Of a DNA stretch of 64,000 nucleotides, positions 1-64,000 are shown in pieces. Position 1 is the stretch's first letter; each line of letters opens with the position of its first letter. Origin of the DNA: Candidatus Anammoxibacter sp. (GTDB taxonomy: Bacteria > Planctomycetota > Brocadiia > Brocadiales > Anammoxibacteraceae); NCBI GenBank assembly GCA_021777055.1, contig JAIQZO010000034.1, forward strand, positions 89,721 to 153,720, given 5' to 3'. The notes below the pieces were generated by a model, which did no database searches, was not told where the DNA came from, and worked only from the letters and a program-made list of their open reading frames with translations. Position numbers and translations under genes: made by a program.

Positions 1-401
1 AAAAATGCATGAGGATGGCCTCCCCATGCACAGGAAATCTGGTTCCATTCGTGATGAGTTAAAATGTAGGATGGGTAGAGCGCTCGCGAAACCCATCAAA
101 AACTCTAGGCACTTGATGTTGTATATAACTTTGATTTACGAACAAGGATTAACGAATAGTGATTTACAATCTTAGTATTTAAACCGTCATTTCAAAAATC
201 AGAAATCGTTAGTCTTTGTTTTCAAATCGCTTTTCAAGACAATAAAGAACAAGAATTGAAAACAGATATTCTTTATCCATTTCCATTAGGTAACATAATG
301 AAGTAACTACAAATCTATGCTTTATTCTGACATCTGTTTCCTGACTTCTGTGTTCCAAATCTGGTTACGCCTTTGCTGCCTTATGTAAAACTTCCGGCAA
401 T

Positions 402-433
402 AAAAAAATGCATCGAGAGGGACTCCCGATGCA
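402..433 (-). terminator. Rho-independent-like terminator downstream of the 458-817 ORF
   Basis: Hairpin gcatcgagag-gga-ctcccgatgc followed, on the minus strand, by a T-run (plus strand taaaaaaa at 401-408). A similar A-run plus hairpin (aaaaatgcatgaggatggcctccccatgca) lies at 1-30. Confidence 0.6.
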
Positions 434-457
434 CAGAGACAGAAAACAGTATGGCGA

Positions 458-817
458 TTATCTTATTTTAGAATTATTAACATTCGATTTTGTATTTTCT
501 AGTTTGACTATGTCATTCGGAATGACATCTTTTTTTGCCAACCCGCTGTGGCTTAATGACTTTAATGAAAACCCTTTATTGTCTATGGTACTATCAGATT
601 TTATATTTCCTTTATCGTTGTTATAAGATCGCCCGTTATATGGTAAGCCGTTATCCGGAAGGCCATTGAGTAAAATACCATTAAACGGAAGGCCATTATC
701 CGGAAGGCCATTAAATCCCTTTCCCGCATGGACTTGGTTTGTAAATAGTAAAGCAAACACGCTAATACAGCCAAAAGCAACTACTTTTCTTACTAATTTT
801 CCATTTAGATTTTCCAT
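458..817 (-). CDS. Small secreted protein with NGLPx pentapeptide repeats
   Basis: Signal-peptide-like N-terminus; NGLPDNGLPFNGILLNGLPDNGLPYNG repeat; terminator-like hairpin downstream. Confidence 0.65.
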   Translation of the reverse strand: MENLNGKLVRKVVAFGCISVFALLFTNQVHAGKGFNGLPDNGLPFNGILLNGLPDNGLPYNGRSYNNDKGNIKSDSTIDNKGFSLKSLSHSGLAKKDVIPNDIVKLENTKSNVNNSKIR

Positions 818-852
818 TTTTTTCTCCTTTATAAATATTTAATTCCTTGTAA

Positions 853-903
853 ACAAGAAACACGCTGGTTCAATCTTGCAGATTGAACCAGCGTGTTTCT
901 TGT
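853..903. repeat. Perfect 24-bp inverted repeat with 3-nt loop
   Basis: acaagaaacacgctggttcaatct-tgc-agattgaaccagcgtgtttcttgt; lies between two minus-strand ORFs. Confidence 0.85.
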
Positions 904-984
904 ATCTTTTATAAGTTTTCGGTGGTAAGAACATTTAGTCTTAGCCTACAAAACTGCTTCAGCCAAATACCACCTCCTTTAACC

Positions 985-1686
985 TCACTCTGGTTTTAAA
1001 TATACAGAGATAACCTCATTATAAGTATGATCATTAACTATATGGCTATCTTTGTCACCGCAAAACCCGGTAAAAACAAACCCACACTTTGTGATAGTAT
1101 TGTCATGACTCAAAGTATTATCTATTTCAGTACATACACGAAGATCAAATATACCGTTACTATTATCTTCTGCGGTTCGATCACCTATGCAAGTGTAGTA
1201 CTCAGCTTTATCTAAAAAGATATTTCCAAAAAAATCACCTTCATATATAGAAAATTCCTTCTCCTCTTTACTTGTTGTCTGTAAATATTTATGTGGTGAT
1301 TGCTTGGCTTGCATAGAAATTTGCACTTTTCTTCCGTAGTAATTTGTACGGCCTAATATACATGCAGAAACCCATCTCTCTTCAGATTCTGTAAGTTCAT
1401 TCTTGATCCAGCCGGGAGCGAGATTCATACTTCCCTGAAAATTGTATTCTGTTCCACCTATATTGGCATATAACTCAACATCTTCTGGTAATGCGCAGCT
1501 TACGAGATACTTTAGCAACTCCCTCCCTTGTTCGGAATCAAGATACCCGGTCTCTTTCATCTCTATTCTTTTAATTACATTCATTTTTGGTAAATCATTA
1601 TCATTTGAACCCGCATTGGTAAAATTAGTAACCAATATGACAAAGACGCCGGTACAAACAATAGAGATTATTTTCTTTTTAACCAT
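985..1686 (-). CDS. Secreted protein of unknown function (YLVSCALPE...WVSACILGRTNYYG motif)
   Basis: 233-aa ORF with signal peptide and several cysteines. Confidence 0.7.
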   Translation of the reverse strand: MVKKKIISIVCTGVFVILVTNFTNAGSNDNDLPKMNVIKRIEMKETGYLDSEQGRELLKYLVSCALPEDVELYANIGGTEYNFQGSMNLAPGWIKNELTESEERWVSACILGRTNYYGRKVQISMQAKQSPHKYLQTTSKEEKEFSIYEGDFFGNIFLDKAEYYTCIGDRTAEDNSNGIFDLRVCTEIDNTLSHDNTITKCGFVFTGFCGDKDSHIVNDHTYNEVISVYLKPE

Positions 1687-1824
1687 TCCAAATTCTTCTT
1701 AACGAGAATAGAGATAATATTGTATACCTTTTTATAAAGCAACAAATGTGCCAACAATGAGAGACATCTTGTAACGTGTGTCAGTAAATGATGTTATGTG
1801 GTGGATGATAAAATTTCATAGCAG

Positions 1825-1964
1825 ATAAAGGGGTGCCACAAAATTGGCGTTGATTTCGCTCAAATCAGGAATTGCAACTACAACATATTGCTATGCTGTA
1901 CGTTATGATAAAATATGCCTTGATGTAAAATGTGGCTATATTTAAGAAATGTGGCACCCTTTTA
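1825..1964. repeat. Short element bounded by inverted repeats AAAGGGGTGCCACA / TGTGGCACCCTTTT (copy 1)
   Basis: Terminal arms ataaaggggtgccaca and tgtggcacccttttat; second copy at about 3321-3440. Confidence 0.6.
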
Positions 1965-2252
1965 TATTCCATTAACACTCATACATTTTAGTTTGTTTAA
2001 AAACAAAAACGTCTTATTCCCGGGTTTTGCCTGGGAACACACTTATTTCCAGATGCACTGTCTCTAGTTTTCTTTTTTACAAATTTGCAGTGTTAGTATA
2101 TTGTTGCAGTGTCTTCCTTGGTACAACATTACAATTTATGGACTAGTAATGATAAATAATAAAGATTCAGCAACCATGAATGGAATACCGAATCTCTGTG
2201 TTTTAAATATAATCTGATTAATCTAACTTTTGTCGTATATTTTTACCAGGTT

Positions 2253-2508
2253 AGTCCAAACTGATTTTTATGAAAATGGTTTCTCCAAAAAAAGTCCTGT
2301 ATGGGGACTTATTGTAAGCAAATCTAGCCCCGAAAAGGGCAATAGAAAGATAAACGTTAAATAATATGACTAACTTGATAACGAGACATTTCAGCCCCCC
2401 CAAGCGGGGCTTATTTGGATAAGGATGTCATTCTATACCCACAGCTAAAGCAGTGGGCTAACTTCGTTTGCCACTTTCGGGGCTAGAGTTGCTGAAATCA
2501 GTTTGAAC
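2253..2508. repeat. Nested inverted-repeat element (REP/MITE-like)
   Basis: Outer arms agtccaaactgattt / aaatcagtttgaac; inner arms tctagccccgaaaagggcaa (2323-2342) / ttgccactttcggggctaga (2468-2487); internal hairpins agccccccc..gcggggct and cccacagctaaagcagtggg. Confidence 0.6.
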
Positions 2509-2526
2509 ATAAGTCTTACCTCTCCA

Positions 2527-3144
2527 TCATTTTTCTTGAAGTTTGGGAGAGGCCTTCTCGTATTCTATCGTTAACGAAATGTCTTCAGTAATAGTACTGC
2601 CTCTTTTTTTTAATGTTTCATCAATGTTGTCACTATTAATATATGTTATGGAAACCCCTTCAAAGTTTAGGGAAAAATCTTCTACCGGTACATCTTCTGA
2701 ATGACCACTACCGCTGACTTTATAACTGGTTACCTTGACGTTTTTCAATTCATACTTTAAATAAGTACTTCTGGGGCCACCGTAGGTAGCTTTATCGTTC
2801 TCTTCTATTTCTTCCTTTTCTATATGGTAGAATTCAACTATAACCTCAGGGAATATTGTGCCTTTAAGTACGGCTTCAGATATGTAAGGAGAGAAACTGT
2901 CAACTCTTTTACTGATAATAAAGTTACCAGAACTTTCAGGATTGATATCTTTATTTTCGCTACCGACGATACTACTGGAGTCAATCTCTGCCCAATCACC
3001 ATTGTCATTATATTCGCCCTTAATATCAGGAAACTTAACCCAAGCTGAGGCCTGTAAAGTTGCCGTTGCCACAAATAATGCGCTAATAAAAAAACCACCT
3101 ACCCATAATGCCTTTATTGTAGACCATCCAGATCTAATTCTCAT
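2527..3144 (-). CDS. Secreted protein of unknown function
   Basis: 205-aa ORF with signal-peptide-like N-terminus; AGGAGG-like RBS upstream. Confidence 0.65.
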   Translation of the reverse strand: MRIRSGWSTIKALWVGGFFISALFVATATLQASAWVKFPDIKGEYNDNGDWAEIDSSSIVGSENKDINPESSGNFIISKRVDSFSPYISEAVLKGTIFPEVIVEFYHIEKEEIEENDKATYGGPRSTYLKYELKNVKVTSYKVSGSGHSEDVPVEDFSLNFEGVSITYINSDNIDETLKKRGSTITEDISLTIEYEKASPKLQEK

Positions 3145-3320
3145 AATAATCCTCCTAAAATTAATTACTTTTAAATAATATTTGTAAATTTAAAATATAT
3201 TTCTGAAAACGTTCCCTTTTAATCTTATTACTTAGCAACAACTATGCCAAAGTCTTAAACAAGTCATAAGAGGTGTATTGGCCAGTAATTACATTTTGTA
3301 TGTAAGGGAGGAAGTCCTTT

Positions 3321-3440
3321 GTAAGGGGTGCCACAAAAATAGATAACAAAAGTTGTGATATCGGATAAATAACCAATAACTGCTTTAAATTAGAGGGGAT
3401 AACGATTTGTGGCAGTTTAGCTAAATGTGGCACCCTTTAT
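3321..3440. repeat. GGGGTGCCACA-bounded element (copy 2)
   Basis: aaggggtgccaca ... tgtggcaccctttat; same ends as the 1825-1964 element. Confidence 0.6.
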
Positions 3441-3599
3441 GGTTTTCCTATATAAAAACTTCTTTTTTTTAAAGTTTGTAGTTTTTATGGAATACAGAAT
3501 CCAGGAGTCAGACGCTAGAATAAAAGAAGACCGGATGAAGGGAGTGCATGTTTATCAGGTGAATAGGCTGAAGACTGAAGGCTGAAGTAAATCAACACT

Positions 3600-3950
3600 T
3601 TACCCTGAAAGGGTAATATTCATAAGCCCAGGGTAAGCGGAGCACACCCTGGGTATATATAGAATAAAACATAAACCCTAAAGGGGTTTTACAAAAAGTG
3701 CAAATTTGCAAAAGAATTCATTTTCTTCAAAAATGTTATGAGTAGGATTAAAAGCTGAAATTGTGAGGGTAGAAAATGAATTACAATGATCTTGTGGAAA
3801 AGTTAATACCAAAGCATGAGCTCATTTAAATAGACAGAAAGAAGTTTTGTAAAACCCTTTCAGGGTTTATATCTCTTTTTCTCTTAAACCCAGGGTGGTG
3901 CTTTGCTCTACCCTGGGCGATTGCGTATTACCCCATTGGGGTATTTTAGA
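3600..3950. repeat. Degenerate hairpin-rich repeat (CCCTGAAAGGG / CCCAGGGTAAGC...CACCCTGGG motifs)
   Basis: accctgaaagggt, cccagggtaagcggagcacaccctgggt, cctaaaggggttttac and their inverted counterparts at 3845-3945; related to the blocks at 7.3, 11.2 and 15.0 kb. Confidence 0.5.
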
Positions 3951-4086
3951 TCTAATGTTAAAATAAGGAAAATTGTAAAAATTTCAACATTCTTTAAGCT
4001 TTTTAATACTTCCCCACTTTTCCTGAAAACAGCTTGAATTTACGAATTCTTGATATGTTCGTGTCGCCAAACCCATCCTACTATAT

Positions 4087-7005
4087 TTACTCCTGTGTAA
4101 CAGAAACACTCTTATCTTCCGTGCGAAATACTACCTCGCCATTTGTTTCTAGAAATCCGAATCTGACCTTAAATCGTGCAGTGCCGTCTGTGCGTGTGTC
4201 AGCAGATAATGGCCTTACTGATACTGTACGCCCTTTTGCTGTTGCATCTACCCTTGCATCTGCCTGAGGATTTCCCTCCTTGTCAATAACAGTGATTACA
4301 ACTTCCCTTGGTATAAGAGAGCTTCCAAATGAATCCGGGTTTGCTGTCAATTTTGATTCATCTATAGGAGTTGGTGTAGGAGTTGGCGTTGGCTCTAATG
4401 TTGGAGCAGGAGTTGGAGTTGGCTCTAACGTTGGAGCAGGAGTAGGCGTTGGTTCTAACGTTGGTGTCGGAGTTGGTATAAATGTTGGTTCAGGCGTTAC
4501 TGTGGGTGTTGGTAACACAACGGGTAGTCCGAAGTCGCCTGTTAACGCAGGTGATGTTCCGGTTGAGACAAATGAAGTTCCTGCTGCATTTGTAAGATTG
4601 GCGCTCTCTCTTATTGTTAGTGTCAGTTCGCCAACAGCGGGAGGTGTTGCTCCGTTAGAGTCTACTATTATGATAACAATGGTTGAGGTATCAATCCGTG
4701 AGCCAATGTAATCAATCCCGAGAATCTGGGAGAATATAAACAGGTCGTCAAGCTCTGCCTTTGTTGAGATAGGAACCTCGTTTGTCGCGTCTGAAAATTT
4801 CACTGTTATGGTATCTCCGTCTGAATATACGGCATCTCCGTCGTCAGGGTCATCCGCTGTTATAGAGATGATAGATGGTCCCGGTTTAACAGAGAGCAAT
4901 TGTCCGAAAATCTCAAATTCATCATTCACCAATGCTTCAGTATCGTCATCACCGGACCATATCACAAGATACTGGTTGCTTGTGGGGTTGAAGGCCACTG
5001 CGGGTGAGAAGGCTCCAAAATTGTCGTCTCCATCTGTTCCCATATCGCTGATGCGGAAGTCGTTAGCACCAATCTCTGTACCGGTCGTGGCATCTATACG
5101 TTGCCCAAATATCTCAAATTCTTCATTCACCAATGCCCCCGTATCGTCATCGCCGGTCCACACCACAAGATACTCGTTGTTTGTAATGTTGAATACAACT
5201 GCAGTGGAAGCGACAAAGAAACCTAAAAATCCATCGGGCCCGGTATTGCTGATTCGAAAGTCGTTAGCACCAACCTCTTCGCCGGTAGCCGCGTTGATGC
5301 GTTGTCCGAAGATCTCAACCTCGTCATCCGCCAATGGGCTTGTATCGTCATCACCGAACCATACAACAAGATATTCTTCGCTTGTGGGGTTGAAGGCCAC
5401 TGCGGGTGAGAAGGCTCCAAAATTGCTGTCACCATCAGTTCCCATATCGCTGATGCGGAAGTCGTTAGCACCAATCTCTGCACCAGTCATGGCATCAAGA
5501 CGTTGTCCAAATATCTCTCTTTCGTTATCCACCAATGGGCTTGTGTCGTCATCGCCGTTCCATACAACAAGATACTCGTCGCTTGTGGGGTTGAAGGCCA
5601 CTGCGGGGGAGAAAGCTGCAAAATTGTTGTCTCCATCAGTTCCCATATCACTGATGCGGAAGTCGTTAGCGCCAACCTCTTCGCCGGTAGCCGCGTTGAT
5701 GCGTTGTGCGAAGATCTCAAACTCGAAACTCACCAATGCGCCCGTATTGTCACTACCTTGCCATACCACAAGATACTCATTGCTTGTGGGGTTGAAGGTC
5801 ACTGCAGGGTTGAAGGCAATGAAACTGGTATCCCCGTCAGTTCCCATATCGCTGATACGAAAGTCGTTTGCTCCCAATTCTATGCCAGTTGCAGCGTCAA
5901 TGCGTTGTCCGAAAATCTCAAATTCCTCATCTACCAATGTACCCGTATTGTCATCGCCGGCCCAGACCACAAGATATTCATTGTTTGTAGAGTTGAAGGC
6001 CACTACAGGGTCGGCGGTGTCGAACCGGCTATCCCCATCCGACCCCATATCGCTGATACGAAAGTCGTTAGTTCCAATATCTTTACCTGTGGTTGCGTCA
6101 ATGCGTTGTCCGAAAATCTCAACTCCGCTATCCAGCAATGTCCCTATATCGTGCTCACCGCTCCATACAACAAGATACTCGTTGTTCGTGGGATTGAAGG
6201 CAACTGAAGGGTTTAAGGCTCCAAGATCAGGATCCCCATCGGATCCCATATTGCTGATGCGGAAGTCATTTGTGCCTATTTCAGGATCAACAGTTACTGG
6301 ATAGGATGCCTTTGCAAGCGCAGTTCCATCAACAACAATACGTGTGCCGGTAACCGTTACATTCATAGTCGCTGGTAATTCATTGTTGTTTGCGTCATAC
6401 ACACGGACATCACCTAAGCTTACCACTCCGTCTTTATCATTCCATTGCCAGCCGTCTTTACCAGACACCAAGGTCCCGGCGCTTTCAACTCTTCCTTCAA
6501 TTATAAGATCATCACCCTTTAATGGTACTTTTTCTGTAATAACAAATTGTTGTTCAACCGTGTTCGCCTTTGCCATGTATTGTTCTACTATTCTACCACG
6601 TTTGTAGCTAACCATGCCGGGTTCGCTGATTTGGGGCATTACAGCTTTTTTATTAATATTTGACAGAGGAGTAGATTTTGTCCCAATATACTCAAGACTC
6701 CACTGCCAATCCGGCCCACCATGTAAAGGTCTGAACCTTACACCGTTTTTTAAAAAGGCCATTATGTGGCGGGGGTGTCTTAACTCATAACCATCTTTTG
6801 TCATTTGCAAACTATTTATAGCCACTCCCATAGCCTTTTCCGGCGATATAATATTGTCCTGCATTATTTGGAGCCGCGTTTCTATGCTGTGATCTCTAAC
6901 TGAATTAAGCGCTGCAATAGTGTGATTTGTGAATGTACATACATTAACTAAAATCATCAATATTGATATAGCGACAATAAAAAATTTGTTATACCTCTTC
7001 GCCAT
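4087..7005 (-). CDS. Giant secreted protein: seven ~67-aa propeller-like repeats, Ig-like domain, Pro/Thr linker, Big_1-like C-terminal domain (paralog 1)
   Basis: 972 aa; seven copies of [IVL]G[TA]NDFRIS[DN]MG..GD......[49 protein letters not shown] linker; RBS ggaggaataatt. Confidence 0.9.
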
Positions 7006-7662
7006 AATTATTCCTCCTTTTTTTAATTAGCGCCTTCGGCGGACTTTAATATCGGAAATAGACAGAATTTTTTAGGTAGGGTGCATTTTATGCACCGAAA
7101 TGTAACGACAGATACTCTATTAATCTACTATGATTTTGTATGTCGGTACATAATACGCGCCCTACATTTTGCAACCTTTTATCGTACAACTAATAAAAAT
7201 AAAAAATCCTGTACTATTAAATTAGCGCCTACGGCGGACTTATGCTTTTAAAATCTTAATCCTAATGATACTCTTAATCTTAATCGCAGAGTGTGGATTA
7301 AGAGTAAGAGTATCATTCTTATTTGACCCTGAAAGGGACGGATATACTAGCCCAGGGCAACGCCCTGGTACAAAAATACAAAAAGATATAGCCCTGCAAG
7401 GGCGTAACATACATTGGCGATGAATCTGGAAAACATGTTGCACCCATTCAGGGTGCGATTTAATGGTTATCGTTAACCCGGGGCGCTGCCCCGGGCTGGT
7501 ATGTATAACCCCTTTGGGGTATTCTGCATATCTTTAAATCTTTCTATTTTAAGTTAACTGTAAATTTATAATCTTAATCTATATCCACGCACAGCGATTA
7601 GGATTAAGACTATAGAATTATTGATGGGTTTCGCGATAGCGAAACCCATCTACATTCTAAAT
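7006..7662. repeat. Intergenic cassette repeat A
   Basis: Shares with 10930-11511 and 14836-15310: atgatactcttaatcttaatc inverted repeat, accctgaaagggacgg / cccagggcaacgccctgg / acccctttggggtatt hairpins, and the gatgggtttcgcgatagcgaaacccatc palindrome at 7623-7650. Confidence 0.85.
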
Positions 7663-10600
7663 CTACTCCTGTGTAACAGAAACACTCTTATCTTCCGTGC
7701 TAAATACTACCTCGCCGTTTGTTTCAAGAAATCCGAATCTGACCTTGAATCGTGCAGTGCCGTCTGTGCGAGTGTCAGCAGATAATGGTCTTACTGATAC
7801 TGTACGCCCTTTTGCTGTTGCATCTACCCTTACACCTGCCTGAGGATTCCCCTCCTTGTCAAGAACCGTGATTACAACATCCTTTGGTATAAGAGAGCTT
7901 CCAAATGAATCCGGGTTAGCTGTCAATTTTGATTCATCTATAGGAGTTGGTGTAGGAGTAGGCGTTGGCTCTAACGTTGGAGCAGGGGTAGGAGTTGGCT
8001 CTGCCGTTGGTGTCGGTGTTGGCGTAGTTATAGGTGTAAATGTTGGCTCTGGTGTTGCCGTGGGGGTTGGTAACACAACGGGTAGTCCGAAGTCGCCTGC
8101 TAACGCAGGTGATGTCCCGGTTGAGACAAATGAAGTTCCTGCTGCATTTGTAAGATTGCCGCTCTCTTTTATTGTTAGTGTCAGTTCGCCAACGGCTGGA
8201 GGTGTTGCTCCGTTAGAGTCTACTATAATGATAACAAGGGTTGAGGTATCAGTCCATGAGCCAATGTAATCAATTCCGAGAATCTGGGAGAATATAAACA
8301 GGTTGTCAAGCTCTGCCTTTGTTGTGATGGGAACCTCGTTGGTTGCTCCTGAAAATAGCACTGTTATGGTATCTCCGTCTGAATATACAGCATCTCCATC
8401 GTCAGGGTCATCCGCAGTTACAGATAAGATAGAAGGGCCTTCCAAGGTCCCGAAATCGCCAACCAGTGCAGGTGATGTGGCTGTTGAAGGAAGTGAGGTC
8501 TCTTCCACATTCTTAAGGTTGCTGCTCTCTTTAACTGTCAATGTGAACACGCCTATTTCAGGGGGAGTTGCGCCAATTGAATTAGTAATGAATATAACCA
8601 GGGTTGATGCATTGCTCCATGTACCAGTATAATCTATCCCCAGGGAGTCGGAGAATGTAAATATGGAATCTATCTCCACCTTTGATGCGACAGAAGGCTC
8701 GTTTGTCTCTTCTGAAAAGATTACAGTAATAATATCACTATCGGAATATACTGTATCTCCATCATCAGGGTCATCTGCAGTTATAGAGAGGATGGACGGC
8801 CCTGGCTTAACAGAGAGCAATTGCCCGAAAATCTCAAATTCATCATCCACCAATGCGCCAGTATCGTCATCGCCATTCCACACCACAAGATACTGATTGT
8901 TTGTGGGGTTGAAGTCAACTGCAGGTTGGCTGGCAAAGAAACTGGTATCCCCGTCAGTTCCCATATCGCTAATGCGAAAGTCGTTGGCCCCAAGCTCTGC
9001 TCCAGTAGCGGCGTCAATGCGTTGCCCGAAAATCTCCAATTCATCATCCACCAATGGGTTCGTATCGTCATCACCGTTCCATACCACAAGATACTCGTTG
9101 TTTGTAAGGTTGTAGCTTAGTGTAGGGAACTGTCCACCGAAACTGATATCACTATCAGTTCCCATATCGCTGATGCGGAAGTCGTTAGCTCCAACCTCTT
9201 CGCCAGTAGCAGCGTTGATGCGTTGTCCGAAGATCTCAAACTCGTCATCTACAAGTGTGCCAATATTGTCATCGCCATTCCAGACAACAAGATACTCGTT
9301 GTTTGTGGGGGAGTAGGCAACGGCGGGAAATCTAGCTTCAAAATTGCCATCTCCATTAGTTCCCATATCGCTAATGCGGAAGTCGTTAGCTCCAATCTCT
9401 GTACCAGTTATGGCATCAATACGTTGGCCAAATATCTCAAATTCGCCATTCACCAATGTCTCCGTATCGTCCTCACCTTTCCACACCACAAGATACTGAT
9501 TGTTTGTAGAGTTGAAGCTTACTGCAGGGAATTGTGCAGCGAAACTGGTATCACCATCAGTTCCCATATCACTGATGCGGAAGTCGTTAGCTCCAACCTC
9601 TTCGCCGGTAGCAGCGTTAATGCGTTGTCCGAAGACCTCAGCCTCGAAACTCACCAATGCGCCCGTATTGTCACTACCGTGCCAGACAACAAGATACTCG
9701 TTGCTTGTGGGATTGAAGGTCACTGCAGGGTTTAAGGCAAAGAAACCGGTATCCCCGTCAGTTCCCATATCACTGATGCGGAAGTCGTTAGTGCCAATTT
9801 CATCGCCGGTAGCAGCGTTAATGCGTTGTCCGAAGATCTCAAACTCGTCATCTCCAAGTGTACCAATATTTTCATCTCCAATCCACACAACAAGATACTC
9901 GTTGTTTGTGGGGTTGAAGGCCACTTTAGGGAGAAAAGCATCGAAACTGGTATCCGCATCAGTTCCCATATCACTGATGCGGAAGTCGTTAGTGCCAATC
10001 TCTGCGCCAGTGGTTGCGTCAATGCGTTGGCCAAAAATCTCAAATCCGCTATCCCGCAATGTGCCTATATCATGCTTGCCGCTCCATACCACAAGATACT
10101 CGTTGTTCGTGGGGTTAAAGGCAACTGAAGGGTTGACGGCGTCAAGATTGGGATCCCCATCGGATCCCATATTGCTGATGCGGAAGTCATTTGTGCCTAT
10201 CTCCGGATCGATAGTAACCGGATAGGTAGCCTTTGCAAGCGCAGTTCCATCAACAACAATACGTGTGCCTGAAACGGTTACATTCATTGTTGCAGGCAGT
10301 TCATTGCCCTCTGCGTCATATACAAAAACATCACCCAAACTTACAACTCCGTTTTTATCATTCCATTGCCAGCCGTCTTTACCAGACTCCAAGGTCCCGG
10401 CACTTTCAACGGCCCCCTCAATTACAAGATCGCTACCTTTTAATGGTAATTGTTCTGTAATAACAAATTGCTGTTCCACCGTATTTGCCTTTGCCAGGTA
10501 TTGTTCCACTATACCACCACGCTTGTAGCTTATCACTCCGGGTTCGCTGCTTTGCGGCATTACAGTTTTTCTATTAATATATGTCAGAGGTGTAGATTCT

Positions 10601-10929
10601 GTTCCGATATATTCAAGTCTCCACTGCCAATCAGGCCCGCCATGTAAAGGTTTGAAACTTACACCGTCACTTAAAAAGGTCATAATGTGGCGTGGGTGAC
10701 TCAACTCATAACCATCTTCTGTTCTTTGCAAATTATTTATGGCTACTCCCATAGCCTTCTCCGGCGATATAATATTGTCTTGTGTTGCCTGTGCCTTATT
10801 TCTAACGTTATCTGTAACTGAATTAAGAGCTGCAATAGTGTGATTTGTGAATGTCCCTACATCAACTAAAATCATCAATGTTGATATAGCGACAATAAAA
10901 AATATGTTATACCTCTTCTCCATAATCAT
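7663..10929 (-). CDS. Giant secreted protein (paralog 2): seven repeats, two Ig-like domains, Pro/Thr linker, Big_1-like domain
   Basis: 1088 aa; near-identical architecture to the 4087-7005 product; seven NDFRIS repeats counted. Confidence 0.9.
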   Translation of the reverse strand: MIMEKRYNIFFIVAISTLMILVDVGTFTNHTIAALNSVTDNVRNKAQATQDNIISPEKAMGVAINNLQRTEDGYELSHPRHIMTFLSDGVSFKPLHGGPDWQWRLEYIGTESTPLTYINRKTVMPQSSEPGVISYKRGGIVEQYLAKANTVEQQFVITEQLPLKGSDLVIEGAVESAGTLESGKDGWQWNDKNGVVSLGDVFVYDAEGNELPATMNVTVSGTRIVVDGTALAKATYPVTIDPEIGTNDFRISNMGSDGDPNLDAVNPSVAFNPTNNEYLVVWSGKHDIGTLRDSGFEIFGQRIDATTGAEIGTNDFRISDMGTDADTSFDAFLPKVAFNPTNNEYLVVWIGDENIGTLGDDEFEIFGQRINAATGDEIGTNDFRISDMGTDGDTGFFALNPAVTFNPTSNEYLVVWHGSDNTGALVSFEAEVFGQRINAATGEEVGANDFRISDMGTDGDTSFAAQFPAVSFNSTNNQYLVVWKGEDDTETLVNGEFEIFGQRIDAITGTEIGANDFRISDMGTNGDGNFEARFPAVAYSPTNNEYLVVWNGDDNIGTLVDDEFEIFGQRINAATGEEVGANDFRISDMGTDSDISFGGQFPTLSYNLTNNEYLVVWNGDDDTNPLVDDELEIFGQRIDAATGAELGANDFRISDMGTDGDTSFFASQPAVDFNPTNNQYLVVWNGDDDTGALVDDEFEIFGQLLSVKPGPSILSITADDPDDGDTVYSDSDIITVIFSEETNEPSVASKVEIDSIFTFSDSLGIDYTGTWSNASTLVIFITNSIGATPPEIGVFTLTVKESSNLKNVEETSLPSTATSPALVGDFGTLEGPSILSVTADDPDDGDAVYSDGDTITVLFSGATNEVPITTKAELDNLFIFSQILGIDYIGSWTDTSTLVIIIVDSNGATPPAVGELTLTIKESGNLTNAAGTSFVSTGTSPALAGDFGLPVVLPTPTATPEPTFTPITTPTPTPTAEPTPTPAPTLEPTPTPTPTPIDESKLTANPDSFGSSLIPKDVVITVLDKEGNPQAGVRVDATAKGRTVSVRPLSADTRTDGTARFKVRFGFLETNGEVVFSTEDKSVSVTQE

Positions 10930-11511
10930 TTCTCCTTTATTTAATTAGGGCTTTCTGCTGACTTTAATCTCAGAATTAGACTGAATATTTTAGGTAGAGT
11001 GCATTTTATGCACCGAAATGAGCTTTCTGTCGAACAACTAATAAAAATGAACATTTCTATACTATTAAATTAACGCCAACGGTGGACTTATGCTTTTAAA
11101 ATCTTAATCCTAATGATACTCTAAATCTTAATCGTAGAGAGTGGATTAAGATTTAGAGTATCATTAGGATTTGCCCCTGAAAGGGGCGGATATACCAGCC
11201 CAGGGCAACGCCCTAGGACAAAAATACAAAAAGATATAGCCCTGTAAGGGCGTAACATACATTGGCGATGAATCTGGAAAACATGTTGCACCCATTCAGG
11301 GTGCGATTTAATGGTTATCGTTAATCCAGGGCGTTGTCCTGGGCTGCTATGTATAACCCCTTTGGGGGTATTTTGCATATCTTTAAATCTTTCTATTCTA
11401 AGTTAACTGTAAAATTATAATCTTTATCTATATCCACACACAGCGATTAGAATTAAGACTATAGAATTATTGATGGGTTTCGCGATAGCGAAACCCACCT
11501 ACATTCTAAAT
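10930..11511. repeat. Intergenic cassette repeat B
   Basis: Near-identical to cassette repeat A; ends with gatgggtttcgcgatagcgaaaccca and ctactcttgtgtaac. Confidence 0.85.
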
Positions 11512-14500
11512 CTACTCTTGTGTAACAGAAACACTCTTATCTTCCGTGTTAAATACTGCCTCGCCATTTGTTGCAAGAAATCCGAATCTGACCTTGAATC
11601 GTGCTGTTCCGTCTGCACGTGTATTTGCCGATGAAGGTCTTACGGTTACTGTACGCCCGTTCGTAGTTGTCTCAACTCTAACACCGGACCTGGGATTTCC
11701 ATCCTGATCAAGGGCTGTGACTATAACCTCTTGTGGTATAAGAGTGCTTCTAAAGGATTCAGGGTTAGCAGTCAATGCCGATTTATCTACCGGGGTTGGT
11801 GTAGGTGTTATTACTACCGTTGTTGTTGGTATCGGAGTAGGTGTTGGTTCTGCCGTTGTTGTCGGTGCCGGAGTGGCTGTTGGCGCTACCGTTGTTATTG
11901 GCGTCGGAGTAGGTGTTGTTGGTCCTGTAGTTGTTGTCGGCGTTGGAGTCCCGGAAGGAGTAGATGTTGGAGTTGCCGTCGGGGTTGGTACCACAACAGT
12001 CAACCCGAAGTCTCCCGTTAATGCCGGTGATGTAGCGGTTGAAACAAGTGACGTTTCATCTGCATTCATAAGGTTGCCGCTCTCTTTTAATGTAAGTGTT
12101 AGTCCTCCAATGGCAGGAGGTGTTGCACCCTTTGAATCTACTATAATGATGACAAGAGTTGATGCATCAGTCCATGTGCCTATGTAATCAACCCCTAGAA
12201 CCTGAGAGAATTGGAAAATGTTGTCAATCTCAACCTTTGTTGAGACTGGTGGTTGGTTTGTTGCACCTGCAAACAACACAGTTATGGTATCTCCGTCTGA
12301 ATAGATCCCATCTCCATCATCAGGGTCGTCAGCTGTTACAGATAATATGGAGGGGGCCTCCAGTGCCCCGAAATCTCCAACCAGTGCAGATGATGTTGCT
12401 GTTGAAGAGAATGATGTCCCTGCTGCATTCTTAAGGTTACCGCTCTCTTTGACTGTTAATGTAAACACATCAACGGCAGGAGGTGTTGCACCTGTTGAAT
12501 CGACTATGGTTATAACCATAGTTGAGGCATCACTCCAAACACCAGTGTAATCCATCCCCAGGGAGTCTGAGAATGTAAATAGGGCATTTATTTCCACATT
12601 TGTCGAAACTGGAGGTTGGTTTGTTGCTTCTGAAAAGACTACGGTTATTGTATCGCCATCGGTATATATTATATCACCATCATCAGGATCATCTGCTGTT
12701 ATTGTGTCAATGGATGGACCAGGATTAACAGAGAATAGCTGGCCGTATATCTCCACGTCTAATGGTGCAATGTCTCCACCGTGCCATACCACAAAATACT
12801 CATTGCTTGCAGAGTTGAAGGTAACTGCAGCACTCTGGGCATCGAAACTAAGATCTCCATCTGGCCCCATATCACTGAGGCGCATGTCATTAGTATCTAT
12901 CTCTGTCTCTTTACCATCAATAACTTTGATGCGCTGGCCAAAAATCTCATCTTCGCTAAACCCTATTGTTCCTGAAATATAACTTCCCCACACCACAAAA
13001 TACTCGTTGTTTAAGGGGTTGAATGTTACACTAGGACTGAATGCCAAGATACTGGTATCTCCATCAGTTCCCATATCACTGATCCGGAAGTCATTTGCGC
13101 CTATCTCAGTTGCATCGGCAGCGTTGATGCGCTGGCCGAATATCTCATTTTCATCATCCACCAATGGAGCCGTATCGTCATCACCACGCCACACCACAAG
13201 ATACTCGTTGTTTATAGAGTTATATGTCACAGAAGGAGAGAAAGCCTGGAAATTGGTGTTTCCATCGGGTCCCATATCGCTGATACGGAAGTCATTTGCG
13301 CCTATCTCAGTGCCATCGGCAGCGTTGATGCGTTGACCGAATATCTCAGATTCATCATCCACTAATGGAGCTGTATCGTCATCACCTTCCCAGACAACAA
13401 GATACTCGTTGTTTGTAGAGTTGAATGTTACTTTAGGGTTAAAGGTGTTGAAACGAAAATCATCATCAGGCCCCATATCGCTGATACGAAAGTCATTTGT
13501 TCCTATCTCTGCGCCGGTAGCAGCGTTAATGCGTTGACCATAAATCTCATTTTCACTACCCAATGTGTCTGTTATTTCTGTACCGTTCCATACCACAAGA
13601 TATTCGTTATTTGTTGAGTTATATGTTACATCTGGAACTAAACCAAAGAAATTGTTATCTTGAGCAACCCCCATATCGCTAATACGGAAGTCATTTGTTC
13701 CTATCTCAGTACCATCGGCCGCATTGATACGCTGGCCGAATATCTCAATTTCATCACCCACTAATGGATCTGTATCATCATCACCATGCCACACCACAAG
13801 GTACTCGTTGTTTGTAGAATTGTATGCCACTGCCGGGCTGCCTGCGTCGAAATCGCTATTACCATCAGGGCCCATGTCGCTGATACGAATGTCATTTGTA
13901 CCTAGCTCTAATCCGGTAGTAGCGTCGATTCGTTGGCCGTATATTTCCGTTTCATCATCCACCAATGGGAGAGTGTCGTCATCAGCTTCCCAGACAACAA
14001 AATACTCGTTGTTTATAGGGTTGTATGTTACTGAAGGGGATAAAGCGCGGAAATTGGTATCCCCATTAAAAGCTCCCATATCGCTAATACGAAAGTCATT
14101 TGTTCCTATTTCCGGATCGATAATAACAGGATATACTGCTTTTGCAAGTGCTGCCCCATCAACAACAATACGTGTGCCGGAAGAGGTGACATTCATTGTT
14201 GCGGGAAGTTCATTGTAATCTGCGTCAAATACACGGACATCTCCCAAACTTACCATGCCATTTTTATCATTCCATAACCAGCCATTGTCAACGGTCTCCA
14301 ATGCCCCGGAACTCTTAACGGTTCCCTCTATTACAAGATCACGACCCTTTAATGGCAATTGTTCTGTTATAACAAATTGCTGTTCGACCGTATCTGCTTT
14401 TGCCAGATATTGTTCTACTATTCCTCCACGTTTGTAACTTACCACTCCAGGTTCAATGCTTTGTGGCATTACAGTTTTTTTATTAATATATGATAAAGAA

Positions 14501-14835
14501 GTTGATTCTGCTCCGATATGCTCAAGTCTCCACTGCCAATCAGGACCGCCACGCAAGGGCTTGAAACTTACTCCGTCCATTGAAAATGTCATTATGTGGC
14601 GGGGATGGCTTAACTTGTAACCATCTTCTGTCTTTTGCAAATTGTTTATAGCCAGCCCGACGGCCTTCTCTGGAGATATAATACTGCCTTGCGTTAACGA
14701 ATGAGGCGTTTCCAGACTATCACCCGTGGCCGAATTAATCGCAGCAATAGTGTGGTTTGTAAATGTTACGACATCAACCAAAATCATCAATGTTGATATG
14801 GCTACAATTAAAAATATGTTATACCTCTTCTCCAT
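11512..14835 (-). CDS. Giant secreted protein (paralog 3): seven repeats, two Ig-like domains, Pro/Thr linker, Big_1-like domain
   Basis: 1107 aa; seven ND[FIM]R[IL]SDMG repeats counted; same N- and C-terminal domains, more diverged from paralogs 1 and 2. Confidence 0.9.
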   Translation of the reverse strand: MEKRYNIFLIVAISTLMILVDVVTFTNHTIAAINSATGDSLETPHSLTQGSIISPEKAVGLAINNLQKTEDGYKLSHPRHIMTFSMDGVSFKPLRGGPDWQWRLEHIGAESTSLSYINKKTVMPQSIEPGVVSYKRGGIVEQYLAKADTVEQQFVITEQLPLKGRDLVIEGTVKSSGALETVDNGWLWNDKNGMVSLGDVRVFDADYNELPATMNVTSSGTRIVVDGAALAKAVYPVIIDPEIGTNDFRISDMGAFNGDTNFRALSPSVTYNPINNEYFVVWEADDDTLPLVDDETEIYGQRIDATTGLELGTNDIRISDMGPDGNSDFDAGSPAVAYNSTNNEYLVVWHGDDDTDPLVGDEIEIFGQRINAADGTEIGTNDFRISDMGVAQDNNFFGLVPDVTYNSTNNEYLVVWNGTEITDTLGSENEIYGQRINAATGAEIGTNDFRISDMGPDDDFRFNTFNPKVTFNSTNNEYLVVWEGDDDTAPLVDDESEIFGQRINAADGTEIGANDFRISDMGPDGNTNFQAFSPSVTYNSINNEYLVVWRGDDDTAPLVDDENEIFGQRINAADATEIGANDFRISDMGTDGDTSILAFSPSVTFNPLNNEYFVVWGSYISGTIGFSEDEIFGQRIKVIDGKETEIDTNDMRLSDMGPDGDLSFDAQSAAVTFNSASNEYFVVWHGGDIAPLDVEIYGQLFSVNPGPSIDTITADDPDDGDIIYTDGDTITVVFSEATNQPPVSTNVEINALFTFSDSLGMDYTGVWSDASTMVITIVDSTGATPPAVDVFTLTVKESGNLKNAAGTSFSSTATSSALVGDFGALEAPSILSVTADDPDDGDGIYSDGDTITVLFAGATNQPPVSTKVEIDNIFQFSQVLGVDYIGTWTDASTLVIIIVDSKGATPPAIGGLTLTLKESGNLMNADETSLVSTATSPALTGDFGLTVVVPTPTATPTSTPSGTPTPTTTTGPTTPTPTPITTVAPTATPAPTTTAEPTPTPIPTTTVVITPTPTPVDKSALTANPESFRSTLIPQEVIVTALDQDGNPRSGVRVETTTNGRTVTVRPSSANTRADGTARFKVRFGFLATNGEAVFNTEDKSVSVTQE

Positions 14836-15310
14836 AATTATTTCTCCTTTTTTTAATTACTGCCGACGGCGGACTTTTGCTTTTAAAATCTTAATCCTGA
14901 TGATACTCTTAATCTTAATCGTGGAGTGTGGATTAAGATGAAGAGTATCATTCTTATTTGACCCTGAAAGGGGCGAATATAGCATCCCAGGGCAACGCCC
15001 CGGGACAGAAATACAAAAAGATATAGCCCTGTAAGGGCGTAACATACATTAGCGATGAATCTGGAAAACATGTTGCACCCATTCAGGGTGCAATTTAATG
15101 GTTATTGTTAACCCAGGGCGCTGCCCTGGGCTGCTATGTATAACCCCTTTGGGGTATTTTGCATATCTTTAAATCTTTCTATTTTAAGTTAACTATAAAT
15201 TTATAATCTTAATCTATATCCACGCACAGCGATTAGGATTAAGACTATAGAATTATTGATGGGTTTCGCAATAGCGAAACCCACCTACATTCTAAATCTA
15301 CTCCTGTGTA
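14836..15310. repeat. Intergenic cassette repeat C, ending in a relic of the gene 3' end
   Basis: Homologous to repeats A and B up to ctactcctgtgta (rc = TQE-stop of the giant genes), then homology stops at gcggatttataat. Confidence 0.85.
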
Positions 15311-15789
15311 GCGGATTTATAATATTTCAAATAAATTATTATAAATCCGTTCCCTGATAAACGTTTATCTTTTAAATAATGATATAAAATTATAACATTT
15401 CGTGGTGAGGCTACAATTAAAATAGTTGATGTCAGATAGGGGATCATCTATACAGGAGGTAGGTAAAGAATTTGATTTCTAGTTTTTTGAAAGTGTAATA
15501 ATTGGGGGTGTATGGATAAAGAAATGTTGCAAATATTCTTTGTGCTGAAGATGGCGTAAATAGGATGGAGGAAGAGTCCAAGATGTGTAGATTTAGGAAA
15601 AGACATAAAATCAATCATTTGGCAAGACACAAGTAAAGGAATTGTGGCAATAAATGAAATGTTGCACCCTTTTTAAGCTAATCGGAGTGCAAAATTTATT
15701 TTGCTATGGATTTAATTATACAAGGGGAAGATATAAGATTGGATTAACTGTTGGGTGTCCATATTATATGATATACATAGTGCGGCATG

Positions 15790-15995
15790 ACATACAAGGA
15801 TTAACGGTTCTTAGTTTTTAAGTGTCAGTTTAGACGTTAAGATCGTAAATCGCTATTCGTTAATTCTTGTTCGTAAATCAAAATAATATTCAGTATCAAG
15901 AGTGCTGTATCTGCCTAATATAATGGGACTTAACAAGTTGTAACTAAAAATTCTTTCTAGAAAAACAAGTTTTCAGAAGGTAATACTATAATGCG
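15790..15995 (+). repeat. Dispersed ~200-bp repeat (copy)
   Basis: cagtttagacgttaagatcgtaaatcgctattcgttaat ... aattctttctagaaaaacaagtttt...ggtaatactataat; matches about 31380-31578, inverted partial copy at about 130-190. Confidence 0.7.
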
Positions 15996-16167
15996 GCTAA
16001 ACCGTAACAACAGATGGGTTTTGTAGTTTTTATATCCGGAAAGGCATTCGTTCTTCAAGTCGGAGGTTTTAGCCATTCTGATATTAGGGCTACTCTGTTG
16101 GTCAGTAATAAGTAGTATTAAATGGAATTATTAAATTCACACAATAGAGAGTATTGTTAAGGTCAGA

Positions 16168-16194
16168 TTGGTTCAAGTCGGAGACTTGAACCAA
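16168..16194. repeat. Perfect 12-bp inverted repeat with 3-nt loop
   Basis: ttggttcaagtc-gga-gacttgaaccaa. Confidence 0.75.
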
Positions 16195-16347
16195 CAATGT
16201 ACATTGTATTACTATCTGATTTTTAGCAAGATAAATCTTGCACTCCGTTTATTTTGACAATACTATTGCTTTGCGAAAACTTCTTCTTCCAAAAATGTTG
16301 GTGCAAATTGATTGCAAAAGTCATTAGGCTTAACAGAGTGTGAGGAA

Positions 16348-17775
16348 CTATTTTCTTGACCTGATCAAACGATTATTTAGTGCTGTTCTTGTCATTCCAA
16401 GTATTTGTGCGGCAATAGTCTGGTTTCCATTTGCGCGTTTTAACGCTTCATCAATCAACAATTTTTCTGTCTCTTTCAGGGTGGGCAGTTTATCTCTAAA
16501 TATTATATTATTGTCGCTATCTTCTTCTTGGTCAATTTCTTCCAGTACTGACGTTTTATCTGCATTACTATCATCCAGGATCTTATCTTTAAATGTTTTC
16601 ATAGAGAGTACACCGGATTTATGTCTGCTGACAGAATCAAAAATCATTCCTTCCAATTCACGAACATTTCCCGGAAAATTATATGTGGCTAAAAGGGTAT
16701 ATAACTCTTTCGGTGGTGTAGGTTTCTTTTTGGACAGCTTTTCTGACGCGCTTTGCAAAAAATACTCTGTAAGTAATGGGACGTCATCTATACGCTCACG
16801 AAGTGGTGGAATCTGAATATGGTGTGACTGAAGTCTATAGTATAGATCTTTACGAAACTCACCGCACTTCTGCATAGCGTTAATATCGCAGTTGGTCGCA
16901 ACAACAATCCTGGCATCTGTTGATTTTAGTGTGTCAGAACCCACCGGGTAGTAATTTCCTTCCTGGATTAGTCTTAACAATTTTACCTGTGATTCTTTCT
17001 TTAGGTCACCTATTTCGTCTAAGAAAAGAGTCCCTCCAGTTGCTTCTTCTATAAGGCCTTTACGCTCTTTATCTGCACCTGTAAATGCACCTTTGACATG
17101 ACCAAAAAGCGTATCAGAGAAGAGGTTGTCGTCAACTCCGGCAATATTAACCGTAACGAACTCTCCTTTTCGATTGCTGGCATTATGCACCGATTTTGCA
17201 ATAAGCTCCTTGCCTGCTCCTGTCTCTCCGGTGGCAAGGATAGGAAGTGGTGTTGCTGCAACGGCTTCAATATATTGAAAAATAGATCTCATTGTGCTGT
17301 TTTTTGTTACGATTGAAGAAAAAGCCTCAGGATATTGCAGACTATCAGAAAGAAGGTATTGTTTAAGTCGTGAATTTTCATTACGGACTTCTCGCATCTC
17401 TATCGCACGCTTAACTGAAGTAACAAGCCGGTTGTCATCTACTGGTTTTAACAAATAGTCAAATGCTCCACTCTTCATACACTCTACGGCAGTTTCAATC
17501 TCGCTTATGGCTGTAACCATTACTGCTGGAATCTCTGGATACTCCTGATTGATCTTTGCAAGAAGTTCAGTGCCAGAAACTTTTGGCATGGAAATGTCTA
17601 GCAGTATCGCTTCGACTTTTTGGTTTGATAGTAGTTCCATTACTTTGCTACTATCATTGCACTCTATAATATTATTTATCCCTGATGAGTATAGTGTAAC
17701 GCTAACACTCAATAAGAATTGTTCCTCGTCATCCACTAATAAAACTGGTAGTGCGGGGTATTTGTTTTGTTCCAT
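16348..17775 (-). CDS. NtrC-family sigma-54-dependent response regulator (REC-AAA+-HTH)
   Basis: VDDEEQF, LLDISMP receiver motifs; GETGAGKE Walker A; GAFTGA sigma-54 motif; C-terminal Fis-type HTH. Confidence 0.95.
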   Translation of the reverse strand: MEQNKYPALPVLLVDDEEQFLLSVSVTLYSSGINNIIECNDSSKVMELLSNQKVEAILLDISMPKVSGTELLAKINQEYPEIPAVMVTAISEIETAVECMKSGAFDYLLKPVDDNRLVTSVKRAIEMREVRNENSRLKQYLLSDSLQYPEAFSSIVTKNSTMRSIFQYIEAVAATPLPILATGETGAGKELIAKSVHNASNRKGEFVTVNIAGVDDNLFSDTLFGHVKGAFTGADKERKGLIEEATGGTLFLDEIGDLKKESQVKLLRLIQEGNYYPVGSDTLKSTDARIVVATNCDINAMQKCGEFRKDLYYRLQSHHIQIPPLRERIDDVPLLTEYFLQSASEKLSKKKPTPPKELYTLLATYNFPGNVRELEGMIFDSVSRHKSGVLSMKTFKDKILDDSNADKTSVLEEIDQEEDSDNNIIFRDKLPTLKETEKLLIDEALKRANGNQTIAAQILGMTRTALNNRLIRSRK

Positions 17776-17899
17776 ATTTTAACCTGTAAAAACTTGTTAT
17801 TTTAGAAAGATTTTAATATCACTGCAAGGACGCAAAGGATAAGCTTTTCTTTGTGTCTTTGCAGTGATACTGCTCTATGTTTCATTTTTTAGTTTTAGA

Positions 17900-19789
17900 C
17901 TATTTAATCACCGGCAAAACCAATCTTGCCGTTGTCCCTTTGCCGTCCTTTGAATCAAATTTCAGATCGCCGCAGTGGTCTTCAACAATTTTATATGATA
18001 TAGACAACCCTAAACCTGTCCCACCACAATCCCGTTTAGTTGTAAAAAACGGATCCATAATATAGTTATGAATTTCAGAAGGAATGCCAACCCCTTCATC
18101 GATTATAGTTAATATAATATTATCTGAATCCTTGCTAAATGATGTCTTTATATTAATACTCTTCTCTCTGTTCTCAAGTGATTGGCAAGCATTTGTAATC
18201 AAATTAATAATAACCTGCTCTAGCTGTTGGAAATTACCCATTACCTCTGGTATATTTTTGCCGTAATTTATAGAAAAATAATTTGTTGATTTTTTTATGA
18301 GATTGTTGATGATAAAAATAGAAGACTCCACAACTTTATTTATATCAATTGATTGATTTAATTCCCCCATATCATTTCGTGCAAAATTCTTTAAGCTCTC
18401 TACTATCTTTTGTATACGCTTAGAACCTTCTCCAATTCCAGAGATTAATTGTCCCATCTTTTCGTTAGCTTTTGAATATGGCATACCTGCCAAAATAAAA
18501 TCACCGTTTTTGTCAAAATATTGGTTTAATATGGATTGGATATCATTCCATGCCCTTTCAATTATTTTGCCATTGAGGAGGATAAAGTTATTTGGATTGT
18601 TAATTTCATGGGCCACACCTGAAACCATTGTCCCGAGGGATGACATCTTATCCGCCTGTATCAATTTTTGCTGCTGCATCTTAGAAATCTTTTCTGAGAG
18701 TTTACGTTCAGAAATATCACGAATTATACCACTGAACAAGATATTTGAGCCAGTTTCCCAAGTACCAATTGATAATTCCAGGGGAAATTCAGTCCGGTCT
18801 TTTCGAACTCCTATTAGTTCTACAGTTTTTCCTAAAAGGTCAGATTTGCCTGTTTTGACTACCCTGCTAAACCCTTTCCTGTGCGCATCATAAAATCTAT
18901 CCGGCATCAACACCGTTAACGATTTTCCAACTATTTCATTCTCAACATAACCAAAAATGGTAGAGGCTCCTTTGTTCCATGATATAATGTTGCCATCACT
19001 ATCTGCTGAAATAATTGCGTCTGATGCGGTCTCAGTTAAAGACCTATATCTTTCTTCGCTATCTTTTAACCCTTTTTCCGCCCGTTCTCGTTCAATGTTT
19101 TGTTCCTTTAATTCTTTTACACGCAATTTAAGATTCACTAATAATTGTATTTTTCTGAGATTTGCCTTAAACATCTCTAATACCGTTATGGCGAAATTGC
19201 TTTCACTTTTGTTAAATTTTTTGTCGTAACGTGCAAGGGCTAATATCCGTAATAACTTCCCTTCGGTTATTTCCGGAACAATCATGTAATAATAAGTATT
19301 ATTTGTGAAACTATTTTTTATTTTTACTTTATTATCCAGATGGTTATTTGAAATGAAAACCTTATGGGTTTTCTCTAGATTTTCTAACAATTCTTTGGAA
19401 AAATGTAAAAAAATAGTATCCTTATTGCCGCTTTCATGGTTGTATTGATATTCCAGATCACAACAAGTTCCATTTATCTTAAAAGATACACCTTCAAAAA
19501 TATTCAGCTTATCGTCCAATCTTTCGAATGCTTCTTTAAACAATCCCTCACGGTTGTTAATAGTTGCAAACAATTTGCTTATATTGTAAAGGGTCATAAC
19601 CTCTTCTATCTGTGACGAGAGGAAATTGTCAAGGGAATGCCTGAGTTTAAATATAAAATCTTTAAGAAACTCTGAGAGGTCAGGATTGTCAACATTAGCC
19701 GTTTTATTAAAGTCACCCGATGCCACACTTTTCAGAAAATCTTGTAAATAAGAATAATCGTCCGGGGAAATGGTAGTAGTTTCAGACAT
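17900..19789 (-). CDS. PAS-domain sensor histidine kinase
   Basis: PAS/PAC region (SDAIISADSDGNIISWNKGASTIFGY); H-box VAHEINNPNNF; ATP-binding GTGLGLSI. Confidence 0.95.
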   Translation of the reverse strand: MSETTTISPDDYSYLQDFLKSVASGDFNKTANVDNPDLSEFLKDFIFKLRHSLDNFLSSQIEEVMTLYNISKLFATINNREGLFKEAFERLDDKLNIFEGVSFKINGTCCDLEYQYNHESGNKDTIFLHFSKELLENLEKTHKVFISNNHLDNKVKIKNSFTNNTYYYMIVPEITEGKLLRILALARYDKKFNKSESNFAITVLEMFKANLRKIQLLVNLKLRVKELKEQNIERERAEKGLKDSEERYRSLTETASDAIISADSDGNIISWNKGASTIFGYVENEIVGKSLTVLMPDRFYDAHRKGFSRVVKTGKSDLLGKTVELIGVRKDRTEFPLELSIGTWETGSNILFSGIIRDISERKLSEKISKMQQQKLIQADKMSSLGTMVSGVAHEINNPNNFILLNGKIIERAWNDIQSILNQYFDKNGDFILAGMPYSKANEKMGQLISGIGEGSKRIQKIVESLKNFARNDMGELNQSIDINKVVESSIFIINNLIKKSTNYFSINYGKNIPEVMGNFQQLEQVIINLITNACQSLENREKSINIKTSFSKDSDNIILTIIDEGVGIPSEIHNYIMDPFFTTKRDCGGTGLGLSISYKIVEDHCGDLKFDSKDGKGTTARLVLPVIK

Positions 19790-19858
19790 AATGCTATCTT
19801 CTATTCTTCTCTTTTTTCTAAAATAAAAAAGATAAATTTGATAATTTATGGAAGTAGC

Positions 19859-20251
19859 CTAAGCGTGGTTTCGTTTTCTGTTTTCTATTAAATTTAATAG
19901 CAAGTCTTTTAGGTGTTGCCATGCTATCGGTTTGATCTTAATGATCCTGAACATCACATTAATATGATAATTGCCGACTGTTCCTAAAAGCCGGTAATAA
20001 TATGGCTTGTCAATAATAAATATTGAATCCGTAATCCATGAAACATCTAAATTTTCTGAAAATAGTCGAACATCCTCTTTTTCGATGTTAAAAGGGAGTT
20101 CTATGGATAATTCTGTTTGGTCAAGGCAATCACGTAGTACTGTTATATTGCACTCTTTAACTTCGTTAGGAACTATATCCAATTGTTCTCTTAATTTTTT
20201 CGTGTTTGGATTATCTTGTTGGGGCATTGTTTCTAGTTGCAACAAATTCAC
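19859..20251 (-). CDS. Hypothetical protein, overlaps the V4R gene
   Basis: 130-aa ORF overlapping 20211-21491 by up to about 41 nt; co-directional with the kinase. Confidence 0.65.
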   Translation of the reverse strand: MNLLQLETMPQQDNPNTKKLREQLDIVPNEVKECNITVLRDCLDQTELSIELPFNIEKEDVRLFSENLDVSWITDSIFIIDKPYYYRLLGTVGNYHINVMFRIIKIKPIAWQHLKDLLLNLIENRKRNHA

Positions 20252-21491
20252 AATGAGGATCTCCCATACATCGACACTTTGTTTCTATGGCTTTAAAGTT
20301 GTTCTCATTCCCAAAAAGTTCATTGTAAAAAGTCTCATTTAATGTTGGTTTGGTAGTTATATCTCCAAAATATAGTAAATTCATAATTCCGGCAGTTCCA
20401 CCTGTTTGCAGATAACACTTCGGTTTATCAGATATTCCGTACATTGCAAGGTATCCGTTTGATTCGTAACTCCCGTCCACTATTATTGTCAATCTTTCAT
20501 TTGGTATAAGTTCTTTAATGGTTACTTTTCCCCATCCGAATGAGTTTACAATTGCGACTATCCCGTGGACCCAATCTTCGCGGTTCTTGATCATCGGTGT
20601 TATTAAGGCGTGCCACTCAGCAGACTCCATAATTCCTCCAAAGGTATTGAATGCGCATACATGTCCGGCTTCTACAAGCATCGCCCGGCTAACATTCCGC
20701 ATCCTTTCTCCCTTTTTCAACACCATCATGTTTTCGAATTCATATGAGACCATATTATAATAGTTGGCGAACATATGGGTGAGATAAGCTCCAAAGGCCG
20801 GAATAAGTCCCTCTTCGTTGCCTAATAAACTCATTTTTAATATGGCGTTATTTACAACATTCTCATTTATATTATTTGTTGGATTTTCTCTTTGAGGGAT
20901 TTCAGATAGTAAGTTTCCTGATTTCGGAGATGTTTTTATTAATATCGGATCTTCCGCAACAGTAACATAAAATCTGCACTGTTGATCTCCTTTTGCAATA
21001 CACTCCAACTCTTCCACAAAATAGTATTCTTGCGGTTTATCGTAAGCTACCGCAAATGACGCAGCTATAAAACCAGTAGTAAAAAAATCAACAGGAGTTT
21101 TCCGTAGCCCCCACTTTATTTTCCATGCAAATCCATAGTGTTGTATAGGGGAATAAACATCTCCCCCTGCACTAGAGACATTGTTGAATGAAAAATCCAA
21201 AAGACCGTACCCGAATGTTTTAAATATGGATGCTGCGGCATTTAATCTTGTTTCAGGTGAATTTAGGGTAGGGTTAATTAATATAAGCTCTTTTAAATGA
21301 GAGTATGTAACTGAAACGGCAGAGTTGATTAGTACTGGTGTCGTGTTGATGTATTCAGGATCCTCAATGGTCCGTTGTAAGAAGATGTTATAATGGTTGC
21401 AGTGTATAACAAGTGGTTCACCATAAGAGAACTTTAGATAGTTTTTTTTGTCAACCTTAATTTCCGGCTGAAATGTCTCCATTGTTATCAA
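20211..21491 (-). CDS. V4R-domain protein, two V4R-like modules
   Basis: Two ECxxxGDxxCxF-type motifs (LECIAKGDQQCRF, KCRCMGDPHCEF) with preceding YGLLDF/GWGKVTI segments. Confidence 0.8.
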   Translation of the reverse strand: MITMETFQPEIKVDKKNYLKFSYGEPLVIHCNHYNIFLQRTIEDPEYINTTPVLINSAVSVTYSHLKELILINPTLNSPETRLNAAASIFKTFGYGLLDFSFNNVSSAGGDVYSPIQHYGFAWKIKWGLRKTPVDFFTTGFIAASFAVAYDKPQEYYFVEELECIAKGDQQCRFYVTVAEDPILIKTSPKSGNLLSEIPQRENPTNNINENVVNNAILKMSLLGNEEGLIPAFGAYLTHMFANYYNMVSYEFENMMVLKKGERMRNVSRAMLVEAGHVCAFNTFGGIMESAEWHALITPMIKNREDWVHGIVAIVNSFGWGKVTIKELIPNERLTIIVDGSYESNGYLAMYGISDKPKCYLQTGGTAGIMNLLYFGDITTKPTLNETFYNELFGNENNFKAIETKCRCMGDPHCEFVATRNNAPTR

Positions 21492-21517
21492 CTCCTTTAG
21501 TTATAAAGTAATATCTG

Positions 21518-21766
21518 TTAGTCTGATTGGTTTAGATAGGGCTTTATATCACTGCAGTCAATCTTTTCCAAACTAAGTACTTTCTTCGCCGCTTCTCTGA
21601 CTCTATGCTGGAAGATTGTGGAATATTCCTCTTGATCTTCAGGAAACTCATCCGGGTCAAATCCTACAATTAGACCAATCCTTTGTATATGAAGATCCGG
21701 CATTGTCGGGGCGTTATCTTTTACAAATTCAAGAATTGCGAGAACATGATCCTCAATGGATTTCAT
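21518..21766 (-). CDS. Small hypothetical protein
   Basis: 82-aa ORF directly upstream of and co-directional with the V4R gene. Confidence 0.6.
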   Translation of the reverse strand: MKSIEDHVLAILEFVKDNAPTMPDLHIQRIGLIVGFDPDEFPEDQEEYSTIFQHRVREAAKKVLSLEKIDCSDIKPYLNQSD

Positions 21767-22288
21767 GTCAGCTAACCTCCGTTTTTATGGCATAACATGG
21801 ATTAACATTTTACTCTATAAATGGATATACAAATAGGATTTAAGTGATAACATTATATTAAAATATCCTTCTGTGTCGAACATTTTTTAATAGATGAGTA
21901 ATTTGCTTTTTAGCGGAAGGTTTACCTGCAGGTTAGAGTGCAAAATAAAATAGCAGATTAATGGAGAGTGAGTAAATAGATTGGTACATTCGGGTTTAGA
22001 TTCTGTCCAGCTTTGGTCTATCTCCAGTCACACGGCTCCCCAATGCTGAAAAGGCCGTGGTTTCCGTTCTGCCCAATAAGGTTGCCTAAATTTGACCTAA
22101 ATCTGGCTAAAAATATTTGAAATTTTTGTGGTTTAAAAGCTCAATGTTTTCTTGTTCCGGTATATTTAAGTTTTGAACCATGAACATTGAATCATAAACT
22201 AAAAAAAACTCTATCTTCAGTTTATTAAAAATTTAAGAGCTAAATTTGTGCAATTAGGGTGTAAGAATCTAAGCCCGAAATGATAATT

Positions 22289-23227
22289 CTATTTTATGTT
22301 TATAACACATCTGAATCCGGTAAAATAGTTTCTCAGCTCCGGTTTGGATTTTTGCCTGAATGTGGAATTTATAAATGACTTTTCATTTAGCCATGCTCCT
22401 CCACGCATTATTTTCCTAGTTTCGGGTTTTGTGCATTCAGGGTTTTCATAAGGAGAATTAGAATAGAAATCCGGGTTGTACCAATCTTTGCACCACTCCC
22501 ATACGTTTCCGGACATGTCGTATAGACCGTACGGAGAAACTCCGTCCTTGTAACTTCCCACAGGTGCAGTACTGCCAAAGCAAAATTTATGTTTTTCTAT
22601 GCAAAAATTGGCATATGTACAATTGGGCTCGTTACTCCCCCAAGGATAAATATAGCCGGGTTTTTCCCCTCTTGCTGCTTTTTCCCATTGAGCTTCAGTT
22701 GGCAGTGATTTACCTGCCCACCTGGCATAAGCATCTGCTTCATACCAACTTATACCGGTGATTGGATTTTCAGGGTAATGGATGCTGCCTCTGAAGTTTG
22801 AGGATTCGTCTTTGTTCCACCAATTTGGAGCGGTAATGCTGTTTTTCTCTTTCCAGTTCCAGCCGTCGTCTGTCCAGAGATTTTTCTTTTCGTAACCACC
22901 ATCTTTTATGAATTTATAGAACTTGCTATTTGTTACTTCATATTTATCTATATAGTATGCATTTAAAAAGACCTTATGTGCCGGTTTGCCGAAATCAACA
23001 TCTTTATGATTGTGGTGTGCATGATGATCGTCATGTCCTCCATGGTTATGGCCTGCCATCGCCATTTCATCCTCTTTCCCCATAATAAATTCCCCTTCAG
23101 GGATAAGAACCATGTCTTTGATATTCTGTTTCCTTGGTGCTTCACCCTGTTTTGGTACCTCTTTACATGATGAAAATAGACAGCATAGGGATAGTAAAAA
23201 AATTGTAGTATTTAATCTGATATTCAT
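22289..23227 (-). CDS. SUMF1/FGE-sulfatase-family lipoprotein with His-rich insertion
   Basis: Lipobox-like LLSLCCLFSSC; MVLIPEGEFIMG, YEVTNSKFYKF, LPTEAQWEKAARG, YDMSGNVWEWCKDWY, RGGAWLNE; insertion HNHGGHDDHHAHHNHKD. Confidence 0.9.
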   Translation of the reverse strand: MNIRLNTTIFLLSLCCLFSSCKEVPKQGEAPRKQNIKDMVLIPEGEFIMGKEDEMAMAGHNHGGHDDHHAHHNHKDVDFGKPAHKVFLNAYYIDKYEVTNSKFYKFIKDGGYEKKNLWTDDGWNWKEKNSITAPNWWNKDESSNFRGSIHYPENPITGISWYEADAYARWAGKSLPTEAQWEKAARGEKPGYIYPWGSNEPNCTYANFCIEKHKFCFGSTAPVGSYKDGVSPYGLYDMSGNVWEWCKDWYNPDFYSNSPYENPECTKPETRKIMRGGAWLNEKSFINSTFRQKSKPELRNYFTGFRCVINIK

Positions 23228-23325
23228 TTTTTTTTAGTTTGTAGATTAGATTCTTACACCGTAATGGTGATAATTTATCTTGCAAATTTATAATCAACTG
23301 AAAATAATGTTTTCTGTGAGTTCAT

Positions 23326-23398
23326 GGTTCAAGGTTCACTGTTCAAAGGTTAAATGTCCTGAAAAAAACGTTGAACGTTGAACCCAGAACCTTTAACC
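23326..23398. terminator. GTTCAA-rich inverted repeat just downstream of pyk
   Basis: ggttcaaggttcactgttcaaaggttaa ... ttgaacgttgaacccagaacctttaacc, about 28-bp imperfect arms. Confidence 0.5.
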
Positions 23399-23402
23399 CC
23401 AA

Positions 23403-24827
23403 TTAGTAAACAGTTTCAACCCTTATCATGTTGGTATTACCAGCGCCCTGCATTGGAACACCGGCGGTAAGTATGACCCGTTCACCTTTTTTAATAAGTT
23501 TCTTCTTCTTTAGTAAGGAAAAAATATGATTAAGGGGGCGTTTCTTGACATTGGTCTTTGCTAGAAAAAATGGGATAACTGCCCGGCTTATGGTCATCTG
23601 TCTTGCTGCATGTTCGTTTGCTGTAAATGCAAATATGGGAATGCATGGTCTCGGCCTGGAGACCTGCCTTGCCGTTTCCCCTGTCTCTGTAAATACGATA
23701 ATTGCATCTGCTTTTAACACTTCGGCTAACTGGTTTGCTGTGTATGTTATACCATGGGTAACAATGCTGTTTTCCTCTTCCGGTGTCCACCATGGAAGAA
23801 TCTCATGGTTTTCAAACTGATATTTTTCCATCGCTAGGGCGGTCCTGGTCATTGCTTCTACTGCTTGGACGGGATAAGCACCCACAGCCGATTCAGCTGA
23901 AAGCATTACTGCATCAGCGTACCCACCAACTGCATTTGAGACATCCGATACTTCTGCCCTTGTGGGCCTATAGTTTAGTATCATGGATTCCAGCATCTGT
24001 GTTGCTATTATTACAGGTTTTCCCGCTTTGCTGCATATGCGCAGTATTTTCTTCTGCACTATCGGTACATCTTCAAAGGGAATTTCTACACCCATGTCTC
24101 CACGGGCAACCATAACACCGTCGGTTTCATTTATAATCCCTTCTAGATTTTTAATAGCTTCGTGTCTTTCAATCTTTGCTATGATTTGGGCGCTGGATTT
24201 TTCCTGCTTTATAAGTTTTCTCAATGCACGGATATCTTTTTCGTCTTTTACAAAAGATAGGGCCACAAGGTCCACCCCGCATTCGAGCCCACATTTTAGT
24301 GCTTGTTTATCCTTTTTTGTTATGGGGGATTGTGAGACTGAACTTTCCGGAAGGTTTAAACCCTTGTGATTAGATAGGGTGCCGCCGTTAAGTACTTCAA
24401 CTATTACCTTTTTGCCTGTTACTTCTTTTACTCTAACACTAAGATTTCCATCGTCTAAAAGTATTTTGTTACCCTTTTCTACATCAAGGTGAAATTTCTT
24501 ATATTGAACCGGAACAATTTTGTCTTTACCTATGACGCTTTCAGTGGTAAATGTAAGTTCATCTCCTCTATGTATCTTTATGAACCCATTTTCAAATGTA
24601 CCTATTCTGATTTTAGGCCCCTGCAAATCCAGGAGTATTCCCACAAAGAGATTAAGTTTTTTTTCCGCCTTACGTATTGTATCTGTAAGACTTTTAATAA
24701 GGGAGGAATCTCCGTGCGAAGTGTTAATCCGGAAAACATTTACCCCTGTTAATATTAATTTTTCTATCATTTCGGGGGATGATGATGCCGGGCCCAGAGT
24801 TGCGACGATTTTTGTCCGTTTTATCAT
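23403..24827 (-). CDS. pyk: Pyruvate kinase
   Basis: KIVATLGPASSS, GDMGVEIP, KPVIIATQMLESMI, RAEVSDVSNAV motifs. Confidence 0.97.
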   Translation of the reverse strand: MIKRTKIVATLGPASSSPEMIEKLILTGVNVFRINTSHGDSSLIKSLTDTIRKAEKKLNLFVGILLDLQGPKIRIGTFENGFIKIHRGDELTFTTESVIGKDKIVPVQYKKFHLDVEKGNKILLDDGNLSVRVKEVTGKKVIVEVLNGGTLSNHKGLNLPESSVSQSPITKKDKQALKCGLECGVDLVALSFVKDEKDIRALRKLIKQEKSSAQIIAKIERHEAIKNLEGIINETDGVMVARGDMGVEIPFEDVPIVQKKILRICSKAGKPVIIATQMLESMILNYRPTRAEVSDVSNAVGGYADAVMLSAESAVGAYPVQAVEAMTRTALAMEKYQFENHEILPWWTPEEENSIVTHGITYTANQLAEVLKADAIIVFTETGETARQVSRPRPCIPIFAFTANEHAARQMTISRAVIPFFLAKTNVKKRPLNHIFSLLKKKKLIKKGERVILTAGVPMQGAGNTNMIRVETVY

Positions 24828-24877
24828 GAATTCTTACCTTTAATATTAAATTATATAGATCTAAAACGTAACGACTC

Positions 24878-24953
24878 AGGTGGTTTGGCCGAAGGCTGAC
24901 GGTAAAAGTCAAAGCCTTTAAGATTTTACCTTCAGTCTTCAGCCTAACTACCT
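24878..24953. repeat. GGCTGAAGGCTGAAGGTAAAA-type inverted repeat (terminator-like)
   Basis: aggtggtttggccgaaggctgacggtaaaa ... ttttaccttcagtcttcagcctaactacct; related motifs at 3557, 30398 and 44252. Confidence 0.6.
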
Positions 24954-24963
24954 AAAAGTTGCA

Positions 24964-25536
24964 TTAAAACAGTGTTTCCTGCTCTCCGTACTCTAACTCC
25001 TTAGCTAAAATCTTGTTATTATTAATTATTTCCACCGCTTTCTCAGTTATATCATTGCTGTTTGAATAAAAACCGTCATATTTGTGATCTCCTGTCACTG
25101 GTAGCTCTTCTGCAATGAGAGATATGTGCAGTCCTCCTCCTTTAATTATGGCAAACCAGTTATCTTTGACCCTATAAGCGTGCTTAGTTATGATATGAAC
25201 ATTGTCTGCTATATGTTCTATTTTTGTGTCACCCATGCCTACAATGAATATCTCCTTTGCATAATGTGCCAACTTTTTATAACGATCTGCATACTCTTTG
25301 AAATGACTAAGGGTCTGAAATCCAACGTACAGTGTGCTCTTTTTTTTATGTATCTTTAGAGTGTTTTCTATTGTACGGCTTACAAATTGTAGTGTCAGTA
25401 TAGATGTGGTAAACTGATAATCTCCATCTATAGAGTTAACGTGGAGGTCCTCAATGAGTGGAAGTGGGTTGTGGTATTCTTTTAGTGCTTTTACTTCCAT
25501 TATTAATTCTTTAAAACAGTTAGTTTTTTGTTTCAT
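24964..25536 (-). CDS. DICT-domain-like sensory protein (tentative)
   Basis: TLYVGFQTLSHFKEYADRYKKLAHYAKEIFIVGMGD resembles DICT domains from memory. Confidence 0.6.
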   Translation of the reverse strand: MKQKTNCFKELIMEVKALKEYHNPLPLIEDLHVNSIDGDYQFTTSILTLQFVSRTIENTLKIHKKKSTLYVGFQTLSHFKEYADRYKKLAHYAKEIFIVGMGDTKIEHIADNVHIITKHAYRVKDNWFAIIKGGGLHISLIAEELPVTGDHKYDGFYSNSNDITEKAVEIINNNKILAKELEYGEQETLF

Positions 25537-25561
25537 GGAATTTAGATAGTTTTAAACAGCA

Positions 25562-25749
25562 TTGTCCGGTTAGCTATTTGCGTGTGCTAACATTGAATGC
25601 CTAAAATGCGCTAAAATGCCTAAATTGATAGAAATTTATTATTCATAAAAAAATTGCTATATTAACTTTAGGGGCTTTTTTACATCATTATGTTGCATGA
25701 TGTTCTCAAATAGTCAATATTCTCACACAGCAAAAGGCTAACCGGATAA
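25562..25749. repeat. MITE-like element (copy 1), TTGTCCGGTTA...TAACCGGATAA ends
   Basis: Terminal inverted repeats; internal tgcctaaaatgcgctaaaatgcctaaa on one arm and tttagg on the other; homologous to 62299-62533 and 63866-64000. Confidence 0.75.
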
Positions 25750-25892
25750 TGCAGAGTTTTAAATATATTTATTTGTATGTTTATATTGTTGCATTTGCAA
25801 AATTATAGATATTTAGTTTGTGTCATTATCCAAAAATGTTTTTGTACCCTCTTTTTTTACATTCAGCCTTATGCTGTTAGTCTGGTTTCATA

Positions 25893-26423
25893 TTAAAATG
25901 CCAGGTTTTCTAATTTCCATTTACCTTTTTCAAATCTTAAAATAGATGTATAATAACGTCTTTCCTTTGGGCCGCAATCTTTTCTTGTTTCAACATAAGA
26001 TTTAACAATGTATAAACCCTCTTCGTTAATTGAAACATCTGTGCCATGTCGCCTAGGGAATAAAGCGTTTTGTGGAAATTTTAATCTTTGTGATACAAAC
26101 CTTATGGATGCATCGATTGCTCCTTCTTCTGTATCATCGCCGCTGATTTGTTCTTTTGCGGCGGTAAAGTTATTTTCTGATTCGTCTTTTTCATCCTCAT
26201 CGCTACTGATTTGTTCTCTTGCGGATGTAAAGTTGTTTACTGATTTCTCTTTTTCATCCCTACAGCCATATAATGGGATAAGAAATATGATGGCAGCGAA
26301 TGCAAAAAGATTAAATGAGGATATATTTATTCTTGCAGGGTGGAGATGTTTTGACATAAATATAGCTTTTCCATATTCAATCACCATATGAAAGAGATAT
26401 TTATGTGATTTTTGGCTCTGCAT
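25893..26423 (-). CDS. Hypothetical secreted/lipoprotein with duplicated acidic segment
   Basis: 176-aa ORF; tandem NNFT[SA]A[RK]EQIS[SG]D segments. Confidence 0.6.
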   Translation of the reverse strand: MQSQKSHKYLFHMVIEYGKAIFMSKHLHPARINISSFNLFAFAAIIFLIPLYGCRDEKEKSVNNFTSAREQISSDEDEKDESENNFTAAKEQISGDDTEEGAIDASIRFVSQRLKFPQNALFPRRHGTDVSINEEGLYIVKSYVETRKDCGPKERRYYTSILRFEKGKWKLENLAF

Positions 26424-27187
26424 CTTACCGCTCCTGGCTAATAAAGAATATGTTAATACTTAACTTCCTTGAATTTTACACACTATAAAATTATAAACTA
26501 TTACTCATAATGAAGCAACGAAATGTGTGCTTTCGTTTGTTTGCGCAATATTTGCAGTACAAAGTTTTATTTATTATATGCTCATTCATTGCTTGATGAA
26601 ATTCTTACGGTCTCTATGTTAATTATATCTTATATTTTGTGATTAAAATGGTATACGCAATTGCAACATATGTGAAAGCTCAAACTGAATTTAGAGAAAG
26701 AGAAGAGAAATATGGTAAAATATTTAAGCTATGCATTATAGTTTTCCTTCGTATAGGTTATAAAGGAAAAATGTAAGTTTAAGCCAATTTCAGAAAACAT
26801 TAAGTATCTTCAAATAACAAGTATAACCAGAACCTGTTCGTTACAGGGCGTCTCACTAATCGTTACATATAAAAAGTAATGAGATGAAGTGAATAACGAA
26901 CCGCATAACAAGGAATATTGAATTTTAAAATGAGAAAAACTTCATAATTCGACATTCTTTGTTCAATATTCGATATTGCTATTTAAAACTTTTTTATACT
27001 CATTCCAAGGCTGATGCCTAGGAACGAGATTCTAAATCAACAGAATTGTTTTGGTGATATCCCAGACACTTTATAAATTATATTATATTAGTGGGGTACG
27101 ATTAGAATACGAACAGTTCATAATTAGTTATAAAATCAGTTTGAACTGATGAAAAAGTGAGTATAGAATTACTTTCTGATACTATTT

Positions 27188-30397
<3,210 letters not shown>

Positions 30398-30399
<2 letters not shown>

Positions 30400-30468
30400 G
30401 TGAATAGGCTGAAGGCTGAAGACTGTAGGTAAAAGCTTAAAGGCCGTGGGTTTTACCTTCCGCCTTCG
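30398..30468. terminator. GGCTGAAGGCTGAA-type hairpin between convergent tpl and rsmE
   Basis: ggctgaaggctgaagactgtaggtaaaa ... ttttaccttccgccttcg between convergent genes. Confidence 0.55.
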
Positions 30469-30471
30469 TTT

Positions 30472-31203
30472 TTATATCAGCCTTGAAATCAGGCTAGAAA
30501 CAGCGGTTTCTACCGGTAGTATTCTTTCTCCCATCCGGATAGGAGTAAATCCGCAGTTGACAAGCTTTTCAATTTCATAAGGAATAAACCCACCTTCCGG
30601 ACCTATGGCAAGGGTTACAGGGCTACCTATACTGCAAGGGCATGTTTCGGTTGCAGTTGGGTGGGCGACAAACGGTGTTGTTCCTTTTATGATGTCTGGA
30701 AGATGGTCTTCCACAAATGGTTTAAAGAGCGGTTGTGTTATCACTTTGGGCAAGATAGTATCTCTTCCCTGCTCCAGACCTTTGATAAGATATTTCTTTA
30801 GATTTTTGTTGTCTAATAAATCGCTCTTCCAGAATGACTTTTCTACACGGTAGGAATTTATCAGGATTATCTTTTTGACTCCCATTGCGGTTACTTGTGC
30901 TAACGTGCGTTTCAATACGCGGGGACGAGGTACTGCCAGCAATAGTGTTACTGGCACTGGTGATGGTGGCCGTGTATCAAGGTTTACTTCCATCTCAAGC
31001 ATATGGCTATTGATGTCTTTAATTATGCCATTTCCCATATCTCCCTCTAACAAACCAACTCGTAATGTACTGCCGATATGTGCTCTATTAACTTCAGTTA
31101 TATGTTTGAAACGTTGCCCGTCTAACCGGACCATCTTTGGTTCTGTAGTGAAATCATCTTTAAACAAAATAATAAGGTTCATAGTGTTACCAATGGTGCG
31201 CAA
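30472..31203 (-). CDS. rsmE: 16S rRNA (uracil1498-N3)-methyltransferase
   Basis: SPOUT-type LAIGPEGGFIPYEIE and RMGERILPVETAV motifs. Confidence 0.93.
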   Translation of the reverse strand: MRTIGNTMNLIILFKDDFTTEPKMVRLDGQRFKHITEVNRAHIGSTLRVGLLEGDMGNGIIKDINSHMLEMEVNLDTRPPSPVPVTLLLAVPRPRVLKRTLAQVTAMGVKKIILINSYRVEKSFWKSDLLDNKNLKKYLIKGLEQGRDTILPKVITQPLFKPFVEDHLPDIIKGTTPFVAHPTATETCPCSIGSPVTLAIGPEGGFIPYEIEKLVNCGFTPIRMGERILPVETAVSSLISRLI

Positions 31204-31379
31204 CCAAAAAGGGGGATACTGGAGTCAGGAGATAGAATGCAGAATAAAGCATAGATTTGTGATTGTTATACAATACATCATTCGTAAACAATAATAAAAC
31301 ATGATTTGGCTTTTATAGACAATTTATATCATTTTCGTGATAGCCTTGGTGCATGATATGCACCCTAGGTGATTCTTGA

Positions 31380-31578
31380 AAATCGATTTACGAACAAAGA
31401 TTAACGATTTCTGATTTCTGCCGTGCCAGTTTAGACATTAAGATCGTAAATCGCTATTCGTTAATCAAAATAATATCCAGCCTCAAGTATCCTGTCTCTA
31501 TCAATTATAATAGAACTTAATAAGTCCTAACGGGAAATTCTTTCTAAAAACAAATTTTTATGGGGGTAATACTATAAT
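31380..31578 (+). repeat. Dispersed ~200-bp repeat (copy)
   Basis: ccagtttagacattaagatcgtaaatcgctattcgttaat ... aattctttctaaaaacaaatttttatgggggtaatactataatta; matches 15790-15995. Confidence 0.7.
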
Positions 31579-31597
31579 TAGCACTGTCTGCTCAGTC

Positions 31598-33034
31598 TTA
31601 CCAGTTTCCGGTAAGTCTGACAAGGAAGTAACTACCATTTGATGCTATTGTTTCTGCTGTACCTGCGGATATTAATGTCTTAACTTCATCTATGTACCGT
31701 TCTCGGGTCAAAAGGCAGATGGAACCTTTTTGCCATATATCTCTATTTTCTGCCTCTGCATGTTCTGCTTTGATGCCGATTATGTTTCTCTCAATATAAA
31801 ATTTAGCTGCTGGTCCGTTTATGTTGTATATATATAGTGTCTCTTCCGGTTTTACTTCTGTGGAAACAATATTGGACAACGATTTTATTTCAGATGAATA
31901 ATCGAGGTCGAATATTTTGTGGCAAAAGATGCCGTTAAGGATAATAATGGCGCATGCCAGGGCTGTTACCTTTCTTAAATGTCTTTCAGTTATTAAACGT
32001 GTCAGCATTATTGCTATACAGATTGCCATGGCGGGATAGAGAGGCATAATATACCAATCCAGCTTTGTTGAGAACGCTGCTGTTATTACAAAGATGCTGC
32101 ATATCCAGCAAGCTATGATTGCAAGCGCCCTATTTTTTTCTCTTTTTGCAATAAGAATGCAGTATGGGATGGCAATAAATCCAGGCAAAAACCACGGTTT
32201 TGCTTCCCTAAACATAGTACCGAAATAGTAGAAGATGTTGTTTGAGTGTCCTTCAATCGCAGAAGTTCCCCTCGCAACTACATGATATATAAAGTAGTCA
32301 TTCCAAAATTGCATGCCATATTGCCATGTTTGAACCATGTGCCATGGTGCAAAAATAAGGAGAGAGAGCGCAATGCCAGCCCAAAAATATTTTGAGCGCA
32401 AATGTTTATATTCACGGAAAAGTGCAATATGGGCAATTATTGCAACAGGGACGACACAAACTGCAATCCCTTTAATCATAAAACCCATGCCAAAGGCTGC
32501 GCCAGCGGCGAGAAACCAGCGAGGGTTATTTTTGCCTTTAAGATAAGAAAACAGACTCAGTTGGACCATCAGTGTCAACGGAACGTCCAACATACCCATC
32601 TTTGCATGGGCAACATAATGGGGGATACCCAGCAAGATTAATGAGGCAAGGATTGCTGTACATTTGCCGAACCTCTCTTTTGTGAATCTGTAAGTGATAA
32701 GTATTGTGACTGCGCCACATATGGCGGGGGCTATACGTACCGGTAATTCTCCGATGCCCCAGATTGAGTATCCTATTCTCATAAGCCACATAATTAACGG
32801 GGGTTTATGAAACCATAGATCTCCGTTAAAAGTGGGTTGTAGCCAGCTGTTGTTCCGGAAATACTCCTTTGCAACCTGTGCGTATATAGCTTCGTCCCAA
32901 TCTCTTAGACTTCCGGACCAAATATTGTAAAAAAAGAGTATTATGGTTAATGTTGCCAGTAATACTATATCTAGATCTATGCTGAAGGCCCTACTTTTTA
33001 TTAACGGTCTTGATGATGGAAAAGCTTTGGACAT
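31598..33034 (-). CDS. GT39/ArnT-like membrane glycosyltransferase
   Basis: RDWDEAIYAQVAKEYFRNNSWLQPTFNGDLWFHKPPLIMWLM motif; multiple TM segments. Confidence 0.88.
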   Translation of the reverse strand: MSKAFPSSRPLIKSRAFSIDLDIVLLATLTIILFFYNIWSGSLRDWDEAIYAQVAKEYFRNNSWLQPTFNGDLWFHKPPLIMWLMRIGYSIWGIGELPVRIAPAICGAVTILITYRFTKERFGKCTAILASLILLGIPHYVAHAKMGMLDVPLTLMVQLSLFSYLKGKNNPRWFLAAGAAFGMGFMIKGIAVCVVPVAIIAHIALFREYKHLRSKYFWAGIALSLLIFAPWHMVQTWQYGMQFWNDYFIYHVVARGTSAIEGHSNNIFYYFGTMFREAKPWFLPGFIAIPYCILIAKREKNRALAIIACWICSIFVITAAFSTKLDWYIMPLYPAMAICIAIMLTRLITERHLRKVTALACAIIILNGIFCHKIFDLDYSSEIKSLSNIVSTEVKPEETLYIYNINGPAAKFYIERNIIGIKAEHAEAENRDIWQKGSICLLTRERYIDEVKTLISAGTAETIASNGSYFLVRLTGNW

Positions 33035-33203
33035 TTAGATACTGTTTTTTCTATTTATTTGTTTTAGGCCGCTATAAAATGGGGCATTGGCTCTTATTAA
33101 TAAAATTTTTTTGTGTGTAAAATCAGCTTCACAATGTTACTTAATTTCACCACCCCTAAACAACTTTAAACTCGTTGGCTGTACTGTTTTTCGTTTGCCG
33201 CTT

Positions 33204-34307
33204 TCAGTTTACCGGCCGCAGTATAACAGTGGTCTCTATTATGCTTTCGTTTCGTAAGATTTTGACAAGAACCTCATCTCCAACTTTATAACGTGAAAGC
33301 TCTTTTGTCAGGTCTTTAGAATCGGAAATCGCTACAGTTTCGATCTCAACAATGATGTCGCCCATTATAAACCGCCCGTTCTGGTCTCTTTTTGTGCCCT
33401 GAATACCAGCCCTGTATGCTGCGCTACCTGGAATAACATCTAAAATGCCGACACCCTTTAGATTTAACCTCTTGGCTATATTATCGGGAATAAGCGTGAT
33501 TCCCAAAGATGGTCTTTCGACCTTACCACGGGTAATTAATTCAGAGACTATACGGTTGACAGTATCCACAGGTACCGCGAATCCTATACCGGCGCTTGAT
33601 CCGCTTGTGCTGACAATAGAAGTGTTCATACCAATAAGACGGCCAAAGGAATCCATTAACGGCCCTCCTGAGTTTCCCGGATTAATTGCCGCATCGGTTT
33701 GGATCACATCGAAAATTGTCCTTCCGGTCATAGCTTCAATTGAGCGCCCAAGGGCGCTGATAACACCTGTTGTGAGGGTTAAATCGAGACCAAACGGATT
33801 CCCTATGGCAAGAACCTTTTGTCCCACTTCGAGATTGCTTGAACTGCCAACAATAACAGGGTGTGCCTTTGTTGTGTACGATTTGATCTTTAACACTGCT
33901 ATATCATGGTCTGGATCTGCGCCAACAAGCCTTGCTTCCTGAACGGTACCATCATGCAGAGTAACGTCAATTTCATTTGCCTTGTAGACTACGTGGAAAT
34001 TGGTAACTACGTGGCCTTTTTCATCCCATATAAAACCAGATCCAGTACCTTGTGGGATCTTAAATACATCTAAAGAGAATAAGTTACGTTTAAACTGCTT
34101 ATTGGTAATATAAACAACAGAAGGAGACGAAAGTTTAAAGACTTCTATGGTTGCGCGTTCATCACTTCCCAGTTCGGCAGGTAAAGGTGTTACCGGCCTG
34201 AGTTTAACGCTCCGCTTAAAAAATTGTTTTCTGGGGTTATTTAGAAGAAACCATGCTGCTAGAAGGATAGCGATTACTATAACTATTTTCTTTGTGTTTT
34301 TTTGCAT
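33204..34307 (-). CDS. HtrA/DegP-family trypsin-like serine protease with PDZ domain
   Basis: TNFHVV, DHDIAVLKI, GNSGGPL catalytic motifs; C-terminal PDZ. Confidence 0.95.
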   Translation of the reverse strand: MQKNTKKIVIVIAILLAAWFLLNNPRKQFFKRSVKLRPVTPLPAELGSDERATIEVFKLSSPSVVYITNKQFKRNLFSLDVFKIPQGTGSGFIWDEKGHVVTNFHVVYKANEIDVTLHDGTVQEARLVGADPDHDIAVLKIKSYTTKAHPVIVGSSSNLEVGQKVLAIGNPFGLDLTLTTGVISALGRSIEAMTGRTIFDVIQTDAAINPGNSGGPLMDSFGRLIGMNTSIVSTSGSSAGIGFAVPVDTVNRIVSELITRGKVERPSLGITLIPDNIAKRLNLKGVGILDVIPGSAAYRAGIQGTKRDQNGRFIMGDIIVEIETVAISDSKDLTKELSRYKVGDEVLVKILRNESIIETTVILRPVN

Positions 34308-34650
34308 TTATTTTCCCTTTGTGAAAAAGGTGGTGTTGCTAGCTCTGTATATCTATTTTGGCAAATAAAATCGACAACATTATATTTTATTTTTTGCTAA
34401 TAAACAACAAAGCATTGTCCGATATAAGAATAATATTATCGCCTTTATAGTCTTGGCTTGACTATACATTACGCGAATATCCAGTTGATTTGCTTTTGAG
34501 GTGCGGCTTTTAGCTGCAAACTGTAGCTTTTATGAAAGATTGAATTCAAGATACAGTAGTCGGAATAGCGGAAAGCATGGCTTGGAAAGTACATCTTGCG
34601 TAACGATAAATAACAATGAGAGCAAACTCGTAAATTAGAGAAGTTGTTAA

Positions 34651-34908
34651 TGTTTTAATGAAAAACCTTCCGGAAAGTGGAGCCGTTTTTCTGTTGATGT
34701 GTTGTTTAGATATGCGTCTGAGGTTTATGGAAAAGATAGTATAGCTATTGTCCATACCGGGATGGGGAAAGATGGTGCAAACGGTTTGGTTCCCAATAAA
34801 GAGAGTTGGGTTGTATGGGGCATGCCGGGAAGTGCTGTAAATACTGGTTTGGTGGAGAAGGATGATTCCATTGAAAGTATACCTGATGTTGTGAGTGAGT
34901 TAATTTAG
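34651..34908 (+). pseudogene. cheB: Truncated/decayed CheB methylesterase C-terminal fragment
   Basis: Open frame from 34651 reads PSGKWSRFSVDVLFRYASEVYGKDSIAIVHTGMGKDGANGLVPNKESWVVWGMPGSAV; lacks the N-terminal part and an internal segment before VVWGMPG; stop at 34648. Confidence 0.75.
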
Positions 34909-34963
34909 ACATGGAAACGATGATGTTCCATGTATCAAAATTGTTACGGAGTAGAAAAGTATA

Positions 34964-35833
34964 ATGGAGTTAACTGCCCAGGATTTTGCTAATTTAAGTC
35001 AATATGTGTATAAAAAATGTGGAATTGTCGTCAAAAATGAAAAGACATATCTGATACAGCAGCGTCTAGCTCCAATTGTTAAAGCAGAGGGGTGTGACAG
35101 TTTTGGCGAGTTTTATCTCAAGCTTTCAAAAGGCCATAACAATAACCTTCATGATCAGGTTATTGTTGCGATTACAACTAATGAGACGAGCTTTTTTAGA
35201 GATAATCATCCTTTTGAAACTTTTAAGAAGGATGTTCTGCCCCAGGTAGAAAAGGTTATACTGGAACGTAAAAGCCGGGTACCTCAACGAAAGGGGGCAA
35301 AGGTACGCCTCTGGTGTGCTGCCTCTTCTACAGGGCAGGAACCGTATTGTATTGCCATGATTATTTATGAATATCTACAAACAGCGAAGCGTAAAGGTAT
35401 TGCTGTAGATGATTTTGAGATATTGGCAACAGACATTTCTTCAAAGGTCCTTGCCCAGGCGATTGCCGGTGAATTTAACGAGTATGAGGTACTTCGCGGT
35501 TTGCCTGCAGTATATAAGAATAAATATTTTACAAAATGTAGCAATGGGTTATGGGAAATAGACCAAAAGATAAGAGATTTAGTAGAATTTAAGCGGTTAA
35601 ATCTTATGGAACGCTTTACTATGCTTGGTGGATTTGACGTTATTTTCTGCCGAAACGTGTTAATCTATTTTGACGATGATGCGAAACGAAAAATATTGGA
35701 TCAGTTTTTCAGTATGATTTCAGATGATGGTTATCTCTTTTTAGGTGCAACTGAAAGTGTGTATGGATTAACCGACAAGTTTAAGTCAGTCAGGACGAAC
35801 AGTACTATACTTTATAAGAAAAATATTAAATAA
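34964..35833 (+). CDS. cheR: CheR chemotaxis protein methyltransferase
   Basis: TTNETSFFRD, LWCAASSTGQEPYCIAM, DVIFCRNVLIYFD motifs. Confidence 0.95.
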   Translation: MELTAQDFANLSQYVYKKCGIVVKNEKTYLIQQRLAPIVKAEGCDSFGEFYLKLSKGHNNNLHDQVIVAITTNETSFFRDNHPFETFKKDVLPQVEKVILERKSRVPQRKGAKVRLWCAASSTGQEPYCIAMIIYEYLQTAKRKGIAVDDFEILATDISSKVLAQAIAGEFNEYEVLRGLPAVYKNKYFTKCSNGLWEIDQKIRDLVEFKRLNLMERFTMLGGFDVIFCRNVLIYFDDDAKRKILDQFFSMISDDGYLFLGATESVYGLTDKFKSVRTNSTILYKKNIK

Positions 35834-35919
35834 GAAACCTTTAAACGAAATGTGGTGTTTGCTCTATATGGTTGAGAACTGAAGAATACCATCTTGTTGT
35901 TAAATCTATGTTGTATTTT

Positions 35920-35968
35920 ATAGTATTACCCTGTAAAAACTTGTTTTTTAGAAAGAAATTTTTACTGT
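35920..35968 (-). repeat. Dispersed TTTCTARAAAACAAGTTTTTACAGGGTAATACTATAA motif (copy)
   Basis: tatagtattaccctgtaaaaacttgttttttagaaaga; related copies near 15955, 17780, 31530 and 55244. Confidence 0.6.
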
Positions 35969-36862
35969 GCATTGTTAAGTTATTTGTAACAATATAGTTA
36001 CGGGTTACTTGATGCTAGATGCTTGATAATTTATTCAACCGGCTTAAAATGTTATATTTTAAATCTAAATCGTTTTTTTTTCATGTTGCATCTTAACTGG
36101 GAAACTAGAAATGTAACTATTTACCTGTATCTAGAATCCCGTATCTAGTCTTTTGGTTGCGGCTTCGTCGCACTATGTAATAGAGTCTAATTTTTTTAGC
36201 CAGAAAAGAGTTCGTTGGAATAATAAAATCTATTCTCTAAAAACAGCAGACGCCATTTTAGCTCTTCCAGTTTGGCAGGAATAGATATATCAAATGCAGT
36301 TGTGATGTTTTTGTAAGATAAGCACTTTCTCCTCACTTGTTTACAACTCCCTATTGTCAAGTTGTCATCCCCTGGTTTTTACTTAAAGAGTTTGCTGTTT
36401 CCTGCCATGCAATTTCCATCTCAGGGTTTTTCCTCTGTATCAGTTTTTAAATGATCTAAATTCCGTTTGCATTTAAGCTTTTAAATATGCTTTTGTAAAT
36501 TCATGATTCTTCATCTGTTTGTAAGATAATCTTTCATTGTTTGCCATGATTAACCCTTTTTTTGTATAATTTTGTAAATTCTATGGCCTTTTCTATCGCT
36601 ATTTCGTTTTGGTCAACGTTGTGAATTAATTGGTGCTTTACTGTTAACAGTATTCCCATTATAATTTTGCAGTAGCCGCAGTGAAGAAACAAAGATTTAG
36701 AATCGTAACAAATTTCTTAGACCTTCATAATTAAACTGCTGGTGATAGTTTCTTGTTCCGGGTATATCTTTGCGATATGACTATATGAAAATGGTAAAGT
36801 CGGAAAACTGAATTTTAAAAAGAATAAAAGCATATTTACTTTTTTAGGGTATTACTTTAGTT

Positions 36863-39730
36863 ATGAAATTAAGATTAAAACAGAAAGAGAGCATGTATAA
36901 CTCAACCATAAAATCCATATGGTCGAGTTTGTTGACAATTGTCATTTTCTTAAGTTTTGGAGCTTTCCCAATCTATTGTTTTGCCGGTTTACAACCGGAC
37001 AAAGGCCAATCCATCCTTTTTTCCTCTGTTAATGGGTTGGATCGGCACCCGGAATATGATGTCTTTTTAAGGGGCATCGGTGAGAAGTTGATTTCCGGGC
37101 AAGATACGGAACTTGAAATTCTTGTACAATACGGCGGAGCATACGGACGAGGAAAAATGCCGGGAGATGCTGTAAAAAATTTGCAAACAGTTTACGGAAG
37201 GATAGTTGAAGTCTTTATTGTCTCTGATGATTTTGAGCATTTTGTCCATACAAGACCTGAAGACTTTGGCGAAATCACTACAGAGATTAAACGGTCAGGT
37301 GTCTTTAAGATAAGGAATAACTTTCCATCTCCCGGTTGGTACAGGGTAGTGATATGCTTCGCGCACAAAGGGCAGGACATTTATAAGCATTTTAATATCA
37401 GCGTTGCTGGGTCAGGTAACGCTAGTGATGTAAAAAAAGAAGATAAAGTGTTGAAAACTGCAGGTACTGGGCTAAATTCTCAATCCGGCACTTTTGACGG
37501 GTATAAGGTTTCTTTAAATATTGGGCCTGCACCTGTTGCATCGAGAAGGAAATCTAAGCTTGTTTATAACATACAAGATGAAAACGGGAACGATGTTGAC
37601 GACCTTGATGTCTTTATGGGTACAGAGCTTCATTTTATTACATGGCGTAATGATTTTAACTTTTTCGGATACCAAAGGACTAAACCGCCAGAAGGGAAAC
37701 CTGGTACGGTTTTAGTAGTTCCTCCCATAAAGACAGAAATAAAATACGGTACAGGGATTTTACGGGAGATAAAGAAGGACGGCAAGATGCTTATCGAACA
37801 TGGAAAGGTTGAAGGTTTACTGCCGGTGGGAAAGTTTCCGTTTAAGGTTAAAGATAAAGAAGCGAGTATAAAGGTTGAGGTTGGTGATTGGGTCGAGTTC
37901 TGGGTTGATAATAATGAGACGGAAGGTATTGTAATTACACGTATAGAACCACTTGCGACTATGCCGACAAGCGGGCAGAAAGGCGTTTATCAGTGGGCGG
38001 GGAATTTGCCGGTTTATCCCGGACCAAGTGTTCCCATTGAACATGTGTTTCCTGCCGCGGGAAGATACGTTCTCTTTGCCCAATTTGAAAATAAGGGGAA
38101 GATTGTTACTACCAAATTTTTTGTAGATGTTAAAGATGCTGCATCTTTGAAAAGCCCGGTTGTGGTTGCTGGAAGTGAGAGTGACACGGATAAAGGGTTG
38201 GTAAAATTGACTCCGGCTGAGAAAAACGGGCAATTGATATATCGGACATCCAAAAGTCTGTCTGGTGGTAAAATATATATAAAACAGGATGACGGTTCTA
38301 AAATAGATGCTACTGAAACAGGAATAACCTGCGTTGGATGCCATGGTGAAGATGGAAGAGGTGGCCAGGAGGGAGGGGTTCTTACCTCTGATATAAGATA
38401 TGTTTATCTGACCAAACCGTATGGCGTTACACACATTTCCGGTAGAAAACATCCTCCGTATACAGACATGTTGTTAAAGAAAGCTATTACCGATGGAATT
38501 GATCCGGGAAATAACAAACTGGATCCCACCATGGTTCGTTGGGAGATGAGCGATGCCGATCTAAATGATTTGTGTGCTTATATTCACAGGTTAAGCGAGA
38601 TGGGAAAGCCGGGAGTGACAGACGATTATATCAGGATTGGATGCGTACTGGATGTGTCAGGCCCTCTTGCCAGTACAGGAAAAGATGCAATGAAGATGAT
38701 AGAGGGGGCATTTAAGAATATAAACAACAGCGGAAAGATATATGGGCGTTCTTTGAAACTAGTAGTGGGTGATGGGGGAAACGACCCTGTTAAATCACTT
38801 GAAGCGGCAAAAACCCTTGTGGAGAATGAAAACATTTTTTGTATGATGGGGAATCTGGGCGAAGCTGCAACAAATAGTGTGATACCGTTTCTGGAAGAGA
38901 AGGGGATTCCCATAGTTGCTCCGTTGGCTCCCACATATCAGCCCGATACGGTAATGGAGCAGAATGCATTCTTTCTATTCCCCACAGTTGCCTATCAGAC
39001 TAGTGTCATGGTGGATTACATTATTCGGACACGTAAGGATAGAAAATCAAAACCCAAGGTAGCTGTAATTTCATCAAATGACAAATTTGGGAAGTCTGGT
39101 TTGGAGGCAGCGAAAAAGCAGCTTAAACTTTACGGAAACAGATCGGTGGTAAACATTGAATATGATTACCGTAATCTTGATGTTAAAAAGATAGCGGCAT
39201 CACTTGCGGAAAGCGGAGCGGAGAGTGTACTGATCCTTACACCAGATGCAAGGATTTTCGGTGTTGTATCAGAGGCCGACCAATTAGGTCTTTCACTTAA
39301 ATATTTCTGTAACAATATGCTTTTAATCAGAAATATTCTAAATATACCAAAGGCGAGCGATAGGTTCCTTTTGGCCCAGAACTATAGTTTTGCAGGTAGT
39401 GCGAACCCCGTATGTGCGGAATTTCTTGAAATAATCAAGGGGTTACAGCTTAGCGCTAAGAACGTAATGATACAGATGGGCGCATTTACCGGAGTAAAAT
39501 TGTTGGAAGAGGGGCTACGCCTTGCCGGAAGGGATTTAACGAGAAAGTCTTTAATCTCCGGCCTTGAAGAGATTCAGTTTAATAGCGGTATTTTTGGTGT
39601 TATTTCGTATAAACCGGGGAATCACTCTGGAGATACAGGTATATTTCTGGTTCGCCCGGATGAAGCGAGCGGTAACTTTGTCCCTGTGACAAAATGGATG
39701 AGGCCTACTGAGAGCGGGATTATGTTTTAA
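36863..39730 (+). CDS. Multidomain periplasmic fusion: YtkA-like domain(s) with CusF-like module, c-type heme domain, LivK-like ligand-binding domain
   Basis: Signal peptide; GTGILREIKKDGKMLIEHGKVEGLLPVGKFPFKVKD..VEVGDWVEFWVDNNETEGIVITRIEPL (CusF-like); CVGCH heme motif; IRIGCVLDVSGPLASTGKDAMKMIEGAF... (type 1 periplasmic-binding fold). Confidence 0.88.
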   Translation: MKLRLKQKESMYNSTIKSIWSSLLTIVIFLSFGAFPIYCFAGLQPDKGQSILFSSVNGLDRHPEYDVFLRGIGEKLISGQDTELEILVQYGGAYGRGKMPGDAVKNLQTVYGRIVEVFIVSDDFEHFVHTRPEDFGEITTEIKRSGVFKIRNNFPSPGWYRVVICFAHKGQDIYKHFNISVAGSGNASDVKKEDKVLKTAGTGLNSQSGTFDGYKVSLNIGPAPVASRRKSKLVYNIQDENGNDVDDLDVFMGTELHFITWRNDFNFFGYQRTKPPEGKPGTVLVVPPIKTEIKYGTGILREIKKDGKMLIEHGKVEGLLPVGKFPFKVKDKEASIKVEVGDWVEFWVDNNETEGIVITRIEPLATMPTSGQKGVYQWAGNLPVYPGPSVPIEHVFPAAGRYVLFAQFENKGKIVTTKFFVDVKDAASLKSPVVVAGSESDTDKGLVKLTPAEKNGQLIYRTSKSLSGGKIYIKQDDGSKIDATETGITCVGCHGEDGRGGQEGGVLTSDIRYVYLTKPYGVTHISGRKHPPYTDMLLKKAITDGIDPGNNKLDPTMVRWEMSDADLNDLCAYIHRLSEMGKPGVTDDYIRIGCVLDVSGPLASTGKDAMKMIEGAFKNINNSGKIYGRSLKLVVGDGGNDPVKSLEAAKTLVENENIFCMMGNLGEAATNSVIPFLEEKGIPIVAPLAPTYQPDTVMEQNAFFLFPTVAYQTSVMVDYIIRTRKDRKSKPKVAVISSNDKFGKSGLEAAKKQLKLYGNRSVVNIEYDYRNLDVKKIAASLAESGAESVLILTPDARIFGVVSEADQLGLSLKYFCNNMLLIRNILNIPKASDRFLLAQNYSFAGSANPVCAEFLEIIKGLQLSAKNVMIQMGAFTGVKLLEEGLRLAGRDLTRKSLISGLEEIQFNSGIFGVISYKPGNHSGDTGIFLVRPDEASGNFVPVTKWMRPTESGIMF

Positions 39731-39950
39731 TGGTTAAAAGACATCGTGCGGCGATGCCGCAACCAAAATTGGGAATACAGAATCCTGGAGTCAGAATTCA
39801 GAATAAATCATAGGTTCGTAATCATTTTACCATGTTTTTTTTTAAGAAGTTTATATAAAGTAATACTATAAAGATGGTGAGCGATACTATTTTTCGTACA
39901 AAGATTAAGAAAAGAGACAAGGGGCTCTTAATCATTTAGAATATTCATTT

Positions 39951-41654
39951 ATGGACACAAAGAACAGATTTGATATAAAAAGACAAACGAAATCAAACAT
40001 AAAGAGATCTCGCCCGGTATCCTTTTATTTTCTTTTATGTTTCCTGTTATTCTCTATTTCAGAAGTAACGGGTAAATATTGTATATGTGCTGCCGAATCA
40101 CTATTAGCGACTCAAAATACCGGGTTCCCGTCTAGGCAAGTGGAGAATAATGTGGCGGTTGAGTTTTTCTTTAGACCTCTGCCTGCAGATGAAAATGGTT
40201 TTGAGGATGAGTTGGCAAAATTTAAACAAAATTTTACCGCAGAGAAGAAAGACAGTCAAAACCGTGTGCGTGTTAACGAGGATGTTGCCATAATATTTAA
40301 GGTTACGGACGCTACTATGGACTGGCCTATACAGGGCCAGGGATTTGTCCCAGACTCACCCATTAGGTTTGCTTCGGGACCTGGCAATCTGGATTATACC
40401 AAGAGTGGAATCTTAAAAAGGGCCAAGTTATACGGAGGTCACTTCCCAATTAATGAATATGTTTACCTTTATGTCCTAAATAGTATCGAGGGTACTGTCA
40501 GCATAATGGATATATCCAGTCTTAATTCAGGTAAACCCATAGAAAAGATCTATTTATCTGACGGTAAGCCGTGCATTGGCATTGACATTGATATAGAGTG
40601 GCTAGGGCGTTATGCATATGTTACACTGGATAGCGATGAAGTTGCGGTTATTGATTGCACGAGGCTCTGTGTTATTCGCAAAATTCCTGTGGGAAGTAAG
40701 CCGCACCATGTGTTTGTTCAGCCTGATGGTAGGCTTGCTTGGGTGTGCAATGATGGAGATGGTACCGTTACGGTTATTGATACGGAAAACCAGTCTGTTG
40801 TAAAAACTGTTTCTGTTGGTGCTGGCCATCATGAAATTGCATTTACCGATGATAGTCGGTATGCCTGCATTACGAATCAAGGAAGTGATAGCGTAACCCT
40901 TGTGGACGTATTCACGTTAACTGTCCGTGGAGATGTTTCTGTGGGTAAACGGCCTCACGGTTTGGGCTTTTCCAGCCTTAGCCAGTTTATGTATGTGGCA
41001 AATGAAGGTGATGGCACTGTTTCTGTTATAAATCCGTGGTCGATGGAACGAATGAATACTATTAAAGCGGGTAAAGGTGTTAGAAAGGTGCGTTTCGGGC
41101 CGTTTCCAAGGTATGGTTTTGCACCGAACAAAGAGGATAATACCTGTTCTATGATAGACGTTACCAAGGACATTGTTGTTAATAATCTCAAAACGGGTTT
41201 GGGGCCGGAAGATGTGACATTCTCCCCGGATTGGATATTTATCAGGAACACTGCGAGCGCGGACCTAACGGTGGTTAGCCTGAATACAATGGAATTGCAG
41301 CAGGATATACCAATAGGTTATAAAAAAGTGACAGGTGTTGATCTACCAATGGGGCATGTTTATATGGAACCTCTGGGGGACGGACATTCAGTCTTAATAC
41401 CAAGTCCTGAAGAAGGAACAGTTTACAGATATGCACCCGGGGAAGCGATGGCAGGCGGAACTGTGCCTACGGACATTTACAATACACAGTCTAAAGGTGC
41501 TTCTGCAATAGCGGTTTACTACAGGGGGTTAAAGGAGATATCCAGTGGTGTATATCTAAGAGTTGTACGGTTTCAGAAACCTGGACGATATGAATTGGGC
41601 TTTTATATAGACAATCCTGAACTGACAGCCTGCTTTGATATATACGCAAAGTGA
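39951..41654 (+). CDS. Periplasmic YVTN-type beta-propeller protein (paralog 1)
   Basis: Repeated VWVCNDGDGTVTVIDT / VANEGDGTVSVINPW motifs; N-terminal signal/anchor. Confidence 0.9.
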   Translation: MDTKNRFDIKRQTKSNIKRSRPVSFYFLLCFLLFSISEVTGKYCICAAESLLATQNTGFPSRQVENNVAVEFFFRPLPADENGFEDELAKFKQNFTAEKKDSQNRVRVNEDVAIIFKVTDATMDWPIQGQGFVPDSPIRFASGPGNLDYTKSGILKRAKLYGGHFPINEYVYLYVLNSIEGTVSIMDISSLNSGKPIEKIYLSDGKPCIGIDIDIEWLGRYAYVTLDSDEVAVIDCTRLCVIRKIPVGSKPHHVFVQPDGRLAWVCNDGDGTVTVIDTENQSVVKTVSVGAGHHEIAFTDDSRYACITNQGSDSVTLVDVFTLTVRGDVSVGKRPHGLGFSSLSQFMYVANEGDGTVSVINPWSMERMNTIKAGKGVRKVRFGPFPRYGFAPNKEDNTCSMIDVTKDIVVNNLKTGLGPEDVTFSPDWIFIRNTASADLTVVSLNTMELQQDIPIGYKKVTGVDLPMGHVYMEPLGDGHSVLIPSPEEGTVYRYAPGEAMAGGTVPTDIYNTQSKGASAIAVYYRGLKEISSGVYLRVVRFQKPGRYELGFYIDNPELTACFDIYAK

Positions 41655-41871
41655 TTAGAAGGGCGGCATTTAGCGATCCATCTTTCGGTTATCTTTGAAT
41701 GTTATTCAATCGTGATTTTTTTGATATAGCGAAGGTTACATCTGTAAGATCTTCAATTATAGCATCCAAATCTAACCAAAACCTGAAGCACTAAATGTCA
41801 AACTTCTTAGCCCTTTAACCTATAAACGGAATTTATTAGTTTTCGATGATTATTGATTAGGAGGACATAAG

Positions 41872-42555
41872 ATGAAAAACACTATATACAGGTTTGGTAC
41901 TGTAATTTGCGTTTCTTTTGCTGTACTTTTTCTTTCAGCCTGTTTTGCCTACGCAGAAACTGAAAGTGCAGTGCCACAGGACAAACAAAAAGCTGAAGAG
42001 AAAGGGGCATGTTGTGATGAAGCGGCAAAGAAAGCGGCACTGAATGTTAAAGTTGAAGAGGTGCAGCAGGAATTACCACAACTTCCAAACATTGTTATGC
42101 TTACTCAGGCCGGAGAAACCGTTCGTATTTCCGAAGTCCTGAAAGACAAGATAACCGTTATAAACTTTATTTATACTTCATGCACCAGTGTGTGTCAGAT
42201 ACTCACTGCCAACTTCCGTCAGCTTGAAAAGGCCCTGGACGGCATAGATACGGATCGAGAAGTGCAGCTTGTGTCTATTTCTATTGACCCTGATACCGAT
42301 ACACCTGAAAGGCTTCGGCAGTATGCCGTAAAACAGAGGATTGATTTGGAAAGATGGACCCTTTTGGTGAGTGGAATTAACTCAATCGAAAAATTTTCCA
42401 GGGCATTAGGGTTTTCAAATATTGATAAATCTACGCACGCACCCGGTGTCGTAATCTGGGATGACATAGACAAAAGGTGGCAGCGGTTTGTTGGAATCAC
42501 TCCTCCCCATGTTTTATCAAAAGAGATTGCAAAACTGCCAGCTATAAGTGGCTGA
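41872..42555 (+). CDS. SCO1/SenC family protein
   Basis: INFIYTSCTSVCQILTANFRQLEKAL (CxxxC), VSISIDPDTDTPERLRQYA, THAPGVVIWD. Confidence 0.93.
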   Translation: MKNTIYRFGTVICVSFAVLFLSACFAYAETESAVPQDKQKAEEKGACCDEAAKKAALNVKVEEVQQELPQLPNIVMLTQAGETVRISEVLKDKITVINFIYTSCTSVCQILTANFRQLEKALDGIDTDREVQLVSISIDPDTDTPERLRQYAVKQRIDLERWTLLVSGINSIEKFSRALGFSNIDKSTHAPGVVIWDDIDKRWQRFVGITPPHVLSKEIAKLPAISG

Positions 42556-42588
42556 GGTGTAAATTTGATAAATCTTAAATGAATTTTA

Positions 42589-44184
42589 ATGTTTAAAATA
42601 TTATTAATAATAATGATTCGGCTATTTAAATATATATTTTTCCATATGGAGGGAGTATTTAAGAGTATTATCCCTCTAGTTGCTGTATTGATAGTGGTAA
42701 ATTCGGCTGTGTTGGCCGGTTTTGTTGAAAATGGAGTATCCATTGATTTCAAGGTTGAGCCTCTTAGCGTCAATTCATTGGCAAATAGTTCGGCGGATAG
42801 TATACATATTGGTCAGGAAGTAATGATCAATTTTATAGTAAAAGACGCTTTTACCGGGGCTCCGGTAAAAGGGCTTTTGCCTGATTCATTTCTACAGTAT
42901 AAACCAAGAGCAATTACCCCTGAAGAGATTAAGGCCTCTATGGAGAAATGCCGCTTTAGGGCATTGAAAAGGGGGCGTATGCACAATGGTCACCCGCCTG
43001 AATTGGAAAATACCTATGTGATGTGTTTGAATAGTTCAGACAATACTATTTCAGTAATAGACCCATTGATGAAACCAAAATTTATAAGAAAAAAAATCTC
43101 TCTTCCTGAAAAGTGTGCCGATATGGAAATTGATGAATACGGAAGTGATCTTTACGTTACCAGTGAGGACGGGAAGGTTATTATTATAGACTGCAATCTG
43201 CTTGAAGTTATTAAAAGCATAGACGTTGGTGTAAGTCCTTACCATATTATCTTTCAGCCTGACGGACGGTTTGTGTGGGTTGGCAACGATGGAGATGGGA
43301 CTGTGAGCGTTATAGATGCAGAAAAAAGGTTGCTAGTAAAAAATATCCCGGTGGGTAAGGGGCATCATGAGATAGCATTTAGCGATGATTCGTTTTATGC
43401 GTTCGTTACAAACCGGGACGATGATAGTGTTACGGTAATTGATATAAATAGCCTTGTTGCCGTAAAGACATTAATTACGGGAAAGAACCCCCATGGCTTG
43501 GCATACTCTAGCCTGAGTCAGTATGTTTATGTCGCAAATGAAGGAGACGGTACTATCTCTGTGCTGGATACGGTCAAACAGGAGGTAGTAAATACTCTTT
43601 TGTCTGGAAAAGGTGTACGAACTATTGCATTCAGTGACAACGGACGTCTCTGTTTTGCCATAAATAAAAAAGAAAACAGTGTGTCGATATTTGATATCAG
43701 TAGAGACAGGATAATAAAAACCATAGATACTGGCATCAGGCCAGAGAGTATTGTTGTTTCAGAGAAATATGTGTATATCAGGAATGTCGGCAGTCCTGAT
43801 GTAACGGTTATAAAGTTAAAAGATTTGACAAGTAAAGGCCAGATTCCTGTTGGCGATGTGCCGCCTAATAATACAGATCTGAAGATGGGGCATATCGATA
43901 TGGCCGATTCGTATATGGTAATTGTTCCGAATCCGACAGACGGAATTGTCTATACAATGATTCACGGAGATGATGGGACTGCTTTCAAGTATCATACAGG
44001 AACAGGCGGCACGACCAAAGTTGCTATTTTCTGGACCGGTCTTAAAGAGACGCAGCCTGGGGTATATTCACGTGTTGTTAAATTTAATGAGCCGGGGCGT
44101 CATGAAGTGGGGTTTTATATTGGTAGTCCTGAGTTGACGGCGTGTTTTGATGTTAATGTCGCTGCATCTACCATTGGCAGGTAA
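42589..44184 (+). CDS. Periplasmic YVTN-type beta-propeller protein (paralog 2)
   Basis: VWVGNDGDGTVSVIDAEK, VYVANEGDGTISVLDT; alignable with 39951-41654. Start may be the later ATG at 42646. Confidence 0.9.
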   Translation: MFKILLIIMIRLFKYIFFHMEGVFKSIIPLVAVLIVVNSAVLAGFVENGVSIDFKVEPLSVNSLANSSADSIHIGQEVMINFIVKDAFTGAPVKGLLPDSFLQYKPRAITPEEIKASMEKCRFRALKRGRMHNGHPPELENTYVMCLNSSDNTISVIDPLMKPKFIRKKISLPEKCADMEIDEYGSDLYVTSEDGKVIIIDCNLLEVIKSIDVGVSPYHIIFQPDGRFVWVGNDGDGTVSVIDAEKRLLVKNIPVGKGHHEIAFSDDSFYAFVTNRDDDSVTVIDINSLVAVKTLITGKNPHGLAYSSLSQYVYVANEGDGTISVLDTVKQEVVNTLLSGKGVRTIAFSDNGRLCFAINKKENSVSIFDISRDRIIKTIDTGIRPESIVVSEKYVYIRNVGSPDVTVIKLKDLTSKGQIPVGDVPPNNTDLKMGHIDMADSYMVIVPNPTDGIVYTMIHGDDGTAFKYHTGTGGTTKVAIFWTGLKETQPGVYSRVVKFNEPGRHEVGFYIGSPELTACFDVNVAASTIGR

Positions 44185-44333
44185 TAAGTAGAATATTGGA
44201 GGCAAGGTCAAAGTCTGACGTTGCAAATCTTAAAGATAAAAGGCCAAAAGGATTTTACCTTCAGACTTCTGCCTATCCACCTGACTAATTACGAAATTAG
44301 TTATAGTAGATATAAACAGATAAAATAAAGAAA

Positions 44334-45770
44334 ATGGGAAACGAAAAAAATAGAGGAAAAAAGAGCAATAATTCCAGAGGGAAAGTAGAAAAGCCAAAAA
44401 AGAATAAAGCTTTTACAGAAGAGGTAGTTAAAGAATCTGCGCAGGATATAGATGCGAATGGAATGGCTGTGAACAATGAAATAAAACTTGCCCATAGAGA
44501 TAAGGAGAATGCTGAAGCTGTGGAAGTTTGCAAGGAGAAAACCTGTAAAGAGGGAGGTGTGGGTGCGGGGTGGACAATAAGTATTGCGCTGTCCGCTGCT
44601 CTGGGGTTGGCAATGTCTATCTACCTTACAATACATCACTATCAAATAATGAGTGGACTGCCGGACTATCAAAGTTTCTGCTCCATAAGTGAGTACATTG
44701 ATTGTGATATGGTAAATACCAGCAGTTACTCCGAATTCCGAGGGTTGCCTGTTGCACTTTTCGGTGCAGGTATTTATGCGTGTGTTGTCTGTTTGATTAT
44801 CCTGAGTATTTTTGCGAGAGGTACCACACTAAAACGGTACATTTCAGCAATAACTATCCTGGGCTTTGCGTCGTTTTGCGGATCCATATATTTTGCAATT
44901 GTTTCTACCTTTATTCTTCACGCAATATGTATCCTCTGTGTCGGAACATATCTGATAAATCTCTTTTTCTTCCTTGGTGGTACAGCGGCCATACGTAAGT
45001 TGGACAAAGGGAGCTTCAACCCTGTAAGATCTGTCACATCAATGTTTATGGCAGGTAGGTCAGGAGAAGGTCTTGCAATGGGAAATGCTTTGGGGATCTT
45101 TGCCATAATTATGGTTGTTATCCAGGGGTTTCTTTCTGTGTTATACCTTGATGCTAAATATCTGGGTTTTTCAGATAGTGATATTGCTAGTTTCAAGGAA
45201 AAATATATGGCTATAAAACCTCAGGAGATAGATTTGTCGGATTCTCCATACTGGGGGACTGACAACCCGGATCTGACAATCGTCGTTTTCGAAGATTTTC
45301 TCTGCCATTTCTGCAAACGTGCCCATGTAACCGCGTTTCCAATATTTAAGGAGTATAAGAACAGGATCAAGATTGTATTTAAACATCTTCCTTATGACAA
45401 GGAGTGTAACAGTGCCCTGCAGAAAACCATACATCCTGGTGCCTGTAAATCCGCAGTTGCGGCTGCATGTGCATCCATTCAGGGAGAGTTTGCCAGATTC
45501 CAGGAGTACTTCTTTTCTCACCAGGATGTGATAAAACCTGACATGGATATTGCTAAAGTTGCATCTGAGATCGGTGGTGTTGACATGGATAAATTCGAGT
45601 TATGTCTTGATCAGGGTAAGGGGGAGTGGGTAATACGAAGGGACTTTAATGAGGCAATGAAGCTAACCGTTAGACGTACGCCGGCATATTTCTTTAATGG
45701 ACGTAAATGGGAAGGTGCATTAAAGCCTATATTTATAAAAAAGATACTGGAATGGGAACTGGGGACTTAG
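44334..45770 (+). CDS. VKOR - DsbA/thioredoxin-like fusion protein
   Basis: VKOR TM bundle with loop cysteines FCSISEYIDCD and CILC; C-terminal thioredoxin-like domain with CHFC and cis-Pro (RTPAYFF). Confidence 0.92.
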   Translation: MGNEKNRGKKSNNSRGKVEKPKKNKAFTEEVVKESAQDIDANGMAVNNEIKLAHRDKENAEAVEVCKEKTCKEGGVGAGWTISIALSAALGLAMSIYLTIHHYQIMSGLPDYQSFCSISEYIDCDMVNTSSYSEFRGLPVALFGAGIYACVVCLIILSIFARGTTLKRYISAITILGFASFCGSIYFAIVSTFILHAICILCVGTYLINLFFFLGGTAAIRKLDKGSFNPVRSVTSMFMAGRSGEGLAMGNALGIFAIIMVVIQGFLSVLYLDAKYLGFSDSDIASFKEKYMAIKPQEIDLSDSPYWGTDNPDLTIVVFEDFLCHFCKRAHVTAFPIFKEYKNRIKIVFKHLPYDKECNSALQKTIHPGACKSAVAAACASIQGEFARFQEYFFSHQDVIKPDMDIAKVASEIGGVDMDKFELCLDQGKGEWVIRRDFNEAMKLTVRRTPAYFFNGRKWEGALKPIFIKKILEWELGT

Positions 45771-45977
45771 AGAGTGTGTGAAAATAGCTTCTCTATTTTA
45801 TGTATAAGTTTAGGTTGGATTTGGTCAAACTAATATAGCTAGACCGGAAGCATCGCTTTAGCTATATAAAGGGTTTCATGTGCGGCTTTTGGGATAAGAG
45901 TGGGCTTGGCATTGAAAGTAAAATGTGGTTGTTGTTTTGATCCTTAAAGAAGAAATAGAACTGTTTCTGCGGATCGC

Positions 45978-46847
45978 TTATTTAGATGTATTGTTGTTGA
46001 TCGGCTTGTTTTTTATCATATTCCATGTTAAATCCATCTCGTCCAAGGAAGCCTCTTCTATGCTTTTCCCTTTGCTCTTTAACTCATCTTCCACCAGTCT
46101 GAATCTATTGACAAACTTATATATTGCCTTGTGAAGAACATTTTCGGTGTCCAGTTTCAGGAATCTTGCAAGGTTTACAATGGCAAAAAGAAAATCACCG
46201 AGTTCTTCTTCTATTGCTTCTATGTTTGAAGAGGATTGTATATCTGCAGGCATGTCATCTTTTATGTGTTTAATCTCATGCTTAAACTCCGAAAACTCTT
46301 CCTCTACCTTTGCAATCACGTCATTAATATCTTCCCAATCAAAACCAACCTTTGATACCTTTTTCTGAAGTTTTTGCGCCTTTTGAAGTGCGGGTAAATG
46401 TTTAGGAAGACCATCAACTATATATTTCCGGTCTTTATTTCCCTTTTCACCCTTTTTTATCTCATCCCACTGCTCTAGAACCTCTTTTGATGTTGTTGCT
46501 TGTGAATCACCAAAGACATGTGGGTGTCTCCGTGTCATTTTATCAAGCCCGAGCTTTAGCACGTCATGTATATCAAACTCGCCATTTTCAGCCGCTATTT
46601 GGGCATGAAATATAATTTGATAAAAAAGGTCGCCCAGTTCATCCTTGAGTTTTTCACTATCTCCGGAATCTATTGCGTCTATTACTTCGTAGGTCTCTTC
46701 CACCAGGTAAGGTTTAAGGCTGCTGTGTGTCTGCTCTATATCCCATGGGCACCCTCCTTCATCACGAAGCCTGCTCATTAATTTAATCAGATCATTGAAA
46801 TGGATAGTGGCACCCAATGTAAACTCCTGTAGGTTCCGCATTAACAT
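45978..46847 (-). CDS. mazG: MazG nucleoside triphosphate pyrophosphohydrolase
   Basis: GGCPWDIEQTHSSLKPYLVEETYEVIDAI, DELGDLFYQIIFHAQIA, RRHPHVFGD. Confidence 0.96.
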   Translation of the reverse strand: MLMRNLQEFTLGATIHFNDLIKLMSRLRDEGGCPWDIEQTHSSLKPYLVEETYEVIDAIDSGDSEKLKDELGDLFYQIIFHAQIAAENGEFDIHDVLKLGLDKMTRRHPHVFGDSQATTSKEVLEQWDEIKKGEKGNKDRKYIVDGLPKHLPALQKAQKLQKKVSKVGFDWEDINDVIAKVEEEFSEFKHEIKHIKDDMPADIQSSSNIEAIEEELGDFLFAIVNLARFLKLDTENVLHKAIYKFVNRFRLVEDELKSKGKSIEEASLDEMDLTWNMIKNKPINNNTSK

Positions 46848-46997
46848 CGGAGGTAGACCGCTGTTTTCCGCAGGTAAAAAACATGTGAATAATAAGTTTT
46901 TTTTTAGATAGATATTAGATAGTAATTTGTAATAAATATTACTTACTATCTAATATCAGTCTCTAAAAAAATAGTTATTTTATCAGATTATTGATAT

Positions 46998-47711
46998 TTA
47001 TTTCTTTGCTTTTTGAACTGCTTTTGCTTCTTCGTCTTTCTGTGCAAAGAATATGTCATATACAAATCCGGCCAATATTCCGCCTAAGATAGGGCCAAGC
47101 CACCATACCATATGGTTATCAAAATTACCGGCAATAAAAGCTGGTCCGAATACACGTGCAGGGTTCATTGCTCCGCCTGTGATAGGTCCTCCGATCATAA
47201 CGCCGAAAAGAACAACCAAACCTATGGCAAGGCCAGCAAGTGAAGGTGTTGCCCTTTTGTCAATCACTGTAGCATACACCACAAATACAAGCAAAAATGT
47301 TATTACTGCTTCCATTACCACAGCCTGCATCATTGTTACGCCGCTACCAAGGGAGCAAGATCCGAATCCTACCGCTGCTGCAGCTGGGAACAATGTTTTT
47401 AGCATAAAAGCTCCACAACTAGCACCGCCTAATTGTGCAACAATATACATAAATCCTGTTTTAGCTTCCATCCTTTTAGTCATTAACAAAGATATTGTTA
47501 CCGCAGGGTTTATGTGCGCTCCCGATACATATCCCAAGGAATATGCAACCGCAACAACTACAAAGCCAAAGGCAATTGCGATACCTAGAAGTCCAAAACC
47601 AGGTGATCCGGCCTGTGTTAAATAATAATTAGCGCATACTGAACCAGCACCAATGAATATCAAGGCAAACGTCCCCAAAAACTCTGAAATGTATTTTCTG
47701 AAATCCTCCAT
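46998..47711 (-). CDS. MIP-family aquaporin/glycerol facilitator
   Basis: Two NPA motifs (AHINPAVT and GGAMNPARVFGPA). Confidence 0.95.
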   Translation of the reverse strand: MEDFRKYISEFLGTFALIFIGAGSVCANYYLTQAGSPGFGLLGIAIAFGFVVVAVAYSLGYVSGAHINPAVTISLLMTKRMEAKTGFMYIVAQLGGASCGAFMLKTLFPAAAAVGFGSCSLGSGVTMMQAVVMEAVITFLLVFVVYATVIDKRATPSLAGLAIGLVVLFGVMIGGPITGGAMNPARVFGPAFIAGNFDNHMVWWLGPILGGILAGFVYDIFFAQKDEEAKAVQKAKK

Positions 47712-48151
47712 TAAACTTGTTCTCCTATTTTTCTGTGTAAAGTTAGAAAGAAAATAAATTAGTAGGTATAAAAAAGCTCTGAAATTTACTTAAAAGTTTA
47801 CCCTCCTTTCAAAGTAAAACCATATCATAATATATCTGAAAATTTTTACAAATTATTTTTATTTATATTTGTTCTAAATATTGTCGTCTTATACAATAGC
47901 AGCCGCATTTTGTCAAGCAAATAACGTCTGTACGACAGTTAAATATTGCCAGAAATTATCAAAACGAATCATTTCGGGAAAGATTTCCCATTATAATCAC
48001 TATACACTAGAGAAATAATTGCTCTAACACTGCGAAAATATGAAAGATAACAACAAAAACCTACGAACATAACTTTATTTGTTTGACAGAAATAGTGTGA
48101 TAAGATATATTTTATAAGCATATTTTGTTAATTTTTTAATAAAACGTAGAG

Positions 48152-48463
48152 GTGTTATATACTATGGAAGATAATACAAAAAATGAAAACGAATCAGTTG
48201 ATGGTATCGAAGTAAGTTCTTTGGACGTGCATATGCTGGATTTGGAAGTGAAAAGCTTTTTAGAAAAAATAATGACATCTAATATTATACGTGGGGCTGG
48301 TACTCTTCTTGTGCTTGCACTTGGTCTTATGTTTGGAATTATGTTTCTTATTGGAAGTGTAGGTCTTTTAAAGAGCAAAAGTGGTACAGAAAACGTCGCT
48401 GCTGTTGAATCGGTTGAAGAGGGGGCAGTTGAAGAATCAGAAGAAGAATCAGAAGAAGAATAG
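48152..48463 (+). CDS. Small single-TM protein with acidic tail
   Basis: 103-aa ORF; GAGTLLVLALGLMFGIMFLIGSVGLL TM; ESEEESEEE tail. Confidence 0.6.
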   Translation: MLYTMEDNTKNENESVDGIEVSSLDVHMLDLEVKSFLEKIMTSNIIRGAGTLLVLALGLMFGIMFLIGSVGLLKSKSGTENVAAVESVEEGAVEESEEESEEE

Positions 48464-48630
48464 ACATCTGATCTATAATGATAACCGTTTACAAATGATA
48501 ACCGTTTACAGCGCACAGCAGTCAATAATAATCAATAATAAGTAGTACAATTGCGCTTATACCAGTTTATTGTCTTGTGTGTACAGTGAACGGTTATGGG
48601 CTATTAATCGAATGTTTACAAGATTACACC

Positions 48631-49257
48631 TTATGGTTTAATAACCTCGCTTTCCGTAATAATCATATCCACCCTCTGATCATGATCACAATATGGTATC
48701 TCGCTAAATATCTGAAAATCAAAGGCTACAGATATTGCAGTGGTGGTTTTTCTACGTTTTGATAATAAACGGTCATAGTGGCCGGCACCAAACCCCAATC
48801 TCATACCTGTTCTATCGAACCCAAGTCCTGGAACAACAATCAGGTCGATTTTAGAGACATCAATGGGTTCAATTGTCTCGTTGCTAGGTTCCCAAATACC
48901 AAATCCAGTTTTTCGCCAGCTTTTTTTATGATTACCATTAGTTTTGTTAAAAAAGAGCTCAGTTACATGCCTATTCGAAAGCACAGAGAGTAAAAGCGGA
49001 TTACCATCTTTCTGCACTATCGGTACAGCCATTAATTTTCCCTGTTCAAGTCCGGTTTGAAACAGATTCCCGGTCTGCACCTCTCCTGGCATTGCAACAT
49101 AAATAAGTACGGTTTTGCTCTGTTGGAATTGTTCTAAGTCTATGAGGTGCTGGCAGATAACGTTACTGCGGCTTTTCATGTCACCAGTTGTAAGAGATCT
49201 CCTTTTGTCTAAAACTTCCTGGCGAATCTTTGTTTTCAGATTTGACACTTCGTCCAT
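48631..49257 (-). CDS. 5-formyltetrahydrofolate cyclo-ligase
   Basis: VPGLGFDRTGMRLGFGAGHYDRLL motif. Confidence 0.93.
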   Translation of the reverse strand: MDEVSNLKTKIRQEVLDKRRSLTTGDMKSRSNVICQHLIDLEQFQQSKTVLIYVAMPGEVQTGNLFQTGLEQGKLMAVPIVQKDGNPLLLSVLSNRHVTELFFNKTNGNHKKSWRKTGFGIWEPSNETIEPIDVSKIDLIVVPGLGFDRTGMRLGFGAGHYDRLLSKRRKTTTAISVAFDFQIFSEIPYCDHDQRVDMIITESEVIKP

Positions 49258-49454
49258 TTTGCAGTTCTTCCTTCCGATTCTGTTTGAAATTCAAGATTAT
49301 AAGGTACGCTCCGTTAATTTTAAACCGTAAAATAATTATTTTTTTCTTCAAGATAGAGATATCCTAACATGAATCCTCAATAAAGTTTGGCAAAGGGTGC
49401 AGAAAAGAAACAGGCAAAATTTTTGTCTCATATGAGCTGGCCAGCCTTGACATA

Positions 49455-49468
49455 CGAACAAATGTTTG
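49455..49468. promoter_or_regulatory. LexA box 1
   Basis: cgaacaaatgtttg (GAAC-N4-GTTT), upstream of lexA. Confidence 0.8.
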
Positions 49469-49478
49469 CTAGTATATA

Positions 49479-49492
49479 AGAACAAATGTTCG
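49479..49492. promoter_or_regulatory. LexA box 2
   Basis: agaacaaatgttcg (GAAC-N4-GTTC), 24 bp from box 1. Confidence 0.85.
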
Positions 49493-49585
49493 TATTTGGG
49501 CTGTTTTGTTTATAACCATGTTCTGTATAGTAAAGGGGCTCAAGCAAAGAACACAAAGTTGTTTTTGCTCGAGTTATAAGGAAAA

Positions 49586-50185
49586 ATGAAGAACAAAAAG
49601 CAAGAGATACTCGATTATCTAATCTCCCAAGCCAGCAGTGGCAATACACCCTCAATCAGGGAAATATGTGAGGCGGTAAAATTAAGTTCACCAGCTACAG
49701 TACATAAACATCTAAGGGATATGGAAATGGAGGGGATAATTTCTACAACGGGAAAATCCCGAGGTATTAAAGTAAAGAAGGGATTGTGGATCAATATTGT
49801 GGGAACTATCGCAGCTGGCCGTCCCATTGAAGTAGAAGAGAAAGATATGGGGGAGCTGGAGCTTCCCCACAGAGCTTTTGCCGCCAGTGGGGAAATTGTG
49901 GCATTAAAAGTGGAAGGGAACAGTATGGTTGATGCCCACATATGTAATGGCGATTATGCCATTATACGTAAGCAGACTATTGTGGAGAATGGCGAAATAG
50001 CTGCAGTAACTATTGACGATGAAGGTACCCTGAAGCGGTTTGTTTCAGACAAGAACTGGATAAAACTGGAGCCCGAAAATGATCATTTTAAACCTATCTT
50101 TCTTTCACGTGAGGCTATAGACAGAAAAGGAAATCAAATAAACGTTTTTGGTAAACTTGTCGGTATTGTAAGGAAATACAGATGA
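49586..50185 (+). CDS. lexA: LexA repressor
   Basis: HTH TVHKHLRDMEMEG; cleavage site region TIAAGRPIE; catalytic VEGNSMVD and TLKRF. Confidence 0.97.
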   Translation: MKNKKQEILDYLISQASSGNTPSIREICEAVKLSSPATVHKHLRDMEMEGIISTTGKSRGIKVKKGLWINIVGTIAAGRPIEVEEKDMGELELPHRAFAASGEIVALKVEGNSMVDAHICNGDYAIIRKQTIVENGEIAAVTIDDEGTLKRFVSDKNWIKLEPENDHFKPIFLSREAIDRKGNQINVFGKLVGIVRKYR

Positions 50186-50293
50186 TGGAGGGGGGGCGTT
50201 CTTATATTCTCTTTTCCTAACCACTTTCAAACATATATTTCGCATGGGCAGAATAAACCTTTGTATTCAATATAGAAAGGACGGTAATGTAAA

Positions 50294-50512
50294 ATGAAAA
50301 CGCAAATAAATCTGTTTCACAGGTCTCTTCCGGTAGACCAAATAATGATTGGCAACCATCACAAGGATAACGATGCAAGGTTTACGAATAGAAATGAAGA
50401 GGCCCATGTCCCAATCATACACCCGGATTCTAATGATGCTGCAATTGGAATCATTGCTTGTTTCATAATTTCTATCCTCTTTTCGATTGTTTTTATTTTA
50501 TTTGGCAAATAA
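50294..50512 (+). CDS. Small membrane protein in SOS cassette
   Basis: 72-aa ORF, one C-terminal TM; between lexA and the polymerase genes. Confidence 0.55.
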   Translation: MKTQINLFHRSLPVDQIMIGNHHKDNDARFTNRNEEAHVPIIHPDSNDAAIGIIACFIISILFSIVFILFGK

Positions 50513-50533
50513 TTTCTGGTAGCAATTAGGAAG

Positions 50534-50827
50534 TTGTTTTTGCTTGCATCCTTACTATCTCTTGTAAACGACATGGAAGAAAAAAGGCTTGAGGAACCGC
50601 TCCGCAAGATACTGGTGCTTTTTGAAAAAGGCATAATAAGGCCTGTCTCGTTTCAATGGTCTAACCGGAATTATACGGTTATCAGTAATAACATGTGGTG
50701 GGTAGATCGAAAGGTAAGGCCTATTCGGTACGGATTCTCTGTAACCGTTAAAAGCGGGGAGACCTTTCAACTCTGCTACAAAGAAGGAGATCCTTTGTGG
50801 TATGTAGAGACTGTAATTTTGCCATGA
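50534..50827 (+). CDS. DUF6504-like small protein
   Basis: PVSFQWSNRNYTVISNNMWWVD...YGFSVTVKSGETFQLCYKEGDPLWYVE resembles small proteins found next to Y-family/dnaE2 genes (from memory). Confidence 0.6.
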   Translation: MFLLASLLSLVNDMEEKRLEEPLRKILVLFEKGIIRPVSFQWSNRNYTVISNNMWWVDRKVRPIRYGFSVTVKSGETFQLCYKEGDPLWYVETVILP

Positions 50828-50851
50828 AATATTCGGCCTGGAGAAATTGAG

Positions 50852-52066
50852 ATGACAAGTACGATACTACACTTTGACTTGGACGCATTCTTCGCTTCGG
50901 TAGAACAACGTAGAAACCCGTTCCTTCATGGAAAACCTGTTATTGTAGGTGCCGGTGTTATAGCTTCCTGTTCGTATGAAGCCAGAAAGTATGGGCTTCA
51001 CGCTGGGATGTCAATTACAAATGCAAAACGGCTTTGCCCAAAGGCTTTTGTTGTGGAAGGAAACGCTCAAATCTACAGATGTATTACCGATAGAATATTT
51101 GAGATGTGCCACGAAATCTCCCCAAGTATAGAAACCTATCTGGACGAGGCATACTGTTCTTTTACCGGAACAGAGCTCGTTTACAAGCACGACCTGGCGA
51201 AACCTGCTATTGATCTGAAACTCAGGATTAAAAATGAATTCGGGCTTAACGCAACTGTTGGGTTAGGGAAAAACCGGATGATTGCAAAAATGGCAAGTAA
51301 GTCGGCGAAGCCCAATGGGTTTCGTGTAATAGAAAACGGAGAGGAGGATAGTTTCATTTGTAATATGCCCGTAGAGTCGCTGCCTGGAGTTGGCCGTAAG
51401 GTTGCGAACGTTCTGAGAAAATTTAATATTAACTCCATAAAAGAGGTAAGAAAGATATCCCTTGAACACCTTCAGCTGCTATTCGGCAAGAACGGAGCCG
51501 CTATATATGAAAGATGTAGAGGAAACGACAGCCATGTAATTAATGAACGAGAAATCCCAAGGAGCATTTCACGGGAGACAACGTTTCATAATGAAACCAT
51601 AAATCTGGAAGAGATATACGGTATGATTCACTATTTAACCGAACGCGCAATGAATACCCTCAGAGCACTTAAACTGGTAACAAAAACAGTAAAACTCAAG
51701 ATTAAATACGCAGATTTTATTGAAGATTCTATGTCTAAAACTCTTTTGGGGTACACCGATATTGATACAGAAATAATAGAACAGCTGTTTTTGTCTTTAA
51801 AGATAATATACAAACGACGAGTAGGGTTAAGGCTTGTGGGGATAACACTGGCGAATCTCAGAATAGATTGTGGATATCGTCAGCTTCAGCTGTTTGATCT
51901 TAATAATAGAAAGATAAAGAAACAGAAGTTATACAGCTCTATTGACGCCATAAGAAACAGATACGGATTTTCTTCAATTGTTATGGGGCAATCTATTAAT
52001 AATTCCAAACGACTTAAACATGACAGCAACGGCTACATCTTACGCACCCCTTCTCTTACGAAGTAA
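50852..52066 (+). CDS. Y-family DNA polymerase (DinB/Pol IV-like) with clamp-binding motif
   Basis: HFDLDAFFASVEQRRNP, YLDEAY (catalytic DE), SYEARKYGLHAGM, GLGKNRMIAKMAS, C-terminal QLQLF. Confidence 0.93.
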   Translation: MTSTILHFDLDAFFASVEQRRNPFLHGKPVIVGAGVIASCSYEARKYGLHAGMSITNAKRLCPKAFVVEGNAQIYRCITDRIFEMCHEISPSIETYLDEAYCSFTGTELVYKHDLAKPAIDLKLRIKNEFGLNATVGLGKNRMIAKMASKSAKPNGFRVIENGEEDSFICNMPVESLPGVGRKVANVLRKFNINSIKEVRKISLEHLQLLFGKNGAAIYERCRGNDSHVINEREIPRSISRETTFHNETINLEEIYGMIHYLTERAMNTLRALKLVTKTVKLKIKYADFIEDSMSKTLLGYTDIDTEIIEQLFLSLKIIYKRRVGLRLVGITLANLRIDCGYRQLQLFDLNNRKIKKQKLYSSIDAIRNRYGFSSIVMGQSINNSKRLKHDSNGYILRTPSLTK

Positions 52067-55000
52067 TTACTCTCTTCTTGCCGGAACGGCATTCATTGAT
52101 GATATCCTGCAAAAGGCAGTTAAGTTTGGGATCAGATCAATTGCATTAACCGATACAAATAACCTTTACGGTGCTCTATCTTTTTATAAGAAAGCAAGGG
52201 CCTTAGGTATAAAACCAATAATTGGGACGGAGCTCTTATCGCAGCAAAACAATGTTTCCGGAATAAGACAAAGGGTCTTTCTGCTGGCAAGAGATTTGGA
52301 TGGTTATAAAAATATATGTAGAATTATAACACGTTTTAATCTGGTTCCTGAATTTAAATACGCAAAACAGAGAGCCATAGGCAGCGACATTCTAACGTCT
52401 ATTGCTGAATTACACGAAGGAATATATTTCCTTACCGATTCGCTATATATAGCAAAGCAGTTAACCGTCACAGTTGACAGGGAGTTTATAAAGCTCCTGA
52501 TTATAAGGCCTGATCAGAATATTAGTACCCAACGGCAGCACTATATAACGGCAAAGAAAATGGGGATCGGTATTGTTGGTAATTGTGATATATTTTTTAT
52601 GGAAAAACACGATTATCAATTCCATAAACTTCTAACCGTGATTAAAGAAGGCGGTTTGATGTCGGATGCTTCTCATCTAACCCATTACCAACAAGAAGAC
52701 GATAATTTATGGTTTGCGCCATCACCTTTGCCAGGACGTTCCACAGTTGTAAGCACGCCGCGATGGTTACGTGCTACCCCATATAACTATTTTCAATCGC
52801 CGCAGGAGATAGCAAAACGTTTTGAAAATTGTCCTGAACTGTTATATAACTCAATAAGCGTCGCAGACAACTGTAATCTTGAGATCCCAATGGACAGATA
52901 TATCTTTCCAAAATACAATATGAAAGATAGTGCGAAGATATCACCTTATGAACACCTGTACAACCTCTGTTTAAAAGGTGCAACGTGGCGATATGGTGTG
53001 GTTTCTGATGTTGTAATAAACCGCCTCAAGTATGAGTTGGAAATTATTAATAAACTGGGCTTTCCGGAATATTTTCTGGTTGTGGGCGATATAATTCGTT
53101 TCGCAAGAGATCGATCCATACCTGTGGTGGGAAGGGGGTCGGGGGCGGGCTCAATAGTTGCTTATACGTTGGGCATAACAAACGTAGACCCACTCAAGTA
53201 TAACCTCTGTTTTGAAAGGTTTATGCATCCTTTACGTAAAGATTATCCTGATTTGGATATAGATTTATGCTGGAAGAAGAGAGATGAGGTAATTGATTAC
53301 GTTTATCGCAAGTATCAGTATGTTGCAATGATATGTACTCACAATAGGTTTCAGTTACGCTCTGCTTTTAGAGAGGCAGCGAAAGCATACGGAATACCAA
53401 ACAATCAGGTTAATATATACAGTAAATTTATCCCTCGCTTACCAGGGTGTACTCTTTCTGAAATAGCAGGTACTATTCCTGTACTTAAAGAGCTATGGAG
53501 AAATAACAAATCGTTTAACCATATAATTAAAGCTGCAGACAGGCTGAATGGTTTTCCACGCCATCTTGGTATACATTCTGGAGGCATTGTAATTGCAAAC
53601 GATCCCATAGAGAGTTACGTTCCATTAGAGATAGCTTCAAAGGGAATAGTTATCACTCAATACGAAATGCACTCCATCGAAGATATAGGACTTATAAAGA
53701 TTGATCTGCTTGGAAACCGGGCACTTTCAACAATAACTGAAGCGGTTAAGTTGGTAAAGAAGAACCATCAAAAAATTATCGTACCCGAAAAGATTCCAGA
53801 TAGAGAGCCAAAAACAGTGGATCTCTTAAAATCCGGTCAAACGTTAGGTTGTTTCCAGATCGAATCTCCTGGGATGAGAAACCTTTTAAAGATGTTAAGG
53901 GTTTCCTCTATCGATGAGACAATCGCTTCGCTATCGCTAATCAGGCCAGGGCCAGCTACCGGTGGATTAAAGGAGTTATATGTCAAGCGTGCAAGAGGGA
54001 TAGAAAAAACAACGCATATAGACCCGAGATTAGAAGAGGTTTTAAAAGATTCATATGGGATAATGTTATATGAAGAGGACGCTATACGTTCTGCAAGCGC
54101 AATTACAGGCGAATCTCTCGCCAGGGGAGATGAATTTAGAAGGGCCATAGCAAAAACAAAGAGAAGCGAAGACTATGTTAAAGTAGAGTCTGAATTCATA
54201 AAAAATGCAACTCGAAACGGAGTGAAAGAAAAGGCGGCTTACTCTGTCTGCAGGTACATTGCAAATTTTGCAAGCTATACATTTTGTAAGGCACATGCCG
54301 CAGGATATGGATTTATCGCGTACCAGGGCGCATATCTTAAGGCTCATTATCCTGCAGAATTTATCGTAAGCCTGCTAAACAACCATCAGGGGATGTACGA
54401 AAGGAGAGTTCACATTGAAGATGCCCGCAGATTAGGTATAAATATACTGTACCCTTGCATAAACAGATCTGACTATGGGTACAGTGTTGACAATCTCTGT
54501 ATCAGGATTGGCTTCATGCAAGTAAAAGGACTTTCGCTTAAGACAATAAGACAAATAATCAGTCAAAGAGAATTTAGCTCTTTAAATAGCTTCCTGCAAA
54601 AGGTAAATGCTAGCCATAAAGAGACCGAATCCTTAATCCTCTGCGGTTCATTTGACTTTACAGGTAAAACAAGGCCTCTGCTTATGTGGGAACTTAAAAC
54701 TCAACTACACAAAACCGCAATCCTAAACACTTGCACTGTTAATAACTTCGAATCTAGGAGAACATCCAGGCAAACCTTTTTTGGTGACGGCCAGTTTAAT
54801 GATTTTATTAGTACTGAGGAACCTGTGCTGGAAGATTACAGTGAGGAGAAAAAATACTGGGACGAGTATAAGGTTCTGGAGATATTTGTTGACCAACACC
54901 CAATGAAACTATTTAAGAAAAGTCTACCTTTGGATAACATAATAGACAGCTCTAAACTTAAATATTTTGCAGGAAAAGAGATAAAGATCGCTGGTATCCT

Positions 55001-55217
55001 GGATGCAATAAGAAAGACAGACACAAAAAAAAACGAAAGGATGATGTTCGTTACAATGGAAGATGAAAAAGGAATGTTTGAGGTCACTCTGTTTCCTTCC
55101 GTATACAGAAAATATAGTTATCTCCTTAAAAGTTATGGGCCTTACATTGTAGAAGGAAAGGTTGAAGATCAATATGGTGCAATTACGGTTACGGCGAAAA
55201 AGATATACTCGACGTGA
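52020..55217 (+). CDS. DnaE2-type DNA polymerase III alpha subunit
   Basis: PHP-like N-terminus; PDLDIDLCWKKRDEVIDYV and IKIDLLGNRALSTI catalytic motifs; GRGSGAGSIVAYTLGI; C-terminal OB fold. ATG at 52020 preferred over the upstream start at 51978. Confidence 0.92.
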   Translation: MTATATSYAPLLLRSNYSLLAGTAFIDDILQKAVKFGIRSIALTDTNNLYGALSFYKKARALGIKPIIGTELLSQQNNVSGIRQRVFLLARDLDGYKNICRIITRFNLVPEFKYAKQRAIGSDILTSIAELHEGIYFLTDSLYIAKQLTVTVDREFIKLLIIRPDQNISTQRQHYITAKKMGIGIVGNCDIFFMEKHDYQFHKLLTVIKEGGLMSDASHLTHYQQEDDNLWFAPSPLPGRSTVVSTPRWLRATPYNYFQSPQEIAKRFENCPELLYNSISVADNCNLEIPMDRYIFPKYNMKDSAKISPYEHLYNLCLKGATWRYGVVSDVVINRLKYELEIINKLGFPEYFLVVGDIIRFARDRSIPVVGRGSGAGSIVAYTLGITNVDPLKYNLCFERFMHPLRKDYPDLDIDLCWKKRDEVIDYVYRKYQYVAMICTHNRFQLRSAFREAAKAYGIPNNQVNIYSKFIPRLPGCTLSEIAGTIPVLKELWRNNKSFNHIIKAADRLNGFPRHLGIHSGGIVIANDPIESYVPLEIASKGIVITQYEMHSIEDIGLIKIDLLGNRALSTITEAVKLVKKNHQKIIVPEKIPDREPKTVDLLKSGQTLGCFQIESPGMRNLLKMLRVSSIDETIASLSLIRPGPATGGLKELYVKRARGIEKTTHIDPRLEEVLKDSYGIMLYEEDAIRSASAITGESLARGDEFRRAIAKTKRSEDYVKVESEFIKNATRNGVKEKAAYSVCRYIANFASYTFCKAHAAGYGFIAYQGAYLKAHYPAEFIVSLLNNHQGMYERRVHIEDARRLGINILYPCINRSDYGYSVDNLCIRIGFMQVKGLSLKTIRQIISQREFSSLNSFLQKVNASHKETESLILCGSFDFTGKTRPLLMWELKTQLHKTAILNTCTVNNFESRRTSRQTFFGDGQFNDFISTEEPVLEDYSEEKKYWDEYKVLEIFVDQHPMKLFKKSLPLDNIIDSSKLKYFAGKEIKIAGILDAIRKTDTKKNERMMFVTMEDEKGMFEVTLFPSVYRKYSYLLKSYGPYIVEGKVEDQYGAITVTAKKIYST

Positions 55218-55832
55218 GTATAAATGGAATATTTAGTACTTTATAGTATTACATTATAAAAAACTCTTTTCTAAAAAGATTTTGTAGTTTTTATTGAATA
55301 CAGAAGTCAGAAGTCAGAATAATAGAAAACATTATTTAAGAAGTGAAGACAAATTTACAATTAATGATTCTATTGTAAAACAAACACAAATCTATTTTAA
55401 GCCTTCCTTGTTGTTGGCTTGAGCATTTTCAATAACGCTACCTAATGCTTCCGCTTGTTAATGGTCAAAGCCAACAGGCTCTAATGCTTTTATGTTATTA
55501 AGTTCTTCTGTTATAGGTGTGATTTAAAATTAACAAAAAGTTAAAAAAATATCAAGAAAGATGCAGAACACCTGGGAGTGTTATGGGTTTTTAGTGGAGA
55601 GGGTTTTGTAACAGCATCCATATTATAAAATAGAACAGACCCTTCTGCCGCTTTATGCTTGCAGTAGGGTCTGCTCCGTCCTGTTATGATAGCCGTGACC
55701 ACTATAGTTTGCTTCATTGTGAGGTAAAGATTTTCAGTTAGTTATGCGTCTTTATTAGTATGCTCAAATCTCTATTCCCTAATAGTAAGCAAATAGTAAG
55801 CAAAAATTTTGACGAGCAGTCCGGGTGAATCT

Positions 55833-56273
55833 TTATCCTTCTGCGTGTCCGTGTTCATTACTATGGTCGCATTGCCCATCATGTTCGTGCCCATGTCCAT
55901 GATCGTGGCCGTGCCCGTGCCCATGTCCTTCACCACATTTACATTTACCACCACCTCCTGAGCAGTGTTTGCAGTCACACATCTCGTCGCCAGGTTCTAC
56001 ACCAACAAAACACATGCAGACAATCGTTCCCGGATCGCTCAGAAATGTCTCTTTACATTTGTCTGCGCAGAAATAGAACTTCTTGCCACTAATTTCAACA
56101 GCCTGGGCACTATCTTTGTTGACTGCCATTTTGCAGACAGGGTCAATGGCTTTTCCATTTTCATCTGCATCAGCTGTTTTTATTGTAGCAATATTTTTTA
56201 ATGAACCGTCAAGGTTTAGAAAAAATACTGAGAATATAAATAAAGGTAAAAATAGTAGCTTGTAGTGTTTCAT
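55833..56273 (-). CDS. Secreted YHS-domain protein with Cys/His-rich tail
   Basis: DPVCKMAV...GKKFYFCADKCKETFLSDP; tail GKCKCGEGHGHGHGHDHGHGHEHDGQCDH. Confidence 0.85.
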   Translation of the reverse strand: MKHYKLLFLPLFIFSVFFLNLDGSLKNIATIKTADADENGKAIDPVCKMAVNKDSAQAVEISGKKFYFCADKCKETFLSDPGTIVCMCFVGVEPGDEMCDCKHCSGGGGKCKCGEGHGHGHGHDHGHGHEHDGQCDHSNEHGHAEG

Positions 56274-57103
56274 GCTTCAACGTCTCCAATAAAAAAATAT
56301 TTTAAAAGTAATGTTTTAAGGATTGCTATTTGATTTTAAAGGTAATCACCCCCAATCTTTTCTCTCTCTTTATAAATTTTATGGTTTAATGTTACTTTCT
56401 TATAAGTTTTATGTAGTAATTACATGCTGAAACTACCTATACTCTATTAGAATCCATATCCGTGTTAATATCAATAAAGAAATATGCATTTATACACAAC
56501 TGTGGTATAAATGAAATATTTATTGCTCCATCTTTCGGTAATCTTCGAATGTTATTCGCTTCTGGTTTTCTAGATGTCGCAAAGGCGACACCTATGGAAC
56601 CAAACAATCATAATATCAAAATCTAAATCACTATATTCCTCATTGTCACACCGTTGAGAATAATGTTATGCAAGTTTGTATATCTCATTTTTCTTCGTAA
56701 TTTACAGCTGTTAGCTTATAGGTTATAATGCTAAAATAATTTAGGTATATTTATGGTTTAAATTGTAGGAATTATTAAATGAGGATGAGCGTACAATCGT
56801 CCTCCTTTGTTACATTATAAGAAATCTTTCTGTTGTCCCTCTAAATTTGACGTATACTTAAAGGCTGGATGTCTTGTGATGTATTAGATGAAGTATAGGG
56901 ATGAGCAGGTAATAAATTACCTATGTAACACACATCTTCATATTATCTTTGTCCAGACTTCTATTGCTAAATTCTCAATGCTGCTACGGTCGCGTTTCCG
57001 GTTTGGTTCAATTAGTTTGAATAACTCTAACGTAAATCTGGGAGTTACATGCGCAATTTATTAAATGCATCTTTCCTAACCGTCTTTTTTTTATGTTGTA
57101 ACT

Positions 57104-57832
57104 ATGATTGAATTAGTGAAGGTTGAAAAACGGTACAGTGGAAACACGGTATTAGATAATATTTCTACCAGCTTTTTGACGGGAAAGACTCATATCCTGT
57201 TAGGCCAGAGCGGGTGTGGTAAATCGACTATCCTTAGATTAATTATTGGTTTGGAGAGTGCGGATAATGGAGAAATATTTGTTGATAACAAGGACGTCTC
57301 TTTGATAAGCAGAATAGAGATCTCTGCGTATTTTGGATATGTTATCCAGGACAAGACTCTTATGCCACATCTAACTGTTTTAGATAACATCCTTCTCCCT
57401 GTAAGGGCAAGAAAGATTGCTACAGATTCAGTAATGGAACATTTTGATTTTCTTAAAAAGTTAGTAGAGTTGGATGATGCCCTGGAGGCTAAGTATCCGT
57501 CTCAATTGAGTGGCGGGCAGAAGCAAAAGGCATGTTTGGTAAGGGCGTTGATTCTGAATCCTCCCTATTTATTAATGGATGAACCATTTTCTGCATTAGA
57601 CCCTATGATTAGGTCTGCTCTTCAGGTAGAGTTAAAAAAGATATTTGCGGAGCTTGAAAAGACGGTTATATTTGTGACGCATGATTTGAATGAAGCCTCT
57701 TTCCTGGGTGACGAGATTACACTTATTAATAGTGGAAGAATTATACAGAAGGGACAAATCCAAGAATTGAAATCAAACCCCGGTTCGGAGTTTGTAAAGT
57801 CTTTTTTTGAAGCACAATCACAACAATTTTAA
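57104..57832 (+). CDS. ABC transporter ATPase, osmoprotectant/QAT-type
   Basis: GQSGCGKST Walker A; LSGGQKQKACLVRAL signature; LMDEPFSALDP Walker B. Confidence 0.94.
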   Translation: MIELVKVEKRYSGNTVLDNISTSFLTGKTHILLGQSGCGKSTILRLIIGLESADNGEIFVDNKDVSLISRIEISAYFGYVIQDKTLMPHLTVLDNILLPVRARKIATDSVMEHFDFLKKLVELDDALEAKYPSQLSGGQKQKACLVRALILNPPYLLMDEPFSALDPMIRSALQVELKKIFAELEKTVIFVTHDLNEASFLGDEITLINSGRIIQKGQIQELKSNPGSEFVKSFFEAQSQQF

Positions 57833-57900
57833 GTGGTGTCGTTTGTGCGGTAAGGATCGCGAAGAAATAATTTGACCTCCCGAACCCTTAGTAATGGATT

Positions 57901-59385
57901 GTGGCTAAAATGAAAACAACTTTACTCTCTTTTTGTATATTACTCCTTGTATCTGTTCCGCAGGCATATCCCATAACCGTATCATCAAAGAATTTTACTG
58001 AAAGCTATATTCTTGCAGAAATCTTTTCTAAGAAGATTAAAGATGATTTTCCTGAACATGAAATTAATCGAAAACTGGGGATGGGGGGGACTGGTATACT
58101 GTTTGGAGCGTTGACCAACGGGGATATAGATTTTTACCCTGAGTATACAGGAACTATAGCAGAGGCGATCTTAAAAAGGCCTGAATTGAAGGAGATTTCG
58201 GAGATAAATAAAGCACTTCTACCTTTAGGATTAATTGCCAGCAAATCTTTGGGGTTTAGTAACACCTACGCATTTGCTGTTAAAAAGGAGACAGCGGCGA
58301 AATATTTAATAAATAACATTAGTGATCTTGCAACACTTCCTGATTTGAGATACGGCTTTAGTTACGAATTCCTTAAACGTAATGATGGATACTATGCCCT
58401 TGCAGAGAAATATGGACTGAAGAATACAAATGTAAAGGGGATGGCGCATGGGCTTGCGTACGAGGCAATTGAATCTGGATCGGTTGATTTGATTGATGTT
58501 TATTCAACAGATGCAAAGATAAAGAGATTTGACCTCCATATACTTGAGGATAACCTGGAATTTTTTCCCAGATATGATGCTGTGATTTTGGCAAATATTA
58601 ACTTTGTTAAGGAGTATCCAGGATTATGGTTGCATCTAAAATCACTTGAGGGAAAGATTAACGGGCCTGAAATGGTCAAGTTAAATGCATTGGTTGAACT
58701 TGGTAACTATACTTTCAAGGATTCTGCGACATCTTTTTTTACGCCATTTTCAGCCACAGATAAAGAACGAAAGATTAATTTTGGACAAATCTGGTCAAAA
58801 ACAAGAGAGCATCTTTTTTTGGTCTTTGTGTCTCTATTACTTGCAGTAGTTATTGGGGTTCCGTTGGGATATCTTGCCACTTGTTCTGGTTGGCTCAGAC
58901 ACTCAATTTTTGCTGTGAGTGGTATTGTGCAGACAATACCATCGCTCGCACTCCTCTGCTTTTTTGTGCCGTTTTTGGGTATAGGATTAGCACCTACTCT
59001 GACGGCCCTTTTTCTTTACGGCCTTTTGCCTATTGTTCGAAATGCATGTATCGGGCTTGAATCTATTGATAACAAACTTAAAGAGACAAGCCAGGTCCTT
59101 GGATTGAAGAAGATGCAGAGCATTTTATGGATTGAGATACCATTGTCAATGCCAAGTATTATTGCAGGTATAAAGACGGCGGCCGTTATTAATGTTGGAA
59201 CTGCGACCTTGGCGGCTTTTATAGGCTGCGGTGGGTTAGGAAGTTTTATTGTAACTGGTCTTGCCCTTAACGATATTAATACTATCCTGCATGGTGCGAT
59301 TCCAGCCGCAATCCTGGCCCTAATACTTCAATATCTGTTTGACGTTGCAGACAGGTTTCTAATACCCAAAGGGATCCGGTCTTAG
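57901..59385 (+). CDS. Fused substrate-binding and permease subunit of QAT-type ABC transporter
   Basis: ITVSSKNFTESYILAEIFSKKI (OpuAC-like) followed by BPD permease (GIVQTIPSLALLCFFVPFLGIG; EIPLSMPSIIAGIKTA). Start may be ATG at 57910. Confidence 0.92.
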   Translation: MAKMKTTLLSFCILLLVSVPQAYPITVSSKNFTESYILAEIFSKKIKDDFPEHEINRKLGMGGTGILFGALTNGDIDFYPEYTGTIAEAILKRPELKEISEINKALLPLGLIASKSLGFSNTYAFAVKKETAAKYLINNISDLATLPDLRYGFSYEFLKRNDGYYALAEKYGLKNTNVKGMAHGLAYEAIESGSVDLIDVYSTDAKIKRFDLHILEDNLEFFPRYDAVILANINFVKEYPGLWLHLKSLEGKINGPEMVKLNALVELGNYTFKDSATSFFTPFSATDKERKINFGQIWSKTREHLFLVFVSLLLAVVIGVPLGYLATCSGWLRHSIFAVSGIVQTIPSLALLCFFVPFLGIGLAPTLTALFLYGLLPIVRNACIGLESIDNKLKETSQVLGLKKMQSILWIEIPLSMPSIIAGIKTAAVINVGTATLAAFIGCGGLGSFIVTGLALNDINTILHGAIPAAILALILQYLFDVADRFLIPKGIRS

Positions 59386-60383
59386 TCGTTTTTGCACACT
59401 TCCCAGACAGAGTCAATAAAGTAACGTTTTGAGTCAAACAGATGGTTGATTACTGTGTAGCCTGTATCTTTAGCAAGCATTTCTATTTCAGATTGTGTAT
59501 ATTTGTAAGAGTATTCTGTGTGTATTCCCTCCCACGGTTTAAATGTAAATTCCTTGTCCAGGTCACCGATCTTTACAGCCTGTTTCTTTGTGCTTATTAT
59601 ATAACTTTCCATTGCTCCCAGTTGTACATTGTAAACCCCTTGATGCATAAACGATGAGCGGTCAAAATCAGCGTCTAATGTCTCGTTCAACCTTGATAAA
59701 AGATTTAAATTAAATTCACTTGTAACTCCTTTTGTATCGTTATAGGCAGAGTGTAAAATGTTTAAATCTTTTTTTAGATCAAATCCGATTAAAACGTAGT
59801 CGCCCGGGTTAAGTACATACCATAACTGGCGCAGGAATTTTTCAGCTTCAGCATGGTTAAAGTTTCCAATGCTTGAACCTAAAAACAGAACAAAGTTTTT
59901 ACGTTTTGTTTGCTTCACAAGCGTACGAATACCGTCAAAATAGTCTCCCACGAGACCTTCAACTATTAAGTTTTCATCGTAATTGTTTTTTAATTTAGAA
60001 AAAAGGGTTTCCATTGCATCTTTAGAGATATCAATAGGGATATATTTAAAGTCCAGAGTTTGATTAATAAATTCGTCCAATAAAACAAATGTCTTCCTGC
60101 CATCACCTGAACCCAGTTCGATAAGGTTAAATGGATCTTTTGCTAATTTCTTTGCGATATTCTCTTTCTCTTTTGTTAAAATATTGAACTCGCAGCCGGT
60201 TAGATAGTATTCGTCAAGTTCGGTTATTTGCTGAAAAAGGTCGCTTCCTTTTTGGTCATAGAAAAAAGATGAGTTTAACTTTTTTGGCTTTCCGGATAGG
60301 CCTTCTAGAACTGCTAAAGCTAATTCATGGTTGCCTATGTTGTTTCTGCTGTTTTCTGCTAGGTTAGTATAGTTGATATTCAT
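59382..60383 (-). CDS. egtD: EgtD-family L-histidine N-alpha-methyltransferase
   Basis: SSFFYDQKGSDLFQQITELDEYYLTGCEF, LIELGSGDGRKTFVLLDEF, YIPIDIS, FLGSSIGNF. Confidence 0.92.
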   Translation of the reverse strand: MNINYTNLAENSRNNIGNHELALAVLEGLSGKPKKLNSSFFYDQKGSDLFQQITELDEYYLTGCEFNILTKEKENIAKKLAKDPFNLIELGSGDGRKTFVLLDEFINQTLDFKYIPIDISKDAMETLFSKLKNNYDENLIVEGLVGDYFDGIRTLVKQTKRKNFVLFLGSSIGNFNHAEAEKFLRQLWYVLNPGDYVLIGFDLKKDLNILHSAYNDTKGVTSEFNLNLLSRLNETLDADFDRSSFMHQGVYNVQLGAMESYIISTKKQAVKIGDLDKEFTFKPWEGIHTEYSYKYTQSEIEMLAKDTGYTVINHLFDSKRYFIDSVWEVCKND

Positions 60384-60523
60384 GTTAATCTCTTGTTTTA
60401 GGTGTTAAAAATGAATAATATTTATATTCTTATCTATATTTTAAAATAGAGAGAAAAAGAGAGGTTTAAATCTGTACTCTTATTGCAAGCATATATTCTA
60501 TAGGTGGGGCAGAAATAGGAGGT

Positions 60524-61621
60524 CTAACCTCCTTCGTGTTTATCATTTAGCATCTCTTTAAAGCTCATCCTTGTTTTCTTTGGCTGCTCTTTCTTCTTAA
60601 AGAATTTTGATTTGATTAGTAACTTCCAGTCTCTTGGTGTAAATACTAACCAAAGGAAATTCTTTAGATTTATAGTTGAGTATATGTCGTGCATCCACTC
60701 TTTTCCTGAATGGTGGACAGAAAAACTGTATGGTTTTATAGATGAAAACGGCCCCGCCTGTTTTGTAATAAAGTCTATGATACACCTGAAGGGCCCCCTT
60801 ATTATTATGTCAAAAAGTGGATATGGAGTGAGGGGGAAAAAGTAACCGGTGGGAAGCACTATGTCTACATTGTTATCTCTTCCCGCTCCTTCAATAACGG
60901 GTTCAGTCAGGCATGTAAATGTATGTTTAAGGGTAGTATAAACGTCGTCCTCCGATCCCTTGACGTTGTCCCAATTATCATAAAGGAACTTGGTTAGTAT
61001 TGGAAAAATGGGATGATTCTTCTTGCTGCCGATCATGCCGTTGCTAATATTAATTGCACTCTTTGCAGAACTGAAAAATGGCGGGAATATTCCGGCATAG
61101 AAATCATAACAATGGTGAAGGACATCGTGGGGTTTAAGGCAGAAACAGTCACAGTCAACATAAAGGCCGCCAAGTGTATATAATATGTCGTATCGGAGAA
61201 TGTCAACCATCTCGCCGATAGTTAGTTCTTTGCTGCATAATTCATTCAGGTATTTATCTGAGAACTTGTACTCCTTTACTTCCTTGTTTGTCCACAGTTT
61301 AATTTCCCAATCAGGATGGTGCGTGATCCAGCTCTTTCTGTAATCTTTATAGGTTTGTGGCATCTCCCTGTCGCCTATCCAGATTTGATGGATGACTTTC
61401 GGGATCTTGGGCTCTTCTTGCGGAGTTACCTTCAGAAAATTATTTGTTTTATAGAGTGAATCCAGTGCATCGTAAACATCTTTGTTTCGCCCCTTATACT
61501 TCTTTATCTGTTTGAAATATCCGCTGCCTTTACCAAGTGATTCTTCAAAGTCCGCATAACATTCCTTTAAAATATCCAGAAACAATGGAGTCTCTCTCTT
61601 TTTGAAATTGCCATTCTGCAT
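60524..61621 (-). CDS. DXD-motif (OCH1/GT32-like) glycosyltransferase
   Basis: IPKVIHQIWIGDREMPQTYK; YDILYTLGGLYVDCDCFCLKP. Confidence 0.88.
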   Translation of the reverse strand: MQNGNFKKRETPLFLDILKECYADFEESLGKGSGYFKQIKKYKGRNKDVYDALDSLYKTNNFLKVTPQEEPKIPKVIHQIWIGDREMPQTYKDYRKSWITHHPDWEIKLWTNKEVKEYKFSDKYLNELCSKELTIGEMVDILRYDILYTLGGLYVDCDCFCLKPHDVLHHCYDFYAGIFPPFFSSAKSAINISNGMIGSKKNHPIFPILTKFLYDNWDNVKGSEDDVYTTLKHTFTCLTEPVIEGAGRDNNVDIVLPTGYFFPLTPYPLFDIIIRGPFRCIIDFITKQAGPFSSIKPYSFSVHHSGKEWMHDIYSTINLKNFLWLVFTPRDWKLLIKSKFFKKKEQPKKTRMSFKEMLNDKHEGG

Positions 61622-62058
61622 TGGGGCTCTTGTTAACTTTTTTTTATGCCTTTTAAATTGAAGGAAAAAGAATTTGTTTATAAAGAAAAACAGTTTATCA
61701 TATTCAAAATATAAATGTAAGTATCATTTGATAAAATTCGTAAAGTATTTTAACTGTTTCTGCTCCCAATTACCCCAAGATTACTCATATGTGCTTAGGT
61801 TTTGTCTTCTGATTTAACTTGAATTTAAATCATTATTTTAGTATCTTTTCGGGTATAATTATTCTGGGAACCTGTTCAGGGAAGTAAAAAAAACTATCTT
61901 GCTTCTCTCCCATGTGATAAAAGAAAGAGTACGGCAGATAATGTGTTTAGGGTGTTTTCGCGAGACCGTTAATCTTACAGTTTGAACAGCTCTAGACATT
62001 TTTGCAGAAGATTTGCATTTGGTAGAACCTCCAGAAGTTAGCGAATAACAATTGCTTC

Positions 62059-62130
62059 GCCCGTGTGGCTCAACGGTAGAGCACGGCATTCGTAATGCCG
62101 GGGTTGTGGGTTCGATTCCCGCCACGGGCT
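62059..62130 (+). tRNA. tRNA-Thr (anticodon CGT)
   Basis: Cloverleaf GCCCGTG...GCTC..GAGC, CGGCA-TTCGTAA-TGCCG, GTGGG-TTCGATT-CCCGC, CACGGGC; no encoded CCA. Confidence 0.96.
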
Positions 62131-62298
62131 TGTTTTATCATAAGACGTTACTATTTTTACTCACTCTCCATTTTTGTGATATCCCATTTTATGCCCACCG
62201 TTAAGTATATTTATTACTTTTCACAAAGTGCAAAATTTTCTGCGATTTGTGAACCTCTTCCATCCTAAAACATTTTAATTCTGATACTTAATATCAGT

Positions 62299-62533
62299 GT
62301 TGCCCGGTTAGCAATTTGCTTCACACATATGCGTACTAACATTGAGTGCCTAAAATGCCTAAATTGCCTAAAATGAGCTAAAATTATAGAATTTTATTAT
62401 TAATTAAAAACAACACTATTAACTTTAGGCACTTTAGGCACTTTAGGCATTTTAGGCATTTTCTAGTGCTATGATATTGGACAATGTTCATAAATATAGA
62501 ACGTTTTTTCACTGCAAAAAGTTAACCGGACAA
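62299..62533. repeat. MITE-like element (copy 2), upstream of nupC
   Basis: ttgcccggtta ... ttaaccggacaa ends; tgcctaaa array on the left arm, tttaggcactttaggcactttaggcattttaggcatttt on the right. Confidence 0.8.
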
Positions 62534-62610
62534 GGTTGACTTAATATATAAATATTTCTTTTCTTATTACTGTAGTTTTCCTGTTTAAAGAGAAATTGTA
62601 GAGACAGATA

Positions 62611-63855
62611 ATGATCGGTCAAAGTGTTATAGGGTTATTTGTTTTTGTTGTTTTTTCATGGATTATAAGTGAAGATCGGCGTAAGGCTAGATTTAGGCCG
62701 GTTATTGCAGGTTTGTCTCTACAGCTTGGAATAGCTGCGTTTTTCTTAAAAGTGCCGGTGTTTAAGGACCTCTTCTTGCTCATGAATAAGGGGATTATCT
62801 TTCTTGAAGAGGCTGCAGGGGCGGGTACTGAGTTTGTCTTTGGATATTTGGGCGGAGGTGACCTTCCATTTGATGAAAAAGTTCCGGGGGCAGGTTATAT
62901 TTTGGCATTCAGGGCACTTCCACTTGTTCTTGTAATAAGTGCCATTTCGTCTCTTTTGTTTTACTGGAGGGTGTTGCCATATATTGTTAGGATGTTTTCG
63001 TGGATGCTTCAAAAAACAATGGGTATCGGTGGGGCGGAAGGTGTAGGTGTTGCGGCCAATATCTTTACGGGAATGATTGAGGCTCCAATCTTTATCAGGC
63101 CGTATCTGAAAGATATGGAAAGGAGTGAGCTATTTACTGTGATGACTTGCGGGATGGCTACCATTGCAGGTACCGTCATGGCTTTGTATGCATCGGTATT
63201 AAGCCGAGTGGTTCCCGATATTACGGGCCATATTCTTACTGCGTCTATTATTAGTGCGCCAGCGGCGGTTACAGTGTCAAAACTTATGGTGCCTGGCGGC
63301 AATAGACTAACTAAAGGCAGCCTAATACCTGACCAAGCAGCCCAAAGTTCCATGGATGCCATCTCCAGGGGGACCATTGATGGCGTTAAGTTGATTATAA
63401 ACATAATAGCAATGCTTATAGTGTTGATTGCGTTAGTTTATATAGTGAACGGAATATTAGGTATATTGCCTGATTTTGGCGGCAGTCCGGTAACATTGCA
63501 GAGGATACTTGGGTACATTATGGCTCCAGTTGTATGGTTAATGGGTATACCGTGGGCAGAGGCGTTGGCTGCTGGTTCGGTAATGGGAACTAAAACTGTA
63601 CTTAACGAGTTTATTGCCTATATTGAGCTTGCGAATCTGCCTGAATCGGTTTTAAGTCAGAAAAGCAGGTTGATCCTTGTCTATGCCTTGTGCGGGTTTG
63701 CAAATTTTGGAAGTTTGGGTATCATGGTCGGTGGGCTTGGAAGTATGGTTCCTGAACGAAAGCAAGAGATTCTTTCTCTGGGGTTTAAATCCATTATTGC
63801 TGGCACCATTTCCACTTGTATGACCGGAGCAGTTGTTGGTATATTAACCGGATGA
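62611..63855 (+). CDS. nupC: NupC/CNT-family concentrative nucleoside transporter
   Basis: GVGVAANIFTGMIEAPIFIRPYL, GMATIAGTVMALYA, YALCGFANFGSLGIMVGGLG. Confidence 0.94.
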   Translation: MIGQSVIGLFVFVVFSWIISEDRRKARFRPVIAGLSLQLGIAAFFLKVPVFKDLFLLMNKGIIFLEEAAGAGTEFVFGYLGGGDLPFDEKVPGAGYILAFRALPLVLVISAISSLLFYWRVLPYIVRMFSWMLQKTMGIGGAEGVGVAANIFTGMIEAPIFIRPYLKDMERSELFTVMTCGMATIAGTVMALYASVLSRVVPDITGHILTASIISAPAAVTVSKLMVPGGNRLTKGSLIPDQAAQSSMDAISRGTIDGVKLIINIIAMLIVLIALVYIVNGILGILPDFGGSPVTLQRILGYIMAPVVWLMGIPWAEALAAGSVMGTKTVLNEFIAYIELANLPESVLSQKSRLILVYALCGFANFGSLGIMVGGLGSMVPERKQEILSLGFKSIIAGTISTCMTGAVVGILTG

Positions 63856-63865
63856 AAACTCAGCG

Positions 63866-64000
63866 TTGTCCGGTTATGTATTTGCATGGCAGATATAGGC
63901 GCTAACATCCAGTGCCTAAAATGCCTAAATTGCCTAAATTGCCTAAAATAAGCTAAAATTATAGAAATTTATTTATTATTAATTAAAAACAATACTATTA
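63866..64000. repeat. MITE-like element (copy 3), truncated by window end
   Basis: ttgtccggttatg ... tgcctaaaatgcctaaattgcctaaattgcctaaaataagctaaaattatagaaatttatttattattaattaaaaac; same as 62299 copy. Confidence 0.8.

Follow-up and report, generated by a model that had tools for sequence, protein, structure and literature searches.

A YtkA/CusF-bearing cytochrome c-periplasmic-binding protein of the Anammoxibacter family as a candidate accessory of MnxG-like multicopper oxidases

A fusion protein encoded in the genome of Candidatus Anammoxibacter sp., within a 64,000-nucleotide stretch of contig JAIQZO010000034.1 (hereafter the window), is best read, with a probability of roughly 55%, as the form taken in the Anammoxibacter family (f1) by the cytochrome c-periplasmic-binding protein (cyt-PBP) accessory of the MnxG system, which would act in the periplasm or at the outer surface as docking and electron-transfer partner of four giant MnxG-like multicopper oxidases (MCOs). 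Genomic data from several phyla lend good support to the link between cyt-PBP proteins and giant oxidases, and the N-terminal YtkA/CusF module of this protein is specific to the Anammoxibacter family among the genomes searched.

Architecture of the fusion protein

The open reading frame gives a stop-free translation of 955 aa, the features of which are as follows (all on the plus strand, in window coordinates).

36863..39730, +: fusion protein: signal segment, tandem YtkA-like beta-sandwiches (the second interrupted by a CusF-like domain), cytochrome c and type 1 periplasmic-binding domain (open reading frame, Pfam, full-length homologue)
36863..36988, +: N-terminal hydrophobic segment, putative signal peptide, residues 1-42 (sequence reading; model helix 2-32)
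37049..37408, +: YtkA-like beta-sandwich 1, residues ~63-182 (profile match to YtkA-like tandem proteins; model strands of moderate confidence)
37478..37681, +: YtkA-like beta-sandwich 2, first half, residues ~206-273 (profile comparison)
37748..37951, +: CusF-like OB domain, residues 296-363, within beta-sandwich 2 (PF11604 above cut-off; alignment to E. coli CusF)
37970..38134, +: putative second half of YtkA-like beta-sandwich 2, residues ~370-424 (low-confidence model strands after CusF; motif comparison)
38204..38602, +: class I-type cytochrome c domain, residues 448-580 (PF00034; invariant columns; motif check)
38330-38344, +: heme motif CVGCH, residues 490-494, inside the cytochrome c domain (motif check)
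38531-38533, +: invariant Met557 (conservation in homologues)
38624..39697, +: LivK-like periplasmic-binding domain of type 1, residues 588-945, with the LivJ ligand residues replaced (PF13458; Foldseek)

The original prediction of a four-part fusion proved to be real. The Pfam models CusF_Ec (residues 296-363, 27.7 bits versus a curated cut-off of 27.0), Cytochrom_C (residues 489-577, 28.1 bits versus 21.3) and Peripla_BP_6 (residues 590-933, 162 bits, E 3e-47) all matched above their cut-offs, which bears out the CusF-like module and the periplasmic-binding domain as first proposed, and the fold of the latter was clear from Foldseek matches to 4n03, 3hut, 1usg and others. No match to the fusion protein was found in PHROGs. 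The hydrophobic segment at the N-terminus is probably a signal peptide. A scan of genome contigs with a single sequence found nothing; homologues were recovered by an alignment-based scan, including a full-length one with 60% identity and identical domain order in Candidatus Anammoxibacter OFTM214, a second genus of the family. The same architecture therefore exists in another genome, the fusion is no assembly artefact, and a chance fusion through misassembly was ruled out.

Neither of the two YtkA/FixH-like segments had a direct Pfam match. The N-terminal half was matched by hhalign (probability 95%, E 4e-8) to tandem beta-sandwich proteins encoded in two further planctomycete genomes, which themselves match the YtkA model PF13115 with E 7e-4, below its cut-off, and whose genes adjoin RND-type (CzcA/CusA-like) efflux genes identified by sequence. 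This match spans sandwich 1 and the first half of sandwich 2 and ends just N-terminal of CusF, and later strands appear to complete sandwich 2 (its second half being assigned by motif likeness, FPAAGRYVLFAQF here versus FKEPGIYKAWGQF in L074), so that the proposed insertion of the CusF-like domain in the second YtkA-like domain has good support from sequence. AlphaFold provided no structural confirmation, because the N-terminal models were of low confidence: the whole-chain model (mean pLDDT 59) was usable for the periplasmic-binding domain and most of the cytochrome only, and the N-terminal model (pLDDT 42) was discarded, together with its Foldseek matches, as uninformative.

Since the CusF segment alone returned only noise against PDB sequences, the Pfam profile and direct alignment were used for this domain. 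It has an OB-type sequence profile (PF11604) in common with E. coli CusF, whereas the Cu(I)/Ag(I) ligands Trp44, Met47 and Met49 are absent in both genomes and only His36 is kept, so that copper binding by the CusF-like domain cannot be assumed. The OFTM214 homologue scored somewhat higher against the Pfam model (32.9 bits), and whole-genome searches found no other CusF_Ec domain in either the source genome or OFTM214. The full N-terminal module was not found in any other genome among 394 of the phylum, and no other fusion from the GTDB scan bears it.

The single-heme cytochrome domain was confirmed. CVGCH and the distal Met557 are invariant in an alignment of 11 homologues, and this conservation suggests that Met557 is the axial heme ligand. 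The periplasmic-binding domain has the type 1 fold in common with LivJ/LivK, but it is fused to a cytochrome, lacks permease genes beside it and has lost the ligand residues: all the positions equivalent to S79, A100, T102, D121, Y150, Y202 and E226 of LivJ are replaced, and the same holds almost everywhere in the cyt-PBP homologues aligned, which makes a LivK-type amino-acid sensor unlikely. The heme site thus looks like the only canonical one of the chain, and the CusF and periplasmic-binding domains look repurposed.

These losses bear directly on the idea of the original prediction that the protein is a redox-linked ligand sensor, whose binding domain would take up a small molecule and report the heme redox state to a partner. 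The periplasmic-binding fold is sound and common to AmiC-type sensory proteins, and no ABC permease lies next to the gene, as was first noted: the closest ABC genes lie at 57.1-59.4 kb, and no permease or ATPase genes of a Leu/Ile/Val importer adjoin the fusion in the 64-kb window. However, apart from the lost amino-acid ligand residues, no permease, kinase, chemoreceptor or regulator was conserved in the clusters examined, and the CheR gene upstream (34964-35833) has no conserved counterpart next to the Anammoxibacter copy. Sensing is consequently very unlikely; of the original functional proposal, the part concerning metal or redox handling fits the gene neighbourhood and the sensory part is weakened.

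The gene cluster and the cytochrome c-PBP family

Downstream of the fusion gene, four genes follow on the same strand, with successive gaps of 220, 217, 33 and 149 bases.

39951..41654, +: YVTN/YncE-type beta-propeller of 567 aa, part of the conserved accessory set (Pfam; 62% identical orthologue in L035)
41872..42555, +: SCO1/SenC-like copper chaperone, with CTSVC (residue 104) and His189 present (PF02630; motif check)
42589..44184, +: second YVTN beta-propeller, 531 aa (Pfam; orthologue in L035)
44334..45770, +: VKOR plus DsbA-like thioredoxin fusion, 478 aa, putatively disulfide-forming (PF07884, PF13462; CxxC motifs; 65% identical orthologue)

A YVTN propeller, SCO1 and VKOR-DsbA (in place of SurA) thus stand beside the fusion as in mnxG-type clusters, the VKOR-DsbA protein being the counterpart of the SurA/DsbA gene of other mnx clusters. 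A giant MCO gene is absent from this cluster and from the window, which therefore holds the accessory set without the oxidase. The gene order is kept in OFTM214, with one extra ORF inserted, and there the cluster is preceded by genes for a 2183-aa MCO, located two genes upstream of the fusion gene, and an NHL propeller. Counts of promoters and terminators in the window equalled the shuffled expectation, and no transcript is therefore claimed. Both propellers also match models of clade III lactonase-type NosZ and hydrazine synthase beta (E 1e-16 to 1e-27), with scores far below cut-off that indicate a shared propeller family. Elsewhere in the window (49586-55217), genes for a LexA-like repressor, a DinB/ImuB-like polymerase and a DnaE2-like polymerase are consecutive and, as read from sequence, look like a standard SOS mutagenesis cassette.

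The mnxG operon of P. putida GB-1 contains mnxG, a YVTN propeller, two SCO1/SenC genes, an 'ABC substrate-binding protein, cytochrome c domain' and SurA (PMC11409713 Table 4). The fourth of these (gene 641547574) is, by annotation, likewise a single chain of cytochrome c and periplasmic-binding protein near a YVTN propeller, SCO1/SenC and a SurA-type protein (PMC11409713). Compared with it, the fusion adds ~440 N-terminal residues (two YtkA-like domains and the CusF-like insert), and the window cluster differs from the P. putida operon in having VKOR-DsbA instead of SurA, two propellers and no adjoining MCO gene. Cytochrome c maturation genes are required for Mn oxidation in P. putida, according to work cited in PMC11409713 and PMC11930936, which is consistent with a needed c-type cytochrome. 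The literature searched yielded neither a published function of the cyt-PBP gene in mnxG operons nor an experiment on any cyt-PBP protein.

Related proteins were detected in Acidobacteriota, Chromatiales, Methylococcales, Udaeobacter, Geobacter and Jettenia (L036-L045, L051, L017). Their cores are 26-31% identical to that of the fusion and they have the same neighbours, but they are only 514-586 aa long, lack the N-terminal module and usually adjoin an MCO, often with two SCO domains. Of 12 cyt-PBP loci, drawn from Acidobacteriota, Pseudomonadota, Verrucomicrobiota, Thermodesulfobacteriota and the anammox group, all had a YVTN propeller and SCO1 within the fetched flank and 11 had a giant MCO there, the exception being the Geobacter locus. 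Similarly, planctomycetes of f22 have trios of propeller, cyt-PBP and SurA/DsbA genes (L076-L079) with no giant MCO or SCO1 detected in stretches of 12-18 kb; these trios and the Geobacter locus imply that a cyt-PBP protein can exist without an MCO. One f22 locus (L079) has two copies of the trio, arranged as a near-perfect inverted repeat. No cyt-PBP was found on plasmids. In addition, small lone cytochromes c with 31-41% identity to the heme domain of the fusion occur in archaea (Hydrothermarchaeota, Pyrohabitans and AR15; L046-L050, L052), in some cases within a few kb of a DsbA-like gene.

The association also holds within the anammox order, where the same five of 63 genomes contain both a cyt-PBP protein and a giant MCO (of either type) and the other 58 contain neither; the chance of such a coincidence, taken at face value, is 1 in 7 million (1/C(63,5)), although only two lineages are involved. 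Three further genomes of the order were rejected as carriers of giant MCOs, their matches covering only ~100 residues and being taken as ordinary small oxidases. In a phylogeny of the cyt-PBP core, the source and Anammoxibacter proteins form a long separate branch and the Jettenia copy groups with other bacteria; one common anammox copy inherited by Jettenia and Anammoxibacter was weakly rejected (AU p 0.03, with long branches). Two of the three copies in the Jettenia genus are split by frameshifts at different places (L018 9283-10934 and L019 9262-10913), due to either errors or decay, and the third is intact.

Giant MnxG-like oxidases of the host

The host is an anammox bacterium, as its hydrazine synthase beta scores above the curated cut-off. 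Four full-length giant MCO genes (2012-2165 aa) are present elsewhere in its genome (G000), on contigs C48, C93, C66 and C14 (L054-L057), one of which also carries hydrazine synthase genes. Three of the four proteins are mutually 84-93% identical, indicating recent amplification. None of the genes adjoins the window cluster, and two have a neighbouring NHL propeller. All four proteins keep the copper motifs HxxHxH, HCHxxxHxxxxM, HIHMxHFD/HTHMxHFD and WHPHxGG, which line up with those of the solved Mn oxidase MnxG (PDB 9bxa). Host MCOs and MnxG are both multi-domain oxidases with these four motifs in the same order, but the latter is much shorter (1227 aa). The match to 9bxa has an E-value of 1e-53 for the host, 6e-57 for Anammoxibacter and 3e-112 for Jettenia, and the host proteins are ~25% identical to the Jettenia form. 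Three of the host proteins also differ from MnxG in having a C-terminal Ig-like domain. On the basis of these motifs the host MCOs appear to be MnxG-like, and Mn(II) oxidation is a candidate activity.

The Ig-like domain is of Big_1 type. Three long paralogous secreted repeat proteins in the window (4087-7005, 7663-10929 and 11512-14835, all on the minus strand) end in this domain, and the same ~85-aa unit closes three of the host giant MCOs. It occurs in more than 15 places in the host genome and in about 30 in Anammoxibacter, often at the C-terminus, where it is possibly a sorting or surface-anchoring domain.

The complete set of copper ligands in the giant MCOs raises the possibility that the fusion is a copper-loading scaffold, whose YtkA-like/CusF-like module would pass copper together with SCO1 to the oxidase and whose heme would do no more than adjust the copper site's redox state while the oxidase is assembled. 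The neighbouring SCO1 retains CxxxC and the His, and the YtkA-like tandem proteins of other planctomycetes adjoin efflux genes, both of which suit such a role. However, Trp44, Met47 and Met49 of the CusF domain are lost in both genomes, and all other cyt-PBP proteins lack the module, yet their clusters have an MCO and SCO1. A scaffold of this kind is thus conceivable but unlikely.

Anammox bacteria are mostly anaerobes, and the Anammoxibacter family is known from Mn-rich tunnel biofilms and deep sediments. A full-length subunit I of cytochrome bd oxidase (E 7e-162) is encoded by the host, which therefore probably meets oxygen; its sister genome, OFTM214, comes from oxygen-exposed tunnel biofilms that hold Mn oxides (PMC10732223). 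Both facts would agree with a function in oxygen defence, in which the MCO would receive electrons from the periplasmic cytochrome pool by way of the heme domain and reduce O2 to water, protecting the anammox machinery. On the other hand, the solved member of the matched MCO family oxidises Mn(II), and the literature search found no documented route of electron input from a cytochrome to such MCOs, which leaves this reading rather improbable.

Proposed role and implications

If the fusion is an accessory and redox partner of the giant oxidases, as we favour, the families and the gene neighbourhood suggest a division of labour in which SCO1 would deliver or reduce copper, VKOR-DsbA would make disulfides and the propellers would scaffold oxidase assembly. 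The one-heme domain may exchange electrons with the periplasmic cytochrome pool on one side and, on the other, with the oxidase or with a substrate of it, for instance Mn(II) or Fe(II). The periplasmic-binding domain would dock a protein or bind some other ligand, given that the lost residues argue against branched-chain amino acids being bound as in LivJ, and the YtkA-like/CusF-like module could be a family-specific addition for docking or copper handling without the classical Cu(I) site of CusF. Mn(II)/Fe(II) oxidation and O2 removal are both possible activities. Points against this reading are the separation of the window cluster from all four host MCO genes, the f22 and Geobacter loci with no MCO in the stretches examined, and the confinement of the co-occurrence in the order to two lineages; the mainly anaerobic life of anammox bacteria weighs on Mn(II) as the substrate.

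The cyt-PBP core itself is already known, by annotation, from mnxG operons. New, as far as the literature search reached (the Anammoxibacter description, Suarez 2022, PMC9325076, lying outside it), are a form that carries the YtkA/CusF module, the confinement of this form, within the set of genomes searched, to a single anammox family, and its co-occurrence with four giant MnxG-like oxidases in the genome of an anammox bacterium. 'Manganese oxidase' genes have been reported in tunnel planctomycetes, with no assignment to Anammoxibacter in the available portion of that source (PMC10732223).

The cyt-PBP protein is a concrete target, combining the pairing with giant MCOs in the anammox order (5/5 versus 0/58), a lost amino-acid site and a lineage-specific added module. 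It is tempting, if still speculative and with the odds against it, to suppose that an anammox lineage runs a periplasmic metal-oxidation module, in which four giant MnxG-like oxidases are wired to the cytochrome pool by a YtkA/CusF/cytochrome c/PBP chimera, so that Mn(II)/Fe(II) oxidation or O2 removal would be coupled to anammox metabolism. The finding points to a potential for manganese or iron oxidation, or for oxygen handling, which was not mentioned in the parts of the literature covered, in the Anammoxibacter family.

Follow-up and report, generated by a model that had tools for sequence, protein, structure and literature searches.

The mnxABCDEFG genes of Bacillus encode a giant multicopper oxidase (MCO) of the MnxG family (structure 9bxa) together with a SCO1-like protein, MnxC, and to our knowledge neither a propeller nor a fusion of cytochrome c to a periplasmic binding protein (cytc-PBP). 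In Pseudomonas putida GB-1, mnxG (PputGB1_2447) is the first gene of an operon and is followed by five genes, which encode a YVTN propeller, two successive SCO1 proteins, an ABC substrate-binding protein of the amino acid/amide type bearing cytochrome c, and SurA (PMC11409713, Table 4; PMC8218464). Manganese oxidation in P. putida requires the ccm (cytochrome c maturation) genes, and in a related Pseudomonas it is reduced when a transposon interrupts a gene for a thiol-disulfide isomerase (both in PMC11409713), observations that fit roles for Dsb and haem components. A subsea tunnel study found manganese oxidases in other Planctomycetota (PMC10732223), and our literature search returned no paper pairing anammox genomes with MnxG.

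Here, we describe a gene set of this kind in a 64,000-nucleotide stretch of DNA (the window) from Candidatus Anammoxibacter sp. (GCA_021777055.1 JAIQZO010000034.1:89721-153720). The host genome carries a full hydrazine synthase beta gene (C14:3727-4833; 632 bits against a cut-off of 560) and the host is therefore an anammox bacterium. As the original prediction had it, five consecutive genes lie on the plus strand, and their coordinates agree exactly with those proposed and Pfam confirms their domains; all five ORFs are intact and are separated, from P1 to P5, by 220, 217, 33, and 149 bases. The flanking genes are unrelated, with a CheR gene upstream (Pfam) and MazG-like and aquaporin-like genes downstream (judged from sequence).

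P1 (36863..39730; 955 aa) is a single-copy gene in the genome and encodes a signal peptide, an Ig-like region, a degenerate CusF-like domain, cytochrome c, and a type-I periplasmic binding protein of the LivK/Peripla_BP_6 type, with Pfam matches to CusF_Ec, Cytochrom_C, and Peripla_BP_6 supported by alignments. Its cytochrome has a CVGCH motif and an axial Met that is invariant among relatives, and CxxCH was present in 16/16 members of the haem-PBP family checked. The CusF_Ec match is marginal (27.7 bits against a cut-off of 27.0). CusF binds copper through Met and Trp in the segment after a conserved His; in P1 the His is retained and is followed by LLPVGKFPF, which contains neither residue, and copper binding by this domain is therefore doubtful. 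CusF was also absent among the PDB sequence-search matches of the domain, and we rejected it as a copper site. The predicted model of P1 (pLDDT 60 overall, poor in the CusF region) was left out of the evidence. P2 (39951..41654; 567 aa) and P4 (42589..44184; 531 aa) are paralogous β-propellers, 39% identical, that match YVTN, YNCE, and cyt d1-type propellers in Pfam (and NCBIfam for P2); P2 is flanked by N- and C-terminal Ig-like strands, and P4 contains GHHE and CF motifs that are kept in most MCO-linked homologues. Between them, P3 (41872..42555; 227 aa) encodes a SCO1/SenC copper chaperone with an intact CxxxC motif (CTSVC), a conserved His, and a lipobox-like LSAC near its N-terminus. P5 (44334..45770; 478 aa) is a VKOR domain fused to a DsbA/thioredoxin-4 domain (Pfam), with intact CILC and CHFC motifs.

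The window thus shares with the P. putida operon a YVTN propeller, SCO1/SenC, a cytochrome c with an ABC-type substrate-binding protein, of which P1 is the counterpart, and a periplasmic folding factor. The suggestion that this module was undescribed is not supported, since P. putida GB-1 carries these gene types in the operon that follows mnxG (PMC11409713; PMC8218464). The differences lie in the host, the gene order, and the composition: the propeller is duplicated and SCO1 is single in the window, whereas P. putida has two SCO1 genes; P1 carries CusF-like and Ig-like extensions in addition; VKOR-DsbA stands in place of a SurA-domain protein; and the P. putida operon starts with the giant MCO, while the window operon lacks mnxG. 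The small MnxE/F subunits of Bacillus were not seen in the window system either.

In the closest relative compared, Ca. Anammoxibacter sp. OFTM214, of the same family and another genus, the genes run on the plus strand in the order MCO, propeller, P1, P2, SCO1, a 304-aa ORF, P4, and P5. There, a 2,183-aa MCO and a 648-aa propeller occupy the place of a gene-free gap of about 1 kb upstream of P1 in the window (35834..36862), in which we sought an MCO remnant and found none. P1 is 58% identical to its OFTM214 homologue over its length, P3 67%, P5 65%, and the propellers 53-65%. Three genomes of Ca. Jettenia (genus g15; loci L036, L037, and L072) have the gene types arranged as in P. putida, namely a 1,680-1,693-aa MCO, a propeller, a double SCO1, cytc and PBP, and SurA_N with DsbA; the cytc and PBP are fused in one genome (G024), split in the second (G035), and broken in the third (G047, Ca. 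J. ecosi, which contains L072). The Jettenia proteins are about 30% identical to those of the window, SurA-DsbA takes the place of VKOR-DsbA (the DsbA part of P5 is 30-31% identical to it), and P2 and P4 are homologous to the MCO-linked propellers of Jettenia and Acidobacteria at 28-33% identity.

Beyond the anammox bacteria, MnxG homologues flanked by a propeller, SCO1, and cytc-PBP occur not only in Ca. Jettenia but in Acidobacteria, Methylococcales, Chromatiales, and Verrucomicrobia. We tested this linkage by scanning GTDB genomes with a cytc-PBP alignment free of MCO, SCO1, and propeller sequence, which returned 12 non-archaeal full-length loci in Acidobacteria, Chromatiales, Methylococcales, Verrucomicrobia, Geobacter, and Brocadiales. 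Propeller and SCO1 genes were adjacent in all 12, and giant MCO sequence lay within 10 kb in 11, the exception being the Geobacter locus (L081). Six archaeal loci in the same scan (L084-L088 and L090) share only the cytochrome domain with the query. Conservation of the gene set in other families and phyla means that its arrangement is not due to chance; the prediction had named gene-neighbourhood conservation as a check, and the module is indeed kept together in relatives. Among 59 Brocadiales genomes, the giant MCO (a match above 900 bits) and cytc-PBP occur in an identical set of five. For independent genomes such agreement would have a probability of roughly 1 in 5 million, although these form only two clades. 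SCO1 alone is not exclusive to this set and is present in further Brocadiales.

The giant protein heading the Jettenia and OFTM214 clusters is an MCO of the MnxG family, as judged by matches to 9bxa (E=2.8e-112 for Jettenia and 3.4e-57 for OFTM214). Scores to the NCBIfam MnxG model NF041487 were 1,481 bits for Jettenia and 62.7 for OFTM214, scanned in place of the host's MCOs, both below the cut-off of 3,100 bits and the latter far below it. The Anammoxibacter-type MCO is divergent, at 26-29% identity to that of Jettenia. All 12 copper ligands, in the motifs HxxHxH, HCHxxxHxxxxM, HxH, and HxH, are invariant across 12 giant MCOs, which include four from the host genome. These four (2,012-2,165 aa; contigs C48, C93, C66, and C14) are 65-70% identical to the OFTM214 MCO, and two of the four loci have their own propeller after the MCO. 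The number of copies raised the idea that the protein is instead an S-layer protein of the Kuenenia type. The intact copper ligands tend to favour an enzyme; we found no link between the two proteins in the literature, and the giant MCO is absent from one Brocadiales genome (G012) that consists of a single contig of 4.4 Mb and is presumed to be Kuenenia.

From these data, we consider it likely that the five genes are an accessory operon of the Mnx type, rearranged and lacking its oxidase gene, whose products fold the host's giant MnxG-like MCOs and load them with copper in trans. This reading is based on gene content, conservation, co-occurrence, the complete copper ligands of the MCOs, and the absence of haem-copper oxidases. 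The original prediction of a periplasmic copper/redox assembly module was right in kind and in recognising a conserved unit, and missed the prior description and the likely client. It had called the SCO1 target unclear; the most likely client is a giant MnxG-like MCO, the protein with which the clusters of OFTM214 and Jettenia begin. The propellers and the fusion protein, proposed as clients or sensors, probably assist that MCO as accessory proteins rather than being clients themselves. On this reading, SCO1 gains a client, and a vaguely defined redox module becomes a testable system that is real and conserved, ordinary in kind given the mnx operon, and unusual in its host, its composition, and its separation from the oxidase. 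Because P1 is single copy and the four MCOs are dispersed, one accessory operon would serve four oxidases. We envision that the MCO would be exported unfolded via Sec, that VKOR-DsbA would form or correct its disulfides and pass the electrons to quinone, and that SCO1, with its CxxxC and His, would deliver copper to the type-1 and trinuclear sites. The propellers may act as a scaffold or as co-subunits of the MCO, and the haem-PBP may either link copper loading to the sensing of redox state or of a ligand, or accept electrons from the oxidase. The mature MCO could then oxidise Mn(II), another metal, or a small molecule at the cell surface, using O2 under micro-oxic conditions.

Several observations count against this accessory role. 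No MCO gene lies in the window or beside the module, and the only match to the giant MCOs in the window is one Ig-like stretch of about 80 aa, in other genes. The divergence of the Anammoxibacter-type MCO also weighs against it, as does the anaerobic life of anammox bacteria, given that O2 is the oxidant of MCOs. Mn(II) is a putative substrate in this anaerobic host.

A further complication comes from a Planctomycetota family (f22), in which seven genomes have the propeller, cytc-PBP, and SurA-DsbA trio beside a giant subtilase, or beside the C-terminal remnant of one where the contig stops, rather than an MCO, and without SCO1; one of them (G371) has two of the three, its contig ending before SurA-DsbA. 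This arrangement, together with SurA and DsbA domains that suit chaperoned export, is what would be expected if the propeller, cytc-PBP, and Dsb proteins helped giant secreted proteins in general, among them MCOs and subtilases, to be exported and folded, with only SCO1 specific to copper clients. We regard that explanation as possible, though unlikely. The giant MCO is also present in all seven f22 genomes with cytc-PBP, and in Brocadiales the genomes with the trio are exactly those with the MCO; in f22, too, the trio may therefore serve the MCO in trans. Moreover, the f22 subtilases and MCOs have C-terminal repeats in common, and the linkage may reflect a shared mode of surface anchoring. 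The f22 MCO is located away from the trio. In each of five genomes inspected a double SCO1 comes after it, with a propeller in between in one case; a second MCO in one genome (G306) has no neighbouring SCO1. Since the double SCO1 follows the MCO while the trio adjoins the subtilase, SCO1 tracks the copper enzyme in this family, and the other three may be either a general kit or proteins acting on the MCO in trans.

The client could also be another copper enzyme. The host encodes a 366-aa NirK-like protein on contig C5 (163 bits to TIGR02376 against a cut-off of 296), which is a possible copper client, perhaps a second one, and to that extent tells against the MCO; however, it is unlinked to the module, and the linked copper enzyme in other lineages is the giant MCO, which makes a NirK-directed module improbable. 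It is less probable again that the propellers are themselves enzymes, either lactonase-type N2O reductases (L-NosZ) or relatives of hydrazine synthase beta (HZS-beta). The two propellers do match L-NosZ, HZS-beta, NosZ, and NirS propellers in sequence or fold, and Foldseek with the AlphaFold model of P4 (pLDDT 83.8) retrieved generic propellers along with HZS-beta, NosZ, and NirS, but such matches are typical of any YVTN propeller. Their scores fall far below the cut-offs (83.6 and 94.1 bits against 700 for L-NosZ, NF052460; 72.3 and 82.3 bits against 560 for hydrazine synthase beta, NF052340), and the only conserved His residues in the family are the GHH pair, leaving this explanation nearly refuted. 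The classical role of SCO1 is to supply the CuA site of cytochrome oxidase, but assembly of such an oxidase encoded elsewhere is the least credible explanation and also nearly refuted, since the earlier finding of no adjacent oxidase gene extends to the whole 94%-complete host genome, in which a search gave no match to COX1 or COX2, while the control search gave matches in 8-9 of 14 genomes.

Two anammox lineages, Anammoxibacteraceae and Jettenia, carry complete giant MnxG-like oxidases together with their probable helper genes, for which we found no previous report. This is a hint of metal oxidation in some anammox bacteria. The haem-PBP could be the cytochrome behind the ccm requirement for manganese oxidation in P. 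putida, a recognised puzzle. We speculate, as a rather unlikely extension, that Anammoxibacteraceae have a surface metal-oxidising system in which one unlinked operon matures four giant MnxG-like oxidases that oxidise Mn(II), another metal, or a nitrogen compound, with electrons possibly passing to the haem-PBP and not to O2 under anoxia. Were this true, the anammox and manganese cycles would be linked in one cell.

In phylogenetic trees, the duplication that gave rise to P2 and P4 maps to the stem branch of Anammoxibacteraceae and predates the divergence of its two genera. The Jettenia proteins group with those of Acidobacteria and relatives, to which they are nearer than to the window's, suggesting that the two anammox lineages probably obtained the system separately, in which case the association of MCO and module within Brocadiales amounts to two independent observations. 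The host genome also encodes a 457-aa SCO1 on contig C105 that is 61% identical to P3 over 182 aa.

The anammox genome from which the window comes encodes four giant MnxG-like multicopper oxidases (MCOs), located at C48:25532, C93:31945, C66:6864 and C14:25837 (loci L046, L064, L043 and L065), which are 65-93% identical to one another. Next to the copy on contig C66 lie genes for a thioredoxin-like protein and for a metallopeptidase of family M36. In the Planctomycetota family f22, a giant subtilase adjoins the propeller/cytc-PBP/SurA-DsbA trio, in which cytc-PBP denotes a cytochrome c with a periplasmic binding protein (PBP), and no SCO1 accompanies the trio beside the subtilase (L126-L132, L139-L144); the same genomes carry a giant MCO and a double SCO1 away from these genes, and the MCO and the subtilase have C-terminal repeats in common. 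At one of these loci (L131), contig C39 of genome G156 consists of an inverted duplication, which is likely an assembly artefact. In Ca. Jettenia ecosi (L038/L072), a break splits the cytc-PBP gene into two frames, and in a Ca. Jettenia genome, G035 (L037), the cytochrome and the PBP occupy separate frames and the C-terminal end of the MCO is also broken.

A second SCO1 region of the window's genome, on contig C105 (L039/L040), contains two SCO1-like genes and a 649-aa propeller. One of the SCO1-like proteins, at 457 aa, has an N-terminal extension and shares 61% identity across 182 aa with the window's SCO1/SenC copper chaperone (41872..42555, plus strand). The region also holds genes that occur near the MCO of OFTM214, a Ca. 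Anammoxibacter sp. of a sister genus. Elsewhere in the window's genome, a 366-aa NirK-like protein (L134, C5:57975-58262) matches TIGR02376 at 163 bits, below the cut-off of 296 bits.

On its minus strand (4087-14835), the window encodes three consecutive proteins of 972-1,107 aa with ends that match the Big_1-like (Ig) domain at the C-terminus of the giant MCOs; the three are possibly surface proteins with a common anchor. Big_1-like ends are also present on some of the several YVTN propeller genes clustered at C14:250000-260600 in the window's genome (L042; frames of 471, 687 and 1,196 aa).
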